Source: Halanaerobium saccharolyticum (lineage in GTDB: Bacteria; Bacillota; Halanaerobiia; Halanaerobiales; Halanaerobiaceae). Taken from it: 63,150 bases of DNA. Position numbers and translations under genes: made by a program. The notes beneath the pieces were generated by a model. It was given only the letters and a program-made list of their open reading frames with translations, made no database searches and had not been told where the DNA came from. The stretch covers positions 42,148 through 105,297 of the forward strand of contig NZ_SNWX01000004.1 of assembly GCF_004362045.1 (NCBI RefSeq), in the 5' to 3' direction. This document shows positions 1-63,150 of this stretch, in pieces (the first letter of the stretch is position 1; every line of letters starts with the position of its first letter).

Positions 1-58
1 AGAAAAATTATTAGAACTTGATTATGTACAGAATGAATTAAATAATTGGCCTGAATAA
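1..58 (+). CDS. capE: C-terminal end of capE-like dehydratase, copy 1 (partial)
   Basis: The first 58 bases read in frame to a TAA and match the last codons of the complete capE at 11488-12507 almost exactly, including the spacer to the next gene. Only the last 18 or so residues lie in the window; the rest is upstream. The family is the UDP-GlcNAc 4,6-dehydratase/5-epimerase that starts UDP-N-acetyl-L-fucosamine synthesis. Assignment rests on this identity and on capF following 17 bases later. Confidence 0.8.
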   Translation, partial: EKLLELDYVQNELNNWPE

Positions 59-75
59 AGGAAGGTTGATCTTTA

Positions 76-1185
76 ATGAAAATATTAGTAACAGGTTCAG
101 AAGGTTTTGTTGGTAAAAACTTAAGAGCTGAATTAAAAAATAGAGGTTATGAAGATATATTCTCTTATGATAGAGAAACAGATGAAAAACTTTTAGATAA
201 ATATACTAAAGAATGTGATTTTGTTTATCATCTGGCTGGTGTTAACCGTCCAAGAAATGATGAAGAATTTATGAAAGGTAATTATGGTTTTACTTCTAAA
301 GTTTTAAATTTATTAAAAAAACATAATAATCAGGCTCCAGTATTAATAACTTCTTCCATCCAGGCTGAATTAGATAATCCCTATGGTAGAAGTAAAAAAG
401 CTGGAGAAGAAGTTATTTTTGAATATGGAAGAGAAACAGGGGCAGAAGTATATGTGTATCGGCTTCCCAATCTCTTTGGTAAATGGTCAAGGCCAAACTA
501 TAATTCAGTAGTAGCTACTTTTTGTCATAATATAGCTAATGATTTAGAAATTGAAGTCCATGATCCTGAGGTAGAATTAACTTTAGCCTATATTGATGAT
601 GTAGTCGAGCAGTTTATTAATGCTTTAGATGATCAAGTAGTTAAAGAAGATAAATACTGCAAAGTACCAGTAACTCATGATGTTAAACTTGGTAAATTAG
701 CAGAATTAATAAAAAGCTTTAAAGAAAGCAGAGAAAATCTTTATTTACCTGATATGGGAGATGAATTCACTAAAAAATTATATAGTATGTATTTAAGTTA
801 TCTACCAGAAGATAATTTTTCTTATGATTTAACAATGCATCAGGATGAAAGAGGTTCCTTTACAGAAATGCTGAGAACTGAAGATAGTGGTCAGGTCTCT
901 ATTAATGTATCTAAGCCAGGTATAACTAAAGGTAATCACTGGCATCATACTAAAAATGAAAAATTCTTAGTAGTCAGCGGCCAGGGGATAATCAGATTCA
1001 GAGATATTTATTCTGAGGAAGTAATCGAATATAAGGTAAGTGGAGAAAAATTAGAAGTAGTAGATATACCAACAGGCTATACCCACAATATAGAAAACAC
1101 TGGTGATACAAATATGGTAACAGTAATGTGGGCTAATGAATGTTATGATCCAGATAATCCTGATACATACTTTTTGGAGGTTTAA
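76..1185 (+). CDS. capF: CapF-like bifunctional UDP-L-FucNAc pathway enzyme, copy 1
   Basis: CapF acts second in UDP-N-acetyl-L-fucosamine synthesis in the cytoplasm: the N-terminal SDR domain reduces the 4-keto sugar and the C-terminal cupin domain epimerises C3. Visible are the nucleotide-binding TGSEGFVGKN at residues 6-15, a YGRSK active-site motif at 103-107, and a cupin with GNHWHHTKNEKF near residue 286. The length of 369 residues is normal. The ATG follows a GGAAGG-type site. It is nearly identical to the second copy at 12525-13634, and capG follows after 4 bases. Confidence 0.93.
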   Translation: MKILVTGSEGFVGKNLRAELKNRGYEDIFSYDRETDEKLLDKYTKECDFVYHLAGVNRPRNDEEFMKGNYGFTSKVLNLLKKHNNQAPVLITSSIQAELDNPYGRSKKAGEEVIFEYGRETGAEVYVYRLPNLFGKWSRPNYNSVVATFCHNIANDLEIEVHDPEVELTLAYIDDVVEQFINALDDQVVKEDKYCKVPVTHDVKLGKLAELIKSFKESRENLYLPDMGDEFTKKLYSMYLSYLPEDNFSYDLTMHQDERGSFTEMLRTEDSGQVSINVSKPGITKGNHWHHTKNEKFLVVSGQGIIRFRDIYSEEVIEYKVSGEKLEVVDIPTGYTHNIENTGDTNMVTVMWANECYDPDNPDTYFLEV

Positions 1186-1189
1186 TTAA

Positions 1190-2323
1190 ATGGATAAGTT
1201 AAAAGTAATGACTATTATAGGTACCAGACCTGAGATTATACGTTTATCTGAAGTTATAAAAGCCTGTGATAGATATTTTAATCATCACTTAGTACATACA
1301 GGTCAGAATTATGATTATGAATTAAATGAGGTCTTTTTTGAAGAACTGGGAATAAGAGAACCGGATCATTTTTTAGAAGCTGTAGGAGATCATTTAGGAG
1401 ATACTATAGGGAATATAATTTCAAAGTCATATAAGCTTTTAACTGAAGAAATGCCGGATGCTCTTTTGATCTTAGGTGATACAAACTCAGCTCTCTGTTC
1501 TATAGCAGCTAAAAGATTAAAAATACCTATTTTTCATATGGAAGCTGGTAATAGATGTTTTGATCAGAATGTACCGGAAGAAATAAATAGAAAGATTGTA
1601 GATCATATTTCTGATATTAATCTACCTTATACAGAACATAGTCGCAGATATCTTTTATCAGAAGGTATCAGAAAAGAACATATTTTTGTGACCGGTTCTC
1701 CAATGACTGAAGTAATAAAAAAACATAAAGAAAAAATAGAAGACAGTAATGTCTTAGAAGAATTAGATCTTGAAAAAGATAATTATTTTCTTGTTTCTGC
1801 TCACCGAGAAGAAAATGTAGATAATGAAGAAAACTTTTTATCTTTAATGAATGCCCTAAATGATATTGCAGAAAAATATCAGATGCCGATTGTTTATTCC
1901 ACTCATCCCAGAAGTAAAAAAAGAATTGAAGAAAGAGGATTTGAATTTCATCCTTTAGTTAAAAAGCTTAAACCTTTTGGCTTCTTTGATTATAATAAGC
2001 TGCAGTTAAATTCTTTCTGCACTTTATCTGATAGTGGAACTCTTTCTGAGGAATCAGCTATTTTAGGTTTTCCAGGAGTTTTAATCAGAACTTCTACAGA
2101 AAGACCGGAAGTTTTAGATAAAGGTACAGTTGTAATTGGTGGTATAACTGAAAAAGATATAGTTCAGGCTGTGGATTTAAGCAGAAACATGAAAAAGAAT
2201 GATGAAAAAACTTATTTAGCTGATGATTATCAAGATGATAATGTTTCAGTTAAGGTAGTTAAACTTATTCAGAGTTATGCTAAAATTATTGATGATGTTG
2301 TCTGGAGAAAAAACAATCAGTGA
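1190..2323 (+). CDS. capG: CapG-like UDP-sugar 2-epimerase, copy 1
   Basis: This belongs to the UDP-GlcNAc 2-epimerase (WecB/CapG) family. With CapE and CapF it would make UDP-L-FucNAc by inverting C2 of UDP-L-PneNAc/talosamine intermediates. Family motifs are GTRPEIIRLSEV near residue 10, HTGQNYDYE, LGDTNSAL, HMEAGNRCFD and SDSGTLSEES. At 377 residues it is full length; the last residues (after the DDVVWRK motif) differ from copy 2, marking the end of the duplication. The start is preceded by TTGGAGG within the end of capF, so the two are translationally close. Confidence 0.93.
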   Translation: MDKLKVMTIIGTRPEIIRLSEVIKACDRYFNHHLVHTGQNYDYELNEVFFEELGIREPDHFLEAVGDHLGDTIGNIISKSYKLLTEEMPDALLILGDTNSALCSIAAKRLKIPIFHMEAGNRCFDQNVPEEINRKIVDHISDINLPYTEHSRRYLLSEGIRKEHIFVTGSPMTEVIKKHKEKIEDSNVLEELDLEKDNYFLVSAHREENVDNEENFLSLMNALNDIAEKYQMPIVYSTHPRSKKRIEERGFEFHPLVKKLKPFGFFDYNKLQLNSFCTLSDSGTLSEESAILGFPGVLIRTSTERPEVLDKGTVVIGGITEKDIVQAVDLSRNMKKNDEKTYLADDYQDDNVSVKVVKLIQSYAKIIDDVVWRKNNQ

Positions 2324-2357
2324 TTATTACTAATTAGTTACATTAAGGAGAAAATAT

Positions 2358-3830
2358 TTGTTAAATCAAATCAAGACTTTAAGGAATAAAATAATAAATA
2401 TACCGAGACAAGCAAAAGCAACCATTATTTTTATATTGGCTTCTTTAATAACAAGAGGGTTAAGTATAATATCCACACCAATTTTCACAAGAATAATGAG
2501 TACTTTTGAAATAGGAGAAGTTAATATTTTTAATTCTTGGAATAATCTTATTTATTTAATAGTTGGTTTGTCACTAAGTTCAGGATCTTTTAATATAGCC
2601 ATGAAAGAGTTTGATGATAGAGATGGATATATTTCTTCAATTTTAGGTTTGTCTTCAATTTCTGCTATATTGTTTATAATAATTTATTTTTTGTTTGAAG
2701 ATACCTTTCTTAATTTTATAGATATTTCAAATTTTCTAGTGTATATTATTTTATTAAATGTTTTATTAAAACCATCCATGAATTTTTGGATGATGAGACA
2801 AAGATATGAATATAAATATAAAAAAATGTCAATAATGACTATAATTTCTTCCATATTGAGTGTTGGTCTTGGTGTTTTTTGTGTAATTTATGCATCTAAA
2901 AATACTAATCTTTCATTAGCAAATGTTAGAGTTCTTTCAATGAATATAATACCATTAATTATTTCAATTTATTTATTCATAACTTTAATCATTCGAGGGA
3001 AAGAAATTATAAATATTAAATATTGGAAATTCGCTTTAAAGTTAAGTATACCATTAATATTTCATTCTATATCAAAACAAATATTAGATGTGTCAGATCG
3101 AATTATGATACAGCATTTCGATGGTTTAGATAAAGTTGGTATTTATAGTATAATTTATACATTGAGCTCTGTCTCTCTTTTAGTTTGGTCTGCAATTAAT
3201 AGATCAATTATCCCTTATTTGTTTGATGTTTTATCAGAAAAAATCAAAAAAAATAAACTGAAAAAAATTGTAAACACTTTAATTTCATTTTATGCTATTA
3301 CATGCTTTTTATTAATTCTCTTTGCTCCAGAACTGATTAGTATTTTAGCAACAGATGTTTATCTTGATGCTATTTATCTGGTTCCGCCAATAGCAACAGG
3401 GATCTTTTTTACAGCTTTGTATAATATATATGCTAATATATTATTGTTTTATAAAAAAACTAAAATGATTATGTTTACTTCAATAAGTGCTGCTTTAATT
3501 AATGTGATATTAAATTTTTTGTTTATACCTAAATTTGGGTATATAACTGCAGCTTATACTACTCTTTTTACATTTGTGATTTTGTCCATTATGAATTATT
3601 ATTTGTCAAAAATCATTCATAATGGAGAAAAAATTTATGATGATAATTTTTTATTCGGCATAAGTATAGTCTTGATTAGTGTATCTATGCCGGTAATACT
3701 TTTATATGATTATAATGTTTTAAGATATATCATAATTTTTATTACTTTATTATTAATAATAATTAAAAGAAATGATTTATTGAATATAATAAAGGAATTA
3801 ATTAGTGATAATTATGATGAAACATTATAA
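2358..3830 (+). CDS. wzx: Wzx-type oligosaccharide flippase
   Basis: A 490-residue, very hydrophobic protein with about 12-14 predicted membrane helices and the N-terminal pattern of polysaccharide flippases (a lysine/arginine-rich start, then a segment resembling SLITRGLSIISTPIFTRIMS). It would move undecaprenyl-linked repeat units across the membrane. The start is TTG at 2358, 7 bases after AAGGAG. The gene is much more AT-rich than the neighbouring nucleotide-sugar genes, which is usual for the strain-specific part of such loci. The exact repeat unit carried cannot be read from sequence. Confidence 0.85.
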   Translation: MLNQIKTLRNKIINIPRQAKATIIFILASLITRGLSIISTPIFTRIMSTFEIGEVNIFNSWNNLIYLIVGLSLSSGSFNIAMKEFDDRDGYISSILGLSSISAILFIIIYFLFEDTFLNFIDISNFLVYIILLNVLLKPSMNFWMMRQRYEYKYKKMSIMTIISSILSVGLGVFCVIYASKNTNLSLANVRVLSMNIIPLIISIYLFITLIIRGKEIINIKYWKFALKLSIPLIFHSISKQILDVSDRIMIQHFDGLDKVGIYSIIYTLSSVSLLVWSAINRSIIPYLFDVLSEKIKKNKLKKIVNTLISFYAITCFLLILFAPELISILATDVYLDAIYLVPPIATGIFFTALYNIYANILLFYKKTKMIMFTSISAALINVILNFLFIPKFGYITAAYTTLFTFVILSIMNYYLSKIIHNGEKIYDDNFLFGISIVLISVSMPVILLYDYNVLRYIIIFITLLLIIIKRNDLLNIIKELISDNYDETL

Positions 3831-5060
3831 TTGTTTTTAATAAGGAGGTATCTTTTTATAAAGATTTTAATTATATCTGGTAATCCTATTAATGATAATT
3901 CTTCTACTAACCTATATAAAAAAAGAATATTAAAGGAACTTTCTAAAGAAAATGAGTTAACTGTTATAACATATAGTTATAATAAAAAAGATATTAGATA
4001 TACAGAAAGTGATATTGAATATATAGAATATGGTTATAAAAACCTCAAAAATCAATTTATTAATTATATTATGAAAAAAATCAAAAATAATCAAAGCAAA
4101 AATGAAAAATCTAAAAAAAATATGCAAAAAGGAAAAAAAGAAAACAAGATTAATTTTTTTAAAAGTGATAAAAAGAAAATATATGGGTCTTTAACTTATT
4201 GGATTCGTAAAGTAGTTAAATCAATAAATTTAAATGATTATGATTTAATAATGTCCGTGTCTTATCCGCCAGTTAGTCATAAATTAGCTTATGATCTATT
4301 TAAGAACTATGATAATAATATAGATTGGATTCAAATATGGTTTGAACCATGGGATTTAAAATTAACAAATGAATTATCTAACAAAATAAAAGCAGAAGAG
4401 AATAAGTTTTTTGAATTGGCAGACCATATTTTTTATATGAATCCTCTTTTTTATGAAAAAAAAACAAATGAATTTAAACAATATGCAAATAAAATTCATT
4501 TATTAGATTTGCCAATTAATATTGATGAGAAATCAAAGAGAACAAATTTATCTAAAAGAAAATCTGTAGGATATTTTGGGAGTTATTTTACATATAACAG
4601 AAATATAATACCACTATATGAAGCTATGAAAGATTTAGTTAAGTTTGATAATTATATTATTGGTAATTCAAATATCGACTTAAAAAATGAGGATAATTTA
4701 TTAATTAAAGACCGTATTCCTTATGCTGAACTTAAAAGATATGAACAACAGGTTTCAATATTGGTGGTTATATCAAATCACAAAATTTATAGTAACTTAA
4801 TTCCTGGTAAAATATACGAATATTCCTCTACATATAAAAATATTTTATTTATTTTAGATGGTGAAGAAAAATCTAAAGAAAGAATCAAAAAATATTTTTC
4901 TGATTTTAATAGATTTACTTTTTGTGAAAACAATAAAAAGTCAATAAAAAATGAATTAAAAAAAATTGCTAATAATTATTATGATAGAGATATAATTAAT
5001 AAACCTATAAAGAGGTTTGATGTAAAAAATATTGTTGGTGAAATAACAAAATATTTCTAA
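3831..5060 (+). CDS. Glycosyltransferase, GT-B fold
   Basis: A cytoplasmic or membrane-associated glycosyltransferase of the GT4-like type. It has a Rossmann-like start (KILIISGNP), a second domain starting near SVGYFGSYFTYNRN and an acceptor/donor-site stretch PGKIYEYSSTYKNIL near the C-terminus. The central lysine/asparagine-rich segment (roughly residues 80-120) is low complexity. The TTG at 3831 directly abuts the flippase stop and has no ribosome binding site; AAGGAGGT at 3842-3849 points to ATA at 3858 as the real start, giving MKILIISGNP. Specificity is unknown. Confidence 0.75.
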   Translation: MFLIRRYLFIKILIISGNPINDNSSTNLYKKRILKELSKENELTVITYSYNKKDIRYTESDIEYIEYGYKNLKNQFINYIMKKIKNNQSKNEKSKKNMQKGKKENKINFFKSDKKKIYGSLTYWIRKVVKSINLNDYDLIMSVSYPPVSHKLAYDLFKNYDNNIDWIQIWFEPWDLKLTNELSNKIKAEENKFFELADHIFYMNPLFYEKKTNEFKQYANKIHLLDLPINIDEKSKRTNLSKRKSVGYFGSYFTYNRNIIPLYEAMKDLVKFDNYIIGNSNIDLKNEDNLLIKDRIPYAELKRYEQQVSILVVISNHKIYSNLIPGKIYEYSSTYKNILFILDGEEKSKERIKKYFSDFNRFTFCENNKKSIKNELKKIANNYYDRDIINKPIKRFDVKNIVGEITKYF

Positions 5061-5127
5061 GATTTAATAATGTTATTAAATCTTAAACTAAAGCAATAAT
5101 TTTTCTTGGTAAAAGGAGATGAAGAAT

Positions 5128-6087
5128 TTGAAGTCATTAGTAACTGGTGTAGCTGGATTTATAGGTTCAACTTTAACAGAAAAATTGCTTAAAAAAGGTC
5201 ATGAAGTAATCGGAGTAGATTGTTTTATAGATTACTATGACCGCTCATTAAAAGAAAATAACATGAGGTCATTTATAGATCATAAAAACTTTACTTTAAT
5301 TGAAGAAAACATAAATGAACTTGATTTAAAAGAATTGCTTAAAGATTTAGATTATATATTTCATCAAGCAGCTCAGGCAGGAGTGAGATCAAGCTGGGGA
5401 GAGAACTTTGAGATTTATACTCATAACAATATAATGGGTACGCAGCGATTATTAGAAGCAGTTAAAGAAATTGATATTAAAAAATTTGTCTATGCTTCTT
5501 CATCATCAGTCTATGGTGATACAGATCAATTGCCAATGAAAGAAACAAATAGATTACAGCCAGTTTCTCCTTATGGAGTATCTAAGCTTGCAGGCGAAAA
5601 CTTGTGCTATTTATATTATAAGAACTTTAATGTGCCAACAGTATCCTTAAGGTATTTTACTGTATTTGGAGAAAGACAGAGACCGGATATGGCTTTTCAT
5701 ATTTTTATAAAAGCAATTTTACAGGATAAAAAGATAACTATTTTTGGTGATGGTAAACAGTCGAGAAACTTTACCCATGTGCAGGATATAGTTAAAGCCA
5801 ATATTTTAGCAGCAGAAAGTGATGTTGAAGGAGAGATCTTTAATATTGGTGGTGATGGAAAAAGAGTAGTTTTAAATGAGGCAATTGATCTAATTGAAGA
5901 GATTATAGGTGAGAAAGCTAATAGAGAGTATCAGAATGTTGTTAAAGGTGATGTAAAACATACCTCTGCGGACACATCTAAAGCTATGGAAATGCTTGGG
6001 TATGAACCTGAAGTTGAATTTGAAGATGGTCTAAAAAGAGAGGTTGAATTTTTGAAGGACTTATATGGATCTAAAGTGTTTTTATAA
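5128..6087 (+). CDS. NAD-dependent sugar epimerase (UDP-glucuronate/UDP-glucose 4-epimerase type)
   Basis: An extended SDR with the NAD-binding GVAGFIGS, the active-site SSSSVYGD serine and the YGVSKLAGE tyrosine-lysine pair. The sequence style (FHQAAQAGVRSSW, RYFTVFGERQRPDMAF) is closest to UDP-glucuronate 4-epimerases, but substrates in this group are hard to tell apart. An ATG at 5119 touches the AAAGGAG at 5112-5118, so TTG at 5128 is the better start. Its stop overlaps the ATG of the next gene by one base, so both are probably coupled. Confidence 0.82.
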   Translation: MKSLVTGVAGFIGSTLTEKLLKKGHEVIGVDCFIDYYDRSLKENNMRSFIDHKNFTLIEENINELDLKELLKDLDYIFHQAAQAGVRSSWGENFEIYTHNNIMGTQRLLEAVKEIDIKKFVYASSSSVYGDTDQLPMKETNRLQPVSPYGVSKLAGENLCYLYYKNFNVPTVSLRYFTVFGERQRPDMAFHIFIKAILQDKKITIFGDGKQSRNFTHVQDIVKANILAAESDVEGEIFNIGGDGKRVVLNEAIDLIEEIIGEKANREYQNVVKGDVKHTSADTSKAMEMLGYEPEVEFEDGLKREVEFLKDLYGSKVFL

Positions 6088-6878
6088 TGAAGAAAAATAA
6101 TGATATTATTGTTTATACAGCTATCGCAAATAATTATGATGATTTAATTGATCCTAAATTTATTTCTAGTAATATAGATTATTACTGTTTTACAGATGAT
6201 ATGAGTATGAAATCAGAAGTGTGGAACTTAATAGAGTTTCCTTTAGATGACTTAAATTCAACATATAAAAATCGTATAGTTAAAATGTTGCCACATAAAT
6301 ATTTTTCTGAATACAAGTATAGTGTCTATATCGATGGGAGTATAGATATTCTTGGTGATATAGAAAAATTAGTAAATGAATATTTAGTTGAAGGAGAATA
6401 TAAACTTGCTGTTCCCAAACACCCTGAACGAGATTGTCTTTATGAAGAAGCAAAAGCGTGTATAAATCTTAAAAAAGATAATGTAGAAATTATAAAAAAA
6501 CAAATTAGTAAATATAAAGAAGAAAATTTTCCTAAGGGGTTTGGTCTAACTGAAAATGGTATTATCTTCAGACAACATAATGATCCAGAAGTTATAAATC
6601 TTATGCAAGATTGGTGGGATGAATTCAATAAATTTAGTCAGCGAGATCAGTTGAGTTTTCTTTATGTGATTTGGAAGAATAATTTTAATTATTTATCAAT
6701 GAACATTAATTCTCGAGTCGAAAATAAATATTTTAGAATAAGAGGACATAAAAAAGATGGAATTAGAAGAATTTGGCAATTGATAAAAATCCATAGAGAT
6801 AAAAACAAATTTAATAAGGCTTTATATAATTTGTTGAAGAATATTAAAAACAAATTAGATAAATACAGAATTGATTGA
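6087..6878 (+). CDS. DUF616/TOD1-like glycosyltransferase
   Basis: A 263-residue protein with hallmarks of the DUF616 (TOD1/MUCI70-like) glycosyltransferase family: [16 protein letters not shown] at the start, [39 protein letters not shown] and FSQRDQLSF. It has no obvious signal peptide or membrane helix. The last 40 residues are basic. The ATG shares a base with the stop of the epimerase and the stop lies 11 bases before rmlA. The sugar it transfers is unknown. Confidence 0.75.
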
Positions 6879-6889
6879 GGTGGGAAATA

Positions 6890-7780
6890 ATGCCAAAAAA
6901 AACTAAGGGAATAATACTTGCTGGTGGATCTGGAACAAGATTATATCCATTAACATTAGTAACAAGCAAACAACTATTGCCGGTATATGATAAACCAATG
7001 ATATATTATCCATTATCAATTCTTATGTTAGCAGGTATTCAAGAAATTTTAATTATTTCTACTCCAGAAGCTCTTCCTCGTTTTGAAGAATTATTAGGAG
7101 ATGGAAGCCAGTTTGGTATAGAATTAAGTTATATAGTTCAGCCATCACCAGATGGTTTAGCTCAAGCTTTTGTTATTGGAGAAGAATTTATTGGTGATGA
7201 TAATGTTGCTATGATTTTAGGAGATAACATTTTTTATGGTAATCATTTAACTTCTTTACTTAAAGAAGCTGTTAATAATGGAGATAGAGCTACTGTTTTT
7301 GGCTACTATGTTGATGATCCTGAGCGTTTCGGTATAGTTGATTTTGATGAAGAAGGTCAGGTTACTTCAATAGAAGAAAAACCTGATAATCCAAAGTCTA
7401 ATTATGCAGTAACAGGTTTATATTTTTATGATAATAGGGTTGTTGAATATGCTAAAAATTTAGAACCAAGTGATCGGGGAGAACTTGAGATAACTGATCT
7501 AAATAAAATATATTTAGAAGAAGGAGATCTTGATGTTCAACTCTTAGGTAGAGGTTTTGCCTGGTTAGATACAGGTAAGATGGATACTCTTTTAGAGGCG
7601 GCAGAATTTGTGAGAACAATAGAACATCGTCAAGGAATTAAAATATCTGCTTTAGAAGAAATTGCCTATAGGAATAACTGGATAGATAAAGCAACTTTAT
7701 TAGAATCAGCTGAGAAGTATGGTAATTCTCCTTATGGACAGTTTCTTAAAAAAGTAGCTGAAGGTAAAATAAGATATTAA
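6890..7780 (+). CDS. rmlA: Glucose-1-phosphate thymidylyltransferase
   Basis: RmlA makes dTDP-glucose from glucose-1-phosphate and dTTP, the first step to dTDP-L-rhamnose. The nucleotidyltransferase signature [11 protein letters not shown], the KPMIYYPLS stretch, GDNIFYG and [19 protein letters not shown] are all present, in a normal length of 296 residues. I chose ATG 6890, 8 bases after GAGGTGGG, rather than the in-frame TTG at 6875 that overlaps the previous gene. It heads an rmlA-C-B-D block. Confidence 0.95.
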
Positions 7781-7794
7781 TTAAGAGGTGCAGT

Positions 7795-8346
7795 ATGGAA
7801 TTAATAAAAACGGAGATTGAGGATTTATACATAATAGAGACTAAAGTTTTTGAAGATAATAGAGGCTGGTTTACAGAAAGTTATTCAGCTAAAAAATTTA
7901 AGGATAATGGTTTTGATGTAGAATTTATTCAGGATAATCATTCTTTATCAAAAGAAAAAGAGGTTTTAAGAGGACTTCATTTTCAACTTGAACCTAGAGC
8001 ACAGACTAAATTAGTTAGATGTACCAGAGGTAGTATTTATGATGTAGCAGTTGACTTAAGAGAAGGTTCATCTACATATAAAAAGTGGTTTGGAGTAGAA
8101 TTAAGTGCTGAAAACAAAAAGCAGTTCTTAATACCAAAAGGTTTTGCGCATGGGTTTTTAACTTTAAGTGATAATTCTGAAGTGCAGTATAAGGTTGATG
8201 AATATTATGCTCCTGAATATGACAGAAGTATAAGATTTGATGATCCTGAAATAAATGTTAATTGGGAAATAGATAATCCTACTTTATCAGAAAAGGATAA
8301 GAATGCACCTTTATTAAGGGATAGTGATTGCAACTTTAAATATTAA
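7795..8346 (+). CDS. rmlC: dTDP-4-dehydrorhamnose 3,5-epimerase
   Basis: A cupin-fold epimerase, third enzyme of dTDP-L-rhamnose synthesis. It shows FEDNRGWFTESY, FIQDNHSLS, the catalytic RGLHFQ histidine, YDVAVDLREGS and IPKGFAHGFL, all typical of RmlC; 183 residues is the usual length. It follows rmlA by 14 bases with a GAGGTG site and precedes rmlB. Confidence 0.96.
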   Translation: MELIKTEIEDLYIIETKVFEDNRGWFTESYSAKKFKDNGFDVEFIQDNHSLSKEKEVLRGLHFQLEPRAQTKLVRCTRGSIYDVAVDLREGSSTYKKWFGVELSAENKKQFLIPKGFAHGFLTLSDNSEVQYKVDEYYAPEYDRSIRFDDPEINVNWEIDNPTLSEKDKNAPLLRDSDCNFKY

Positions 8347-8366
8347 ATTAAGTGAGGTTTAAATAA

Positions 8367-9398
8367 ATGAATATTTTAGTGACTGGTGGAGCTGGTTTTA
8401 TAGGCAGCAACTTTATATTTTATATGCTTGAGAAACATCCTGAATATAGAATTCTCTGTCTTGACGCTTTAACATATGCTGGTAATTTAAAAACTTTAGA
8501 ACCGGTAATGGATAATGATAATTTTAGATTTGTTAAAGGTGATATTAGAGATAGAGAATTTATATTTAATTTTTTTGGAAAAGAAGATTTTGATATGGTA
8601 GTTAATTTCGCTGCTGAATCTCATGTTGATCGCTCTATTGAAGATCCTGGAGTCTTTTTAGAAACAAATATTATAGGAACTCAGATTTTAATGGATGCCT
8701 GCAGAGAATATGGAATTCAAAGATTTCATCAGGTATCAACAGATGAGGTTTATGGTGACCTGCCATTGGATAAGCCCGAGTTAATGTTTACTGAGGATAC
8801 ACCAATTAAAACATCTTCTCCTTATTCAGCTTCTAAAGCTTCAGCTGACTTGTTAGTAGAAGCCTATAATAGAACTTTTGGACTTCCAGTAACTATTTCA
8901 AGATGTTCTAATAACTATGGACCCTATCAATTTCCAGAGAAGCTAATACCTTTAATGATTTCTAAAGCTCTTGCTGAAGAAGAACTACCTGTTTATGGTA
9001 AGGGGGAAAATGTTCGAGACTGGTTATATGTTGAAGACCACTGCAGAGCTATTGACTTAATCTTACATAAAGGTAAAGATGGCGAAGTGTATAATATTGG
9101 TGGACATAATGAAAGAAGTAATTTAGAAGTAGTTAAAACTATTCTAGTTGAACTTGATAAACCAGAATCTTTAATTTCTTTTGTTGAAGATAGAGCCGGT
9201 CATGATTTAAGATATGCTATTGATCCTACTAAAATAAGTGAAGAACTTGGCTGGAAACCTACCATTTTATTTGATGAAGGCATCAAAAAAACAGTTAAAT
9301 GGTATCTTGATAATAAGAAATGGTGGGAAAATATTCTTAGTGGTGACTATCAGGATTATTATCAAAGAATGTATAAAGATGAGCAGGTGAATAGCTAA
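8367..9398 (+). CDS. rmlB: dTDP-glucose 4,6-dehydratase
   Basis: RmlB converts dTDP-glucose to dTDP-4-keto-6-deoxyglucose. The NAD site GGAGFIGSNF, the catalytic STDEVYGDL (Thr-Asp-Glu), the YSASKASAD tyrosine-lysine pair, NNYGPYQFPEKLIPLM and the VRDWLYVEDH motif are clear. Length 343 residues is normal. Its last codon and the rmlD start overlap by one base. Confidence 0.96.
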   Translation: MNILVTGGAGFIGSNFIFYMLEKHPEYRILCLDALTYAGNLKTLEPVMDNDNFRFVKGDIRDREFIFNFFGKEDFDMVVNFAAESHVDRSIEDPGVFLETNIIGTQILMDACREYGIQRFHQVSTDEVYGDLPLDKPELMFTEDTPIKTSSPYSASKASADLLVEAYNRTFGLPVTISRCSNNYGPYQFPEKLIPLMISKALAEEELPVYGKGENVRDWLYVEDHCRAIDLILHKGKDGEVYNIGGHNERSNLEVVKTILVELDKPESLISFVEDRAGHDLRYAIDPTKISEELGWKPTILFDEGIKKTVKWYLDNKKWWENILSGDYQDYYQRMYKDEQVNS

Positions 9399-10252
9399 TG
9401 AGAGTTTTAGTTACTGGTGCTGATGGTCAGCTTGGTTATGATGTTGTTAAAAAATTAAAAGGATTAGATACGGAGCATATTGGTGTGGATAAAGAAGATT
9501 TTGATTTAACAAATGAAACAGAAACTAAAGAATTTATTTTAGATTATCAACCAGATGAAATTATCCACTGTGCAGCTTATACTGATGTTGATCAGGCTGA
9601 AGTAGAAAAAGAGTTATGTTATAAGGTTAATGTTGAAGGCACTAGATATGTAGCTGAAGCAGCTAAAGAATTAGATGCAAAAATGCTTTATATAAGTACT
9701 GATTATGTCTTTGATGGTCAGGGTGAAGAACCTTTTGAAGTAACTGATGAGCCTAATCCCATTAATTATTATGGTGAAACAAAATATCAGGGAGAGCAAG
9801 AAGTACAGAAATCATTAGATAAATACTTTATTGTTAGAACTTCCTGGGTTTTTGGAGAGCATGGAGATAATTTTGTTAAAACAATGCTTAAATTAGGCAA
9901 AGAAAGAGATGAAATATCAGTTGTTGCTGACCAATATGGTTCACCCACTTATACTGGTGATTTAGCCGAACTTATTATTGAGATGATAAGAACTGATAAA
10001 TATGGTATTTACCATGCAACTAATGAAGGCTTTTGTAGTTGGTTTGAATTTGCTAAAGAGATATTTAATGTTGCAGATATTGATGTCAAAGTTAGGCCTG
10101 TTAGTAGTTATAAGTTTGAGACTAAAGCAGAGAGACCTAGAAATTCTAAATTATCTAAAGTAGCTTTATTTGATAATGGGTTCAAAAAACTGATTCAATA
10201 TAAAGAAAGTATAAGAATATATTATAAAGTTTCAAATGATAATATATTATAA
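9398..10252 (+). CDS. rmlD: dTDP-4-dehydrorhamnose reductase
   Basis: RmlD reduces dTDP-4-keto-L-rhamnose to dTDP-L-rhamnose. It has VTGADGQLGYDV, HCAAYTDVDQAE, STDYVFDGQG, the YYGETKYQGE active site, SWVFGEHG, and the AERPRNSKLSK motif near the C-terminus. The last 25 residues are AT-rich and diverge from the family, so the C-terminus may have been altered at a junction with the following strain-specific glycosyltransferase. Confidence 0.95.
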   Translation: MRVLVTGADGQLGYDVVKKLKGLDTEHIGVDKEDFDLTNETETKEFILDYQPDEIIHCAAYTDVDQAEVEKELCYKVNVEGTRYVAEAAKELDAKMLYISTDYVFDGQGEEPFEVTDEPNPINYYGETKYQGEQEVQKSLDKYFIVRTSWVFGEHGDNFVKTMLKLGKERDEISVVADQYGSPTYTGDLAELIIEMIRTDKYGIYHATNEGFCSWFEFAKEIFNVADIDVKVRPVSSYKFETKAERPRNSKLSKVALFDNGFKKLIQYKESIRIYYKVSNDNIL

Positions 10253-10285
10253 ATTCATTTTTTAAGTGCGAAAGTAGGTTTTTAA

Positions 10286-11455
10286 ATGAATAAAAAGATT
10301 CTATATGTTGGTGGATTTGAATTACCTGATAAAAATGCTGCAGCACATAGAGTAATTGCAAATGGAAAAATATTTAACAAATTGGGTTATGAAGTAGATT
10401 TTTTAGGGATTACTCAGAACAATAAAGTTGATGAATTTTGGAAATGCAAAGGAAAATACCAAGGATTTAATTATTGGACTATTCCGTATCCTACAAATAA
10501 TTCAGATTGGCTAAATTATGTTACTTCTATTAAAAAACTAAAAAAAATTATTAAAAAAAACAATAAAAAATATAGTCACATTATAATATATAATTTTCCT
10601 GCAATTGCTTCTATAAAATTAATAAATTATTGCAAAAAAAAAGATATAAAGTTAATTGCTGATTGTACAGAATGGTATGGATTGAATAGATATAATTTGC
10701 GTAGGATTTTAAAGTTTTTGGATTCAGAATTGAGAATGAGGTTAATTAATAAAAAAGTGGATGGTGTAATTTGCATCAGTGGTTTTTTAGCTGATTATTA
10801 TGATAATATAACCAATAAAATAATTTTACCTCCATTAGTAGATACTAATAATAAAAAATGGAATATAAATGTTAATAATAATAATAACAAATTAAGTTTT
10901 ATATATGCTGGGTCACCAGGAAGTAATAAAGATAGAATTAATTTAGTAATTGAGAGTCTTATCAATGTCTATAATAAAAAGTCAAATATAGAATTTAATT
11001 TAGTAGGTTTAGATGAAAATGAATATTTGGAAATTTATCCAGAACATAAAACTGAAATAAAAGACATAAAAAAGTTTACTAATTTTTATGGTCGGATATC
11101 TCATGAAAAAGTAATTACATTAACAAAAAAATCAGATTTCACAATATTTTTTAGAGAAAAAAACAAAGCCAATATGGCTGGTTTTCCAACTAAATTTGTA
11201 GAATCCTTTACTTGTGGAACTCCAGTTATTACTAATAAAACTAGTGATTTAAAGAAATATTTAAAAGAAGGAAAAAATGGGTTTTGGATAGATGTGAGTA
11301 ATAAGAAAAAAATTAATAAAAAACTTCTTAAAATCACTAATTTATCCTCAGAAAAAATTGAATTTATGTCAAATTACACTAAGGGAAATAATTATTTTGA
11401 CTATAAGAACAAAGTGAATTTATTAGAAAAATTTTTGAATCAAATATCAAATTGA
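10286..11455 (+). CDS. Glycosyltransferase family 4-like protein
   Basis: A GT-B protein: N-terminal donor-independent domain (KKILYVGGFELPDKNAAAHR), a second domain starting at LSFIYAGSPGSNKDRI, and an EX7E-like region around NMAGFPTKFVESFTCGTPVI. Runs of asparagine and lysine reflect strong AT bias. It probably adds one sugar of the repeat unit. The ATG follows GCGAAAGTAGG. The end overlaps by 4 bases an upstream TTG that could be read as a longer capE, but capE starts at 11488. Confidence 0.8.
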   Translation: MNKKILYVGGFELPDKNAAAHRVIANGKIFNKLGYEVDFLGITQNNKVDEFWKCKGKYQGFNYWTIPYPTNNSDWLNYVTSIKKLKKIIKKNNKKYSHIIIYNFPAIASIKLINYCKKKDIKLIADCTEWYGLNRYNLRRILKFLDSELRMRLINKKVDGVICISGFLADYYDNITNKIILPPLVDTNNKKWNINVNNNNNKLSFIYAGSPGSNKDRINLVIESLINVYNKKSNIEFNLVGLDENEYLEIYPEHKTEIKDIKKFTNFYGRISHEKVITLTKKSDFTIFFREKNKANMAGFPTKFVESFTCGTPVITNKTSDLKKYLKEGKNGFWIDVSNKKKINKKLLKITNLSSEKIEFMSNYTKGNNYFDYKNKVNLLEKFLNQISN

Positions 11456-11487
11456 TTGTTATTTATTTTAAAGAGGATGGTTATATA

Positions 11488-12507
11488 ATGTTCAAAAATA
11501 AAACACTATTAATAACAGGTGGTACAGGTTCATTTGGTAATGCAGTTTTAAAAAGATTTTTAGATACAGATATTAAAGAAATAAGAATTTTTTCTCGTGA
11601 TGAAAAAAAACAGAATGATATGCGTAAAAAATATAGAAATGATAAAATAAAGTTCTTTATTGGTAATGTTAGAGATGAGAACAGCTTAAGAGATGCTATG
11701 CATGGAGTAGATTATATTTTTCATGCTGCAGCTTTAAAACAGGTTCCTTCCTGTGAATTCTTTCCAGTCGAAGCTGTTAAAACAAATATCTTAGGGACCA
11801 ATAATGTGCTTAATGCTGCTGTAGCCAGTGGAGTAGAAAAAGTTATCTGTTTATCTACAGATAAAGCAGCTTATCCAATTAATGCGATGGGAATATCTAA
11901 GGCTATGATGGAAAAAGTATTTGTAGCTAAATCACAAAAATTATCTACAGAAGAAACAGTTATCTGTGGAACCCGCTATGGTAATGTAATGGCTTCTCGT
12001 GGTTCAGTTATTCCATTGTTTATCAAACAGATAAAAGATGGTGATCCAATTACTGTAACTAATCCAGATATGACAAGATTTTTAATGAAACTGGAGGAAG
12101 CAGTTGAATTAGTGCTTTTTGCTTATGAGAATGCTGAGGCAGGAGATATAATGGTTCAAAAAGCTCCGGCCTGTACAATAGGAGATTTAGCACAGGCAAT
12201 TAAGGAACTATTTAATGTTGAGAATGAAATCAAAATAATCGGTACCAGACATGGAGAAAAGTTATTTGAAACTTTACTTACTAAAGAAGAATATTTAGTA
12301 GCAGAAGATCTTGGTGGTTTCTTTAGAGTACCAGCTGATACCAGAGATTTAAATTATGATAAGTATTTTGTAGAAGGAGAAGAAGAACTCTCCGGTAATA
12401 AAGAATATAATTCTCACAATACAAAAAGATTAACTGTAGAAGAAATAAAAGATAAATTATTAGAACTTGATTATGTACAGAATGAATTAAATAATTGGCC
12501 TGAATAA
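11488..12507 (+). CDS. capE: CapE-like UDP-GlcNAc 4,6-dehydratase/5-epimerase
   Basis: First enzyme of the UDP-L-FucNAc branch. The SDR motif TGGTGSFGNAV, the FHAAALKQVPSCEFFP stretch, the STDKAAYPINAMGISK active region (with Met where many SDRs have Tyr, as in CapE) and RYGNVMASRGSVIPLF identify it. ATG 11488 follows AAGAGGATGG and gives a standard 339 residues; an in-frame TTG at 11452 is inside the previous gene. capF follows after 17 bases. Confidence 0.92.
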   Translation: MFKNKTLLITGGTGSFGNAVLKRFLDTDIKEIRIFSRDEKKQNDMRKKYRNDKIKFFIGNVRDENSLRDAMHGVDYIFHAAALKQVPSCEFFPVEAVKTNILGTNNVLNAAVASGVEKVICLSTDKAAYPINAMGISKAMMEKVFVAKSQKLSTEETVICGTRYGNVMASRGSVIPLFIKQIKDGDPITVTNPDMTRFLMKLEEAVELVLFAYENAEAGDIMVQKAPACTIGDLAQAIKELFNVENEIKIIGTRHGEKLFETLLTKEEYLVAEDLGGFFRVPADTRDLNYDKYFVEGEEELSGNKEYNSHNTKRLTVEEIKDKLLELDYVQNELNNWPE

Positions 12508-14757
12508 AGGAAGGTTGATCTTTAATGAAAATATTAGTAACAGGTTCAGAAGGATTCGTAGGTAAAAACTTAAGAGCTGAATTAAAAAATAGAGGTTATG
12601 AAGATATATTCTCTTATGATAGAGACTCAGATGAAAAATTATTAGATAAATATACTAAAGAATGTGATTTTGTTTATCATCTGGCCGGTGTTAACCGTCC
12701 AGAAAATGATGAAGAATTTATGAAGGGTAATTATGGTTTTACTTCTAAAGTTTTAAATCTATTAAAAGAACATAATAATCAGGCTCCAGTTTTAATAACT
12801 TCTTCCATTCAGGCTGAATTAGATAATCCCTATGGTAGAAGTAAAAAAGCTGGTGAAGAAGTTATCTTTGAATATGGCAGAGAAACAGGAGCAGAAGTCT
12901 ATGTTTATCGCTTGCCTAACCTCTTTGGAAAGTGGTCAAGACCAAACTATAATTCAGTAGTAGCTACTTTCTGTCATAATATAGCTAATGATTTAGAAAT
13001 TGAAGTTCATGATCCGGAAGTAGAATTAACTCTAGCCTATATTGATGATGTAGTAGAGCAGTTTATTAATTTTTTAGATGATCAAGTAGTTAAAGAAGAT
13101 AAATACTGTAAAGTACCGGTAACTCATGATGTTAAACTTGGTAAATTAGCAGAATTAATAAAAAGTTTTAAAGAAAGCCGAGAAAATCTTTATCTACCTG
13201 ATATGGGTGATGAATTCACTAAAAAATTATATAGCATGTATTTAAGTTATCTACCAGAAGATAACTTTTCTTATGATTTAACAATGCATCAGGATGAAAG
13301 AGGTTTTTTTACAGAAATGCTGAGAACTGAAGATAGTGGTCAGGTCTCTATTAATGTATCCAAACCAGGTATAACTAAAGGAAACCACTGGCATCATACT
13401 AAAAATGAAAAGTTTTTAGTAGTCAGCGGTCAGGGAATAATTAGATTCAGAGATATTTATTCTGAGGAAGTAATAGAATATGAGGTAAGTGAAGATAAAT
13501 TAGAAGTAGTAGATATCCCAACTGGTTATACCCACAATATAGAAAATACTGGTGATACAAATATGGTAACAGTAATGTGGGCAAATGAATCTTATGATCC
13601 AGATAATCCTGATACATACTTTTTGGAGGTTTAATTAAATGGATAAGTTAAAAGTAATGACTATTATCGGTACCAGACCTGAGATAATCCGTTTATCTGA
13701 GGTTATAAAAGCCTGTGATAGATATTTTAATCATCACTTAGTACATACAGGTCAGAATTATGATTATGAGCTAAATGAGGTCTTTTTTGAAGAACTAGGA
13801 ATCAGAGAACCAGATCATTTTTTAGAAGCTGTAGGAGATCATTTAGGAGACACTATAGGAAATATAATCTCAAAATCTTATGAGCTTTTAGCTGAAGAAA
13901 TGCCAGATGCCTTACTTATCTTGGGTGATACAAACTCTGCTCTCTGCTCTATAGCAGCTAAAAGATTAAAAATACCAATTTTCCATATGGAAGCTGGGAA
14001 TAGATGTTTTGATCAGAATGTGCCTGAAGAAATTAATAGAAAGATTGTAGATCATATTTCAGATATTAATCTACCATACACAGAACACAGCCGCAGATAT
14101 TTGTTATCAGAAGGTATCAGAAAAGAACATATTTTTGTAACCGGTTCACCAATGACTGAAGTAATAAAAAAACACAAAACAGAAATAGAGAACAGTAATG
14201 TCTTAGAAGAACTAGATCTTGAAAAAGATAATTATTTTTTAGTTTCTGCTCATCGGGAAGAAAATGTAGATAATGAAGAAAACTTTTTATCTTTGATGAA
14301 TGCCTTAAATGATATTGCAGAAAAATATCAGATGTCAATTGTTTATTCAACTCATCCCAGAAGTAAAAAAAGAATTGAAGAAAGAGGATTTAAATTTCAT
14401 CCTTTAGTCAAACAGCTTAAACCTTTTGGTTTCTTTGATTATAATAAGTTGCAGTTAAATTCTTTCTGTACTCTATCTGACAGTGGAACTCTTTCTGAAG
14501 AATCAGCTATTTTAGGTTTTCCAGGTGTTTTAATTAGAACTTCTACAGAAAGACCGGAGGTTTTAGATAAAGGTACAGTTGTAATTGGTGGTATAACTGA
14601 AAAAGATATAGTTCAGGCTGTTGATTTAAGCAGAAACATGAAAAAGAATGATGAACAAACTTATTTAGCTGATGATTATCAGGATGATAATGTATCAGTT
14701 AAGGTAGTTAAACTTATTCAAAGTTATGCTAAAATCATTGATGATATTGTTTGGAGG
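12450..14757 (+). repeat. Direct repeat, copy 2 (capE end-capF-capG)
   Basis: Second copy of the repeat described at 1-2313, shifted by 12449 bases. Here the complete capE is present upstream, so the part that can be compared starts at base 12450 only because the window starts there. Recombination between the copies would remove or duplicate the flippase, five glycosylation/epimerase genes and rmlACBD between them. Confidence 0.9.
12525..13634 (+). CDS. capF: CapF-like bifunctional UDP-L-FucNAc pathway enzyme, copy 2
   Basis: Same 369-residue SDR plus cupin protein as at 76-1185, differing at roughly a dozen residues (for example DSDEKL for ETDEKL near residue 35, RPEND for RPRND near residue 60). 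All motifs listed for copy 1 are intact, so both copies look functional. Spacing to capE and capG is identical to copy 1. Confidence 0.93.
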   Translation: MKILVTGSEGFVGKNLRAELKNRGYEDIFSYDRDSDEKLLDKYTKECDFVYHLAGVNRPENDEEFMKGNYGFTSKVLNLLKEHNNQAPVLITSSIQAELDNPYGRSKKAGEEVIFEYGRETGAEVYVYRLPNLFGKWSRPNYNSVVATFCHNIANDLEIEVHDPEVELTLAYIDDVVEQFINFLDDQVVKEDKYCKVPVTHDVKLGKLAELIKSFKESRENLYLPDMGDEFTKKLYSMYLSYLPEDNFSYDLTMHQDERGFFTEMLRTEDSGQVSINVSKPGITKGNHWHHTKNEKFLVVSGQGIIRFRDIYSEEVIEYEVSEDKLEVVDIPTGYTHNIENTGDTNMVTVMWANESYDPDNPDTYFLEV

Positions 14758-14763
14758 AAATAG
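13639..14763 (+). CDS. capG: CapG-like UDP-sugar 2-epimerase, copy 2
   Basis: Same family and motifs as the copy at 1190-2323; 374 residues. It ends at TGGAGGAAATAG, so its last codons double as the ribosome binding site (GGAGG) of the glycosyltransferase that starts 3 bases after the stop. This C-terminal difference from copy 1 shows that each copy has been fused to a different downstream module. Confidence 0.93.
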   Translation: MDKLKVMTIIGTRPEIIRLSEVIKACDRYFNHHLVHTGQNYDYELNEVFFEELGIREPDHFLEAVGDHLGDTIGNIISKSYELLAEEMPDALLILGDTNSALCSIAAKRLKIPIFHMEAGNRCFDQNVPEEINRKIVDHISDINLPYTEHSRRYLLSEGIRKEHIFVTGSPMTEVIKKHKTEIENSNVLEELDLEKDNYFLVSAHREENVDNEENFLSLMNALNDIAEKYQMSIVYSTHPRSKKRIEERGFKFHPLVKQLKPFGFFDYNKLQLNSFCTLSDSGTLSEESAILGFPGVLIRTSTERPEVLDKGTVVIGGITEKDIVQAVDLSRNMKKNDEQTYLADDYQDDNVSVKVVKLIQSYAKIIDDIVWRK

Positions 14764-14765
14764 TA

Positions 14766-15584
14766 ATGAACAAATTTTTTTTTATCGCTGTAAACTATAA
14801 TGAAGCAGACCATACTATTAAATATATAGATAGTGTCAATAAAATTTTAACTGAAGAGAATGATTTGATCAGAATAATAATTGTTGATAATAATTCTGAT
14901 GATTCTGATTTTAGTAAAATCAAAAAATATGCAAGTAGTTTTAAAAATGTAGAATTAGTTAGACTAGATAAAAATCTAGGTTATTTTTCTGGTTTAAATG
15001 AGGGAATTAAGTTAGTCAATAAAAAAGATAAAAGCTATTTAGTTATCGGTAATAACGATCTAATATTTGATAAAAAGTTTTTGCATAATTTTAAAATGAT
15101 TGATTTTAATAATAAAACTTTTGTTATTGCACCAAATATAATTACAAGAGATGGTAAACATCAAAATCCTCATGTTATTAATAAAGTTTCTTTTATTAAT
15201 AGACTAAAAGCTAAAATTTATTTTTCAAACTATTATATTGGTCAGTTTTTTAAATTTATAAATAGTTTTTTAAAAAAATGGATATTTAACTCAAATAAGA
15301 GTGATCAAATTAATAAGAAAATGACAATAAAAAGAGGAATAGGAGCATGTTATTTATTAACTCCATTCTTTTTCGAGCACTATGAATTGCTTGATGATAG
15401 AGTTTTTATGTGGGGAGAAGAAGCATTATTGTCTAATCAAGTAGAAAAAGCTGGTGGGCGAACATTATATGTCCCCTCTTTGTTAGTGTATCATCATGAA
15501 AATGCGAGTGTAAAAAAAATTAGTTCTAGAAAAAAATATAAAATGGTAAAAGAATCATATAAAATATATAAGAAATATTTATAA
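14766..15584 (+). CDS. Glycosyltransferase family 2
   Basis: A GT-A protein with the N-terminal nucleotide-binding region (FFIAVNYNEADHTIKYI, IIVDNNSDDSD), a GNNDLIF segment that carries the metal-binding acidic residues in this subgroup, and the acceptor-site region RVFMWGEEALLSNQVEKAG. It resembles rhamnosyl- and related transferases of this type. I start it at ATG 14766 using GGAGGAAA at the end of capG; the in-frame TTG at 14751 lies within that site. Confidence 0.87.
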   Translation: MNKFFFIAVNYNEADHTIKYIDSVNKILTEENDLIRIIIVDNNSDDSDFSKIKKYASSFKNVELVRLDKNLGYFSGLNEGIKLVNKKDKSYLVIGNNDLIFDKKFLHNFKMIDFNNKTFVIAPNIITRDGKHQNPHVINKVSFINRLKAKIYFSNYYIGQFFKFINSFLKKWIFNSNKSDQINKKMTIKRGIGACYLLTPFFFEHYELLDDRVFMWGEEALLSNQVEKAGGRTLYVPSLLVYHHENASVKKISSRKKYKMVKESYKIYKKYL

Positions 15585-15599
15585 AGTGGGTTTTAAATT

Positions 15600-16679
15600 A
15601 TGATATATGCATTTTCTATAAGTTTGATAGTATTTAATGTTTTAATATCTTTATTAAAAATCAAAAACAAGAAAATCCAATTATTTTTTAAATCTATAAT
15701 TTTATTTTTCATGTGGATATTATATTGGGGTAATTATACTTCTGCAGATTATGATAATTATAAATGGTTATATAAAAGTTTAGCAACAAGTTCTGAATGG
15801 ATAATAGGTAATCAACCAGGGTTTGCAATATTTATGAAGATAGGTTCTATTTTAAATTTAGATTATAACCAATTTTTATTAGTTGTTTCATTTATTAGTT
15901 TTTGGTTAATTATTTTTACAGTCGAAAAATATTCTCATGAATCAAATATAGTTTATGTATTTTATTTTATTTCTCCATTTATATTAGATGTAGTTCAAGT
16001 AAAACATTTTTTATCAATGTCTATTATTATTTATTCTTTAAAATATTTAGAAAAAAGAAATTTAAAAAATGATATAAAATTCGTAATTATGATATTTTTG
16101 GCTATGTCAATTCATTATGTAGCATTGTTTTTTTTGCCATTGGTTTTATTAAATAAAATAAAGCCAGAACAAATAAAGCTAATTGTTTTATCTTTGTTTA
16201 TAGCATTAAGTATATTTGTTATTACTGGTGTTTTTAAAGATGTAGTATATTTGTTATTTAATCCCCAAAAAATGGATAGATATTTTTTAATCAATCCTAG
16301 CTTTGGAGTTTTATTTGTTTATATTGTTCAAAGTTTTATAATTTTTTCAATTATTTTATTGAAAAAATTTTTAAATCAAAAAAAAATCAGTAATAATTTT
16401 ATTAATTTAGTTTACAAAATTAATATATATTCATTCCTGTTATTTCCGTTATATTTTATTAATGTGGCTTTTATAAGAGGTTTTAGAATATTAATGATTC
16501 CTAATTATATATTTATTTCATATTCCCTTAATTTAATGAACAATAGAAATAGAATAATAATAATATTCTTTTCTTTTTTGTTTATATTGTTTTTGCTTTT
16601 TTTCTTTAGTTTAGGTTCTTCGTTTAAAAATTCTTTAATACCTATTTTTGAAAATAATTTAATATTTGATTTATTATAA
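15600..16679 (+). CDS. EpsG/Wzy-like polysaccharide polymerase
   Basis: A 359-residue integral membrane protein with about 10 hydrophobic segments. The early ...YWGNYTSADYDNYKWLY stretch and the VVQVKHFLSMSIIIYSL-like region fit the EpsG family of polysaccharide polymerases. It would join flipped repeat units on the outer face of the membrane. It is the only polymerase-like gene here and is strongly AT-rich. A shorter, more degenerate Wzy is the alternative name. Confidence 0.72.
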   Translation: MIYAFSISLIVFNVLISLLKIKNKKIQLFFKSIILFFMWILYWGNYTSADYDNYKWLYKSLATSSEWIIGNQPGFAIFMKIGSILNLDYNQFLLVVSFISFWLIIFTVEKYSHESNIVYVFYFISPFILDVVQVKHFLSMSIIIYSLKYLEKRNLKNDIKFVIMIFLAMSIHYVALFFLPLVLLNKIKPEQIKLIVLSLFIALSIFVITGVFKDVVYLLFNPQKMDRYFLINPSFGVLFVYIVQSFIIFSIILLKKFLNQKKISNNFINLVYKINIYSFLLFPLYFINVAFIRGFRILMIPNYIFISYSLNLMNNRNRIIIIFFSFLFILFLLFFFSLGSSFKNSLIPIFENNLIFDLL

Positions 16680-16800
16680 TTATAAAATTTGCATATAATT
16701 CTCTGACCGAATGTAGAAAATAATTTAAATTCATTATAGATTCTTAAAGGAAGATACTTAGGATAACAGGGTTTTAAAAATATATTAAGGATGTGATTTT

Positions 16801-18129
16801 TTGTATTTAAAAAAATTAATTAAAAACAAAAAAGAAAAAATATCAATAGTAGGTCTTGGTTATGTAGGTCTACCTATAGCGGTTGCTTTTGCTGAAAAGG
16901 CAGATGTTATCGCTTATGATATCAATCAGAAAAAGGTAGATAAATATAAACAGGGAATAGATGTAACCAAAGAAGCAGGAGATCAGGCAGTTAAAGAATC
17001 TACTGCTCTTTTTACTGCAGATGAAAGCAAATTAAGAGAAGCTAAATTTCATATAGTAGCAGTGCCAACTCCAATAACTAAGGATAAAAATCCAGACCTT
17101 TCAATAGTTAAATCAGCAAGTCGAAGTGTTGGCAGGAATTTAACTAAAGGTTCAATAGTAGTTTATGAATCAACAGTTTATCCAGGAGTAACAGAAGAAA
17201 TCTGTATTCCAATTTTAGAGAAAGAATCAGGTTTGAAGTGTGGAAAAGATTTTAAAGTAGGATATTCACCAGAAAGAATAAATCCTGGTGATAAAGTACA
17301 TAGATTAAATACTATTGTTAAAGTGGTTTCTGGTATGGACCAGGAATCTTTAGATCAGATAGCTGCAGTTTATGAAATGGTAATTGATGCAGGGGTACAT
17401 AAGGCAGAAAGCATTAAAGTAGCTGAAGCTGCTAAAGTAATAGAAAATTCACAGCGGGATATTAATATAGCATTCATGAATGAGTTATCAGTAATTTTTG
17501 ATAAATTAGATATTGATACAAAATCAGTTCTAGAAGCAGCAGGAACTAAGTGGAACTTTTTAAATTTCACTCCAGGTTTAGTAGGAGGACACTGTATAGG
17601 AGTAGACCCTTATTATTTAACTTATAAAGCAGAACAGATAGGTTATCATTCTCAGATCATATTATCTGGTAGAAAAATAAATGATAATATGGGTAAATAT
17701 ACAGCAGAACAGACTGTTAAAAAGATGATCAATGCAAATAAACAGATTAAAGGCTCAAAGGTAGCTATTTTTGGTATCACCTTTAAAGAGAACTGTCCTG
17801 ATGTTAGAAACACTAAAGTAGTTGATTTAATCAATGAATTAAAAGAATATGGTGTAGAAGTAGAAATAGTTGATCCGGTAGCAGATAAAGAAGATCTTAA
17901 AGAAGTATATGATATAGAAACAATTAATAAAAACGAAATCAAAGATGCAGATGCTGTAATATTTGCAGTTGCCCATGATGAATTTGCCGAATTTAATTTA
18001 GATAATATTAAAGACTTATACTATCAGGATGCTGAGACAGATAATGATGGTTATGTATTGATGGATGTTAAAGGAATATTTGATAAAGAAAAAGCAGAAG
18101 CTGAAAATTATATATACTGGAGGCTTTAA
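16801..18129 (+). CDS. UDP-N-acetylhexosamine 6-dehydrogenase (WbpA/TviB type)
   Basis: A nucleotide-sugar dehydrogenase oxidising UDP-GlcNAc or UDP-GalNAc to the uronic acid with 2 NAD. It has the Rossmann GLGYVGLPIAVAFA at about residues 18-31, YSPERINPGD, ENSQRDINIAFMNE, the catalytic cysteine in GGHCIGVDPYY, and the C-terminal GITFKENCPDVRNTKV. Start is TTG after AAGGATGTG. The 121-base gap before it holds no gene. The following 4-epimerase makes the pair that yields UDP-GalNAcA. Confidence 0.9.
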   Translation: MYLKKLIKNKKEKISIVGLGYVGLPIAVAFAEKADVIAYDINQKKVDKYKQGIDVTKEAGDQAVKESTALFTADESKLREAKFHIVAVPTPITKDKNPDLSIVKSASRSVGRNLTKGSIVVYESTVYPGVTEEICIPILEKESGLKCGKDFKVGYSPERINPGDKVHRLNTIVKVVSGMDQESLDQIAAVYEMVIDAGVHKAESIKVAEAAKVIENSQRDINIAFMNELSVIFDKLDIDTKSVLEAAGTKWNFLNFTPGLVGGHCIGVDPYYLTYKAEQIGYHSQIILSGRKINDNMGKYTAEQTVKKMINANKQIKGSKVAIFGITFKENCPDVRNTKVVDLINELKEYGVEVEIVDPVADKEDLKEVYDIETINKNEIKDADAVIFAVAHDEFAEFNLDNIKDLYYQDAETDNDGYVLMDVKGIFDKEKAEAENYIYWRL

Positions 18130-18132
18130 TTA

Positions 18133-19107
18133 ATGGGATATCAGGATTTAGAATTTGCGAATGACTCAGTTTTTTTAATCACAGGTGCTGCAGGATTTAT
18201 AGGATCCAATTTAGTCGAAGCTGTACTTGATTTAGGTTATGAAGTTCGAGGAATAGATAACTTTTCTAACGGCAGAAAAGAAAATATAGAAGAATTTATA
18301 AATAATGAAAACTTCAATTTTATTGAAGGAGATATTAGAGATTACAAGACCTGTTTAAAAGCTGCAGAGGGTGTTGATTATATTCTACATCAGGCAGCAT
18401 TGGGGTCTGTACCTCGCTCAATGCGAGAACCTCTAATCTATGAAGATAATAATATTAAAGGGACTTCTAATATGATGGAAGCCGCCAGACAAAATAATGT
18501 TAAAAAATTTGTTTATGCTTCCTCTTCTTCTGTCTATGGTGATTCTAAAGAATTACCAAAAGAAGAAGGCAAGGAAGGACAAGTTTTATCTCCCTATGCT
18601 CTAACAAAATCAGTTAAAGAAGAATATGCTAAACTTTATACTAAAAGCTATGATTTAGAATGTATAGGTCTAAGATATTTTAATGTATTTGGCAGAAGAC
18701 AGGATCCATTTTCTGAATATGCTGCTGTAATACCTAAATTTATCAAAATCTTAAAAGATGGTAACCAGGTTGAAATCTATGGTGATGGTGAACAGTCAAG
18801 AGACTTTACCTATATCGAAAATGTAATTGAAGCTAACCTTAAAGCCTGTCTGGCAGATAGTAAAGCAGCTGGAGAAGCATTTAATATTGCTTATGGAGAA
18901 AGATTTACAATCAATAAAGTTTATGATCTAATGTGTGAAAAGTTGGAGATTGAAAGAGAACCAATTTATGCTCCAGAACGACCTGGGGATATAAAGCACA
19001 GTCTGGCTGATATTTCAAAGGCAGAAGAATTACTTAATTATGATCCGGATTGGGATTTCAAATCAGGTTTTGCTGAAGCTATAAAATGGTATAAAGAGAA
19101 TATATAG
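18133..19107 (+). CDS. UDP-N-acetylglucosamine 4-epimerase (WbpP/TviC type)
   Basis: An extended SDR with GAAGFIGSNL, the substrate-class signature ALGSVPRSMREP, active-site SSSSVYGDS and YALTKSVKE, and the RYFNVFGRRQDPFSEYAAVIPKF stretch. The SVPRS segment is typical of 4-epimerases acting on N-acetylated UDP-hexosamines and uronates. It starts 3 bases after the dehydrogenase stop, so the two enzymes probably work on the same sugar. Confidence 0.88.
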   Translation: MGYQDLEFANDSVFLITGAAGFIGSNLVEAVLDLGYEVRGIDNFSNGRKENIEEFINNENFNFIEGDIRDYKTCLKAAEGVDYILHQAALGSVPRSMREPLIYEDNNIKGTSNMMEAARQNNVKKFVYASSSSVYGDSKELPKEEGKEGQVLSPYALTKSVKEEYAKLYTKSYDLECIGLRYFNVFGRRQDPFSEYAAVIPKFIKILKDGNQVEIYGDGEQSRDFTYIENVIEANLKACLADSKAAGEAFNIAYGERFTINKVYDLMCEKLEIEREPIYAPERPGDIKHSLADISKAEELLNYDPDWDFKSGFAEAIKWYKENI

Positions 19108-19122
19108 CAAAGAGGTGCATTA

Positions 19123-20013
19123 ATGTTATTAGTCACAGGAATAACAGGTCACAGCGGTCGATATTTCTTAAAAGAATTAATTAAACATAATTATCAGGAA
19201 AAAATTAAATGTATTGTTAGAAAAAGTTCAGATACATCTCTTTTAGATAATAGTGGCTTAAATATTGAAAAAATAGTTGGAGACATAAATGATGAAGAAA
19301 CAATTGCAAAAGCAATGACTGGTGTAGATAAAGTGATGCATATTTATAACATTCACCATTCTCCTGCAGTAGTTAAGTATGCTTTACAAAATGAAGTCAG
19401 TAAAGTAGTACTGGTACATACTACCGGAATTTTTTCTAAATATAAAAATGCTTCTCAAGAATATGAAGAAGTTGAAGCAGAAATTAATAGTCTCTTAGAA
19501 AAGAATAAAGAAAAAGAGATGAATGTTAATATATTAAGACCAACAATGATCTATGGAGATTTATGTGACAGTAATATGAGTAAATTTATTAAGATGATTG
19601 ATTATCTAAGGATAATGCCTGTTATCGACAATGGTAAAAGTCTGCTGCAGCCTGTTAATGCAAGAGATTTAGGGAAAGCTTATTATAAAGTCTTAACTAC
19701 ATCTGAAAAAGTAACTAAAAATAAATCATATATTTTATCTGGAGACCGCCCAATAAAAATGCTGGAAGTTTTTAAACTAATATCCGATGGACTTGGGAAG
19801 AAAACATATTTTTTAAGTGTCCCATTAAATATTGGAGTATTAATGGCAAAACTGCTTAAACTTATTTCTTTAAATAAAATTGATTATATCGAAAGAGTTC
19901 AGAGGATGGGTGAAGATAGACATTATTCTCACGCTCAGGCAGCTGAAGATTTTGGCTATCAGCCGATAAAGTTTGAAGAGGGAATAAAAATGGAAATAGA
20001 TCAATACAAATAA
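19123..20013 (+). CDS. SDR/NmrA-like NAD(P)-dependent sugar oxidoreductase
   Basis: A short-chain dehydrogenase of 296 residues with an atypical nucleotide motif TGITGHSGRYFLKEL. The normal YxxxK is weak: HTTGIFSKYKNAS may stand in for it, and YGDL and PVNARDLGKAYYKVL are present. It resembles SDR proteins found next to glycosyltransferases in Bacillota capsule loci. Substrate unknown. It follows the epimerase by 15 bases and precedes a glycosyltransferase by 19. Confidence 0.65.
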   Translation: MLLVTGITGHSGRYFLKELIKHNYQEKIKCIVRKSSDTSLLDNSGLNIEKIVGDINDEETIAKAMTGVDKVMHIYNIHHSPAVVKYALQNEVSKVVLVHTTGIFSKYKNASQEYEEVEAEINSLLEKNKEKEMNVNILRPTMIYGDLCDSNMSKFIKMIDYLRIMPVIDNGKSLLQPVNARDLGKAYYKVLTTSEKVTKNKSYILSGDRPIKMLEVFKLISDGLGKKTYFLSVPLNIGVLMAKLLKLISLNKIDYIERVQRMGEDRHYSHAQAAEDFGYQPIKFEEGIKMEIDQYK

Positions 20014-20032
20014 CTTTAGGAGTTTATAAACA

Positions 20033-21139
20033 ATGAAAATACTTGTTCTTTCCAGTCATACAAAATCCTTATTTTGGTTTCGATTAGATATGATGAAATC
20101 CTTTATTAAAAATGGTCACGAGGTTGTAGCAGTAGGATCTGAAAGTATGAATGAATGGAAAGATAAATTTAAAGAACATAATATTAAATATTTAAGTATT
20201 AATGTAGATCGTAATGGAACTAATCCATTAAAAGATTTAAAAACTTTAATTGAGTTATTTAAAATTATAAAAAACGAGAAGCCAGAAAAGATATTTTCAT
20301 ATCAGGCTAAAACAGTTATTTACGGCAGTATTGCAGCTAGAATATATGGAGTAAAAGATATTTATTCTTTAATTGCTGGACTTGGATCTATTTTTAGAGG
20401 TAAGGGATTAAAGAATCGCTTAATTAAAACTATAATGAAATTCGAGTATAAATTGGCTTCTAAGTTCAATAAAAAGCTATTTTTTCAAAATAATGATGAT
20501 AGAAACTTATTTATTAAAGAAGGAATAGTTGATAAAGAAAATACTGTTATTATTAATGGTTCTGGTGTTAATACAAATGAGTTCAAATCAAAACCTTTTC
20601 CTGAAGTAAATGCTTTTTTATTTATAGGTAGGTTAATTAAAGATAAAGGGATAATTGAATATTTAGAGGCTGCCAAGAAAGTGAAAGAATCATATCCTAA
20701 TACAAGATTTTTATTAGTAGGACCCTTTGATAGTAATCCATCTGCACTGAGGTCTGAAGATTTGGACCCATATATTTCAAATGATATAATAGAGTATTTT
20801 GGATATCAGGAAGATGTAAGACCATACATTGAGCAGAGCAGTGTGTTTGTATTGCCCTCTTACCATGAGGGTACTCCTAAAACGGTTTTAGAAGCAATGG
20901 CTATGGGAAGACCTATTATTACGACTGATGCTCCAGGTTGCAGGGAAACAGTTGATAATGGAGAAAATGGATTTTTGGTAAAGTTAAAAGATGCAGATGA
21001 TTTAGCGGAAAAAATGATAACTTTAATAAATGATCCGAAGCTGCAGAAACAAATGGGTAAGAAAAGTCTGCAGATAGTTAAAGAGAAATATGATGTAGAA
21101 ATTGTTAATAAATCAATTATGGAAGCAATGGAATTATAA
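20033..21139 (+). CDS. Glycosyltransferase family 4 (PglA-like)
   Basis: GT-B protein of 368 residues: SSHTKSLFWFRLDMMKSFI at the start and the typical donor domain with LFIGRLIKDKGIIEYLEAA, VLPSYHEGTPKTVLEAMAMG (the EX7E region) and GCRETVDNGENGFLV. The family includes PglA-like N-acetylgalactosaminyl transferases that add the second sugar after the initiating phosphoglycosyltransferase. Such a job would fit here, with the initiating enzyme now at 42590-43165. Confidence 0.85.
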   Translation: MKILVLSSHTKSLFWFRLDMMKSFIKNGHEVVAVGSESMNEWKDKFKEHNIKYLSINVDRNGTNPLKDLKTLIELFKIIKNEKPEKIFSYQAKTVIYGSIAARIYGVKDIYSLIAGLGSIFRGKGLKNRLIKTIMKFEYKLASKFNKKLFFQNNDDRNLFIKEGIVDKENTVIINGSGVNTNEFKSKPFPEVNAFLFIGRLIKDKGIIEYLEAAKKVKESYPNTRFLLVGPFDSNPSALRSEDLDPYISNDIIEYFGYQEDVRPYIEQSSVFVLPSYHEGTPKTVLEAMAMGRPIITTDAPGCRETVDNGENGFLVKLKDADDLAEKMITLINDPKLQKQMGKKSLQIVKEKYDVEIVNKSIMEAMEL

Positions 21140-21174
21140 AAATTAATTTATCTAATAATACTGAGGTGGCATAA

Positions 21175-22251
21175 ATGATAACAGCATTAATAATGGCTGG
21201 AGGAGAAGGAACTAGATTCTGGCCTTTAAGCAGAAAAGACCATCCAAAACAGTTTTTAAAGCTAAATGATGATCAAAAAACAATGCTGCAGGAAACTGTA
21301 GAAAGAATAAATGAACTTGTTCCTTTGGAACAGGTTTTTATTGCAACTAATGAAGCCTATCAAAAAGCAATTAAAAAACAATTAGATGGTATACCAGAAG
21401 AAAACATAATAGTAGAACCAATGAAAAGAAATACTGCTGCCTGTATAGGTTTATCTTCAGTAGTTATTGAGGATAAATATCCTGGGTCGACAATGATTGT
21501 TTTACCAGCCGATCATTTAATTAAAGATCAAAAAAGATTTGTAGATATTTTAAGAAAATCAATTATGACTGCAGCTACCGGCAAAAATTTAGTTACTATT
21601 GGTATAGAACCAACTCATCCAGAAACAGGTTATGGTTATATTCACTTTGGTGATCAACTACATACCATAGATGGGGATCAGGTATTTGAAGTTAAAAACT
21701 TCACTGAAAAACCTGATTTAAGTACCGCTAAGGAGTTTTTAGAAGAAGGAACATATCTCTGGAACAGCGGGATGTTCATCTGGCAGTTAAGCAGCATTCT
21801 GGCGAATATAGAGAAACATTTACCCGAGATGTATGAATCCTTAGAGAGAATAAAAGGTGCTTTAGGAACAGATTTAGCTAAAAAAGTAATTAGAGAAGAA
21901 TTCGAAAATATGCAGAGTGTTTCTATTGACTATGGAATTATGGAAAAAGCAGAGGATATTTTTGTTATTCCTGGTTCTTTTGGCTGGGATGATCTAGGTA
22001 GCTGGCCTGCCTTAGAAAGAATAAAAAAGATGGATGATGATGGTAATATAGTAATCGGTAAACATTACGGTATAGATACTACTAATTCTATTATTCACAG
22101 CCCTAATAAAGTTGTAACTACTATTGGGCTTGATGATGTGGTGATAGTTGATACAGAAGATGCTATTTTAATCTGTGATAAAAAGCGAGCTCAGGAAGTT
22201 AAGGAGATTAGAAATATTTTAGCAGATGATGGTTTGGAAGATTGTTTATAA
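21175..22251 (+). CDS. manC: Mannose-1-phosphate guanylyltransferase
   Basis: Makes GDP-mannose from mannose-1-phosphate and GTP. GGEGTRFWPLSRKDHPKQFL at the N-terminus, LPADHLIKD, GYGYIHFGD, FTEKPDLSTAKEFLEEG, YLWNSGMFIW and FGWDDLGSW are family motifs. At 358 residues it is the short form without the C-terminal isomerase cupin. It is the last capsule gene before the defence island, with a terminator 87 bases after its stop. Confidence 0.94.
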   Translation: MITALIMAGGEGTRFWPLSRKDHPKQFLKLNDDQKTMLQETVERINELVPLEQVFIATNEAYQKAIKKQLDGIPEENIIVEPMKRNTAACIGLSSVVIEDKYPGSTMIVLPADHLIKDQKRFVDILRKSIMTAATGKNLVTIGIEPTHPETGYGYIHFGDQLHTIDGDQVFEVKNFTEKPDLSTAKEFLEEGTYLWNSGMFIWQLSSILANIEKHLPEMYESLERIKGALGTDLAKKVIREEFENMQSVSIDYGIMEKAEDIFVIPGSFGWDDLGSWPALERIKKMDDDGNIVIGKHYGIDTTNSIIHSPNKVVTTIGLDDVVIVDTEDAILICDKKRAQEVKEIRNILADDGLEDCL

Positions 22252-22337
22252 AGTGAAATAGGGATTTTCTGTTGACCACCCGAGATATACAGAAATTTGT
22301 CGAATTAAATATTAAATGAAGTTATCATTAAACTACT

Positions 22338-22374
22338 ACTCTCACCAGAATTCTTTTAGGTGGGAGTTTTCTAT
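22338..22374 (+). terminator. Terminator after manC
   Basis: Stem ACTCTCACC (22338-22346) pairs with GGTGGGAGT (22359-22367), followed by a T-rich run. The same arms recur at four other places in the window. Confidence 0.85.
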
Positions 22375-22409
22375 TTATTTGGAGTAGTCAAGAGCTTTCA
22401 TAAATTTTA

Positions 22410-22505
22410 ACTGCGGGATGCTGCGGCGAGGTTCCGGCAGAGAGGCCGGTCATTTTTCTAGCTGGTGCTAGAAAAAGTGCCAGCAGCAGAAGTTGCTGCT
22501 CTGCT
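22410..22505. repeat. GC-rich structured non-coding segment
   Basis: Unlike its AT-rich surroundings this stretch holds three consecutive inverted repeats: CCGG/CCGG around 22436, a perfect 10-bp arm pair TTTTTCTAGC/GCTAGAAAAA around 22454-22477, and AGCAGCA/TGCTGCT around 22483-22501. No reading frame is visible. It could be the end of a lost insertion element or a structured RNA. The rest of the 22252-22775 gap holds a terminator, one copy of a 48-bp repeat and the kwa promoter. Confidence 0.45.
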
Positions 22506-22508
22506 AAT

Positions 22509-22556
22509 CGAAAAATGTACCACCCTGCTAATTGAATTGTGTACCAGTTGGTAGTG
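22509..22556 (+). repeat. 48-bp direct repeat, copy A (upstream of Kiwa)
   Basis: Starts CGAAAAATGTAC and holds the exact TTGAATTGTGTACCAGTTG. It matches 24265-24312 at about four fifths of positions, in the same orientation. Each copy contains two TGTAC(C/T)A motifs about 26 bases apart, a layout seen at ends of IS21-type elements; that origin is inference. Confidence 0.6.
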
Positions 22557-22712
22557 ATAAATAAGATTTTACACTTTTAGCTTATTAAGATTTTACGATT
22601 CTTGCTAAATTATGGAATTGATCTTGCTGCAATAATAGGGAATTTTAGTTTGCAACTTTCGGGAATACTACTTTGCAATCATTTAAAACTTTATCATAAC
22701 AAGAGATATCAT

Positions 22713-22741
22713 TTGCTTCAGTCAAACATATGTATTATAAT
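22713..22741 (+). promoter_or_regulatory. Promoter of kwaA-kwaB
   Basis: TTGCTT (22713-22718), 17-base spacer, TATAAT (22736-22741), ending 34 bases before the kwaA start. Much of the box region resembles the promoter at 29723-29751. Confidence 0.65.
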
Positions 22742-22775
22742 AGAATCACAAAATGAGCAGAAGGAGGAAGTTATA

Positions 22776-23303
22776 ATGAGAAAAGGTATTAAATTCATTT
22801 TATTTTTAAGCTCTTATACTCCACTGTTTATAATACTCATAATTAAGAACATTAATTTTGATAAATCTTCAATTATAAAAAATAACGTTTTTGTAATTTT
22901 TTTATTCATTTTAATTATAGTTTCTAATTATGCCCTGAAATCAAGTGTTAATCAAATTAGAGATATGGGCCCTAAATCTATTGAGGTTAAAAATGTTTCT
23001 CAAAAAACAGGTGATACTTTAAACTATCTGGTTACATATATCATTCCTTTTATCACTCTTGATTCTAATTCTATTAGAAATATAACTTCTCTTGGAGTTT
23101 TACTTTTCTTTATGGGAATTATTTACATGAACTCTAACCTCATCTATACCAATCCAATATTAAATTTATTTGGTTATAAAATTTATGAGGTTACTGATAA
23201 AAATGATAATTTAATAATTTGTATATCCAAAAAGAATTATATTAAAATTGATAAACCCTTAAAAATAACTAATTTTTCTGGTAATATTTACTTGGAGGGA
23301 TAA
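22776..23303 (+). CDS. kwaA: Kiwa membrane protein KwaA
   Basis: A 175-residue membrane protein with about four hydrophobic segments (near residues 7-25, 35-52, 85-100, 108-125). The NYLVTYIIPFITLDS, GIIYMNSNLIYTNPILNLFGYKIY and ICISKKNY stretches fit the KwaA family. In Kiwa, KwaA sits in the membrane with KwaB and senses phage injection; together they stop late phage gene expression. ATG 22776 follows AAGGAGG by 8 bases; longer forms starting upstream lack a binding site. kwaB starts one base after its stop. Family call is from recognised sequence style and the pairing. Confidence 0.82.
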   Translation: MRKGIKFILFLSSYTPLFIILIIKNINFDKSSIIKNNVFVIFLFILIIVSNYALKSSVNQIRDMGPKSIEVKNVSQKTGDTLNYLVTYIIPFITLDSNSIRNITSLGVLLFFMGIIYMNSNLIYTNPILNLFGYKIYEVTDKNDNLIICISKKNYIKIDKPLKITNFSGNIYLEG

Positions 23304-23304
23304 C

Positions 23305-24243
23305 ATGCCAAATTATCGAGATATAATAGAACATATAAATAATAGTGAAACTGTTAATATCTATTTTACAGAAAAGAAATCTAAAGGAGAAAATACTAAT
23401 TTTGAAGTTTATAAAACAGAAATCTCAAATGATATTGCAACAGCAATAAAAGGGTTTTACATTGACAGCATTAAAAATCTCACCAATTTTATAAACCATG
23501 AATATGATTTAGAGTTATCGCCAGAGCAGAAAACTTTATGGCATTTAGAAAAAGATAATATACCTCATTTGTCGGAAATTTTAGCTTCACTTGATAACTC
23601 AATTGCTTTAACCCTGGCATCAGAAATATATCAGGATGGTTCTTATAATAGAATATGGTCTTACATAGTTGTTATGGAGACTTTATCGGGAAATAAATTA
23701 GTATTTTTCACCAAGTATTCTAAAAGTAAAGTTATTGATCGTTCTACAATGTTTGGTATGAGCTTTAATGGTGGCAGATTTGATATGATTCATAATGATT
23801 TATTTACTTTAGCAAAAGATTTTCATTGTTTCTATTGGAGAGATTATCTATATTTTAAAAATAGGCACTGGTTTGAACTGATTTTTGATTATGATACTGA
23901 ATTAATAAATCAGGCAGTTGTTTTTGCAGAAGATATTGGGAATAATTTCATTTCAAATTGTAATGATTTTAGAGATGATTGTTTGAGAGATAAAAATAAA
24001 TTGAAAAAGATGAGTAATGTTTTAAATAAAAATTATTATGACCAGATTAATTTTGAGGATATTTTTAATATTAAAGAAAAGTATAATTTAGATATTGAGC
24101 TTGATCAAGAGAATGAGAAAATTGTTTATGACGGAGACAAGCAGAAGTTATGGCTGATTTTAAAAGTTTTTGATGATGATTATCTATTGTCTGAGACTAC
24201 TAAAAATCGCTATGAAGTTCACTCTAAAAAGGAGCAGGGGTAA
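23305..24243 (+). CDS. kwaB: Kiwa protein KwaB (DUF4868)
   Basis: A soluble 312-residue protein of DUF4868 type. Visible family features are the central FFTKYSKSKVIDRSTMFGMS, FHCFYWRDYLYFKNRHWFE and the C-terminal LWLILKVFDDDYLLSE followed by a tyrosine-valine-x-SK motif. KwaB binds DNA and acts with KwaA. Length and order (kwaA then kwaB) are as in known Kiwa pairs. The ATG follows GGAGGGA located in the end of kwaA. After its stop a repeat copy and the reverse transcriptase gene follow. Confidence 0.85.
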   Translation: MPNYRDIIEHINNSETVNIYFTEKKSKGENTNFEVYKTEISNDIATAIKGFYIDSIKNLTNFINHEYDLELSPEQKTLWHLEKDNIPHLSEILASLDNSIALTLASEIYQDGSYNRIWSYIVVMETLSGNKLVFFTKYSKSKVIDRSTMFGMSFNGGRFDMIHNDLFTLAKDFHCFYWRDYLYFKNRHWFELIFDYDTELINQAVVFAEDIGNNFISNCNDFRDDCLRDKNKLKKMSNVLNKNYYDQINFEDIFNIKEKYNLDIELDQENEKIVYDGDKQKLWLILKVFDDDYLLSETTKNRYEVHSKKEQG

Positions 24244-24264
24244 GCTTAAATTATTTTTATCAAA

Positions 24265-24312
24265 CGAAAAATGTACTACATTATTCTTTGAATTGTGTAC
24301 CAGTTGCCAGTA
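24265..24312 (+). repeat. 48-bp direct repeat, copy B (downstream of Kiwa)
   Basis: Second copy of the repeat at 22509-22556; the two bracket the Kiwa pair exactly. It lies in the leader of the reverse transcriptase gene, where it could also act as a control element. Confidence 0.6.
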
Positions 24313-24347
24313 ATCAAAAATATATTTGTTTTGAGGGAGTTATAATA

Positions 24348-27300
24348 ATGGATATTGACGAACCAGTAGAACAGGCATATAAAAAATTGAAATCTTATAT
24401 TTACTACGATAACACACTTAATATTTTACGGCATAAAATTTCTGAATTTGAGACAGGAGAAGATTTTGAAAAGAAATTGGGAAAAGTCAGTAAAATACTA
24501 AATGATCTAGATTCAGTAGAAGATTTTGCCAAAATCATTGAAGAGTACCAAATAGATAAAACCATTATGCCAAAAGGGATAAGCCTCGAAGATGAATTAC
24601 ATAGTGAAGATGAAGAAAAGTTCATTACTAATGATTTTGAAGCTTCAGGCTATAAAGCTGAGCGGACCAAATATTTAGTTGATGCAGATATAGAAATTCA
24701 TATTATTGCAGTATTATGGGTTATGAAAGTAGGGTATAAATTAGAAAATAATTTCAGTAATAACTCTTATGGTTATAAACTTGAGTTATCAAAAGAAAAT
24801 AATAATCAGATTGCAAAGGGGTTAAAATTATTTAAACCATATTTTTATCAATACCAGGACTGGCGAGATAATGCTTTAGATGCAGCTCAGGCATTAACCA
24901 AAAGAGGAAAAGATACAGCCATTATAGGATTGGATATAAAAGGTTATTTTAATAATGTTGAACTATCATTTGACAAATTGAGACAGGAAATAAAAAATGA
25001 ATTTGGTGTAAATGATGATTCTAATGAAATCATGCTTACAAATTTATTAGAAGAAATTTATAAAGAATATGCTAAATCTATTGGGAAAGAAAATTTTGAA
25101 GGAAAAGGACTTCCGTTACCTATAGGCTTATTATCTTCTTCAGTACTTGCCAACTGGTATTTAAAAGAATTTGATCAGGCAGTAGTGGAAGAAGTCAATC
25201 CCAGTTATTATGGGAGATATGTAGATGATATTTTAATTGTTATTTCTAATCCAATTATAGATCAGAATAAATCATCTCAAAAAACAGCTTTGGAAAAGAT
25301 TATTGAAAAATATTTGTGTGATAATAATATCTTAAATAAATCAGATAAATTAAAGGAAAATCAAGATGCTGAAAATAAAAGCGATGATGATCAAAATAAG
25401 GAAGCTGAATCTGAAAATAAAGAAAAGAAAAGCGAATATCAAATTACTGTTCAAAATGAAGTTGGAGAGCTTGTTTATGACAATCTAGCGATTCAAAATA
25501 AAAAAATAAATGTATATTATTTAAAAGCTGATGGCTCTCAGGCTATACTTGAGAATTTCAAAGAAAATATTAGAAGAAATAGTAGTGAGTTTAGATTTCT
25601 TCCAGAGAATCATAAAATAGAAAACGAATTTAAATTTGAAGCACACTCTATGTTATATGATGACTCGGTTAATAAATTAAATAGTATTAAAGCTTTTCGT
25701 CATAATAAATATAAAGCTTCGGTATATTTAAGCAAAAAAATTTATGCCAGCCGTTTGTGGGATAAAGATAGTAAGGATGCTAAAAATACTGCTGAACAAA
25801 TAATGAAGTTTTTTAAGGGAAAGATATGCCTGGAGTTTCATATACTATGGGAAAAGATTTTTGCCTATTTTATTTTAAAAGAAATGAAATCAGAATTTGT
25901 GGAGTTTTATTCTTATGTGATAAAGCTGATAGATAAACTTTCCTTTGAAGGGGATAATACTCAGGAAAAGAAATTGAAAGAAGATCTGGAAAGGCATTTA
26001 GAAATTGCTGCTGCAATTCCTTTATCTTTGAATCCTGAATTTCTTGATAAGGAAGTAAAAAATAATTTGGTAAAGAAATTGAAATCTGTTGAAGCTGATA
26101 TTTCTGATGAAAACATTAAGCTTTCCGATATTGCTGAAAATATTAGAGAAGCGAATTTAATGCGTCATAATTTAGTTTTTACTCCTCTACTAAATTATAC
26201 GAATCTTGCTCGTGAATCGGAATCATACATTAATTTAACTGAGAAGAATTTACATAAGTATTATGATAATAATTTTAAAGACGAGAAATCAGAAGATATT
26301 GAAGAACAGTTAGAATTTGATCCAAAATTAAACGAATATTCTCCTAGATTTATAAAATTTAATGAATTCAATAATTACTTTATCTTTAAAAACCTGTTTT
26401 TTGGAAACAAAACTGAAGGAGAAGATGTTTTAGACAATTATTTAGAAGAATCTTATGGTGAATTTAAAGAAATAAATGATGAACTAGGAATAAGTATTAA
26501 AGATCAAGATAAATATTTTGAGTTGAAGATTAACGGAGAAAAAGTAAGTAATGTTAAGAATAAAGCGAAGAAAGTTAAAGCAAAAAAAGCACCTTCTTCT
26601 ACCAAAAAGTTTAAAATTAAAGAATTAAAAGTATCAGATGATGAGAGTAGAGAGAAGTTGAATATTGGGGTTGCAAATATTAAATTATCTGAAAATGATT
26701 TCAAGAAAAGTTACCGTAAGAATTATAATTTGAGTGCTGCTAGAAAAGAAAAATTATTCAGGATTCTTAATTTAAGTTATACAGAAAAAGTTAATGGTAA
26801 TGAGTTAGATATTATTATTTTGCCTGAAGTATCTGTACCTCCTGCCTGGTTATCTTTACTAGCTGATTATTCAAGAAGACACCAAAAAGCAATAGTCTGT
26901 GGTTTAGAACATTTTATTAGTAATAATGATACTGCTTATAATTTAATTGTGACTATTCTGCCATTTATGGTTGATGATTATAAATATTCACTAGTTAAAG
27001 CACGAATAAAAAATCATTATTCTCCCGCAGAGAAAGAACAACTAACAGGTAATCATTTAGAGCTGCCCGAACAAAACTTCTGGCATTATGATAAGTTTAT
27101 CTGGCGAGATGTTCATTTTGCCTGTTATAATTGTTACGAGTTAACGGATATTGTTCATCGATCTATTTTTAAATCTGAGGTTGATTTACTAATTGCCTCT
27201 GTTTATAACAGAGATGTAAATTATTTTTCAAATATAGTTGAGTCAGTTTCTCGTGATGTACACTGTTACTTTATTCAGGTAAACAGTTCGAACTATGGAG

Positions 27301-27530
27301 ATACCAGGGTGACCCAACCAAGTAAAACAGAAGTTAAAGATATAATGCGCTTTAAGGGTGGAGAAAATCCAGCCATATTGGCTACTTCAATTGATATTAT
27401 AAAATTGAGAAACTTTCAGTTTGTAAAATATAATTTACAAAAAGCAAGTGAAAATAATTTAAAAAATACTCCGCCTGATTTTAACAAAGAAAAAGTTAAG
27501 GAGAGAATGAGAGACTTTAGATATGATTGA
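24348..27530 (+). CDS. drt1: Reverse transcriptase-nitrilase, DRT type 1 (UG1)
   Basis: A 1060-residue anti-phage protein. The N-terminal part holds a reverse transcriptase: catalytic aspartate in GLDIKGYFNNV (about residue 196), GLPLPIGLLSSSVLANWYL, and YVDD at about 291-294. A lysine-rich linker follows near residue 735-760. The C-terminal part is a carbon-nitrogen hydrolase with the triad Glu in ILPEVSVP (about 827), Lys in SLVKARIK (about 883) and Cys in FACYNCYELTD (about 928), all intact. This fusion defines defence-associated RT type 1. ATG 24348 follows GAGGGAG; an in-frame TTG at 24288 lies inside the 48-bp repeat. Confidence 0.9.
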   Translation: MDIDEPVEQAYKKLKSYIYYDNTLNILRHKISEFETGEDFEKKLGKVSKILNDLDSVEDFAKIIEEYQIDKTIMPKGISLEDELHSEDEEKFITNDFEASGYKAERTKYLVDADIEIHIIAVLWVMKVGYKLENNFSNNSYGYKLELSKENNNQIAKGLKLFKPYFYQYQDWRDNALDAAQALTKRGKDTAIIGLDIKGYFNNVELSFDKLRQEIKNEFGVNDDSNEIMLTNLLEEIYKEYAKSIGKENFEGKGLPLPIGLLSSSVLANWYLKEFDQAVVEEVNPSYYGRYVDDILIVISNPIIDQNKSSQKTALEKIIEKYLCDNNILNKSDKLKENQDAENKSDDDQNKEAESENKEKKSEYQITVQNEVGELVYDNLAIQNKKINVYYLKADGSQAILENFKENIRRNSSEFRFLPENHKIENEFKFEAHSMLYDDSVNKLNSIKAFRHNKYKASVYLSKKIYASRLWDKDSKDAKNTAEQIMKFFKGKICLEFHILWEKIFAYFILKEMKSEFVEFYSYVIKLIDKLSFEGDNTQEKKLKEDLERHLEIAAAIPLSLNPEFLDKEVKNNLVKKLKSVEADISDENIKLSDIAENIREANLMRHNLVFTPLLNYTNLARESESYINLTEKNLHKYYDNNFKDEKSEDIEEQLEFDPKLNEYSPRFIKFNEFNNYFIFKNLFFGNKTEGEDVLDNYLEESYGEFKEINDELGISIKDQDKYFELKINGEKVSNVKNKAKKVKAKKAPSSTKKFKIKELKVSDDESREKLNIGVANIKLSENDFKKSYRKNYNLSAARKEKLFRILNLSYTEKVNGNELDIIILPEVSVPPAWLSLLADYSRRHQKAIVCGLEHFISNNDTAYNLIVTILPFMVDDYKYSLVKARIKNHYSPAEKEQLTGNHLELPEQNFWHYDKFIWRDVHFACYNCYELTDIVHRSIFKSEVDLLIASVYNRDVNYFSNIVESVSRDVHCYFIQVNSSNYGDTRVTQPSKTEVKDIMRFKGGENPAILATSIDIIKLRNFQFVKYNLQKASENNLKNTPPDFNKEKVKERMRDFRYD

Positions 27531-27560
27531 GTTATACGAAAATTTTTTTTACAATAAAAC

Positions 27561-27944
27561 TTAATTCAAGGAGAGAATCAGATCACTTTTATAGTTGTAG
27601 TTAATTTTATAAGAAAACCCGCAGCACTAATAACTAAGATCTTAAATAATAAAAGTACTTATGGAGAAATCTATAATGTTTCTGAAGGAGATTATAAATA
27701 CTCTGAGATACTGGATACAATGACGGAAGTATTTGAACAGAAAGTTATAAAAATTAAAGCTCCAGAGATATTAATTAATCTTTATAAAAAGCTGCCTTTT
27801 GCTCTGCCGGTATTGAATAAGCTGGAAACTCTTTCAACAACTACTACAATTGATAATAGTAAAGTGCTGAAAGAATTAGATTTTAAACCTGAATATAGCT
27901 GTAAAGAAGGTCTGGAAGATGCAAAAGAATATTATAGACAGTAA
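27561..27944 (+). pseudogene. Remnant of a sugar epimerase/dehydratase C-terminus
   Basis: Only the last third of an SDR-type sugar epimerase is open: a domain resembling FIRKPAALITKILNNKSTYG, EIYNVSEGDYKYSEIL and DNSKVLKELDFKPEYSCKEG. There is no nucleotide-binding N-terminus and no proper start before an internal ATG at 27720. It looks like a leftover of polysaccharide-locus DNA inside the defence island. Confidence 0.75.
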
Positions 27945-27951
27945 TTTTTCA

Positions 27952-27987
27952 CCCTATGGATATAAAATCTATAGGGTCATATTTTTA
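27952..27987 (+). terminator. Terminator after epimerase remnant
   Basis: CCCTATGGAT (27952-27961) pairs with ATCTATAGGG (27967-27976) and is followed by a T-run. Confidence 0.8.
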
Positions 27988-28053
27988 TCTTTAAATTAAT
28001 TTGAGAAAACTTTCACTAAAATTCGGGGAAATTATACTGACCAAGAAATATAA

Positions 28054-29700
28054 CTTATCAAAATAAAAGAAGGAGAACTTAATTTCTGGTTGGATTTTAT
28101 TAAAACTCAAAGTGAGGAAAAAAGAGAGCTTTCTGATAAAATTTTAAATATTGAATCAGCAATTGTAACAATGAGTTTAAAAACTAAGAGTTTTATGGAA
28201 TTTAAACTCAGGCAGAGCTATTTTCAAAATGAGGCTTTTGCTCTCGAAGACAGGCTGGCAGATACAAAAAGAAAAATGGATAGTCTGCGGGATAGACTCT
28301 ATCAAATAAATAATTTTAATGATGATATCTTTGATATTTTAGAAAAATCACTTTCCTACCTCAAAGAAACTGGTGATCCTTATCTGAGAGAAGTTGACTG
28401 TCCTGTCTGTGGTGATTCTCATGAGAGAAAGGCTCTGCTGGGGAAAATAGAAAGGAAGCTAACTCAGGGCAGTAAAAGGGTAAAAGAATTAAAAAAGAAA
28501 CTCTTTCTGGAGAACCAGAAGGAAGAGAAAATAAAAGCCGAGCTGCAGGAGTTGAGTGATCAATTCGCTGAAGAAGTAGATAAAATGATTTCTGAACTGG
28601 AGGCTGAAAAAGAAAGCTTTACTATAAAAATGACAGTGACTAAGGACAGAATTTTAAAAGTAGAAAATGAGATTAAGGTGCTGCAGAGTAAGTTAAATGA
28701 GCTGGATTATTTAAATCAGAATGCTGTTAGAATTATTGACCACTATCAGATTGAGGAGCGGGGATTAAAAGATAATTTATCGAGAAGAATTAACAGGCTG
28801 AAAAATTTAATGATCAATAATTCATTCCTGGAGATCAAAAATACTGAGGAGTTAAAAAAAGAGATATCTGAGCTTTTGGAAAGAAAAGATAGCCTGGCAG
28901 CTGAGTTTAATAAATATAATCTGAAGGCTGATTCCTGTTATCCGGAAATTCTGCAGCGAGAAAAAGAAAGTAAAAATATGCTGGCAGATTGTAAACGGGC
29001 TCAATCAAGGATCAGGAATCTGGAATCAGAACTGGAAAAACAGCAGGAATTGCTGCAGCAAAACAAAGTGAGAAAACAGTTAAAAGAGGTAGAGAATGAA
29101 TTTTAAAAAGCTGCAGCTGAAAGAGAAAAAATCAAAAGAGGACTGGAGAAAGCGGAAAAACTTAAACTGGCTGTGCGGGATGTGGTTGCAGATCTAAATG
29201 ATCAGATTCTTAAGGAACAGGAGGAATTTATAAATAAGATTTTTAAGCGCATTTATCTTCATCCCTTTTTCAGGCAGATCAATTTAAAGACTACTGTCAG
29301 CCGTCAGGGAAGTAATTCTCTTTTGATTGAATGTAAAAACAAAAGTGGAAAAACAATTGTTAATCCAGCTTTTACTTTCAGTAAGGCTCAGGTTAATATA
29401 GTTGCAATTAGTATTTTTCTTTCTATGGCTTTAAGACAGCAGTGCACAAAATTAGATACTATTCTGCTTGATGATCCAATGCAGAGTATGGATGACTTAA
29501 ATATTATTTCTTTTATTGATGTGCTGCGGAGCTGTTCGATGGAGGGGGGAGACTTAAATAAGCAGCTGGTGCTTTCGACTCATGATGATAAGTTTTATCG
29601 GCTGCTTTTGAAGAAGTTTCGTTTTCTTTCTGCTGTGGGCTATTATTTTGAGACTTATAATGAGGATGGGCCCGGGGTGAGGAGCTGGGGGATGGATTGA
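28054..29700 (+). pseudogene. SbcC/Rad50-like zinc-hook ATPase, truncated and interrupted
   Basis: One reading frame holds long coiled coils around a zinc-hook CPVCGDSH (near 28401), then after an in-frame TAA at 29104-29106 continues with the C-terminal ATPase lobe: FTFSKAQVNIVAISIF signature region, Walker B ILLDDPMQSMDD and switch-like STHDD. Both parts share the same frame, so a single nonsense codon splits them. The Walker A half is missing. Codons such as CTG and CTGCAG are commoner than in the neighbours, suggesting separate origin. Probably a dead recombination or defence ATPase. Confidence 0.8.
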
Positions 29701-29722
29701 TTATTTCTATGAATGTAAAAAT

Positions 29723-29751
29723 TTGCATTTAACAAACACTTGTATTATAAT
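29723..29751 (+). promoter_or_regulatory. Promoter upstream of DUF6765-like gene
   Basis: TTGCAT (29723-29728), 17-base spacer, TATAAT (29746-29751). It shares most bases of the spacer end (TGTATTATAAT) with the kwa promoter. The leader to the gene is about 120 bases and shows nothing else clear. Confidence 0.6.
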
Positions 29752-29878
29752 TTAATTAGATTTGAGAATTATCTAAAAATTAAGTTATTTCAATTAGTAA
29801 CTTTGTTCTCAGGAATTGGTTAATCCAAATGGTCATCTTACAATCAGACTCAATAATCTAATGAGGGAGTGTTAAATT

Positions 29879-30889
29879 ATGGATATAGAGTTTCACTATT
29901 ATGTTACTTACTTAACGGCTACAAGGGCAGGTTTTAAACCTAAAGATGCAAATGTTTTAGCTTATTCTTCTCAATATGTTGACAACAATGACATACTTTT
30001 TGAAATCAACAAAGGTTCAGATGAACTATATTATGAGAATTATATAAGCCAGACCTTAGATATTACAAAACCACAAAAAGATTTGCTGCGTATATATCCT
30101 TTCTTTCACTTTATTCCAGGAGAAGATAGTAATTATTCTGAGAAAATTAACGAAGATGAAATACCACCTTTAAACACTATTCCCGATAATGTAAATGCTA
30201 ATAAAATGATAGATAAGGCTCTGACAGATAATAATTTATATGAAATAGGTATTGCCTGCCATGCATATTTAGATACCTGGTCCCATCAAAATTTTGTTGG
30301 AATGGAAAATGATTATAATGGATTGGACCATATTTTGCCTAATATAGGCCATGCTGATGCAGGTCATGATCCAGATATTCCTGATAAAGTCTGGGATGAT
30401 ACTCGTTTAAAAAATGCAACTGTCAATAATAAAGATCGTTTTCTAGTAGCAATAGGTCGACTATTCGAGAAGCTATTTAAACATAAAAATAGTGATGACA
30501 AATTATCTAAACTGTCTTCAGAAAAGCAAGAACTGATAGCTGATATAGATGAGGTAATTGAGGAAGGATCTGATAAGGAAGAAAGAATAGGTCTATATAA
30601 AGAACTTGCTTTAAAAGATGAATATGGTGGCCAAAAAATTGAAGATTATAATGAATATTACTGGTTCAATGAGGCAATTAAAGAAGACTATCCAGAAAAG
30701 TATGATTTTGAATACAAAGTGAAAGTTAATTTAAATCACTTATTTTTTAAAGATTATACATGGGATGATCCTGATAATTACCATGATACCCACTGGTTTA
30801 AGTTTCAGGAAGCTGTAAAATTTCATCAGGACAGAATGGAAGGAATATTAAGTTCAAATCTTGAGTTTGTAAGTACAGAAAAGTGGTAA
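29879..30889 (+). CDS. DUF6765-like histidine-rich protein, paralog 1
   Basis: A soluble 336-residue protein homologous to the one at 39061-40137. Shared motifs are an N-terminal FHY(Y/A), AYSSQ(Y/Q)VD, FHF(I/L)P, a core HAYLDTWSHQNF, IGHA and NPDIP or DPDIPDKVW. The ordered His/Asp residues suggest a metal-dependent hydrolase, possibly of the zinc phospholipase C/S1-P1 nuclease fold; that is inference. Activity unknown. It has its own promoter and terminator within the island. Confidence 0.6.
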   Translation: MDIEFHYYVTYLTATRAGFKPKDANVLAYSSQYVDNNDILFEINKGSDELYYENYISQTLDITKPQKDLLRIYPFFHFIPGEDSNYSEKINEDEIPPLNTIPDNVNANKMIDKALTDNNLYEIGIACHAYLDTWSHQNFVGMENDYNGLDHILPNIGHADAGHDPDIPDKVWDDTRLKNATVNNKDRFLVAIGRLFEKLFKHKNSDDKLSKLSSEKQELIADIDEVIEEGSDKEERIGLYKELALKDEYGGQKIEDYNEYYWFNEAIKEDYPEKYDFEYKVKVNLNHLFFKDYTWDDPDNYHDTHWFKFQEAVKFHQDRMEGILSSNLEFVSTEKW

Positions 30890-30927
30890 TTAGTCGATAA
30901 TCTTAATTTTTTAATTAATGAAAGCTT

Positions 30928-30948
30928 CTGGGGCTTTCTAAGCCTCAG
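30928..30948 (+). terminator. Hairpin after DUF6765 paralog 1
   Basis: CTGGGGCTT/AAGCCTCAG, 9 bp with one G-T pair and a 3-base loop. The T-run after it is short, so termination may be weak. Confidence 0.5.
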
Positions 30949-31054
30949 GGGTATTTCATATAATATAGTAATTTAATCAGATTAGAAAATTTGATAAAGA
31001 TTTAAAAGCAAAATTAGTGATTTTTTAACCTTCAATTAGCAAAGGATGAAATAA

Positions 31055-33460
31055 ATGCAGCAGTATAGATCACAAATTAATCTTTTTATAATTTCAATTA
31101 TAGTTTCTATTTTATTATTTTTTCTACTACCGCTAAATATTTGGCTTTATTCAGGCATGTTTTTATTAATCTGGTTTGCTTTAATTTTAAATTTTAAACT
31201 TTATAAAAATATTGAACTTTTTTGTTCCAGCCTAATAATTAGTTTTGGAAATCTTATTGTACTAACGACTTATTTGATTTCTCAACAGCAATTAACTTAT
31301 ACTAATAAGTTTTTATTGTTTTTTGATTTTCTTCTTTTATTTTTTATCTTCTCTATTCTTTATTTTAGGTTTGAAAAAGTAAATTTTAATGCTCAGACTT
31401 TGAAAAGAGAGGTATTATATCCCCAGAGAAAAGAAGACTTAAAACGTCTAATTTACTATTTAGAGAAATTTAATATTATAGGTATTAATGCTCCGTGGGG
31501 AGAAGGAAAAAGCTTTCTTTTTGATAAATTAAAAGAAAAGCACGAGAATAAGTATGAAATAATTGAGGTTGATATTTTAGCTTGTAATTTTGATGAACTT
31601 AGAATCACTTTGATTAAAGAGCTAGAAAATTTAATGTATAAAAACAAAGTTATCTCAAAGTATTCGAGCCGACTTAAAAAGTTAATGAGTAGTTCGAGTA
31701 ATAATTTAATTCAATTCTTAAAGGCTCTCCTGTTTTCAGATGTGGATTCATTTGCTTCTACTATTCATGGATTGAAGAAAGATCTTAAAAAACTAGATAA
31801 AAATATAATTATAAATTTTGAGGATATTGATAGAATTAATAACCGAGAAACAATAATAAAAATTTTTTCACTTTCAGAAAAACTTGCTGCTGATAATATC
31901 AAAATCATTTTTCAAGTTAATGAAAAAGTATTAATTGAGGAAAAAGAATTTAAAGCAATCTATTTAGAAAAATACCTGCAGCATAAAATCAATCTGACTA
32001 AAATCAATTTTTTTGATATTATCGATAATCTTTATGAAAGTGGTAATTATAATAAAGAATTAGTTTTTAAGGAAGATTTTAAATTTTTAAGAACTAGAAT
32101 GAAAAATATTAGTTTTATTGATTTTTTTGATGATTTTAGTTTGAATGGTGAATTATCAATTGAATTTAATAATTTAAATATAAGAAAGATGAAGATATTT
32201 TTAAATGAGATCTTTGCAGCAGTAGAAGATGAGACTCTTGAAGTAGATAAAAGAACGACTATTGCTTTTTTCTTTTTAAAACATTTTTATAGTAATAAAT
32301 TTCGAGAACTTAATTTTAAAGATAATTTAAATAATACATTTACTTTTAAAGTGAATAATGAAGATTTTACTCTTGGGGAATTAATTGTTAAAAGACAGAT
32401 GGAAGAAATAACTCAAGATAATTTTGAAAAGATATTCCAAAAAGAAAACAATAGGGTTAACCTCATTATCTTTAAGCTTTTTGATTATGACTTTGGACAT
32501 ATAAATGTAAAAGTCAATGAAATGATTTCCAATATGGATGCTTCACAAAAAGAAATAAAGAATTTCGATTTTGAACATAAAAATCTCAAAAAAAATAGAA
32601 TGATTAATAAACTATATGCTAATGGTAGATCCCAGTTTACAAATTATGAGAAAGCTGTGGAAATATTTATAGATGAAGTATTAAGTAAAAGAGATAATAA
32701 AGAACAGGAAAAAGGTAAAAAAATGTTTAATAATATTTTATTTCAAAATAATTTGATTGATAATAGAAGTATTTTCAAACTTGGTACAAATGATCAAGCA
32801 GAATTATTTAAAGCTTTTAATGTGGCAGAAAATGTTGCTGAAAATGAAAAAGTAAAGTTGATTGACTTTTATTTTTCTCAAAAGCCGGATAATATTATAA
32901 GTGAGTATTTAATTAGCACTCTTAATTATGTTCAACTCCGGTCAAGAAAAGAATATTTAGCTATTTTAAAACATTTTAATGACTTAAAAATAGAAGGTAA
33001 TTTAAATAGGATTGATTCATTTAGTACATTTTTCAGAAAATATCTATCAGCAATAAGTGAACTGGGATTTTTAGAAACATCTGATTATTTTATGCTGCAT
33101 ACTAATAAAAGTTTAACTAAACAATTTAACATGAAAAAGCCTGTGAAACAAGAACTTAATAAAATAAAAAATAATTTGATTAATATGAAGAATAATTTAA
33201 AAAATAGTCAGGATTTTGATGTAGTTGTTAATGACTACAAAATTATTATTAATTTTGTTAATAAATTAGTAGAATTAATTAGCTGCAATGAAATTTACAA
33301 AGAAAAAAAATATGATAATCCGAAAAAACCTGAATATCTTGAGCAAAATGAGTTTTATAGATTAAAGAAAATTGACTCTAGAGAAAAGCGGGCAGAAGAG
33401 TCAAAAAATAGTTATAAAAAAGGGAAGATTACTGCAATGGAGTTGAATAAACTAATGTAA
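31055..33460 (+). CDS. Membrane-anchored KAP family P-loop NTPase
   Basis: An 801-residue protein. About four membrane helices occupy the first 105 residues. Then comes a KAP-type NTPase with Walker A INAPWGEGKS near residues 144-153 and Walker B NFEDIDR near 254-260, and a long helical C-terminal part without recognisable motifs. KAP NTPases are membrane-associated and several act in phage exclusion. The order of helices before the Walker A differs from the classic KAP layout, where helices are inserted within the domain. It stands alone between other island genes, 165 bases from the upstream gene. Confidence 0.8.
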   Translation: MQQYRSQINLFIISIIVSILLFFLLPLNIWLYSGMFLLIWFALILNFKLYKNIELFCSSLIISFGNLIVLTTYLISQQQLTYTNKFLLFFDFLLLFFIFSILYFRFEKVNFNAQTLKREVLYPQRKEDLKRLIYYLEKFNIIGINAPWGEGKSFLFDKLKEKHENKYEIIEVDILACNFDELRITLIKELENLMYKNKVISKYSSRLKKLMSSSSNNLIQFLKALLFSDVDSFASTIHGLKKDLKKLDKNIIINFEDIDRINNRETIIKIFSLSEKLAADNIKIIFQVNEKVLIEEKEFKAIYLEKYLQHKINLTKINFFDIIDNLYESGNYNKELVFKEDFKFLRTRMKNISFIDFFDDFSLNGELSIEFNNLNIRKMKIFLNEIFAAVEDETLEVDKRTTIAFFFLKHFYSNKFRELNFKDNLNNTFTFKVNNEDFTLGELIVKRQMEEITQDNFEKIFQKENNRVNLIIFKLFDYDFGHINVKVNEMISNMDASQKEIKNFDFEHKNLKKNRMINKLYANGRSQFTNYEKAVEIFIDEVLSKRDNKEQEKGKKMFNNILFQNNLIDNRSIFKLGTNDQAELFKAFNVAENVAENEKVKLIDFYFSQKPDNIISEYLISTLNYVQLRSRKEYLAILKHFNDLKIEGNLNRIDSFSTFFRKYLSAISELGFLETSDYFMLHTNKSLTKQFNMKKPVKQELNKIKNNLINMKNNLKNSQDFDVVVNDYKIIINFVNKLVELISCNEIYKEKKYDNPKKPEYLEQNEFYRLKKIDSREKRAEESKNSYKKGKITAMELNKLM

Positions 33461-33498
33461 GCATGGGATTATAAATTTAGTTGACTAAATTATAAAAA

Positions 33499-33553
33499 GT
33501 TTTATAAAAGCGATAAAACAAAACTTGATTTTTACATTTTTTTACAGTATAAT
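33499..33553 (+). promoter_or_regulatory. Promoter and candidate operator of the SIR2 operon
   Basis: TTGATT (33525-33530), 17-base spacer, TATAAT (33548-33553). Just upstream, GTTTTAT (33499-33505) and ATAAAAC (33513-33519) form an inverted repeat, placed like an operator. The first gene starts 28 bases after the -10 box. Confidence 0.65.
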
Positions 33554-33581
33554 AAATTTAACCAATATTGGAGGTGTTTAA

Positions 33582-35012
33582 ATGTCCTATCATATTTTGC
33601 GTTATGGTACCAATGCTGATAAAAAGTTTATAGATCAAAATAATAAGTATTATGATTTGTTAGCTATTAATGGTAATATGCTTGCTTATACACCGGGAGC
33701 ACTGGCAGGTTTTATCAGAAAAAATTTATTAAATGAATCAGGCAAAGGTTTTTTTATTGATCCTATTACACATAGTTTTCAACACAGCCTGGATAAAATA
33801 AAATCCTACAGTAAAAAAGAAAAGAAACAAACACTAAAAAAATCTATTGAAAATTTAATTGATTATTATGGTGAACCCTTAATAACACATATAAAAACTC
33901 CAGAAAATTCAGAAAAAGAAGATGAAAAAGGCAGACCTGTACGAGCAAAAGATTTTAATGATCATAAAGAAAGCTTTTGTGAAAATGTCATTGATTTTCA
34001 GTTAACTGAAATAAAGAAGAAAAATAAGGAAAAAGGATTTTTAAAGTACCTCGATGCAGATGATCAGAGATTAAATGATTTTGAACCTGATTTTATAACC
34101 CCTCCTTATTTTTATTTAAATGAAATGAGTTATGAAGAATGGCTGGAATTAAACATCGAATTTGCTGAAATAGCTGTGGAAAAATATCCGAAGAGAGATA
34201 TTTTCGTTCAACTTGTAGTTTCTGATGATATATTTATATCCCAGAAAATGCGCGATGAGATTATTGAAAAATATTCTACTCTTGATGTGAAAGGGGTTTT
34301 ACTCTGGATAGACGATTTTAATGAGCACCAGGCTTCTAAAAGTAAATTAGAAGTTTATTTCAATTTTATAAAAGAATTGAGCCAAAATAATCTTGAAATA
34401 ATTAATTTATATGGCAGCTTTTTCTCAATAATGCTAACCGCGTTTGAAGATGAATTAAGTTTTTCTTTAGCGGGTGTTGGACACGGTATGGAATATGGGG
34501 AACATAGAGCAGTAGTTCCTGTTGGTGGTGGTATTCCTTCTTCTAGATATTATTTTTATCCACTGCATAGACGTTTAAGGTTTCAAACCGCTTCAGAATA
34601 CATTAAAAGTCACATTATAGATAAAGCTCAAAGTCCTAAGAAGGAAGATATTGCAGATTTATATTTTACTGAGATCTGTGATTGTTCTAAATGTAAGCAG
34701 ATAATAGGGAAGGATATTGATAACTTCTTTGAATTTGAAAGTACTGAAGTTTATGAATATGAAGTTAAAGGGGTTAAAAGACAGCGCAGTTATGCTGATC
34801 AGGAAACAAAAGAAAATTGTTTAATTCATTATCTTGAATCTAAAGTAGAAGAATTTAAAGAAGTTGAGGAACTGGATCTAAAAAATTTATTAACTATAAT
34901 TGATAATAATTATGAAACTTTTTTAGAATATGGACATCAGGATCAGGAAGAACTAAATTATTTAATTAAATGGAAAACAGTGTTAGAAAGTGGAATGAAT
35001 TTAGATGACTAA
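33582..35012 (+). CDS. Unknown protein, possibly TGT/DpdA-like TIM barrel
   Basis: I do not firmly recognise this 476-residue soluble protein. The C-terminal third has a zinc-like CDCSKC at about 366-371 and a histidine in CLIHYLES near 416, followed by helices, which echoes the CxCxxC...H site of tRNA-guanine transglycosylases and DpdA. Before it are alternating strand/helix segments (VQLVVSDD, GVLLWIDDF, INLYGSF) and a conserved-looking GVGHGMEYGEHR near 296 as in a TIM barrel. The start follows GGAGGTG. Its stop overlaps the SIR2 gene by 8 bases, so the products are coupled. A base-exchange enzyme is a guess. Confidence 0.45.
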   Translation: MSYHILRYGTNADKKFIDQNNKYYDLLAINGNMLAYTPGALAGFIRKNLLNESGKGFFIDPITHSFQHSLDKIKSYSKKEKKQTLKKSIENLIDYYGEPLITHIKTPENSEKEDEKGRPVRAKDFNDHKESFCENVIDFQLTEIKKKNKEKGFLKYLDADDQRLNDFEPDFITPPYFYLNEMSYEEWLELNIEFAEIAVEKYPKRDIFVQLVVSDDIFISQKMRDEIIEKYSTLDVKGVLLWIDDFNEHQASKSKLEVYFNFIKELSQNNLEIINLYGSFFSIMLTAFEDELSFSLAGVGHGMEYGEHRAVVPVGGGIPSSRYYFYPLHRRLRFQTASEYIKSHIIDKAQSPKKEDIADLYFTEICDCSKCKQIIGKDIDNFFEFESTEVYEYEVKGVKRQRSYADQETKENCLIHYLESKVEEFKEVEELDLKNLLTIIDNNYETFLEYGHQDQEELNYLIKWKTVLESGMNLDD

Positions 35013-36249
35013 AAAAATATTTATTTTAGGGGCTGGAGCATCCAGGCCAGCAGGTATTCCGATTCAATCAAATATGATTAATGAGATATTTTCATTAAAT
35101 GAAGATCAACTTCAAGAAAAGAATAAAGAAGATTTAAGTTTTATTGATTCTAAAAATGATCTTTTCTCCCAATTTGCATTGTTTAATAAAAGCAGAAAAA
35201 TCTTTGCCCGATTTTTAATTAAAAATTTTGGTGATATGGATCTTAAAGAAAAAATATTAAAGATAAATGAAAATAGTGAGCAGGAAAACAGTAATTTAGA
35301 AAAAATATGGAATCAAATATTTGATCAACTGATAGAAATTAATATTTCATTAGAGAATATATTTACTATTATTGATAAGGCAATTGGAGAAAACAGTTTT
35401 TTTCAAAATTACAGCATCAATGATCTCAAAAAAGTACAGCTTGCTCTTGATAAATGTCTGATCTATATTTTATCTTATTATACCCCATCTGAGAATCATT
35501 TGTATGAACAAATTTCTGAATATTTTGCAAGTGAAGCCGATTCCGGAAATCAGCCTGTAATAATTTCTTTAAACTGGGATACAATTATAGATAATTTCTT
35601 ATTTAATAAGACTTTTTCCGATGATATTATTGTAGATTACTGTACAGACTGTTATAATATTGATACAGGAAAAGTAATAAATAGAAAAAGTGAAAATAAG
35701 ATTAAATTGTTAAAATTACACGGGTCAATTAACTGGTTAATTTGTAGGAACTGTTTTAAATTATACGCTCAACATGATCAGATTCTAGCTTTATCAACTT
35801 TAATGGATAAAACTGATCAGAATAACTGCCATTTTTGCAGTGAATTGGAGCGCGCAAATGAACTTGAGAGTTCTATAATAACACCAACTTATATTAAAAA
35901 TTTTGAAAACTTACATTATAGGAGAATCTGGCGAGATGCATTTAATGAGTTAGCAAAAGCTGATGAAGTAATTTTTATTGGTTATTCTTTTCCCGAAGCG
36001 GATTATGAATTGAGATATTTATTAAAAAAAGCTATAAAAAAGCAAACAAAGATAAAAGTGATTTTATATAAGACTGATAATCCTGAGTATTATAGTGATA
36101 AGATTAATAATCAAGATCTAGAATTTGTAAGGGGTAGACTTCAACTTCCAGAAAAAAGATACAGCTCTTTTTTTAATAAAAATAATTTGAGGTTTAACTA
36201 TAAGGGCATAAAAGATTTTTTCCAAAAGGGGGAAGCGAAAAATGACTGA
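35005..36249 (+). CDS. SIR2-like NAD-dependent protein
   Basis: A 414-residue SIR2-domain protein. NAD-binding GAGASRPAGIP at residues 9-19, SLNWDTIIDN near 190, the catalytic histidine in LKLHGSINW near 239, a possible zinc ribbon CRNC...CHFC near 246 and 275, and FIGYSFPEADYEL near 323 are present. In defence systems such domains deplete NAD after phage sensing. It overlaps both neighbours, the downstream one by an ATGACTGA overlap. Confidence 0.85.
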   Translation: MTKKIFILGAGASRPAGIPIQSNMINEIFSLNEDQLQEKNKEDLSFIDSKNDLFSQFALFNKSRKIFARFLIKNFGDMDLKEKILKINENSEQENSNLEKIWNQIFDQLIEINISLENIFTIIDKAIGENSFFQNYSINDLKKVQLALDKCLIYILSYYTPSENHLYEQISEYFASEADSGNQPVIISLNWDTIIDNFLFNKTFSDDIIVDYCTDCYNIDTGKVINRKSENKIKLLKLHGSINWLICRNCFKLYAQHDQILALSTLMDKTDQNNCHFCSELERANELESSIITPTYIKNFENLHYRRIWRDAFNELAKADEVIFIGYSFPEADYELRYLLKKAIKKQTKIKVILYKTDNPEYYSDKINNQDLEFVRGRLQLPEKRYSSFFNKNNLRFNYKGIKDFFQKGEAKND

Positions 36250-36841
36250 AAAATTAACTGGTAAAGATATTTTGCTCCTTTTGTTATATTTACCTGGTAA
36301 AACAGATAAGAAAAATGAGCCGATAATTGGTAGAACTAGATTAACTAAAATGATCTATATTTTTAATAAAGAACTGAAAAACAACTTTGATCATCTTGAC
36401 GAATCTACTCTTCCTGATTTTTTTGCCTATGATTATGGACCATTTTCTAAAGATTTATTAGATGACATACACTTTTTTGTTAATATTGATTTTGTAATTG
36501 AAAAAGTAGAGAAACTTCAGCAAACTACTGCTGATTATGAGGAGTCTAAGTATGACTACAATGAAGAAATGGGCTTTGGCAGTGTGGAATCTATGGAAAA
36601 TGATCCTCCCAACTTATATTCTTATAGACTTGCAGAAAAGGGTATTAAATATGTTGAAGAAAATATTTTAGCAAATATAACAGAGCAGCAGAAAAAATAT
36701 TTAATAAAGTTTAAAAGGAAAATTAATACACTATCTCTGGATTCTATTTTAAGTTATGTATATAATAAATATCCTAATGCAGCAGAAAACTCGCTGATTA
36801 GATCTGATTATATAGCAGAAGCAGGTGCTAAAAATGACTGA
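36242..36841 (+). CDS. YwgA/Panacea-like helical protein
   Basis: 199 residues. The N-terminal half (GRTRLTKMIYIFNKEL, FFAYDYGPFSKDLLDDI) looks like the winged-helix/SocA-Panacea type domain seen in YwgA-like proteins, in which a GPxS-like turn follows a helical bundle. Such domains act as antitoxin or adaptor modules. It overlaps the SIR2 gene by 8 bases (ATGACTGA) and the next gene in the same way, so it is part of one coupled unit. Function here unknown. Confidence 0.5.
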   Translation: MTEKLTGKDILLLLLYLPGKTDKKNEPIIGRTRLTKMIYIFNKELKNNFDHLDESTLPDFFAYDYGPFSKDLLDDIHFFVNIDFVIEKVEKLQQTTADYEESKYDYNEEMGFGSVESMENDPPNLYSYRLAEKGIKYVEENILANITEQQKKYLIKFKRKINTLSLDSILSYVYNKYPNAAENSLIRSDYIAEAGAKND

Positions 36842-37280
36842 ATATGAAATTGTAGAAGATTGTTATACTAAATTATTGAATATGGATAATATTAAGGAAG
36901 TACATTTAGAAATACCTTATATGTCAAAGGTTATTGATATGGTAATAATTGAAAATAACAGTAGGATAATAACTATAGAGTTTAAGCTTCAAAACTGGAG
37001 AAAGGCTTTAAATCAGGCTAAAGTTCACAAATATGGAGCAGATGAGGCTTATATCTGTATGCCGGAGCCGAAACAGGGATTTAAAGAAGAATTTATAGAG
37101 TTGTTAAAAAAGAAGGGGATTGGACTTTTTAAATATGATTCAAAACAACAAATTCCTTTTGAAAAAATTGTAGATGCCAGAGAAGAAGCTAATAGATGGC
37201 AGCCGCGGATTGATCTGCTTAAAGAAATGATTGCGAAAGTTAAACTGGCTGCTCAGGAAAATGAAATGGCAGCTGTATGA
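36834..37280 (+). CDS. PD-(D/E)XK nuclease-like protein
   Basis: 148 residues from ATG 36834, which overlaps the previous stop in ATGACTGA; an in-frame GTG at 36825 is less likely. The pattern EIPYMSKVIDMVII followed by IITIEFKLQNWRKALNQA fits the PD-(D/E)XK core (Asp, then E-x-K after a strand) and the following QAKVHKYGADEAYICMP is the usual last strand. It may cut nucleic acid or only bind it. Homologues of this size occur in restriction-like and defence operons. Confidence 0.6.
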   Translation: MTEYEIVEDCYTKLLNMDNIKEVHLEIPYMSKVIDMVIIENNSRIITIEFKLQNWRKALNQAKVHKYGADEAYICMPEPKQGFKEEFIELLKKKGIGLFKYDSKQQIPFEKIVDAREEANRWQPRIDLLKEMIAKVKLAAQENEMAAV

Positions 37281-37300
37281 AATTAAGGAGAGGATTAATT

Positions 37301-37588
37301 ATGCGTACTTTTAAAGAAAGAATTAAAGATATAGAAGAACACTTTGATAATTTAACTATAGAGGAATTTGAAAAGAATATGTATAATGCCGGAGCTTATA
37401 AAATTAAAGCTGCTGAAGAATCTGGCTTTAGACTTTCTTCATCTGAGGAAATTACTCTGGAAACAGATTTGGATTCTTTCAAAATTGAAGATAAAAATTA
37501 TGATGCTTCTAATACTCCGGATATATCTTCGCTTATTATTCCACCTTTAAATATTAATAAATTATTAGATGAAAACAAAAATGAATAA
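37301..37588 (+). CDS. Small acidic protein, paralog 1 of a pair
   Basis: 95 residues from ATG 37301, 10 bases after AAGGAGAGG. It carries HFDNLTIEEFEKNMYNAG in the N-terminal part and ends PPLNINKLLDENKNE. The next gene has the same two motifs, so they are related. No domain recognised. Position at the end of the SIR2 operon suggests an immunity, inhibitor or adaptor role; that is inference. Confidence 0.55.
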   Translation: MRTFKERIKDIEEHFDNLTIEEFEKNMYNAGAYKIKAAEESGFRLSSSEEITLETDLDSFKIEDKNYDASNTPDISSLIIPPLNINKLLDENKNE

Positions 37589-37626
37589 CATTAATTATGA
37601 TATCTGGGTAAGAAAAGGGAGGGTTG

Positions 37627-37842
37627 ATGATGGATAGTTTAAAAGAATTAAAGCAAAATGAAAATTTGGTTATTAATTCAAACAATTTAGAAGAGGAAAT
37701 TGATGCATATTTTGATAATGTATCTAAAGAAGAATTAATAAAGGATTTGAGTGAAGCTGGGATTGAAATGCAGGTTGGACCTGTTCAAATGCCACCAATG
37801 AATATAAATCACTTTTTTGATGAGGAAAAAGAGGACAATTAA
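37627..37842 (+). CDS. Small acidic protein, paralog 2 of a pair
   Basis: 71 residues from ATG 37627 (a second ATG follows at 37630). It has YFDNVSKEELIKDLSEAG and ends PPMNINHFFDEEKEDN, matching the previous small protein in both motifs while the middle differs. It is the last gene before a terminator. Function unknown. Confidence 0.55.
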   Translation: MMDSLKELKQNENLVINSNNLEEEIDAYFDNVSKEELIKDLSEAGIEMQVGPVQMPPMNINHFFDEEKEDN

Positions 37843-37859
37843 ATATTATTTAGATTGTT

Positions 37860-37898
37860 ACTTCTACTGGAAATTATAACTCTGGTGGGAGTTTTTTT
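37860..37898 (+). terminator. Terminator of SIR2 operon
   Basis: ACTTCTAC pairs (with G-T pairs) with GTGGGAGT and runs into seven Ts. Its 3' arm CTGGTGGGAGTTTTTT is shared with other terminators here. Confidence 0.75.
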
Positions 37899-37913
37899 AT
37901 ATGCAAAAATAAA

Positions 37914-37965
37914 AATGTATTAATTAATACATTTAATTGACAGTAATGTATTATTAGTGTATCAT
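37914..37965 (+). promoter_or_regulatory. Palindromic operator and promoter of MqsA/Panacea gene
   Basis: A perfect 20-bp palindrome with arms AATGTATTAA/TTAATACATT (37914-37933) sits right before TTGACA (37937-37942), 17-base spacer, TATCAT (37960-37965). A further half-site AATGTATTA lies in the spacer at 37945-37953. Autoregulation by the zinc-finger HTH protein downstream is likely. Confidence 0.7.
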
Positions 37966-38002
37966 TAAAGTATAATAATTGATCATAAGAAAGGATGATC
38001 AT

Positions 38003-39010
38003 ATGTCAGATTATCAACCGCAGAAAACTTTTTGTCCTGAGTGCCGAAAGGAAGTTGAGTATCAAATTGAAGATTCAGTAGAAAAAAAAGAAGTACGCGG
38101 TCTGGAGTTTGAATATACCGCTGAAAGAGCTTATTGTAATGAGTGTGGAGCTGAAATTTTTATTCCTGAACTTCATGACCAGAATCTGCAGAAGATAGAT
38201 AATGCTTATAGAGAAAAAGCAGGTATTATTAAAGTTCCTGAAATTAAAGAGATAGTAGAACAGTATAATACAGGTAAAAGACCATTATCATTACTTTTAG
38301 GTTGGGGAGAGACTACATTAACCCGATATTTGGATGGGGATATACCTTCCAAAAGTTATTCTGAGACTTTAAAAAAAGTAAAAGATGATTATGGTTATAT
38401 GAGACAGTTAGCAGAAGAAAATAAAGATAAGGTTTCAGATAAAGCTTTTAAGGGTCTAATAGAAGCTATAAAAGATTTGCAGAATAATGAGCTGAAGACA
38501 GAAAAAAAGATCGATAGTGTAATTAAATATCTACTTAAAGAATTAGGTGAAGTAACACCTTTAGCACTGCAGAAGTTACTTTATTATAGTCAGGGGTTTT
38601 ATAAAACATTTTATGATGAGTTTTTATTTGATAATGATTGTGAAGCCTGGGTACATGGCCCGGTTTATAAAGAAATTTATTTTAAATATAGAGATTATGG
38701 CTATAACCCTATAGAAGATAAAAGCATTAAATTTGAAAATATTAATCTAACAGAAGCAGAAGAAGAACTTTTAGATAGTGTTATTGATAATTTTGGCTGT
38801 TATAGTGCTAAAACACTTGAAAAAATGACCCACTCTGAAAGACCATGGAGATTAACCAGAAAGAATTTAAAGCCGGAAGAAAAAAGTAATGAGATAATAA
38901 GAAAAAATCTTATAGAAGATTATTTTAGGGATGTTAATAATAAGTATCAGATGTTGAATGTGGAAGACATAAATGATTATAGTGAAGAATTATTTGTTAA
39001 AATAAAATAG
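38003..39010 (+). CDS. MqsA-type zinc-finger HTH fused to Panacea (SocA) domain
   Basis: 335 residues from ATG 38003. The N-terminus is a YgiT/MqsA zinc finger (CPEC at residues 11-14, CNEC at 45-48), then an XRE-like helix-turn-helix (LSLLLGWGETTLTRYLDG near 92-110), then a Panacea/SocA domain with LALQKLLYYSQGFYKTF and AWVHGPVYKEIY. Panacea is an antitoxin domain that neutralises different toxins. The strong palindrome upstream fits autoregulation. The only close partner is the DUF6765-like gene 50 bases downstream. Confidence 0.8.
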   Translation: MSDYQPQKTFCPECRKEVEYQIEDSVEKKEVRGLEFEYTAERAYCNECGAEIFIPELHDQNLQKIDNAYREKAGIIKVPEIKEIVEQYNTGKRPLSLLLGWGETTLTRYLDGDIPSKSYSETLKKVKDDYGYMRQLAEENKDKVSDKAFKGLIEAIKDLQNNELKTEKKIDSVIKYLLKELGEVTPLALQKLLYYSQGFYKTFYDEFLFDNDCEAWVHGPVYKEIYFKYRDYGYNPIEDKSIKFENINLTEAEEELLDSVIDNFGCYSAKTLEKMTHSERPWRLTRKNLKPEEKSNEIIRKNLIEDYFRDVNNKYQMLNVEDINDYSEELFVKIK

Positions 39011-39060
39011 TCAGGATAATTAATTTATTTTGAGAAATTTTAAAAAGGGTGTGAGCTAAA

Positions 39061-40137
39061 GTGCAGAAGGATTTTCATTACGCGGCAATTTATGTTTTAT
39101 CTCGTTTGGCTGGTATGAAGAGTGAATATGCAGAAAAAGTAGCTTATTCTTCTCAACAGGTTGATGACGCTGTCTATGATCATGCTTTAAAGTTTGAGGA
39201 TGGGGATATTTTTCATCAAACTCAAACTGCTCATAAGGAACTGAGTTTTATTAAAAGTTCAGATGTTAATGAATCTTTTAATGTTTGGATCCCTTTTCAC
39301 TTTCTTCCGGCAGCTGAAAGTGATGATGTTCGATTAATGACAAAGCCGGAATCTACAACTGTTAATCTTTTGAAAGAGGATATTATGAAATCAGGTAATA
39401 AAAATAATATTTTATATAGATTAGGAATTTTTCTCCATCTTTACGCTGACACTTACAGTCATCAGGACTTTAAAGGTTTTTATGATAGATATAATTTGGT
39501 AGAATTATTAGATGGGGTTGAACATCTTTCAATAAAAGATAAATTTAAAAAATTAGCAACAGAAATAATTCCTGGTGTTTTACCTATAGGTCATGCCCTT
39601 TCAATAAAAAATCCTGATATTCCCTATGCCAGTTGGAAATATAGCAGAAACTCGCAGATGGTGGAAGTTAATAACCTGGAAAAGCGTTTTCTTCCTGCTG
39701 CTAAAAATATTTTTATTTTCTTAAGAAAATTCTTATTGGAAAATGATGAATTTGGTTCGGTAGTTGAGGATGAAAATTTAGAGTTTCGTTTATCAGAGAT
39801 TAAAGAAACTTTAAAATTTAGAGGAACATTGGAAGAAAGATATAAGAACTGGTTAAGTAAAATTCATAATAATTATTTTAAATTTGAGGATTTTGATAGT
39901 ATCGATGAAAATTTGAATTATAATGACCGTGAGTGGTTTAAAGAGGCTGTAGAAGTAAAAAAATGTCCAAAAATATCTATAGAAGGATTAAAGCAAAGAG
40001 CGTATAATTATAATAAATTTTATAAAAAAGATAATTTTGATAATGCTGACTGGACTTTATACATGAAAGCAGCTGCAGAGCATAAGTATAAAGTGATACA
40101 TGAGATTTTACCGCAGGCTGGGTTAAATGTAGGATAA
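39061..40137 (+). CDS. DUF6765-like histidine-rich protein, paralog 2
   Basis: 358 residues, starting GTG 39061. It is homologous to the protein at 29879-30889: DFHYAAIYVLSRLAG, KVAYSSQQVDD, FHFLPAAESDD, HLYADTYSHQDF, IGHALSIKNPDIP. The central loop between the histidine motif and IGHA is longer here. As the gene right after the Panacea antitoxin, it could be the toxin partner, but no known toxin motif is visible. Confidence 0.6.
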   Translation: MQKDFHYAAIYVLSRLAGMKSEYAEKVAYSSQQVDDAVYDHALKFEDGDIFHQTQTAHKELSFIKSSDVNESFNVWIPFHFLPAAESDDVRLMTKPESTTVNLLKEDIMKSGNKNNILYRLGIFLHLYADTYSHQDFKGFYDRYNLVELLDGVEHLSIKDKFKKLATEIIPGVLPIGHALSIKNPDIPYASWKYSRNSQMVEVNNLEKRFLPAAKNIFIFLRKFLLENDEFGSVVEDENLEFRLSEIKETLKFRGTLEERYKNWLSKIHNNYFKFEDFDSIDENLNYNDREWFKEAVEVKKCPKISIEGLKQRAYNYNKFYKKDNFDNADWTLYMKAAAEHKYKVIHEILPQAGLNVG

Positions 40138-40194
40138 CCTCTGCTGTAACTAGATTATTGTAATAGTCAAATAGTATTTTATATGTTAGCAATT

Positions 40195-40230
40195 ACTCTC
40201 GCTGGATTTTAAGTTTCTGGCGGGAGTTTA
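40195..40230 (+). terminator. Terminator after DUF6765 paralog 2
   Basis: ACTCTCGC (40195-40202) pairs with GCGGGAGT (40220-40227). Member of the recurring hairpin family. Confidence 0.65.
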
Positions 40231-40291
40231 TGTATAGAGTAATTTGATATTTAGACTCCATTAGAATATAATATTTAACTTTATTTCCAAA

Positions 40292-40321
40292 TTATTCTAT
40301 GATATACTTTAAGTAGAATAA
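40292..40321 (+). promoter_or_regulatory. Promoter/operator of darT
   Basis: TTATTCTA (40292-40299) and TAGAATAA (40314-40321) form an inverted repeat that encloses the -10 box TATACT (40303-40308). The same sequence, with the same 14-base centre, recurs at 58598-58627 before an Rpn-family pseudogene. Confidence 0.65.
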
Positions 40322-40342
40322 AAATTATAAGGAGATGGGGTT

Positions 40343-41068
40343 ATGTATAAAGATGATTATAAAAAATTAAAGGCTTTTATTAATCAACTTAAGGTTAAAT
40401 ATAACTTTAAAGGCTTATATCATTTTACTGATTTCAAAAATTTAAATAGCATTATTGAAACAGGTTGTTTAAAAAGTAGGGCTGAATGTCAAAATAGTGA
40501 GATTGATTTTTTAGATGCAGCCAATGAGGATGTTATTGAACATACTAAAAGAGATATAAAAAAATGTGTAAGGTTTTATTATAAAGAAAAAACCCCAACT
40601 TTATATAAAAATGAAGGAATTAAAGTGGATAATGTGAAACCGCATATTCCCCTGCCAGTCTATTTATTATTTGATTATGAGTTAATATTATTAGAAAACA
40701 CAGTATTTGCGAGTTGTAATGCAGCATCCGCTTATGTCAATTTTGGAAAAAATTTTGAGTTTTTTAAGACAATGGACTGGGATAAAATTTTTCATCGAGG
40801 ATCATTGCATATCGAAGATACCCCATTAAAAAGAGAAATTATTAGTAAACGGCATGCTGAATTATTAGGACTACAGGATATTTCACTAAATTATTTAAAT
40901 AAAATATTTTTTAGAAGCAAGGCAGATTACAAAAGAGCAATTAACTTATTTGGGGAAAATGATAAATTAGAGGTTGACGCCAGCTTATTTAACTGCAATA
41001 ATAACTATATAGAAGATTATAAATTAGAAATTTATAACAGACTCAGAAAACAATTGATATTAACTTAG
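40343..41068 (+). CDS. darT: DarT-like DNA ADP-ribosyltransferase toxin
   Basis: DarT puts ADP-ribose on single-stranded DNA bases from NAD, blocking replication and protecting against phage. The NAD-binding GLYHFTDFKNLNSIIETGCLKSR-type start, VRFYYKEKTP and the catalytic-glutamate region KRHAELLGLQDI near residue 175 are visible. At 241 residues it covers the core fold. The start follows AAGGAG. Around 41050 the reading frame may be broken, because a 73-codon frame continues right after it in the -1 frame. The antitoxin darG is downstream. Confidence 0.85.
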   Translation: MYKDDYKKLKAFINQLKVKYNFKGLYHFTDFKNLNSIIETGCLKSRAECQNSEIDFLDAANEDVIEHTKRDIKKCVRFYYKEKTPTLYKNEGIKVDNVKPHIPLPVYLLFDYELILLENTVFASCNAASAYVNFGKNFEFFKTMDWDKIFHRGSLHIEDTPLKREIISKRHAELLGLQDISLNYLNKIFFRSKADYKRAINLFGENDKLEVDASLFNCNNNYIEDYKLEIYNRLRKQLILT

Positions 41069-41274
41069 AATTTAACAGAAGAAATTATAAAGATTATACT
41101 CATAGAATTATAATTAAAGATTTAGAACCTGGCAACATAGTTTATGATAAAAAGATTAATTTTACGAATGGAACTGATTTAAAACGTCATGGTAAAATCA
41201 AAAATTTACCTAATGAACAATTAAGATTTGAATATTATATGAATGACATATTAAGTGTAGAGGAGACTATTTAG
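41038..41274 (+). other. Possible -1 frame C-terminal extension of darT
   Basis: From 41038 to a TAG at 41274 the -1 frame of darT is open and encodes a protein-like stretch (THRIIIKDLEPGNIVYDKK, GTDLKRHGKIK, LRFEYYMND) with no start codon or ribosome binding site of its own until ATG 41240. It overlaps the end of darT by 31 bases around AGAAAACAATTG, so either a frameshift mutation or programmed slippage could join them. Confidence 0.5.
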
Positions 41275-41286
41275 GATGGTGAGATT

Positions 41287-41982
41287 ATGATAAATTACTA
41301 TGAAGGAACAGTGTTTAATACTCCTGCTAAAACTATAGTTAATACAGTAAATTGTGTTGGAGTAATGGGTGCAGGTATAGCCCTGGAATTTAAACTTAGA
41401 TTTCCTGAAATGTATAAAGACTATAAAGATAAATGCAATAAGAATTTAGTTCGAATAGGTAGACCCTATATTTACAGTCATAGTGATGATTTGTGGATAC
41501 TAAATTTTCCAACAAAGAAACACTGGAGAAATAAGTCAGAAATAGAATGGATTGAAGCAGGTCTTAAATATTTTAGTAAAAACCATTCTAAAGTAGAAAT
41601 GAAATCAGTTGCTTTTCCAAAATTGGGTACAAATAATGGAGGCTTAGACTGGGAAGCAGTTAAGGATCTAATGGAAAAATATTTATCTAATCTGGATCTT
41701 GATATTTATATATGTTTAAATGAGAAAAATGAAGCAGAGGGTACAGAAAAGAAAATGCTTGATCTTGTTAATAAAGCTGACCGTGAACATTTAATTAAAG
41801 AGGTTGGTATTAATGCAAAACAGGCGAAAATAATAGTGGATAAGCAACCTGTTCAGAGGTTTTGGCAGATAAATAATTTTAATGGGATAGGAAAAAAATC
41901 TTACGAAAAGTTATTTAGATACTATTATCAATTAGTTAAAGGCCAAAAAAGAGAATTAGTTCAAATGGCTTTAGAAATGTAA
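41287..41982 (+). CDS. darG: DarG-like macrodomain antitoxin
   Basis: DarG removes ADP-ribose from DNA and binds DarT. The macrodomain core is clear: IVNTVNCVGVMGAGIALEF at about residues 18-36 and KSVAFPKLGTNNGGLDW near 115. The last 75 residues form a helical domain (HLIKEVGINAKQAKIIV, NNFNGIGKKSYEKLF) that would hold the toxin. At 231 residues it is between the short and long DarG forms. Confidence 0.88.
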   Translation: MINYYEGTVFNTPAKTIVNTVNCVGVMGAGIALEFKLRFPEMYKDYKDKCNKNLVRIGRPYIYSHSDDLWILNFPTKKHWRNKSEIEWIEAGLKYFSKNHSKVEMKSVAFPKLGTNNGGLDWEAVKDLMEKYLSNLDLDIYICLNEKNEAEGTEKKMLDLVNKADREHLIKEVGINAKQAKIIVDKQPVQRFWQINNFNGIGKKSYEKLFRYYYQLVKGQKRELVQMALEM

Positions 41983-42006
41983 TTTTAATTTTTTTATAAT
42001 ATAATG

Positions 42007-42089
42007 TATGTTAGGTCACGCGTCGTGACCATAGAGACTAAGTAATGCTTAGATTCGTGTTGGAGGGCTTATTAGTCCTCCGTTTTTTG
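42007..42089 (+). ncRNA. Putative small structured RNA downstream of darG
   Basis: Following a TATAAT at 41995-42000, three hairpins are packed in 75 bases: GGTCACG/CGTGACC (42014-42030), CTAAG/CTTAG (42038-42052) and a terminator GGAGG/CCTCC (42062-42081) with six Ts. It may be a separate small RNA or only the 3' end of the darTG transcript. No known class recognised. Confidence 0.4.
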
Positions 42090-42146
42090 TTTAGATTAAT
42101 TTGATAAAAATTTATTATATAGAGTGAAACTGAGGAGATGAAATTT

Positions 42147-42326
42147 ATGCCTACTAGTTCTTTTGAAAAAGATAGGTTTATAGTGACAGATCAAGATATG
42201 ATAAGAAAAATAAATAAAGAGCTTTCTCGCGAAAAAAGTTGGGAAGAATTAAATAAAAAAAGAGATGATTTTGATAAAACTATGGAGGAATTGAAAAGAG
42301 GTAAAGAATTATTAAAACAACTATAA
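42147..42326 (+). CDS. Small antitoxin-like protein
   Basis: 59 residues from ATG 42147, 8 bases after GAGGAG; the ATG at 42138 touches that site. The sequence starts MPTSSFEKDRFIVTDQD and continues as charged helix (SWEELNKKRDDFDKTMEELK), as in antitoxins of type II pairs. No toxin lies next to it, so it may be an orphan. Family unknown. Confidence 0.45.
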   Translation: MPTSSFEKDRFIVTDQDMIRKINKELSREKSWEELNKKRDDFDKTMEELKRGKELLKQL

Positions 42327-42400
42327 TTCATTTAAATAATTTATAGAAGGCAAAAGCAACCAACCAAGCTAATTAAAAAATGAAATAAGATTAACCAATT

Positions 42401-42439
42401 ACTCTCACCTGAATAATATGATTCTGGTGGGATTTTTTT
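42401..42439 (+). terminator. Terminator before initiating transferase
   Basis: ACTCTCACC (42401-42409) pairs with the GGTGGGA at 42427-42433, then seven Ts. Same arms as the terminator after manC. Confidence 0.8.
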
Positions 42440-42504
42440 GTAATAATTAAAATTATATTCTGTAATATTTATAACATCAATAAATTGGTTTTTTTGTCGA
42501 TTGT

Positions 42505-42533
42505 TTGAAAGCCCTGCAATTATAAAGTATAAT
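42505..42533 (+). promoter_or_regulatory. Promoter of initiating sugar transferase
   Basis: TTGAAA (42505-42510), 17-base spacer, TATAAT (42528-42533). The gene now has its own promoter, apart from the capsule genes. Confidence 0.65.
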
Positions 42534-42589
42534 TAAGTTGATAAATATTTTCAGGATAATAACTATCTATTATGGCAGGAGGACTATCA

Positions 42590-43165
42590 TTGTTTTTTAA
42601 AAGATTACTTGATATTATATTTTCATTAATTTTAACAGTTTTATTAGCACCAATTTTACTTTTAATTGCTTTACTGATCAGACTGGAGTCCAAAGGAAGT
42701 CCCATATTTGCTCAAAAACGGGTCGGGCAGCACAGCAAACCCTTTACTATCTATAAGTTTAGAACAATGCGAATTGACACCCCAGATGTGCCTACAAACG
42801 AATTTAACGACAGGGATAAGTATATAACTAGGATGGGGAAGTTTCTTCGGGTGACCAGTCTTGATGAACTACCACAGCTTTTTAATATTCTAAAAGGTGA
42901 TATGAGCTTTGTCGGCCCAAGGCCACCACTTTTTTCTCAGGAGGAGCTGGTAGCTAATCGTAAAGAGCATGGAGTCGATAAATTTAAACCAGGAATTACC
43001 GGCTGGGCTCAGATTAATGGTCGGGATGATATAGATGACAAGCAGAAATTTGAATATGATCTCTATTATAAGCGAAATCATTCACTGCTGCTGGACTTTA
43101 AAATAGTGCTGATAACCTTTTTGCAGGTAATTAAACAGGAAGGATTAATTGAGAATGGTGATTAG
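42590..43165 (+). CDS. Initiating undecaprenyl-phosphate sugar-1-phosphate transferase
   Basis: A monotopic phosphoglycosyltransferase of the PglC/EpsL type that loads the first sugar phosphate on undecaprenyl phosphate. One N-terminal membrane helix (about residues 8-30), [18 protein letters not shown], the catalytic Asp-Glu in [20 protein letters not shown] and [13 protein letters not shown] are present. TTG 42590 lies 7 bases after AGGAGG (42577-42582); the ATG at 42572 precedes that site. It belongs to the capsule locus but lies 20 kb away behind the defence island. Its end touches an Rpn gene remnant. Confidence 0.92.
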
Positions 43166-43370
43166 AATATTTAAGTGTGCAGAGGAGCAGGGAGAGAAAA
43201 AGGGAGAAAGAAAATTATTTAAGACATTGGTTAAAGGTAATTTTGAAGGTTTTGATGATAAAATCATGGAATTAATTGATCAGGCAGAAACAAATAAAAT
43301 AGAAGAGTTAAGTGAAAAAATTTTTAAGATTAAAGATTTAAAGGAATTAGAAGAAGAATTAAAACAGTAA
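43155..43370 (+). pseudogene. C-terminal remnant of Rpn-family nuclease gene
   Basis: 71 codons (IFKCAEEQGEKKGER, NFEGFDDKIMELIDQAE, IKDLKELEEELKQ) match the last part of the broken gene at 58651-59386, while the N-terminal nuclease domain is absent. The match starts exactly at the end of the sugar transferase, so this is a junction from rearrangement. Confidence 0.8.
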
Positions 43371-43403
43371 ATAGTTGAATATAAAAGAGTTCTGTATAAT
43401 TTT

Positions 43404-43443
43404 ACTCCTGGAGTTATTTGAATAGCTGCCAGGAGTATTTTTA
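43404..43443 (+). terminator. Terminator after Rpn remnant
   Basis: ACTCCTGG (43404-43411) pairs with CCAGGAGT (43429-43436), then Ts. The terminator after the other Rpn copy (59411) is similar, so the repeat extends through it. Confidence 0.75.
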
Positions 43444-43650
43444 TTTACTTGTCCTTTTCTTTTCATAAACAAGAATATCTCCTACCTGACAGTCAAAAAA
43501 TTCACATAGAACTTCCAGTGTCTCAGCAGAAAATCTTGTTACTTTTTGATTATAGCAATTAGATATAGTATTTTTGTCTAAACCTGTTTTGTTGCTGAGT
43601 TAGATCATTGTCCTGATATCATTTTCAGCCATCATAAGGGCAAGTTTATT
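43441..43650 (-). pseudogene. XRE/Cro-type regulator, interrupted
   Basis: On the minus strand a small Cro/YozG-like regulator can be read, with LSNKTGLDKNTISNCYNQ, ETLEVLCEFFDCQVGDILVYEKK as its helix-turn-helix and C-terminus. An in-frame TAA right before LSNKTG breaks it, and no good start is present. Confidence 0.7.
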
Positions 43651-43657
43651 TTTTCCG

Positions 43658-44005
43658 TTACTTCTCTGATTCAATAAATTTAATTAATCTTCTATAAAAA
43701 CTAATATTATTTGAATCCATTTTTTTCATTTCATTAAAAAAAGTTTTAAGTTCTTGATTATTTAAAATTTCTTTAGAAATTTTAGTTTCGCTAATTATGT
43801 AGTTATCATAATCATGAGCAAGTAAAGAGTCAATACTGCAGTCTAAAGCATCGGAAATTTTCTTTAACACCTTATAAGAAGGTTCCTGATCTTTACTTTC
43901 ATACCCCGCAATAGTTGAACGTTTAATTCCCACAATTTCCGCCAATTCTTTTTGCGTGAAGCCTTTGTTTTTCCGAGCTTTTTTTAAATTTTTACCAAAA
44001 GTCAT
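43658..44005 (-). CDS. XRE family transcriptional regulator
   Basis: 115 residues on the minus strand. The helix-turn-helix is MTFGKNLKKARKNKGFTQKE then LAEIVGIKRSTIAGYESK, followed by SYKVLKKISDALDCSIDSLL. A C-terminal helix region may be for dimerisation. I start it at 44005, where GGAGG lies at 44014-44018; a longer frame to 44071 has no site. Next to it, on the other strand, is a strong promoter for a non-coding stretch. Confidence 0.85.
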   Translation of the reverse strand: MTFGKNLKKARKNKGFTQKELAEIVGIKRSTIAGYESKDQEPSYKVLKKISDALDCSIDSLLAHDYDNYIISETKISKEILNNQELKTFFNEMKKMDSNNISFYRRLIKFIESEK

Positions 44006-44064
44006 AGAGAAATACCTCCATATTTGTCGAATAAACATAATTAATAAAAAATCATAAAAAATAC

Positions 44065-44093
44065 TTGACAATGACTTGATACACCACTATAAT
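44065..44093 (+). promoter_or_regulatory. Near-perfect sigma-A promoter with no gene behind it
   Basis: TTGACA (44065-44070), 17 bases, TATAAT (44088-44093). It is divergent from the XRE regulator gene and could be its target. The transcript would run through 44100-44441, which has no gene. Confidence 0.7.
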
Positions 44094-44099
44094 TAAATA

Positions 44100-44441
44100 G
44101 AAATGTGATATAAAGAAACAATATACTAGAATAAAAATAGACAGAACTATCCCTGGGTTCTTCTAAAAAGAAAAGGAGGGATTGAATTAATTAAATCAGG
44201 GTAACAGACTTCAGTGGGCACTGATCTGTTAAAATAATTACTTAATAATTATACCACAATGGAAGTATCATGTAAATTTGTGGAATTGATTTTTAACTTC
44301 AAAAGACAGAATATTGTTAACAGTTTATTTAGTCTTTATGCTTCCAGATGAAATTTCTTGTGAATTAAAATTCAAAAAATATCATAAGCTTCATCTGGGG
44401 CCGTGGGCCGGGAACTTTAGTTTTCCCGACCCTATTTTTTT
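44100..44441 (+). ncRNA. Putative structured transcript ending in a terminator
   Basis: The 486-base gap between the XRE gene and the sugar-binding protein holds, after the promoter: CCCTG/CAGGG (44151-44155 with 44197-44201), hairpin AACAGA-TCAGT-GGGC-ACTGA-TCTGTT (44203-44230), CCAGATGAA/TTCATCTGG (44344-44398) and a terminator GGGCCGGGAA/TTCCCGACCC (44405-44432) with seven Ts. AGGAGGG at 44174 leads only to a 2-codon frame. It is no riboswitch class I know. Confidence 0.45.
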
Positions 44442-44525
44442 ATCTTAAAAGCATAAAATAAGCATTAATTTTGATTAAAATAATACTGATTCTATATTTA
44501 AGAATGTAAATGAAGGAGAAAACAA

Positions 44526-44555
44526 TTGTTTTTAACAGACAATAGAGGAGGTTAA
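44526..44555 (+). CDS. Nine-codon leader peptide
   Basis: AAGGAG at 44513-44518 is followed 7 bases later by TTG and codons for MFLTDNRGG, with the TAA three bases before the ATG of the sugar-binding protein. The GAGGAGGT of that gene is inside this mini-frame, so translating ribosomes could couple or control it. Speculative. Confidence 0.35.
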   Translation: MFLTDNRGG

Positions 44556-44557
44556 TA

Positions 44558-45913
44558 ATGGAATTTAAAAGAGGGGCTTTGATTTTTATCTTTTTAATTT
44601 TTTCGGCAGTTTTCTTTACGGGAATTGTTGGAGCAGAATCATGGGCAGATGGTGGTTATTATGGCCCAGATATTTCTGGAAAAACAGTAACAGTTTTGAC
44701 TTTGGATGGTGAATTGTCAGATGGTGTGAAAGCCCAAATCCCCGAATTTGAAGCTCGTACTGGTGCAGTTGTTGAGTTAGTACCGACTCCTGCTGCGACA
44801 TTTAATCAAGAATTATTTACAAATTTGGCAGCTGGTTCAGCGGCGTATGATGTAATAATTTTTCATGCTGATTTTTCAACTACTCTAATGAGATCTGGTT
44901 GGTTAGAACCATTAAATAAATATATTAATGATCCTGATATTGCTGATCCAAATCTTAATATTGATGACTTTTTAGAACCTCCTTTCAATATTTATAAAGA
45001 TGATGAAGGAGATATATATGCTTTACCTTATAAAGGGGATGCATATATTTATTTTTATCGTAAGGATTTAATTAATGATCCAGATGAGAAAGAAAAGTTC
45101 AAAGAAGAATATGGTTATGAACTACAACCTGCGGAGACATGGCAGCAATATATGGATATAGCAGAGTTTTTTCAGCGACCTGAAGAAAACTTATATGGAT
45201 CAGTTTATACAGCTGAAAAAGGTTCATTCTTAGTATTTTATTTAGCTATGAGAATGTATGCCCAAGATACTAAGTTTTTTGATGAAAATATGCAGCCTCA
45301 ATTGACCACTCCTGAAGCAGTTAAAGCAGCTGAGGCACTTAAATGGGAAATGGAAAACTCTACACCTCCAAATATTACAGATGTTACATTTGATCAAATG
45401 AATTCAATGTTTGCAGAAGGTGAAATAGCACAAATAATTCAATGGCCAGGAGTAGCAAAGGTTATAAATAATGAAGAAACCTCTAACGTTATTGATAAAG
45501 TTGGAACAGCAAATCTTCCATCATGGACTGAAGATGGTCCTAGTGGAGACATCATGGGAGGATGGTTTGCTCATGTATCAAATCATTCCCAAAATAAAGT
45601 GGCCGCTTATAAATTCATAGAATGGGCAACTAGTGGTACTGGGGAAAAAATTAAGATTCCAGCCGGTAATGACCCAGTTAGAAAATCTACTTTAAATGAA
45701 CTAAGAAATGAAAGACCTATGTATGATGCCTTGAAAAATGTCCTTCTGAATGCTAATACGTTACCTAAATTTCCAGAATGGAATGAATTTCAACAGGTTC
45801 TAATTAATCAATTACATTCATATATTACTGGCTCTAAAACTGTTAATGAAGCTTTAGAGTCTACTCAAAATCAATGGGAAACAAAGCTTGAAGATTATGG
45901 TTATATAGAATAA
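44558..45913 (+). CDS. ABC sugar transporter, substrate-binding protein (importer 1)
   Basis: An extracellular family 1 solute-binding protein. The signal peptide is residues 1-26 or so (basic start, FIFLIFSAVFFTGIVGA). Then KTVTVLTLDGELSDGV, AYDVIIFHADFSTTLM, YALPYKGDAYIYFYRKDLI and a C-terminal region AYKFIEWATSG are typical. There is no lipobox cysteine. It precedes two permeases and an arabinofuranosidase, so an arabinose-containing oligosaccharide is the likely ligand. The ATPase is not encoded here and is presumably shared (MsmK-like). Confidence 0.88.
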   Translation: MEFKRGALIFIFLIFSAVFFTGIVGAESWADGGYYGPDISGKTVTVLTLDGELSDGVKAQIPEFEARTGAVVELVPTPAATFNQELFTNLAAGSAAYDVIIFHADFSTTLMRSGWLEPLNKYINDPDIADPNLNIDDFLEPPFNIYKDDEGDIYALPYKGDAYIYFYRKDLINDPDEKEKFKEEYGYELQPAETWQQYMDIAEFFQRPEENLYGSVYTAEKGSFLVFYLAMRMYAQDTKFFDENMQPQLTTPEAVKAAEALKWEMENSTPPNITDVTFDQMNSMFAEGEIAQIIQWPGVAKVINNEETSNVIDKVGTANLPSWTEDGPSGDIMGGWFAHVSNHSQNKVAAYKFIEWATSGTGEKIKIPAGNDPVRKSTLNELRNERPMYDALKNVLLNANTLPKFPEWNEFQQVLINQLHSYITGSKTVNEALESTQNQWETKLEDYGYIE

Positions 45914-45924
45914 TGAATATTAAT

Positions 45925-45960
45925 AGTATCCTATAAGATGGATCCATCTTATAGGATACT
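45925..45960 (+). other. Perfect 36-bp palindrome between importer genes
   Basis: Two 18-bp arms, starting AGTATCCTATAAGATGGA and its complement, with no loop base between and no T-run after it. Placed between the binding-protein gene and the first permease, it would form a strong RNA hairpin that protects the upstream message and sets a higher level of the binding protein. Confidence 0.7.
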
Positions 45961-45991
45961 AAATAACTTCTATCTGTAGGAAGTGATTTTA

Positions 45992-46876
45992 TTGTTAGAA
46001 AAAATAAAAAAATCAAAGATGATTTATATTATTCCAGCCTTTTTATTACTTGGATTAGTTTTAGTTTTTCCAATTATTTATAGTATTAATATTAGTTTCA
46101 AGAATTATGTTATGACTCTCCCGTTCCGCGAAGTAGTGTATGTTGGTCTAGATAATTATATTGATGTACTTACTGATCCCAGATTTTATAACTCACTAAA
46201 AGTAACTCTTATAATAACTTTTGGTTCATTAACTTTACAGCTTATTTTCGGACTATCATTAGCAATTGCATTAAATAATAAATTAATGGAAGAAAACAAA
46301 CTTTTGAAATCTCAAACAATAAGAGGGGTTTTATTTATACCAAGTATGTTAATGGGAGTTATTATTGGTCTAATGTGGCAGCTAGGTTTAAATCCAACTT
46401 ATGGTATATTTAACGAGTGGCTTTCTTATTTATTTGGAACCCAGAGCTACTTTAGTAGTTCAACTCTTGCTATCCCAACAATTGTATTTATAGAATTTTG
46501 GCGTGGTACCCCGATGGTTATGTTAATTCTTGCTGCCGGTTTAAAAGGAATACCGATGACTCCATATGAAGCTGCAGATGTAGATGGAGCAACTAGTTGG
46601 CAAAAATTTGTTTATATTACTTTACCACTATTAAAACCTGTTTTAGTAATTACAATTATTTTAAGGACTATGGATGTTTTAAGAATCTTTGATTTTATTT
46701 TTATTACCACCAGTGGAGGTCCTGGTAATTTAACTGAAGTTTTAAGTATTTATGCTTATAATACATCTTTTGTAAGCATGAGAATTAGCCAGGGAGCTGC
46801 TATATCATGGGTAATAACTTTAATTATTTTAATTTTCAGCTTTATTTATTTTAAATATCTTTATAAAAGAGAATAG
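45992..46876 (+). CDS. ABC sugar transporter permease, first subunit (importer 1)
   Basis: MalF-like permease, about 6 membrane helices. The EAA loop is visible as PYEAADVDGATSWQKFVYITLPLLKP, and RIFDFIFITTSGGPGNLTEVLS lies near the end. I start at TTG 45992, 8 bases after AGGAAG, instead of GTG 45983. Length 294 residues. Confidence 0.9.
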   Translation: MLEKIKKSKMIYIIPAFLLLGLVLVFPIIYSINISFKNYVMTLPFREVVYVGLDNYIDVLTDPRFYNSLKVTLIITFGSLTLQLIFGLSLAIALNNKLMEENKLLKSQTIRGVLFIPSMLMGVIIGLMWQLGLNPTYGIFNEWLSYLFGTQSYFSSSTLAIPTIVFIEFWRGTPMVMLILAAGLKGIPMTPYEAADVDGATSWQKFVYITLPLLKPVLVITIILRTMDVLRIFDFIFITTSGGPGNLTEVLSIYAYNTSFVSMRISQGAAISWVITLIILIFSFIYFKYLYKRE

Positions 46877-46931
46877 GAAAAAGTAAAAAAAGGAGTTTTT
46901 TTATTTAGATAATTTTAAGGAGGAGGTATAT

Positions 46932-47765
46932 TTGAAGAAAAAAAGGTTTGATAAAGATGTTTTTAGATATATTTTTATAGTCATTGCTATAGCCTTATTT
47001 ACGGGGCCTATTTTATGGATTTTACTGTCTTCATTTAAGTCTCCAAATGAAATATTGAATTCAGATCCAAGTTTTTTTCCAAGAAACATTTCTTTTGAGA
47101 ATTATTCAGCTTTATTTGAAGATCATTCTTTTATAAGATTTTTTATTAACAGTATAATTGTTACAGTCATATCTACTTTTTTGGGAGTTTTATTTGGAAC
47201 TTTAGCAGCTTATAGCTTTGCAAGGACTAATACTACCATGAGCAATTTGTTATTTGTTACAGTAATGTCTTTTAGAATGCTCCCGGCTATAGTATTAGTT
47301 ATTCCTTTGTTTTTATTAATGAAAAATTTAGGTTTGCTCAATACTTACCTTGGTTTAATACTGGCCTATACAACTTTTACTTTACCTTTTGCAATTTTTT
47401 TAATGACAGGATTTATCCAGCAAATACCAAGAGAATTAGAAGAGTCAGCTTTAATTGATGGTTGTTCTAGATTACAGGCTATTTTAAAAGTGGTTTTTCC
47501 CTTAGCGGCTCCAGGTATTGCAACAACAACTATATTTTCATTTTTAGTAGCCTGGAATGATTATTTATTTGCTGTTACCCTTACAAGTACTACAAAGGTT
47601 AGAACTTTAGCAGTTGGGATAGCAGGATTTAATACGGCAAGAAATGTTAGTATTGGCCCAATGTTTGCTGCTTTAGTATTAGGGGTAATTCCACTTTTGA
47701 TAGTGACATTGTTTGCTCAAAAACATTTGATTAAAGGTTTAACTTTAGGTGCTCTTAAAGGATAA
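46932..47765 (+). CDS. ABC sugar transporter permease, second subunit (importer 1)
   Basis: MalG-like permease of 277 residues. EESALIDGCSRLQAILKVVF is the EAA-type loop; GPILWILLSSFKSPNEI lies near the N-terminus and LVAWNDYLFAVTLT toward the end. TTG start 46932, 4 bases after AGGAGGT. Works with the previous subunit. Confidence 0.9.
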   Translation: MKKKRFDKDVFRYIFIVIAIALFTGPILWILLSSFKSPNEILNSDPSFFPRNISFENYSALFEDHSFIRFFINSIIVTVISTFLGVLFGTLAAYSFARTNTTMSNLLFVTVMSFRMLPAIVLVIPLFLLMKNLGLLNTYLGLILAYTTFTLPFAIFLMTGFIQQIPRELEESALIDGCSRLQAILKVVFPLAAPGIATTTIFSFLVAWNDYLFAVTLTSTTKVRTLAVGIAGFNTARNVSIGPMFAALVLGVIPLLIVTLFAQKHLIKGLTLGALKG

Positions 47766-47789
47766 AAAAATATATCAGGAGGTCAGAAA

Positions 47790-49265
47790 ATGATAAAAAT
47801 TAAATTAGACATTGATAATCAAATTGGTAAAGTTGATAAGAATATTTTTGGTAGTTTTTTAGAACACATAAGAGATGCTGTATATGGTGGGGTCTATAAT
47901 ACAGATAGCAATAAAACTGATGCTGATAATTTTAGAACTGATGTAATTGAAGCGGTTAATGATTTATCGATCTCCAATGTTAGATGGCCCGGTGGGAATT
48001 TTGTTTCTGGTTATCACTGGTACGATGGAATTGGACCAAAAGAGAACAGACCCCAAAAGAAAGAATTAGCCTGGAATGATATTGAAAGTAATCAATTTGG
48101 TACAGATGAATTTATGAAGTGGTGTGAGAAAGCAGATGTAGAACCTCATATTTGTGTTAATATGGGGAATGGAACTATGGAAGAGGCACAAAATTGGGTA
48201 GAATATTGTAATAGTAATGATGATAGCTATTATGCTGCTTTAAGAAATAAATATGGTAGAAATGAACCCTATAATGTAAAGTATTGGGGATTAGGTAATG
48301 AGATTTGGGGTGAATGGCAGATCGGTCATAAAAGCGCTGAAGATTATACTAAGGAAGCTGTAGAATATGCTAAAGTTATGAAAAGAGTGGATCCTAGTAT
48401 AGAACTTATTGCCTGTGGTGCAGGATTTGACTGGAATATAACTGTTTTAGATAAGTTGATTAAAGATGTTGATTACTTATCGATTCATATGTATGTTGGT
48501 AATGAAAAGTATGCAATTGGTGATCATCAGGGAGTTATAAAAAATGAAGTAAATGATTATTATAATTATATGAGTACGGGAGAATTAATCGAAAAAAATA
48601 TTCAAGCAGCAAAATCTCAAATAAAGGCTGTCGGTAATAAGTACAGATTATCCCAGGATGAATTACCTAAGCTATGTATAGACGAATGGGCTGCTCTGCA
48701 TTGGTGGGGAGACGAAGAAGGATATCAAAACTATGAAGATGCTTTAGTTACTGCCATGTTTTTCAATTCATTTATAAATAATGCAGACTTTGTTAAAATG
48801 GCAAATAATCTCTCATTATTTATAAATGTTCAGACAATATTTACTAAAGAAAACGATATCTTATTACAGACTGTATATTATCCAATGCAGCTTTATGCAA
48901 ATTATAGAGGAAATAAAGCAGTTCAATTAAATATTGTAGATGTAGATAATTATAAACATGACGGCAGAGAAATTCCATATTTAAATTGTTCTGCAACAGT
49001 AGATGAAGAAGAGAAGAAAATTTATTTGAATGTAGTAAACTTAAATTTAGAAAAGAGTTATTCAGTTCAAATAATAAATCAGAATCTAGAAATAAATAAG
49101 GAAGTAATTGTAAGAGAAATTTTAGCTGATGATGTTAAAGCTGAAAATACATTTGATAATAAAAACAGAGTAACTCTAGAACAAAGAGTAATGACAATAA
49201 GTAGCAATAATTTTGAATTTAATTTTGCCCCACATTCAATTACCAGTTTAGAAATTAAATATTAA
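47790..49265 (+). CDS. Alpha-L-arabinofuranosidase, GH51
   Basis: 491 residues, no signal peptide, so it acts on imported arabino-oligosaccharides in the cytoplasm. GH51 features: GSFLEHIRDAVYGGVYN, RWPGGNFVSGYHWYDGIGP, acid/base Glu in GLGNEIWGEW (about 172), HMYVGNEKYA, and the nucleophile Glu in CIDEWAALHWW (about 298). The C-terminal domain is beta-rich. Start ATG after CAGGAGG. Last gene of the importer 1 operon. Confidence 0.93.
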   Translation: MIKIKLDIDNQIGKVDKNIFGSFLEHIRDAVYGGVYNTDSNKTDADNFRTDVIEAVNDLSISNVRWPGGNFVSGYHWYDGIGPKENRPQKKELAWNDIESNQFGTDEFMKWCEKADVEPHICVNMGNGTMEEAQNWVEYCNSNDDSYYAALRNKYGRNEPYNVKYWGLGNEIWGEWQIGHKSAEDYTKEAVEYAKVMKRVDPSIELIACGAGFDWNITVLDKLIKDVDYLSIHMYVGNEKYAIGDHQGVIKNEVNDYYNYMSTGELIEKNIQAAKSQIKAVGNKYRLSQDELPKLCIDEWAALHWWGDEEGYQNYEDALVTAMFFNSFINNADFVKMANNLSLFINVQTIFTKENDILLQTVYYPMQLYANYRGNKAVQLNIVDVDNYKHDGREIPYLNCSATVDEEEKKIYLNVVNLNLEKSYSVQIINQNLEINKEVIVREILADDVKAENTFDNKNRVTLEQRVMTISSNNFEFNFAPHSITSLEIKY

Positions 49266-49277
49266 GTTTGAATTCTG

Positions 49278-49314
49278 ATTCCCGATATTTAATAAAAATG
49301 TCGGGAATTTTTCT
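49278..49314 (+). terminator. Terminator after arabinofuranosidase gene
   Basis: ATTCCCGA...TCGGGAAT with T-run. Confidence 0.85.
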
Positions 49315-49374
49315 TTATTAGAACAAAATTATTTAACTGAGTTAATCTTGAAATTTATTTAAGTAACTAAAACT

Positions 49375-49415
49375 ACTTTCACCGGGGGTTTTATAATTCT
49401 GGTGGGAGTTTTTTA
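49375..49415 (+). terminator. Second terminator/hairpin-family member
   Basis: ACTTTCACC (49375-49383) pairs with GGTGGGAGT (49401-49409), followed by Ts. Member of the recurring family. The remaining gap up to 49580 is AT-rich, with AAAAAAC/GTTTTTT arms around 49534-49557 that may be an operator. Confidence 0.7.
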
Positions 49416-49580
49416 TGCTTTATAGTTTGAAACTGTAATTTGTCACACAATTTATCAGCCCTTAATTAGAAAGATTACTGATTAAGTGAAAAAGATAATT
49501 TTATATAAAACCATAAATACACAATATTACATAAAAAAACTTATAATAATATGTTTTTTTCATAATAATACAAAAAATAC

Positions 49581-49608
49581 TTGACAATAAAAAATAATAT
49601 TATATAAT
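49581..49608 (+). promoter_or_regulatory. Promoter of importer 2 operon
   Basis: TTGACA (49581-49586), 16-base spacer, TATAAT (49603-49608), about 105 bases before the first gene. Confidence 0.75.
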
Positions 49609-49713
49609 ACATGTATGGCAGGCAATATTCTGATTATTATAAAAAGAGAAAATATTAACGCTAATATAATTTTGTCTGCTAAATACAATTATAATCATTT
49701 GGAGGTTGAAGTT

Positions 49714-50967
49714 ATGTTAAGTATTAAAAAAGGGATGGTTGTTTTAGTTGTTCTGGCTGTTTTGTTTAGTATGTCGGGAACAGGTTTTGCTCAAGATGTA
49801 TCTTTAGAATTTCAGCAGTGGTGGGGAGTAGAGTTACCTGAGGGAGAACTTAGAGATATAGTCGATGGATATACTGAAGAGACAGGTATTGAAATTGAAT
49901 TATTAAGTAATCCTTATGCAGATACCAAAGATCAAATTTCGGCAGGTGCAGCAACTGGAACAATGGCAGATGTTGTTGGTCTTGATGGTTCCTGGGTTTA
50001 TGATTTTGCTGTCCAGGGTTCAATTGCAAACCTAAGTAAACTAATGGAAGCAGATGGTTATGATGACAGTCAACTTTCAGATCAAATTAGAGTGAATGGT
50101 AGTACTTATATGATTCCGGTTGCAAACTTTGCCTATCCAATGTTTGTTAACATGGATCTTTTGAAAGAAGCAGGAGTTACAGAGTTACCTAAAACTAGAT
50201 CCGAATTTATTGAAGCTGCGGAGGCTGTAACTGAAAACACTGATGCTTATGGATGGATCATTCCTTTATCAACTTCTACTCCAAGTGGAATTCAGAATAA
50301 CTTTATGGGTTGGTTATGGGCTTCTGGTGGAAGCATGTTAGAAAATGGAAGACCAAATCTTGTTGGTAATGAAAAATTAATTAAAACAGTTGAATTTCAG
50401 AAGACTTTATTTGATAAAGAGCTTGTTTCTCCAGGTGTTTATGCTATGACAGAATCAGATATGGTTGAAGAATTTGCTAATGGCCGAGTAGCATTTATGA
50501 TTGACTCTTTAGCACATTTAACAACATTAAGAAGAGGAGATACAGATTTAAATATGGCCATGATGAAAGTGCCAACAATGGATAATTATAATGGAAAAAG
50601 TGGTATAGGTGTAGCTAACTGGGGTATAGGTGTTGCTTCAAACACAGAATATAAAGCTGAATCCATGGATTTTATTGAATATCTGATGAGTCCAGAAGTA
50701 AATGCTAGAATTGCAGTAGCTGCTAATGCTTTTCCTGGAAACGTTAATGCAGAACCAGAATATGAAGGTGCAGATCCATTGTTCTTAGATGCTTTCGAAA
50801 TTTATAAAGATAGTTATGCTATTAATGAGTTTACCGGACTTCCAACATCTGAACAGTTGATGAGAGTTTTTGCTGAAAATCTCCAGTTATATCTTGAAGG
50901 AGATTATGATTCTGCAGATGAAATGTTAGCTGTTATTGAGGATGAATGGGAAAAAGCATTTGAATAA
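49714..50967 (+). CDS. ABC sugar transporter, substrate-binding protein (importer 2)
   Basis: Extracellular family 1 binding protein of 417 residues. Signal peptide of about 26 residues (basic LSIKKG, then VVLVVLAVLFSMSGTGFA). FQQWWGVELPEGELRDI, MADVVGLDGSWVYDFAVQG, MFVNMDLLKEAGV and a typical sugar-binding fold follow. ATG 49714 lies 7 bases after GGAGGT; the in-frame ATG at 49615 has no site and would lack the signal peptide start. It precedes a permease pair and an aldolase, so its ligand is perhaps a ketose or aldose. Confidence 0.9.
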   Translation: MLSIKKGMVVLVVLAVLFSMSGTGFAQDVSLEFQQWWGVELPEGELRDIVDGYTEETGIEIELLSNPYADTKDQISAGAATGTMADVVGLDGSWVYDFAVQGSIANLSKLMEADGYDDSQLSDQIRVNGSTYMIPVANFAYPMFVNMDLLKEAGVTELPKTRSEFIEAAEAVTENTDAYGWIIPLSTSTPSGIQNNFMGWLWASGGSMLENGRPNLVGNEKLIKTVEFQKTLFDKELVSPGVYAMTESDMVEEFANGRVAFMIDSLAHLTTLRRGDTDLNMAMMKVPTMDNYNGKSGIGVANWGIGVASNTEYKAESMDFIEYLMSPEVNARIAVAANAFPGNVNAEPEYEGADPLFLDAFEIYKDSYAINEFTGLPTSEQLMRVFAENLQLYLEGDYDSADEMLAVIEDEWEKAFE

Positions 50968-50997
50968 TAATGTGATTGGATAATTAAAAGTTAATAA

Positions 50998-51049
50998 TTG
51001 GGCTATATGAGGATTTAAACTCATATAGCTCAATAATTTATTGAGCTAT
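50998..51049 (+). other. Two competing hairpins before permease gene
   Basis: Stem A pairs GCTATATGAG with CTCATATAGC (50998-51033). Stem B pairs 12-bp arms starting ATAGCTCAATAA (51025-51049) and overlaps stem A and the ribosome binding site region. They cannot form together, so this is an attenuator-like switch or a stability element between the binding-protein and permease genes. Confidence 0.6.
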
Positions 51050-51065
51050 GAAAGGAGAGTTAGGA

Positions 51066-51971
51066 TTGAAGAAAATATTTAATTCTTTTAATAAAAATGG
51101 TCATAAAATAGAAAAAACTCCCTATCTTTATCTTTCTCCCACTTTGATTTTAATGGCTGTACTGCTTGTAATACCAATTTTTATGGTTCTCCGGTATTCT
51201 TTCTTTGATAATGTTATTATCAATAATAATCCTGTTTTTGTTGGATTTCAAAATTACATAAATGTCTTAACAGATGATAGGTTCCTTATTGCAGTAAAGA
51301 ATACTTTATTTTTTGTTTCAGTTAGTGTTATAGCCCATTTAGTTATTGGTCTCTATTTTGCAATGCTGCTTAATACAGACTATCTAGGTGAAAAAACAAA
51401 GGGAATTTTTAGGGTTATATATGCTTTACCCTGGATGTTTACAGCTTCAGTTATAGCAATTTTATGGAAGATGATGTATAACCCCCATGGAATTATTAAC
51501 TATTTATTACAGATTTCAAATCTTAGTTCTGCAAATATTGCCTGGCTGGGTTCCAGAAGCTATGCTTTAATGGCAGTTACACTTATTAATATTTGGGCTA
51601 GATATCCATTTTATATGATCAGTATTTTAGCTGGTTTACAGGGTATTTCTGGTGATTTATATGAAGCAGCAGCCATTGACGGCGCTACACCGGTAAAACG
51701 TTTTTTCTATATTACTCTGCCTCAACTTAAACCTATTTTAATAAGTTTATTAACTCTTGATTTTGTCTGGACAATTCAACAATTTGCATTAATCTGGCTT
51801 ACAACTGGTGGGGGTCCAATTAGTGCCACAGAAACTTTAAGTACTTATATTTATAAACAGGCATTTAGTAAGTATCAATATTCTCAGGCTTCAGCAAGTG
51901 CAGGTATAGTACTACTTATCTGTACAATACTGGCAATATTTTATGCTAAACAGCAGAAAGCGAGGACATAA
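51066..51971 (+). CDS. ABC sugar transporter permease, first subunit (importer 2)
   Basis: MalF/UgpA-like permease, six membrane helices. EAA loop DLYEAAAIDGATPVKRFFYI, and WLTTGGGPISATETLSTYIY near the end. I start at TTG 51066, 8 bases after AAAGGAG (51051-51057); ATG 51048 lies in the hairpin upstream of that site. Length 301 residues. Confidence 0.9.
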   Translation: MKKIFNSFNKNGHKIEKTPYLYLSPTLILMAVLLVIPIFMVLRYSFFDNVIINNNPVFVGFQNYINVLTDDRFLIAVKNTLFFVSVSVIAHLVIGLYFAMLLNTDYLGEKTKGIFRVIYALPWMFTASVIAILWKMMYNPHGIINYLLQISNLSSANIAWLGSRSYALMAVTLINIWARYPFYMISILAGLQGISGDLYEAAAIDGATPVKRFFYITLPQLKPILISLLTLDFVWTIQQFALIWLTTGGGPISATETLSTYIYKQAFSKYQYSQASASAGIVLLICTILAIFYAKQQKART

Positions 51972-51973
51972 TC

Positions 51974-52810
51974 ATGTATGGAAAGAAAAAATGGTATATT
52001 AAAATATTAATTATTATTGCTCTTTTATTAGGTGCGTTATTTCCTGCTTTTCCAATATTGTGGATGGTTTTAAATTCATTCAAGCCTAATCCAGAAATAT
52101 TTGCCTGGCCGCCAACCTGGATATCTAAAGCCTTCAGTTTTGAACCATATATAGAGATATTTCAGAGTCCAGAAAAATTAAGGTTCTTTTTTAATAGTTA
52201 TTTAATCAGTTTTTTTGTTGTTCTTCTCACTCTTATTATAAGTATTTTGGCTGCCTATGCTTTTAGCAGATTTGAATTTCCTGGCAAGGGAATTCTTAAT
52301 GCAATGATTATCAGTGTACAGGCTGTACCACCAATTACTCTATTAATACCATATTTAGGATTAGTAGTAACTTTGCATTTATATAATACATATGGAGCTT
52401 TAATTTTAACCTATTTATTATTTACACTTCCATATGCAATACTGATGATGACAGCTTATATGAATACACTGCCGCAGGAGCTCGATGAGGCAGTAATGAT
52501 TGATGGAGGCTCACGTTTAAAAGCACTCTGGTATGTGCTGGTGCCAACTTCTGTTCCAGGGCTGGTTTCGGTAGGTATGTATACTTTTATGAGAGCCTGG
52601 AACGAATATTTATTTGCCCTAACTTTAACAAAGACTAATGATATGCGGACAGTTCCAGTTGGTATCAGTTTATTAATGGGGCAGCATGCTTATGAGTGGA
52701 ATCAAATGCTAGCCATGAGTGTCATGGGATCTCTTCCTGTACTTATCTTATTTCTTTTCTTCCAGAAGTATTTTATTGCTGGGATGACAGCAGGTTCTGT
52801 CAAACACTAG
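51974..52810 (+). CDS. ABC sugar transporter permease, second subunit (importer 2)
   Basis: MalG/UgpE-like permease, 278 residues: PAFPILWMVLNSFKPNPEI, QELDEAVMIDGGSRLKALWY as the EAA loop, and FMRAWNEYLFALTLTKTND near the end. ATG 51974 follows CGAGGA and starts 2 bases after the previous stop. Confidence 0.9.
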   Translation: MYGKKKWYIKILIIIALLLGALFPAFPILWMVLNSFKPNPEIFAWPPTWISKAFSFEPYIEIFQSPEKLRFFFNSYLISFFVVLLTLIISILAAYAFSRFEFPGKGILNAMIISVQAVPPITLLIPYLGLVVTLHLYNTYGALILTYLLFTLPYAILMMTAYMNTLPQELDEAVMIDGGSRLKALWYVLVPTSVPGLVSVGMYTFMRAWNEYLFALTLTKTNDMRTVPVGISLLMGQHAYEWNQMLAMSVMGSLPVLILFLFFQKYFIAGMTAGSVKH

Positions 52811-52877
52811 TAATTTAAATAGATCTTATTGAATCAAATAAATAAAAATGAAGTTACTAATTTAGGAGGTAATATTA

Positions 52878-53738
52878 ATGTTAATGAATATGAAAGATTT
52901 ACTTAGGGTGGCAAATGAACATAATTTCGCAGTTCCAGCATTCAATATCAGTGATTATGCGATGCTTAATGGTATTTTTGAGGCAGTTGAAGAAAAACAG
53001 GCTCCCGTTATAATTGCTATCCATCCGGATGAGCTGAGCCATACTAAGCCAGAAATAATTAAAGCAATAACCGAAAAAGCTTACAAAACCGAGGTGCCTG
53101 TCTGTATACATCTGGACCATGGTTCCTCTCTTGCTCAAATTATGCTTGCTATAAAAAGTGGTTTTACTTCAGTTATGATTGACGGTTCAAGTTTACCATT
53201 AGAAGAAAATATCGCTCTCTGTCAGGAAATTGTTAAAGTAGCCCATTCAGTTGATATATCTGTAGAGGGAGAATTGGGAACAATTGGTTCAACTGATGCA
53301 GAAGCTGAGGCTGGCGAGAATGAGATTATTTATACAGATCCAGATGTTGCAAAACGATTTGTTAAAGAAACTGGAGTTGACACACTGGCAGTTGCTATTG
53401 GTACATCTCATGGTATTTATCCTGAAGGGATGGAGCCAGAATTGCAGCTTGATTTATTAAAAGAAATAAAAACTAAAGTAGACATACCACTTGTTTTACA
53501 TGGAGGTTCCAGTAATCCTGATCAAGAGATTGGCCGGTCCGTAGAGTTAGGAATTAACAAGATAAATATTTCTAGTGATATTAAGGCAGCTTATTATAAT
53601 AAAATGCGAGAAGTTCTAAAAGATGGTTCACTTAGAGAACCAAATACTATTCAACCACCATGTATCAAAGCAATGAAAGAAGTTGCTTTTCACAAAATTG
53701 AGTTATTTAATACCGATAATAAAGCAAAACTATATTAA
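52878..53738 (+). CDS. Class II ketose-phosphate aldolase
   Basis: A zinc aldolase of the FBA/GatY/KbaY group, 286 residues. HLDHGSSLAQI (zinc-binding), EGELGTIGSTDAEAE, AIGTSHGIYPEG, LVLHGGSSNPD and GINKINISSD match. Substrate is uncertain: fructose- or tagatose-bisphosphate are usual, but the neighbouring lyxose isomerase and kinase fit a xylulose-1-phosphate cleaving role. Start ATG 7 bases after AGGAGGT. Confidence 0.85.
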   Translation: MLMNMKDLLRVANEHNFAVPAFNISDYAMLNGIFEAVEEKQAPVIIAIHPDELSHTKPEIIKAITEKAYKTEVPVCIHLDHGSSLAQIMLAIKSGFTSVMIDGSSLPLEENIALCQEIVKVAHSVDISVEGELGTIGSTDAEAEAGENEIIYTDPDVAKRFVKETGVDTLAVAIGTSHGIYPEGMEPELQLDLLKEIKTKVDIPLVLHGGSSNPDQEIGRSVELGINKINISSDIKAAYYNKMREVLKDGSLREPNTIQPPCIKAMKEVAFHKIELFNTDNKAKLY

Positions 53739-53756
53739 GTTTAAATTAACTTCAAT

Positions 53757-53795
53757 AAATATAGCCAGCCCTGAATAAAGGGGCTGTCTATATTT
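53757..53795. terminator. Bidirectional terminator between aldolase and deoR-type genes
   Basis: AAATATAG...CTATATTT outer arms with inner CAGCCC/GGGCTG. It serves the convergent genes on both strands. Confidence 0.8.
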
Positions 53796-54582
53796 ATTCA
53801 TTTTCTATAGGAACTATATCTACTTTACATCCGTGAGAATTTAAGCGGCTGATAAACATTCCATCAGACTTATTATCCGTGATTACGATATCGTAATCAG
53901 CAATGTCAGAAACTTTTACAACACCCTGTCTGGGTAATTTAGAATTATCGACCAGTAAAGATGTTTCTTCACAGTTATTAACTATGTACTCTTTAATCTC
54001 AACATCATCCACTCTTGTTTCTGTAACATATAGATCACTGTCAATACCATGACAGGATATAAAAGCTTTATTTGGTTTGAAATGTTTTAAATTATTAATT
54101 GTTAAATAACGGTAGGTAGAAAAAGTTTCGTAATTTAAAGTTCCCCCCAGGTTTATTACATTCCATTTTGGATTATTAATATTAGCAAGCTGATTTAATA
54201 ATCTAACTGAGTGAACAATGAAAGTAATATTATAATTTTTTGGTATGTAGTTTGTGATATGCATTACGGTGGTGCTGTTATCCAGGAATATTGTATCAAA
54301 CTCGGAGACTGATTTTGCAGCATGTTTACAGATAGCTTTCTTTTCAGCAAGATTTGTTTTTTCTCTTTCCTGTAAGGGTACAAATTCCCAGGTGTTTTTT
54401 TGAGCTGCTACTGCTCCTCCATAAGTTTTGGTCAGGAGATTTTTTTCTTCCAGGGCTGTCAGGTCTCTTCTGACTGTTTCACGTGAAGTATCAAGGATAT
54501 CTACTAATTCATTAGATTTAACACTGCCATTTTCTGCTAGCAACTCTAAGATCTTATTTCTTCTATCAACAATTTTAGACAT
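53794..54582 (-). CDS. DeoR family transcriptional regulator
   Basis: 262 residues on the minus strand. N-terminal winged helix (RRNKILELLAENGSVKSNEL, SRETVRRDLTALEEKNLL) and DeoR C-terminal sugar-phosphate sensor with FDTIFLDNSTTVMHIT, NVINLGGTLNYETFSTY, KAFISCHGID and LLVDNSKLP. ATG at 54582 is the best start (GGGAG 10 bases upstream); the GTG at 54591 is too near. It faces the kinase gene and likely controls it and the importer 2 operon. Confidence 0.88.
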   Translation of the reverse strand: MSKIVDRRNKILELLAENGSVKSNELVDILDTSRETVRRDLTALEEKNLLTKTYGGAVAAQKNTWEFVPLQEREKTNLAEKKAICKHAAKSVSEFDTIFLDNSTTVMHITNYIPKNYNITFIVHSVRLLNQLANINNPKWNVINLGGTLNYETFSTYRYLTINNLKHFKPNKAFISCHGIDSDLYVTETRVDDVEIKEYIVNNCEETSLLVDNSKLPRQGVVKVSDIADYDIVITDNKSDGMFISRLNSHGCKVDIVPIENE

Positions 54583-54604
54583 AAAGCACACACTCCCATT
54601 TAAT

Positions 54605-54625
54605 TAGTTTATATAAGTAGTTTAT
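54605..54625 (+). promoter_or_regulatory. Candidate DeoR operator
   Basis: Two direct TAGTTTAT repeats (54605-54612, 54618-54625), 13 bp apart, in the 87-bp divergent gap. DeoR-type regulators often bind direct repeats. Confidence 0.4.
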
Positions 54626-54669
54626 CATTAAAAATTACCCTGTGTAAAATAAATTTAAGAGGTGAAAAA

Positions 54670-55983
54670 ATGGAGATTAATAAAAAGTATATTTCAGCAT
54701 TTGATAAAATAGAAAAAACAGTAGAGAAAAAAAGGAAATCTAACCAATATCCTGCGATGGGATATACCAGCAATCTTGATTTAATAAGTAATTTTAATGT
54801 TGAAAAATTTAATCAACTTATAAATGATGAATTACCTGGACTGTCTGTACAGGATCTAAAAATCGCTGACAAAATAGATTCTGTTGAAAAGTTAATAAAA
54901 ACAATCGCCTATTTTTGTGTTAAGGGGATAGGTGGGGAAGTAGATATAGAAGATGAAAAACTTTTAACAAAATATTTTGATTGGGAATATGGAATTGGAG
55001 GGACTGCTGTTCAGGCAGCTATGGCTCTTGCAGCTATAAAATGTCCTTCAATAGTTCATTTAACAGAGAAGTCTAGAGAAATGTGTGATCTTTTAGCAGA
55101 TCCCAATTTATATACTGTTTTAGAGAATGGGCAGTTAGCTAACACAGATCAGATTAAATCGCTGACAGAACACGAAATTCATTTTATCATTCAATTTAAA
55201 AAAGGTGACATTATTAAATTAAGTAATCAAGAAATTAAAATACCTGATTCAAATCGGCTGATAATCACCCAAACTACAATTAATAAAAAATTGCCCTTAT
55301 CAACTGCTTATTTTAAGTATATTGAAGATAATGCTGAGAAAATAAGTAGTAATGTCTTATCAAGTTTTAATGTAATCGAGGATAAAGATTTGTTATTAGA
55401 TAGGTTAAATTATATAAAAAACCATTTAAAGAAATTTAGAGCTAAAAACAATTCAGGAATAATATTTTTTGAAGATGCCCACTATCATAAATTGGAGATA
55501 AAAAAATTATGTATGCATAATATTTATCCAGAACTTGATATCTTAAGTCTAAATGAAGAAGAACTGGAGTATACATTAAATATATATGATTTCCCGGTGG
55601 AAATTGACAATATCAGCAGCTGTGTTGAGGGAACAAAATATTTAAGAGAAAAATTTGGGATAAAAAAGGGGGTTATTGTGCATACTAAAGACTACTCAAT
55701 GTATGTAGGCCAGGATCTAAAAATAAATATAGAAGCAGGGCTGATTTATGGTAATTTACTGGCGACTGCTAAAGCTAAGTATGGACATTATGGGAATATA
55801 AAAGAAATTTCTGAGTTATTTGAGCTTGAACTTAGTCCCAGAGGGGTAAGTGCTAGAGAGACAATTGATAATAATCTGGATTCAGATAAAGTAATCATTG
55901 TTCCAACCAAATATATAGATAAACCTGAATATACTATCGGTCTGGGTGATACTTTTGTTGCAGGTGTTCAATTATGTTTTTAG
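54670..55983 (+). CDS. ADP-dependent phosphofructokinase/glucokinase-family kinase
   Basis: 437 residues. A ribokinase-fold kinase of the ADP_PFK_GK family: MGYTSNLDLIS near the N-terminus, GIGGTAVQAAMALAA, an IQFKKGD-like stretch, EDAHYHKLEI, ELDILSLNEEEL and the GLGDTFVAG anion-hole/catalytic Asp near residue 427. Members of this family in archaea use ADP; whether this one uses ADP or ATP, and which sugar it takes, is unknown. Divergent from the DeoR gene; the first of a four-gene set. Confidence 0.75.
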   Translation: MEINKKYISAFDKIEKTVEKKRKSNQYPAMGYTSNLDLISNFNVEKFNQLINDELPGLSVQDLKIADKIDSVEKLIKTIAYFCVKGIGGEVDIEDEKLLTKYFDWEYGIGGTAVQAAMALAAIKCPSIVHLTEKSREMCDLLADPNLYTVLENGQLANTDQIKSLTEHEIHFIIQFKKGDIIKLSNQEIKIPDSNRLIITQTTINKKLPLSTAYFKYIEDNAEKISSNVLSSFNVIEDKDLLLDRLNYIKNHLKKFRAKNNSGIIFFEDAHYHKLEIKKLCMHNIYPELDILSLNEEELEYTLNIYDFPVEIDNISSCVEGTKYLREKFGIKKGVIVHTKDYSMYVGQDLKINIEAGLIYGNLLATAKAKYGHYGNIKEISELFELELSPRGVSARETIDNNLDSDKVIIVPTKYIDKPEYTIGLGDTFVAGVQLCF

Positions 55984-56036
55984 TTTTTATTTAAACTATA
56001 AATTAAAGCTGTTATAATATAAATAGGTGGTGAATT

Positions 56037-57442
<1,406 letters not shown>

Positions 57443-57484
57443 TTTAAAAATCATCTTTAATTATCCGCAAAGAAAGGAATTATG

Positions 57485-58510
57485 ATGAATCTATTTAATA
57501 GAGATTATTCTATAGAAGACTTACGTAAATATTTTGGAAGTTTAGAACAGTTAGCTGGCTTAAGAAAATATAGTTTCAGTCAGGGAAAAGCGAAGAACGT
57601 TGAAGTAGTAGAATTTAGAACAGGAAGTGGTTTGAGATTTGAAGTTTTAGTGGATAGGGGTTTGGATATTGGCCTCTGTGAATTTAAAGGGATTCCAATT
57701 TCTTTCAGATCTTCTGTAGGAGAAGCTTCTCCCTTTTTATTTGAAGCTGAAGGTGATCAGTGGTTTAGAAATTTTTCTGGTGGGCTTTTAACAGGTTGTG
57801 GTCTGACTTATCTTGGAGCTCCTGATATAGATCAAGGTCAAAAATTAGGACTGCATGGACGAATAAGTAATATACCTGCTGAATCTGTATCAACTTTTGA
57901 AGAAAAAGAGGGAGAATCAGTTTTTTTAAATCTTAAAGGTAGGGTTAGGGAAACCAAAACTTTATCAACTAATTTATTATTGGAAAGAACTATTTCTGCA
58001 GAGCTTGGTAAAAATAAAATAAGGATTCATGATACAATAACAAATGAAGGTTTTACAGAAGAACCTTTAATGTTTCTTTACCATATTAATCTTGGTCATC
58101 CTTTAGTTGACAAGGGAACAAAGTTGCATTCCGATTCTTTAAATGTACAAGCGAGAGATGATATTTCTGCTAGATATTTAAATAATTATGAAACTTATTT
58201 AGGACCAACTCCTGATTATCCAGATGTTGTTTTCTATCATGATGTCCGGGAAAATGAAAATGGGTTTTGTGAAGTGAGTTTAAAGAATACAAAACTGGGT
58301 CTGGCATTTAAACTAAAGTATAGAAAAGAGAATCTTCCTAATTTTGTGCAGTGGAAATATACCAATCAGGGGAATTATGTGACAGGTTTAGAACCCTCTA
58401 ATTCCAAAGTCGAAGGTAGAAGTAAAGCGCGAGAAGAGAAAGAACTTGAATATATTGAACCTGGAGAACATAAAGAATATTTTTTAGAAATGAGCATTGA
58501 AGAGTTATAA
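57485..58510 (+). CDS. DUF4432 family (aldose 1-epimerase-like) protein
   Basis: 341 residues of galactose mutarotase-like fold, DUF4432. VLVDRGLDIGLCEFKGIPISF, FSGGLLTGCGLTYLGAP, LGLHGRISNIPA, HINLGHPLVDKGT and NYVTGLEPSN are visible. Probably acts on the anomeric form of a sugar in this pathway. ATG 57482 or 57485; the latter is 6 bases after AAAGGA. Confidence 0.8.
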   Translation: MNLFNRDYSIEDLRKYFGSLEQLAGLRKYSFSQGKAKNVEVVEFRTGSGLRFEVLVDRGLDIGLCEFKGIPISFRSSVGEASPFLFEAEGDQWFRNFSGGLLTGCGLTYLGAPDIDQGQKLGLHGRISNIPAESVSTFEEKEGESVFLNLKGRVRETKTLSTNLLLERTISAELGKNKIRIHDTITNEGFTEEPLMFLYHINLGHPLVDKGTKLHSDSLNVQARDDISARYLNNYETYLGPTPDYPDVVFYHDVRENENGFCEVSLKNTKLGLAFKLKYRKENLPNFVQWKYTNQGNYVTGLEPSNSKVEGRSKAREEKELEYIEPGEHKEYFLEMSIEEL

Positions 58511-58520
58511 TAAAATATTA

Positions 58521-58561
58521 AGAATAGTTCTTATGGTTTCGCCAGGACTATTCTTTTTTAA
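58521..58561 (+). terminator. Terminator of catabolic operon
   Basis: AGAATAGTTC (58521-58530) pairs with GGACTATTCT (58545-58554) with a T-run. Confidence 0.85.
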
Positions 58562-58597
58562 TTGTCATCAAAATAATTATTTTACTTTATTTCCAAT

Positions 58598-58627
58598 TTA
58601 TTCTATGATATACTTTATATAGAATAA
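58598..58627 (+). promoter_or_regulatory. Same promoter/operator as darT
   Basis: TTATTCTA/TAGAATAA arms with a 14-base centre that holds the -10 box, as at 40292-40321; about 40 upstream and central bases match too. Confidence 0.65.
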
Positions 58628-58650
58628 ATATTAGAAATGGAGGAAAATTA

Positions 58651-59386
58651 ATGCAGAAACAGTTTGATGTTACAGCTCATAACTATGACTTTGTTTTTAA
58701 AGATTCTTTCAATCTTTTTAAGAACGATATTTCTGATTTTTTAGAGGTAGAGCTGCCTGGAATTGCCTCTTATCTGGAAACTGAATTTGCTGAGATTGAA
58801 ACAAATTTAGAATTACTTGATTAAATTTTATGCTGCAAGATAAATCAATTCTTCACTTAGAGAAAGAAGCAGAAATTTCTGTTTCGGATTTAATTCGTTT
58901 TGCCAGTTATGACCTAAAGTTGTATAATAGGTATAGAGACAGAGTTCGGACGATTATCTTGATTTAATATTTCTTCCCTTAATGAATAGTGATCAAAAAA
59001 TAGTTGAACGGGTTAAAGAAACTATTGAGCTGGAGAAAAAACTGGAAGTAGAAAGTAATTTAAAAAATAATCTTGTTGCAATGACTTTTGTATTGAGTGA
59101 TAAATTTTTAAGTGATCAGGAAATCTCAGAAATATGGAGGGATTACAAGATGGTTAGAATATTTAAGTATGCAGAAGAGCAGGGTAAAAAAGAGGGGATT
59201 AAAGAGGGAAAAAAGCAAGGAGAAAGAGAACTTTTTAAAAAATTTATTAAAGGTAATTTTGAAGGCTGCGATGATAAAATTATGGAATTAATTGATCAGG
59301 CAGAAATAAGTAAAATAGAAGAGTTAAGTGAAAGAATTTCTAAGATTAAGGATTTAAAGGAATTAGAAAAAGCATTAAAGCAGTAA
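58651..59386 (+). pseudogene. Rpn family recombination-promoting nuclease, frameshifted
   Basis: Three parts of one protein are in three frames: 58651-58824 (N-terminus, HNYDFVFKDSFNLFKNDI), about 58833-58967 (DKSILHLEKEAEISVS, RFASYDLKLYNRYRDRV) and 58982-59386 (C-terminus, IFKYAEEQGKKEG, KIMELIDQAE). Two frameshifts separate them. Rpn proteins are PD-(D/E)XK nucleases related to transposase-like proteins. A good GGAGG start and the promoter survive, so decay is recent. Confidence 0.85.
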
Positions 59387-59410
59387 GGATTGTAATAATT
59401 GAGTGTTAAC

Positions 59411-59438
59411 TCCTGGTGGCAAAAAAGCTGCCGGGATT
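59411..59438 (+). terminator. Terminator after Rpn pseudogene
   Basis: TCCTGGTGGC/GCTGCCGGGA with three G-T pairs, then Ts. Homologous to that at 43404. Confidence 0.7.
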
Positions 59439-59467
59439 TTTTATGCAACATAGTTTGACATTATGTT

Positions 59468-59534
59468 GCGATATTAATACATAAGTTATTATATGATAAC
59501 TTATATTGATAAATATCGCTAAAAGTAGTATAAT
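59468..59534 (+). promoter_or_regulatory. Promoter with nested operators before mqsR-like gene
   Basis: TTGATA (59506-59511), 17 bases, TATAAT (59529-59534). Inner arms ATAAGTTAT/ATAACTTAT (59481-59504) and outer arms GCGATATT/AATATCGC (59468-59475, 59512-59519) surround the -35 box. Autoregulation by the MqsA-type protein is likely. Confidence 0.6.
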
Positions 59535-59580
59535 AATTATGTAGTGATAATAATGAGCTTAGAAAGCAGAGGTTTAAATT

Positions 59581-59952
59581 ATGTCATTAGCAGATAAAGC
59601 AAAGATAAATAAATTTTTATCCCTGATGCGAGAAGTAATAGGAAAAATTAATGGTTTTCATCTCATAGATAGAGAAAAGAATTTAAATTCATTATATAAA
59701 CACGGTTTAACAATAGATATAGCTAAATTTTATATAGAAAATTTGGCGGTTAAAGATTATTGGAAAGGTCCTGAACCTGATGATAAAGAATTTAATAATT
59801 ATGAATGGTGGTTTTTTGCCAGAGAAATTAATACTGCTCTTGGAAAGACATTGTTTTACATAAAAATTAGAATTGAAACCAGGGGTAGAGAACAGATTAT
59901 ATGTTTATCTTTTCATGAAGCAGATTATCTTATTAAGTTTCCTTACAAATAA
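59581..59952 (+). CDS. mqsR: MqsR-family toxin
   Basis: 123 residues resembling MqsR/RelE-fold mRNA interferases of the type common in Bacillota: KHGLTIDIAKFYIENL, VKDYWKGPEPDD, WWFFAREINTALGKTLFYIKI and the end CLSFHEADYLIKFPYK. MqsR cleaves mRNA and is neutralised by MqsA. The matching MqsA-type gene lies 1.85 kb downstream, beyond an insertion element. The start has AGCAGAGG upstream. Confidence 0.72.
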   Translation: MSLADKAKINKFLSLMREVIGKINGFHLIDREKNLNSLYKHGLTIDIAKFYIENLAVKDYWKGPEPDDKEFNNYEWWFFAREINTALGKTLFYIKIRIETRGREQIICLSFHEADYLIKFPYK

Positions 59953-60009
59953 TTAATGATGAATCGAGGAGCATTCCTGTAATGAATAAAAATCAGTATC
60001 GACAAAAAA

Positions 60010-60074
60010 ATACCTCCCTGATATAATACGGAGTATCAGAGGTCAGTCTGATCTCTAAAAAATCAGGGAGGTAT
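60010..60074 (+). promoter_or_regulatory. Hairpin hiding the transposase ribosome binding site
   Basis: ATACCTCCCTGAT (60010-60022) is the exact complement of ATCAGGGAGGTAT (60062-60074), which holds the GGGAGG site of the transposase. A smaller stem (AGAGGTC/GATCTCT) lies between. Transcripts entering from outside would fold and not be translated. Confidence 0.75.
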
Positions 60075-60079
60075 CTAAT

Positions 60080-61369
60080 ATGAATTATACTCAAAACGAA
60101 AAGATTATGCAAGTAAAAGTTTCAACACTGGTAGTTGGGGTGGATATCGCAAAGAACAAACATGCTGCTCGATTCTTTGATTTTAGAGGCATAGAATATG
60201 ATAAGGCAATCTTTTTTGAAAACAATGAAGCAGGTTTTAAAAAACTTCTACACTGGATTAAAAAAGTAAGTGAGAAGGAAAATAAAACTAGTGTAATAGT
60301 TGGTATGGAGCCTACAGGACATTACTGGTTACCCTTAGAAGAATATCTAAGAAGAAAAACAGATTTTTTGAGGGTAGTGGTAAATCCAGCTCATGTTAAA
60401 AAGAGTAAGTCTCTTGATGATAACTCACCAACTAAAACAGACAGAAAAGATGCTAAAGTCATAGCTAAACTGGTAATAGATGGCAGATATTCAATACCAC
60501 ATATGCCGGAAAAAGAATATGCAGATCTAAGAGTAGCAATGACTCACAGGGAAAGACTGGTTAAAGATATTATAAATCTTTCAAATAAAATTCAGCAACT
60601 GATAGACAAATATTTTCCTGAATATCAAACTGTTTTTAAAAAATGGAGTGGAAAAGCTTCAGTTGCAATTTTAAAAGAACTATTTTTGCCTGAGTTAATA
60701 CTTGAAAAAACTGAGGAAGAAATAGTCGAGATTTTCAAAAAAGGTGCCAGTAGAGGTGTGGGTATTAAAAGAGCCAGAAAGCTCAAAAAAGCAGCTTTAA
60801 ACTCAATTGGTATCAAAGAAGGTGGAGAATTCACCCGGTATGAATTAAGGAATTTACTTGAGCAGTATGAGCTTTTAAACAGTCAGAAAGAACTGCTTGA
60901 AGAAAAAGTAGAAAAGCTATTTAACAGTATGGAAGAAGCTAAATATATGGAGTCAGTAAAGGGTGTAGGGATAATTACAGTGGCTGGTTTTATTGCAGAA
61001 GTTGGGGATATAAATGATTATGATCATCCCAAACAGATACAGAAACTTGCAGGTTTAAACTTAAAAGAACACAGTTCAGGTAAACATCTGGGTCAAACCA
61101 GGATAACTAAAAGAGGAAGACCCAAATTACGAGCATTACTGTACAGAGTAATGCTGCCGATATTAGCTAAAAATCAGGAGTTTAAACAGCTACATGAATA
61201 TTATACTACTCGGAGGAATAATCCTTTAAAACCAAAGCAGTCAATGATAGCCCTGGCCTGCAAATTGATTAGAATATTTTTTGCACTTGGACAAAAACAT
61301 GTTATGTATGATGGTGAAAAGTTGATGAACGATATTGATAGAAATTTAGATTTACAGGAAGTAGCTTAA
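60080..61369 (+). CDS. IS110/IS1111-family transposase
   Basis: 429 residues. N-terminal DEDD RuvC-like domain: Asp in GVDIAKNKHAA (22), Glu in GMEPTGHYW (about 77), and KTDRKDAKV (about 122, 125). C-terminal Tnp20 domain: SVKGVGIITVAGFIAEVGD, LAGLNLKEHSSGK with the serine nucleophile near 332, and RITKRGRPKLRALLYR. All key residues are intact, so it may be active. It uses an RNA to choose its target. Confidence 0.94.
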   Translation: MNYTQNEKIMQVKVSTLVVGVDIAKNKHAARFFDFRGIEYDKAIFFENNEAGFKKLLHWIKKVSEKENKTSVIVGMEPTGHYWLPLEEYLRRKTDFLRVVVNPAHVKKSKSLDDNSPTKTDRKDAKVIAKLVIDGRYSIPHMPEKEYADLRVAMTHRERLVKDIINLSNKIQQLIDKYFPEYQTVFKKWSGKASVAILKELFLPELILEKTEEEIVEIFKKGASRGVGIKRARKLKKAALNSIGIKEGGEFTRYELRNLLEQYELLNSQKELLEEKVEKLFNSMEEAKYMESVKGVGIITVAGFIAEVGDINDYDHPKQIQKLAGLNLKEHSSGKHLGQTRITKRGRPKLRALLYRVMLPILAKNQEFKQLHEYYTTRRNNPLKPKQSMIALACKLIRIFFALGQKHVMYDGEKLMNDIDRNLDLQEVA

Positions 61370-61429
61370 ACATTAATTGTATTGTTTTTAATGAGTTGAT
61401 AAGTTTATTGATTTAAGAAAGATTATTTA

Positions 61430-61650
61430 AAGTTGAGTAATAGAACTTTGAAAGAGGAAGACTGGATTAGCCGGAAATTATTTATTCCATTAGGGCTTAA
61501 CAGAAGTTAAGACCCCGTCGAGGAGCAGAGCCGGCCTCCACCCATGGGAAGGTAGAACGAAGGAATGTTGGGACATAGATCCTGGGAGATATGGGAGGTA
61601 AGACCACCATGGTCTTGTGGAGATCCAAAGCGACCATAGAGGAATTTTTT
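61430..61650 (+). ncRNA. Candidate bridge (seek) RNA of the IS element
   Basis: After the transposase a GC-rich, foldable stretch follows in an AT-rich setting: TTAAC/GTTAA (around 61480-61512), CCCATGGG near 61543, and AAGACCA/TGGTCTT (around 61602-61618). In the IS1111 group the guide RNA is read from the right non-coding end. The remaining gap up to mqsA (61680-61806) shows no gene. Confidence 0.6.
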
Positions 61651-61806
61651 AGAAAAAAGTTAGATTTTTAATCAGGTCGTCTCTATATTTCCATAAATTA
61701 ATATTTATGTCTTAAGTTTCTACTTTTCTAATTCAAAGAAATATGAAAAACTGCGAATAAGCGAGTATTAAAGAGATAACTTTAATTTAAAGAGGGAGGA
61801 ATTCAA

Positions 61807-62580
61807 ATGCAAGAATCAAAAGATATTGATAAATTATTTTGTGATAAATGTGATGACTTTGTGGAATATGACATTGAATCAGTAAAAGAGAGTAGAAATA
61901 TATTAAATCAGGAAGAAATCGAAATAAAAGCTAAAGTAGCTGTGTGTAAAAATTGCAAAGAAAAACTATTTCATGAAAAATTAGATAAGGAAAACCAAAA
62001 AAGAGCGTTTGATAAATTTAGAGAAAAGAAAAGTATTTTATCTGTAAAAGAAATAAAAGATATTAGAAAAAAATATAAATTAACTCAGAAAGAAATGAGC
62101 AGACTATTAGGCTGGGGAGAAATAACTTATCATAGATATGAAAATGGTTCTTTACCCGATCAATCCCATAATAATCAACTAAGATTAATTAAAGAAACAT
62201 CTAACGTTAAAATTTTACTGAAAAACAATTCAGATAATCTCAGCAGTAAAACTATCAAAAAACTGAATAAAAGACTTGAGGAAATGATAGCTAATAAAAA
62301 CAAAGTGGAAGTTACTTTGCCGGAAGAATTATATAAACAAATCAAGATGAAGGCCGAAAAAGATAAAATGAATATATCTGAATATCTTCTCTTTTTAATA
62401 ACTAAGGAAAATGCTGCTGATAAAGCTGAAAAAGAAAAAAATAAATTGAAAAAAGAAAGTCAAATGTCAATTTTAAGATATAAAACATCACCAGCAGCAG
62501 TTTGGAATCAAAAATCTATATCTGAAGAAAAAGTTAAATATAAAATTAAAAATAAGAAAAGCAAAATTAAATCTTTATAA
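61807..62580 (+). CDS. mqsA: MqsA-type zinc-finger HTH antitoxin with long basic tail
   Basis: 257 residues. Zinc finger with CDKC at 12-15 and CKNC at 47-50, XRE-like HTH (LTQKEMSRLLGWGEITYHRY near 92-111), then a segment VEVTLPEELYKQIK...NISEYLLFLI like a ribbon-helix-helix (about 164-200), and a lysine-rich, partly hydrophobic tail. Such extra tails on antitoxins of chaperone-dependent systems are bound by a SecB-like chaperone, which follows here. Start after AGGGAGGAATTC. Confidence 0.78.
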   Translation: MQESKDIDKLFCDKCDDFVEYDIESVKESRNILNQEEIEIKAKVAVCKNCKEKLFHEKLDKENQKRAFDKFREKKSILSVKEIKDIRKKYKLTQKEMSRLLGWGEITYHRYENGSLPDQSHNNQLRLIKETSNVKILLKNNSDNLSSKTIKKLNKRLEEMIANKNKVEVTLPEELYKQIKMKAEKDKMNISEYLLFLITKENAADKAEKEKNKLKKESQMSILRYKTSPAAVWNQKSISEEKVKYKIKNKKSKIKSL

Positions 62581-62603
62581 TTTTTGGCTGAGGGGTGAAT
62601 ATC

Positions 62604-63014
62604 ATGAGTTTTATTAATGTAGCTAGATATCCTAAGATAAATTTGATTAACATTGACTTCAATTATTTAGGGCTTGAAGACGAAATAGATCAAAAAAATA
62701 TAGATCTTAAAATAACAGATGAAGTTATTGTAAAAGATTATGATGAGAATTTTGTTTATTTGACTTTTATTAGAAAAGTATTTTTTAATCCCGAAATGTT
62801 TTATAATATTTTAGTAGAATTAAATGTAATTTATGAGCTTAATGAGGACTTTGCAGATGATTTAAATATGGATAATCTAGAAAAGGAAATTGAAGAAGAT
62901 AGAGTAATTCTCGCTCCGGTATTAGAAAAAGTATCTCTTTTAATCGGGAATATTACAAACATTGATGACGATTTGACTATAATTACTCCTCCTTTTTTTC
63001 AGAAAGATGAATAA
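62604..63014 (+). CDS. SecB-like chaperone
   Basis: 136 residues from ATG 62604 (GAGGGGTGA upstream). The arrangement of strands (DLKITDEVIVKDY, FVYLTFIRKVFF), a central acidic section, and the ending LAPVLEKVSLLIGNITNIDD plus LTIITPPFF matches small SecB-type chaperones of toxin-antitoxin-chaperone loci better than the general export SecB. It likely stabilises the antitoxin upstream. Fold assignment from pattern only. Confidence 0.6.
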   Translation: MSFINVARYPKINLINIDFNYLGLEDEIDQKNIDLKITDEVIVKDYDENFVYLTFIRKVFFNPEMFYNILVELNVIYELNEDFADDLNMDNLEKEIEEDRVILAPVLEKVSLLIGNITNIDDDLTIITPPFFQKDE

Positions 63015-63150
63015 TAAGTCCATTTATTTTAATTAATATTAATACATCGCCAGTCCGCCAATATTTTACTGCAGCTCATGAATATTATCATTTAAAATAT
63101 AATGTTAATTTAAATGGAAAACAGAAGTCGCTAGAGAAAGAAGCTGATAC
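63011..63150 (+). CDS. ImmA/IrrE-like metallopeptidase (partial)
   Basis: The frame open from 63011 encodes NTSPVRQYFTAAHEYYHLKY and SLEKEADT, which is the HExxH zinc motif and third-ligand region of ImmA/IrrE proteases. There is no proper start codon after the stop at 63008, so it may be 5' truncated or start at ATA/ATT; it also runs off the window end. Confidence 0.55.
   Translation, partial: MISPFILININTSPVRQYFTAAHEYYHLKYNVNLNGKQKSLEKEAD

Follow-up and report, generated by a model that had tools for sequence, protein, structure and literature searches.

A mobile four-gene cassette of Halanaerobium encoding TGT-like, SIR2, Panacea-like and PD-(D/E)XK-type proteins, a candidate anti-phage system

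The stretch of DNA analyzed here, 63,150 nucleotides from Halanaerobium saccharolyticum (hereafter, the window), carries Kiwa, a UG5-nitrilase reverse transcriptase, a remnant of LmuB and DarTG, and is therefore a defence island. The same island contains four overlapping genes for a TGT-like protein (gene 1), a SIR2 protein (gene 2), a Panacea-like protein (gene 3) and a PD-(D/E)XK-type nuclease (gene 4). SIR2 enzymes are known to deplete NAD+ in defence, as in DSR, in ThsA of Thoeris and in the SIR2 proteins associated with short Argonautes, so it is interesting to know whether these four genes form one system, where it begins and ends, and what a TGT-like protein might do beside a SIR2 protein. 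A sequence-only reading had proposed one defence system with an NADase effector, composed of these genes and two small paired proteins. The features are collected in Table 1.

Table 1. Features of the window, with positions counted from its first nucleotide
Feature	Position	Strand	Basis or remark
KwaA (Kiwa)	22602		same window as the cassette
KwaB (Kiwa)	23305		same window as the cassette
UG5-nitrilase reverse transcriptase	24288-27530
LmuB remnant	28090-29700
Mobile cassette, promoter region and four overlapping genes	33516-37281	+	blastn against H. congolense (L009)
Promoter-like site TTGATT-17-TATAAT	33525-33553	+	consensus scan; inside the conserved block; kept in H. congolense
Gene 1, TGT-like protein, 476 aa	33582-35012	+	alignments (9 and 10 members), structure comparison
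Gene 1/gene 2 overlap	35005-35012	+	8 bases, ATGACTAA
Gene 2, SIR2 protein, probable NADase effector, 414 aa	35005-36249	+	Pfam, PADLOC, alignment
Gene 2/gene 3 overlap	36242-36249	+	8 bases, ATGACTGA
Gene 3, Panacea/SocA-like protein, 199 aa	36242-36841	+	orthologue alignment, PF13274, PADLOC
Gene 3/gene 4 overlap	36834-36841	+	8 bases, ATGACTGA
Gene 4, PD-(D/E)XK-type nuclease, 148 aa	36834-37280	+	motif alignment, weak profile matches
DarTG	40343-41982

The extent of the unit is given by a near relative of the source genome, H. congolense DSMZ 11287 (L009), positions 3159-6924 of which align by blastn with the window from 33516 to 37281 at 95.9% identity over 3766 bp. The alignment is a single block with abrupt ends on both sides and different flanking genes; its left end lies just 5' of the TTGATT-17-TATAAT site and its right end one base past the stop codon of gene 4, so that the promoter region and exactly four genes make up its whole content. 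The genes span 33582-37280, all on the + strand, and the three 8-base overlaps read earlier from the sequence are indeed present. In H. congolense the cassette occupies a different slot in the same kind of defence island: it stands between DarG and a DUF6765 gene, a place at which the window has DarT instead (nothing there matches window 40145-41269). A decayed remnant in another genome has nearly the same left border (33520), directly 3' of the stop codon of another gene. All four genes are open in both intact Halanaerobium copies, the protein is conserved, and dN/dS between the two copies is 0.086, 0.214, 0.131 and 0.095 for genes 1 to 4, respectively; the four genes are under purifying selection. 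The four-gene operon is a real, self-contained mobile unit.

These borders also decide what does not belong to the cassette. The upstream KAP-like gene (31055-33460) lies outside the conserved block and was not carried along. The two small genes (37301-37588 and 37630-37842), which had been counted as members of the operon, are separated from gene 4 by a gap, lie beyond the end of the unit at 37281 and were not found adjoining the cassette in the other loci examined, so they have to be dropped. Of the proposed promoter with an inverted repeat, the promoter-like site stands within the conserved block, although such sites occur in the consensus scan at chance level (27 found against 27.0 expected); the repeat (33490-33507) lies upstream of the block start at 33516, is absent from the H. 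congolense match and is thereby ruled out as an operator. The terminator had also been read from the sequence, but none passed the scan near 37860-37900.

Relatives of gene 1 with matching neighbours were found in 10 intact loci, and this co-occurrence is far beyond chance. All four genes stand together in six loci, in three gene orders; three of these loci are in Halanaerobiales genomes, two in distant Bacillota and one on a prophage-like contig. The order TGT-like, SIR2, Panacea-like, nuclease is that of the window, of H. congolense and of the Halanaerobiales MAG Tobar18m-G9 (L010/L006), the last at about 50% identity, and the expectation that the same genes would recur together elsewhere is thus borne out. 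The two distant Bacillota genomes (L018 and L019) have the order Panacea-like, nuclease, gene 1, SIR2, and an IMG/VR contig (L023), the only one found when viral contigs were scanned for further gene 1 relatives, has two convergent pairs, the pair of gene 1 and SIR2 pointing towards that of nuclease and Panacea-like, with a phage-type repressor on one side and a serine recombinase on the other. The remaining loci (n = 4), on plasmids of Haloarcula and Arthrobacter, have a three-gene core of TGT-like, Panacea-like and PD-(D/E)XK proteins without this SIR2. In H. sinaiiensis pHsi540 (P0009) the core is followed by a SIR2 protein from a different subfamily, which PADLOC matches best to PDC-S25, in Arthrobacter pSI-1 a membrane protein lies between the Panacea-like protein and the nuclease, and in H. 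marismortui pNG400 and Haloarcula sp. JP-L23 there is no clear effector. Therefore, the effector place is exchangeable and SIR2 is not required in every version. Identity between members falls to 20-23% for gene 1, and to as little as 20-25% across the genes, which indicates that the association is old. The cassette is rare and patchy: in the phylum sample of 398 genomes, 4 have it (the remnant counted), and of 12 Halanaerobium genomes, 2 have an intact copy. The recurrence, the exact borders and the defence-island and prophage-like settings thus uphold the idea of one system for the four genes, though not for the two small proteins.

Gene 2 matches Pfam SIR2_2 above its cut-off (30.1 bits, 6.1e-7; cut-off, 24.5), and its best PADLOC match is Aga_SIR2, an Argonaute-associated protein (5.1e-13); a weak sequence match is also given by the solved SIR2-like chain 8w9l (0.0088). 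It has the motifs GAGAS (9-13), LNWD and KLHGS, in agreement with the SIR2 domain with NAD motifs reported before, and the alignment of divergent members conserves GAG, N190, D192 and H239 as well as a cysteine ribbon (C247, C250, C275 and C278). Judged from these motifs, gene 2 probably hydrolyzes NAD+ as an effector.

Gene 4 carries the PD-(D/E)XK signature in the form D-ExK-Q: D35, E49-x-K51 and Q61 are invariant in six divergent orthologues, as the nuclease assignment from the sequence had suggested, and there are weak matches to Cas4_II and HSDR_N. The window copy of gene 3 scores 12.7 bits against PF13274, below the cut-off of 25.7, and the Haloarcula orthologue, which is named a SocA-domain protein at NCBI, reaches 25.4 bits, just below the same cut-off. 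The two are one family by alignment, and gene 3 matches PDC-M19A of PADLOC (1e-8). It is probably a regulator or adaptor.

Panacea domains are promiscuous antitoxins (PMC8832971), and the cassette is mobile and found on plasmids and on a prophage-like contig, so a toxin-antitoxin or plasmid-maintenance role would give a similar picture. The SIR2 protein and/or the nuclease would then be the toxin, the Panacea-like protein would neutralize it, gene 1 would be an accessory, and selection would act on maintenance of the element, phage defence being secondary. This explanation is unlikely, because gene 3 is invariably accompanied by genes 1 and 4 and not by SIR2, because of the four-gene size and the defence-island setting, and because gene 3 of the window stays under the Pfam Panacea cut-off. 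Known Panacea toxin-antitoxin loci (SocA/DUF4065) likewise have a Panacea-like protein next to enzymes that may be toxic (PMC8832971), but the cassette differs in being a four-gene unit with genes 1 and 4 as constant partners, and the main text of that paper mentions neither SIR2 nor transglycosylase.

Gene 1 is the most difficult member. It had been described as a CxCxxC...H protein like base-exchange enzymes, for which a TIM barrel with a zinc site would be expected. The CxCxxC motif is present at residues 366-371 and in 8 of 10 members; the second cysteine is lost in the Tobar18m-G9 protein (CxxxxC) and the zinc motif is absent in Arthrobacter. D60, P61, E307 and H416 are invariant in all 10 divergent members, as is expected of an active site for D60, E307 and H416, and D60 and E307 may be equivalent to the catalytic aspartates of TGT. 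The invariant H416 follows CxCxxC, and the histidine of the TGT motif YHN is without a clear counterpart. In a distant member (L072) the region reads CTCPYC...KKHFLYRRNE, to be compared with CDCYVC...IRHLLKRNE in TGT, and the zinc-motif piece of gene 1 outscores 100 of 100 column-shuffled controls, over only 15 columns. Family searches gave no such link: there was no convincing match in Pfam, NCBIfam, PADLOC or PHROGs, no match of PF01702 (TGT) in any of nine members at E<=1, no NCBIfam family at E<=1 including the DpdA model NF041059, no match in sequence and profile searches of the PDB, and no significance in hhalign between the gene 1 family and either TGT or phage DpdA.

Structure comparison adds to this. 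The AlphaFold2 model, made from four sequences with the archaeal and actinobacterial orthologues left out, has a low confidence at full length (mean pLDDT 51.7, pTM 0.53); the part from about 165 to 240 is confidently predicted as strands alternating with helices. Foldseek on its own retrieved nothing significant with it; VIA-align 2, run on Foldseek's top chains, put a TGT in all 50 listed rows for this low-confidence model (Z 8.7-9.4, 196-223 residues aligned). The model trimmed to residues 1-350 retrieved a mixture of TIM barrels, with a best Z of 7.5 and 6.7 for TGT; TGTs were not set apart among them. From these models, therefore, a TIM-barrel-like fold is likely and kinship to the TGT family is plausible. 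The motif, the probable barrel and the full-length TGT rows favour the earlier description; on the other side, no TGT sequence profile matches, the zinc motif is not common to all members and the trimmed model shows no preference for TGTs.

What gene 1 does can be approached by analogy. DpdA enzymes, which belong to the TGT family, place 7-deazaguanines in DNA (PMC6884629), and Cap10 of type IV CBASS, also of the TGT family, binds a modified protein terminus (PMC11996544); gene 1 could act by base exchange or by binding a modified ligand as Cap10 does. Full-length QueC is absent in five carrier genomes, which have only partial matches (at most 32 bits, over some 60-95 of 210 positions). Consequently, there is no obvious supply for 7-deazaguanine chemistry by gene 1, and this is evidence against reliance on home-made 7-deazaguanine. 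It bears on two further explanations. A modification-restriction system, in which gene 1 would exchange or mark a base of host DNA, gene 4 would cut unmarked DNA and SIR2 would be a backup suicide effector, has the DpdA precedent and the invariant nuclease partner on its side; it is very improbable, since the operon is without base-synthesis genes and the carriers without full-length QueC, the DpdA model is unmatched and the unit has no ATPase or helicase. Only slightly less improbable is that gene 1 is a repurposed TGT-family sensor or scaffold, which would exchange no base and would instead bind some ligand, such as a modified protein terminus. The Cap10 precedent, the lost cysteine in Tobar18m-G9, the lost zinc motif in Arthrobacter and the want of deazaguanine supply genes would fit such a role, but the active-site-like invariance of D60, E307 and H416 in 10 divergent members and an operon without CD-NTase or QueC argue against it.

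By the tests made, the cassette is not a Dpd, type IV CBASS or short-Argonaute system. Type IV CBASS (Cap9, QueC-like; Cap10, TGT-family) similarly has a TGT-family protein in an immune operon (PMC11996544), but the cassette has neither a CD-NTase nor a QueC-like gene, and none of its genes matches a CBASS model of PADLOC. With the Dpd system and phage DpdA it shares a TGT-like protein and the possible pairing of that protein with restriction functions, but there is no DpdA-model match, no preQ0 genes, and the partners differ. With the SIR2-effector abortive-infection systems (DSR1/2, ThsA of Thoeris, SIR2-HerA and SIR2 with short Argonaute) it shares a SIR2-like domain with conserved Asn and His, but instead of an Argonaute, HerA or TIR-domain partner it has the TGT-like, Panacea-like and PD-(D/E)XK proteins; no Argonaute was present among the genes of the loci read (the window, L010, L018, L019 and L023). 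No report of this gene set was found in the open-access literature or in Pfam, PADLOC, NCBIfam and PHROGs. Most likely, the cassette is an anti-phage system that has not been described before.

On balance, we lean towards a mobile abortive-infection system consisting of the core trio and a swappable NADase effector. Against this reading stand the core loci that do without SIR2, the missing full-length QueC and the low confidence of the models behind the fold of gene 1. Since SIR2 occupies the exchangeable place, where an effector is expected, sensing and control would fall to the constant trio, and since the active site of the nuclease is intact, cutting of nucleic acid is probably part of sensing or execution. 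In the scheme that we infer, which covers the defence role, the NADase activity, what genes 1, 3 and 4 do and in which order the steps run, the core would bind and process nucleic acid, probably recognizing or altering a base or a tRNA or DNA feature changed by infection, and the Panacea-like protein would probably keep the complex or the effector inactive, a predicted restraint that may resemble that by Panacea antitoxins (PMC8832971). On infection the core would free the SIR2 protein, which would hydrolyze NAD+ and halt the cell before phage is made. If this abortive-infection reading is true, it would be a new defence system, spread over bacteria and archaea, with an unusual component, a transglycosylase-like protein that has a nuclease and a Panacea-like protein as constant companions, and it would allow a direct test of base-exchange enzymes as infection sensors that fire NAD-depleting effectors.

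The cassette might also be one form of a broader modular immune class, in which TGT-like base exchange on tRNA or DNA would serve sensing or licensing and the partner would be either a protein kinase or Panacea combined with SIR2 or with a membrane protein; this is a tentative and rather doubtful extension. The gene 4 profile also matches genes elsewhere in the Bacillota (18 of 398 genomes), several of which adjoin a protein kinase (Pkinase, 1e-27 to 1e-34) with PD-T4-6 or mad6 as the nearest PADLOC match. Beside kinase and nuclease lies a protein of about 400 residues with a DPQ motif, linked weakly to gene 1 by hhalign (E 0.0012, one comparison). Furthermore, at the L072 locus a relative of the nuclease comes immediately after a gene 1 relative (5e-10), and these similarities suggest that a gene-1-like protein and a PD-(D/E)XK nuclease are a recurrent core with exchangeable partners.

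The DarT homologue of the window occupies, as nucleotide comparison demonstrates, the place which is taken in Halanaerobium congolense by the four-gene cassette (TGT-like gene 1, SIR2, Panacea-like and PD-(D/E)XK nuclease). The window also carries Kiwa, reverse transcriptase and Lamassu genes, the last of which, LmuB, is split in two pieces and is apparently a decayed remnant. Two DUF6765 proteins are located inside the defence island, the second being adjoined by an MqsA-SocA fusion. Two acidic small proteins are encoded directly past the cassette, and neither gave a family match; they were considered as cassette members and rejected, as they lie outside it. In addition, a polysaccharide gene pair is present twice in the window, with 93.9% identity over 2313 bp.

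Features of the window, with the supporting matches
Feature	Position	Match
Polysaccharide gene pair, two copies	1-2311; 12450-14760	
Kiwa, KwaA and KwaB	22602-24243	PADLOC 4e-29 and 2.5e-28
UG5-type reverse transcriptase (DRT), fused nitrilase domain	24288-27530	PADLOC 3e-245
LmuB (Lamassu)	28090-29700	
DUF6765 protein, first	29879-30889	Pfam 1e-71
Acidic small proteins	37301-37588; 37630-37842	
MqsA-SocA fusion	38003-39010	
DUF6765 protein, second	39061-40137	Pfam 2.5e-79
DarT and DarG homologues	40343-41982	

Among the Bacillota loci of the wider search, L070, L073, L074 and L077 are putative three-gene loci composed of a PD-(D/E)XK nuclease, a protein kinase and a gene-1-like protein. This third protein has neither a Pfam name nor a convincing PADLOC name, and it contains a DPQ motif. 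Near the complete cassette of a distant Bacillota genome (locus L019, genome G264), judging by inspection of the sequence, a predicted HD-domain-like protein with a small neighbour (2286-4245) and a separate 831-residue protein, the C-terminal part of which appears SIR2-like (10091-12586), are encoded.
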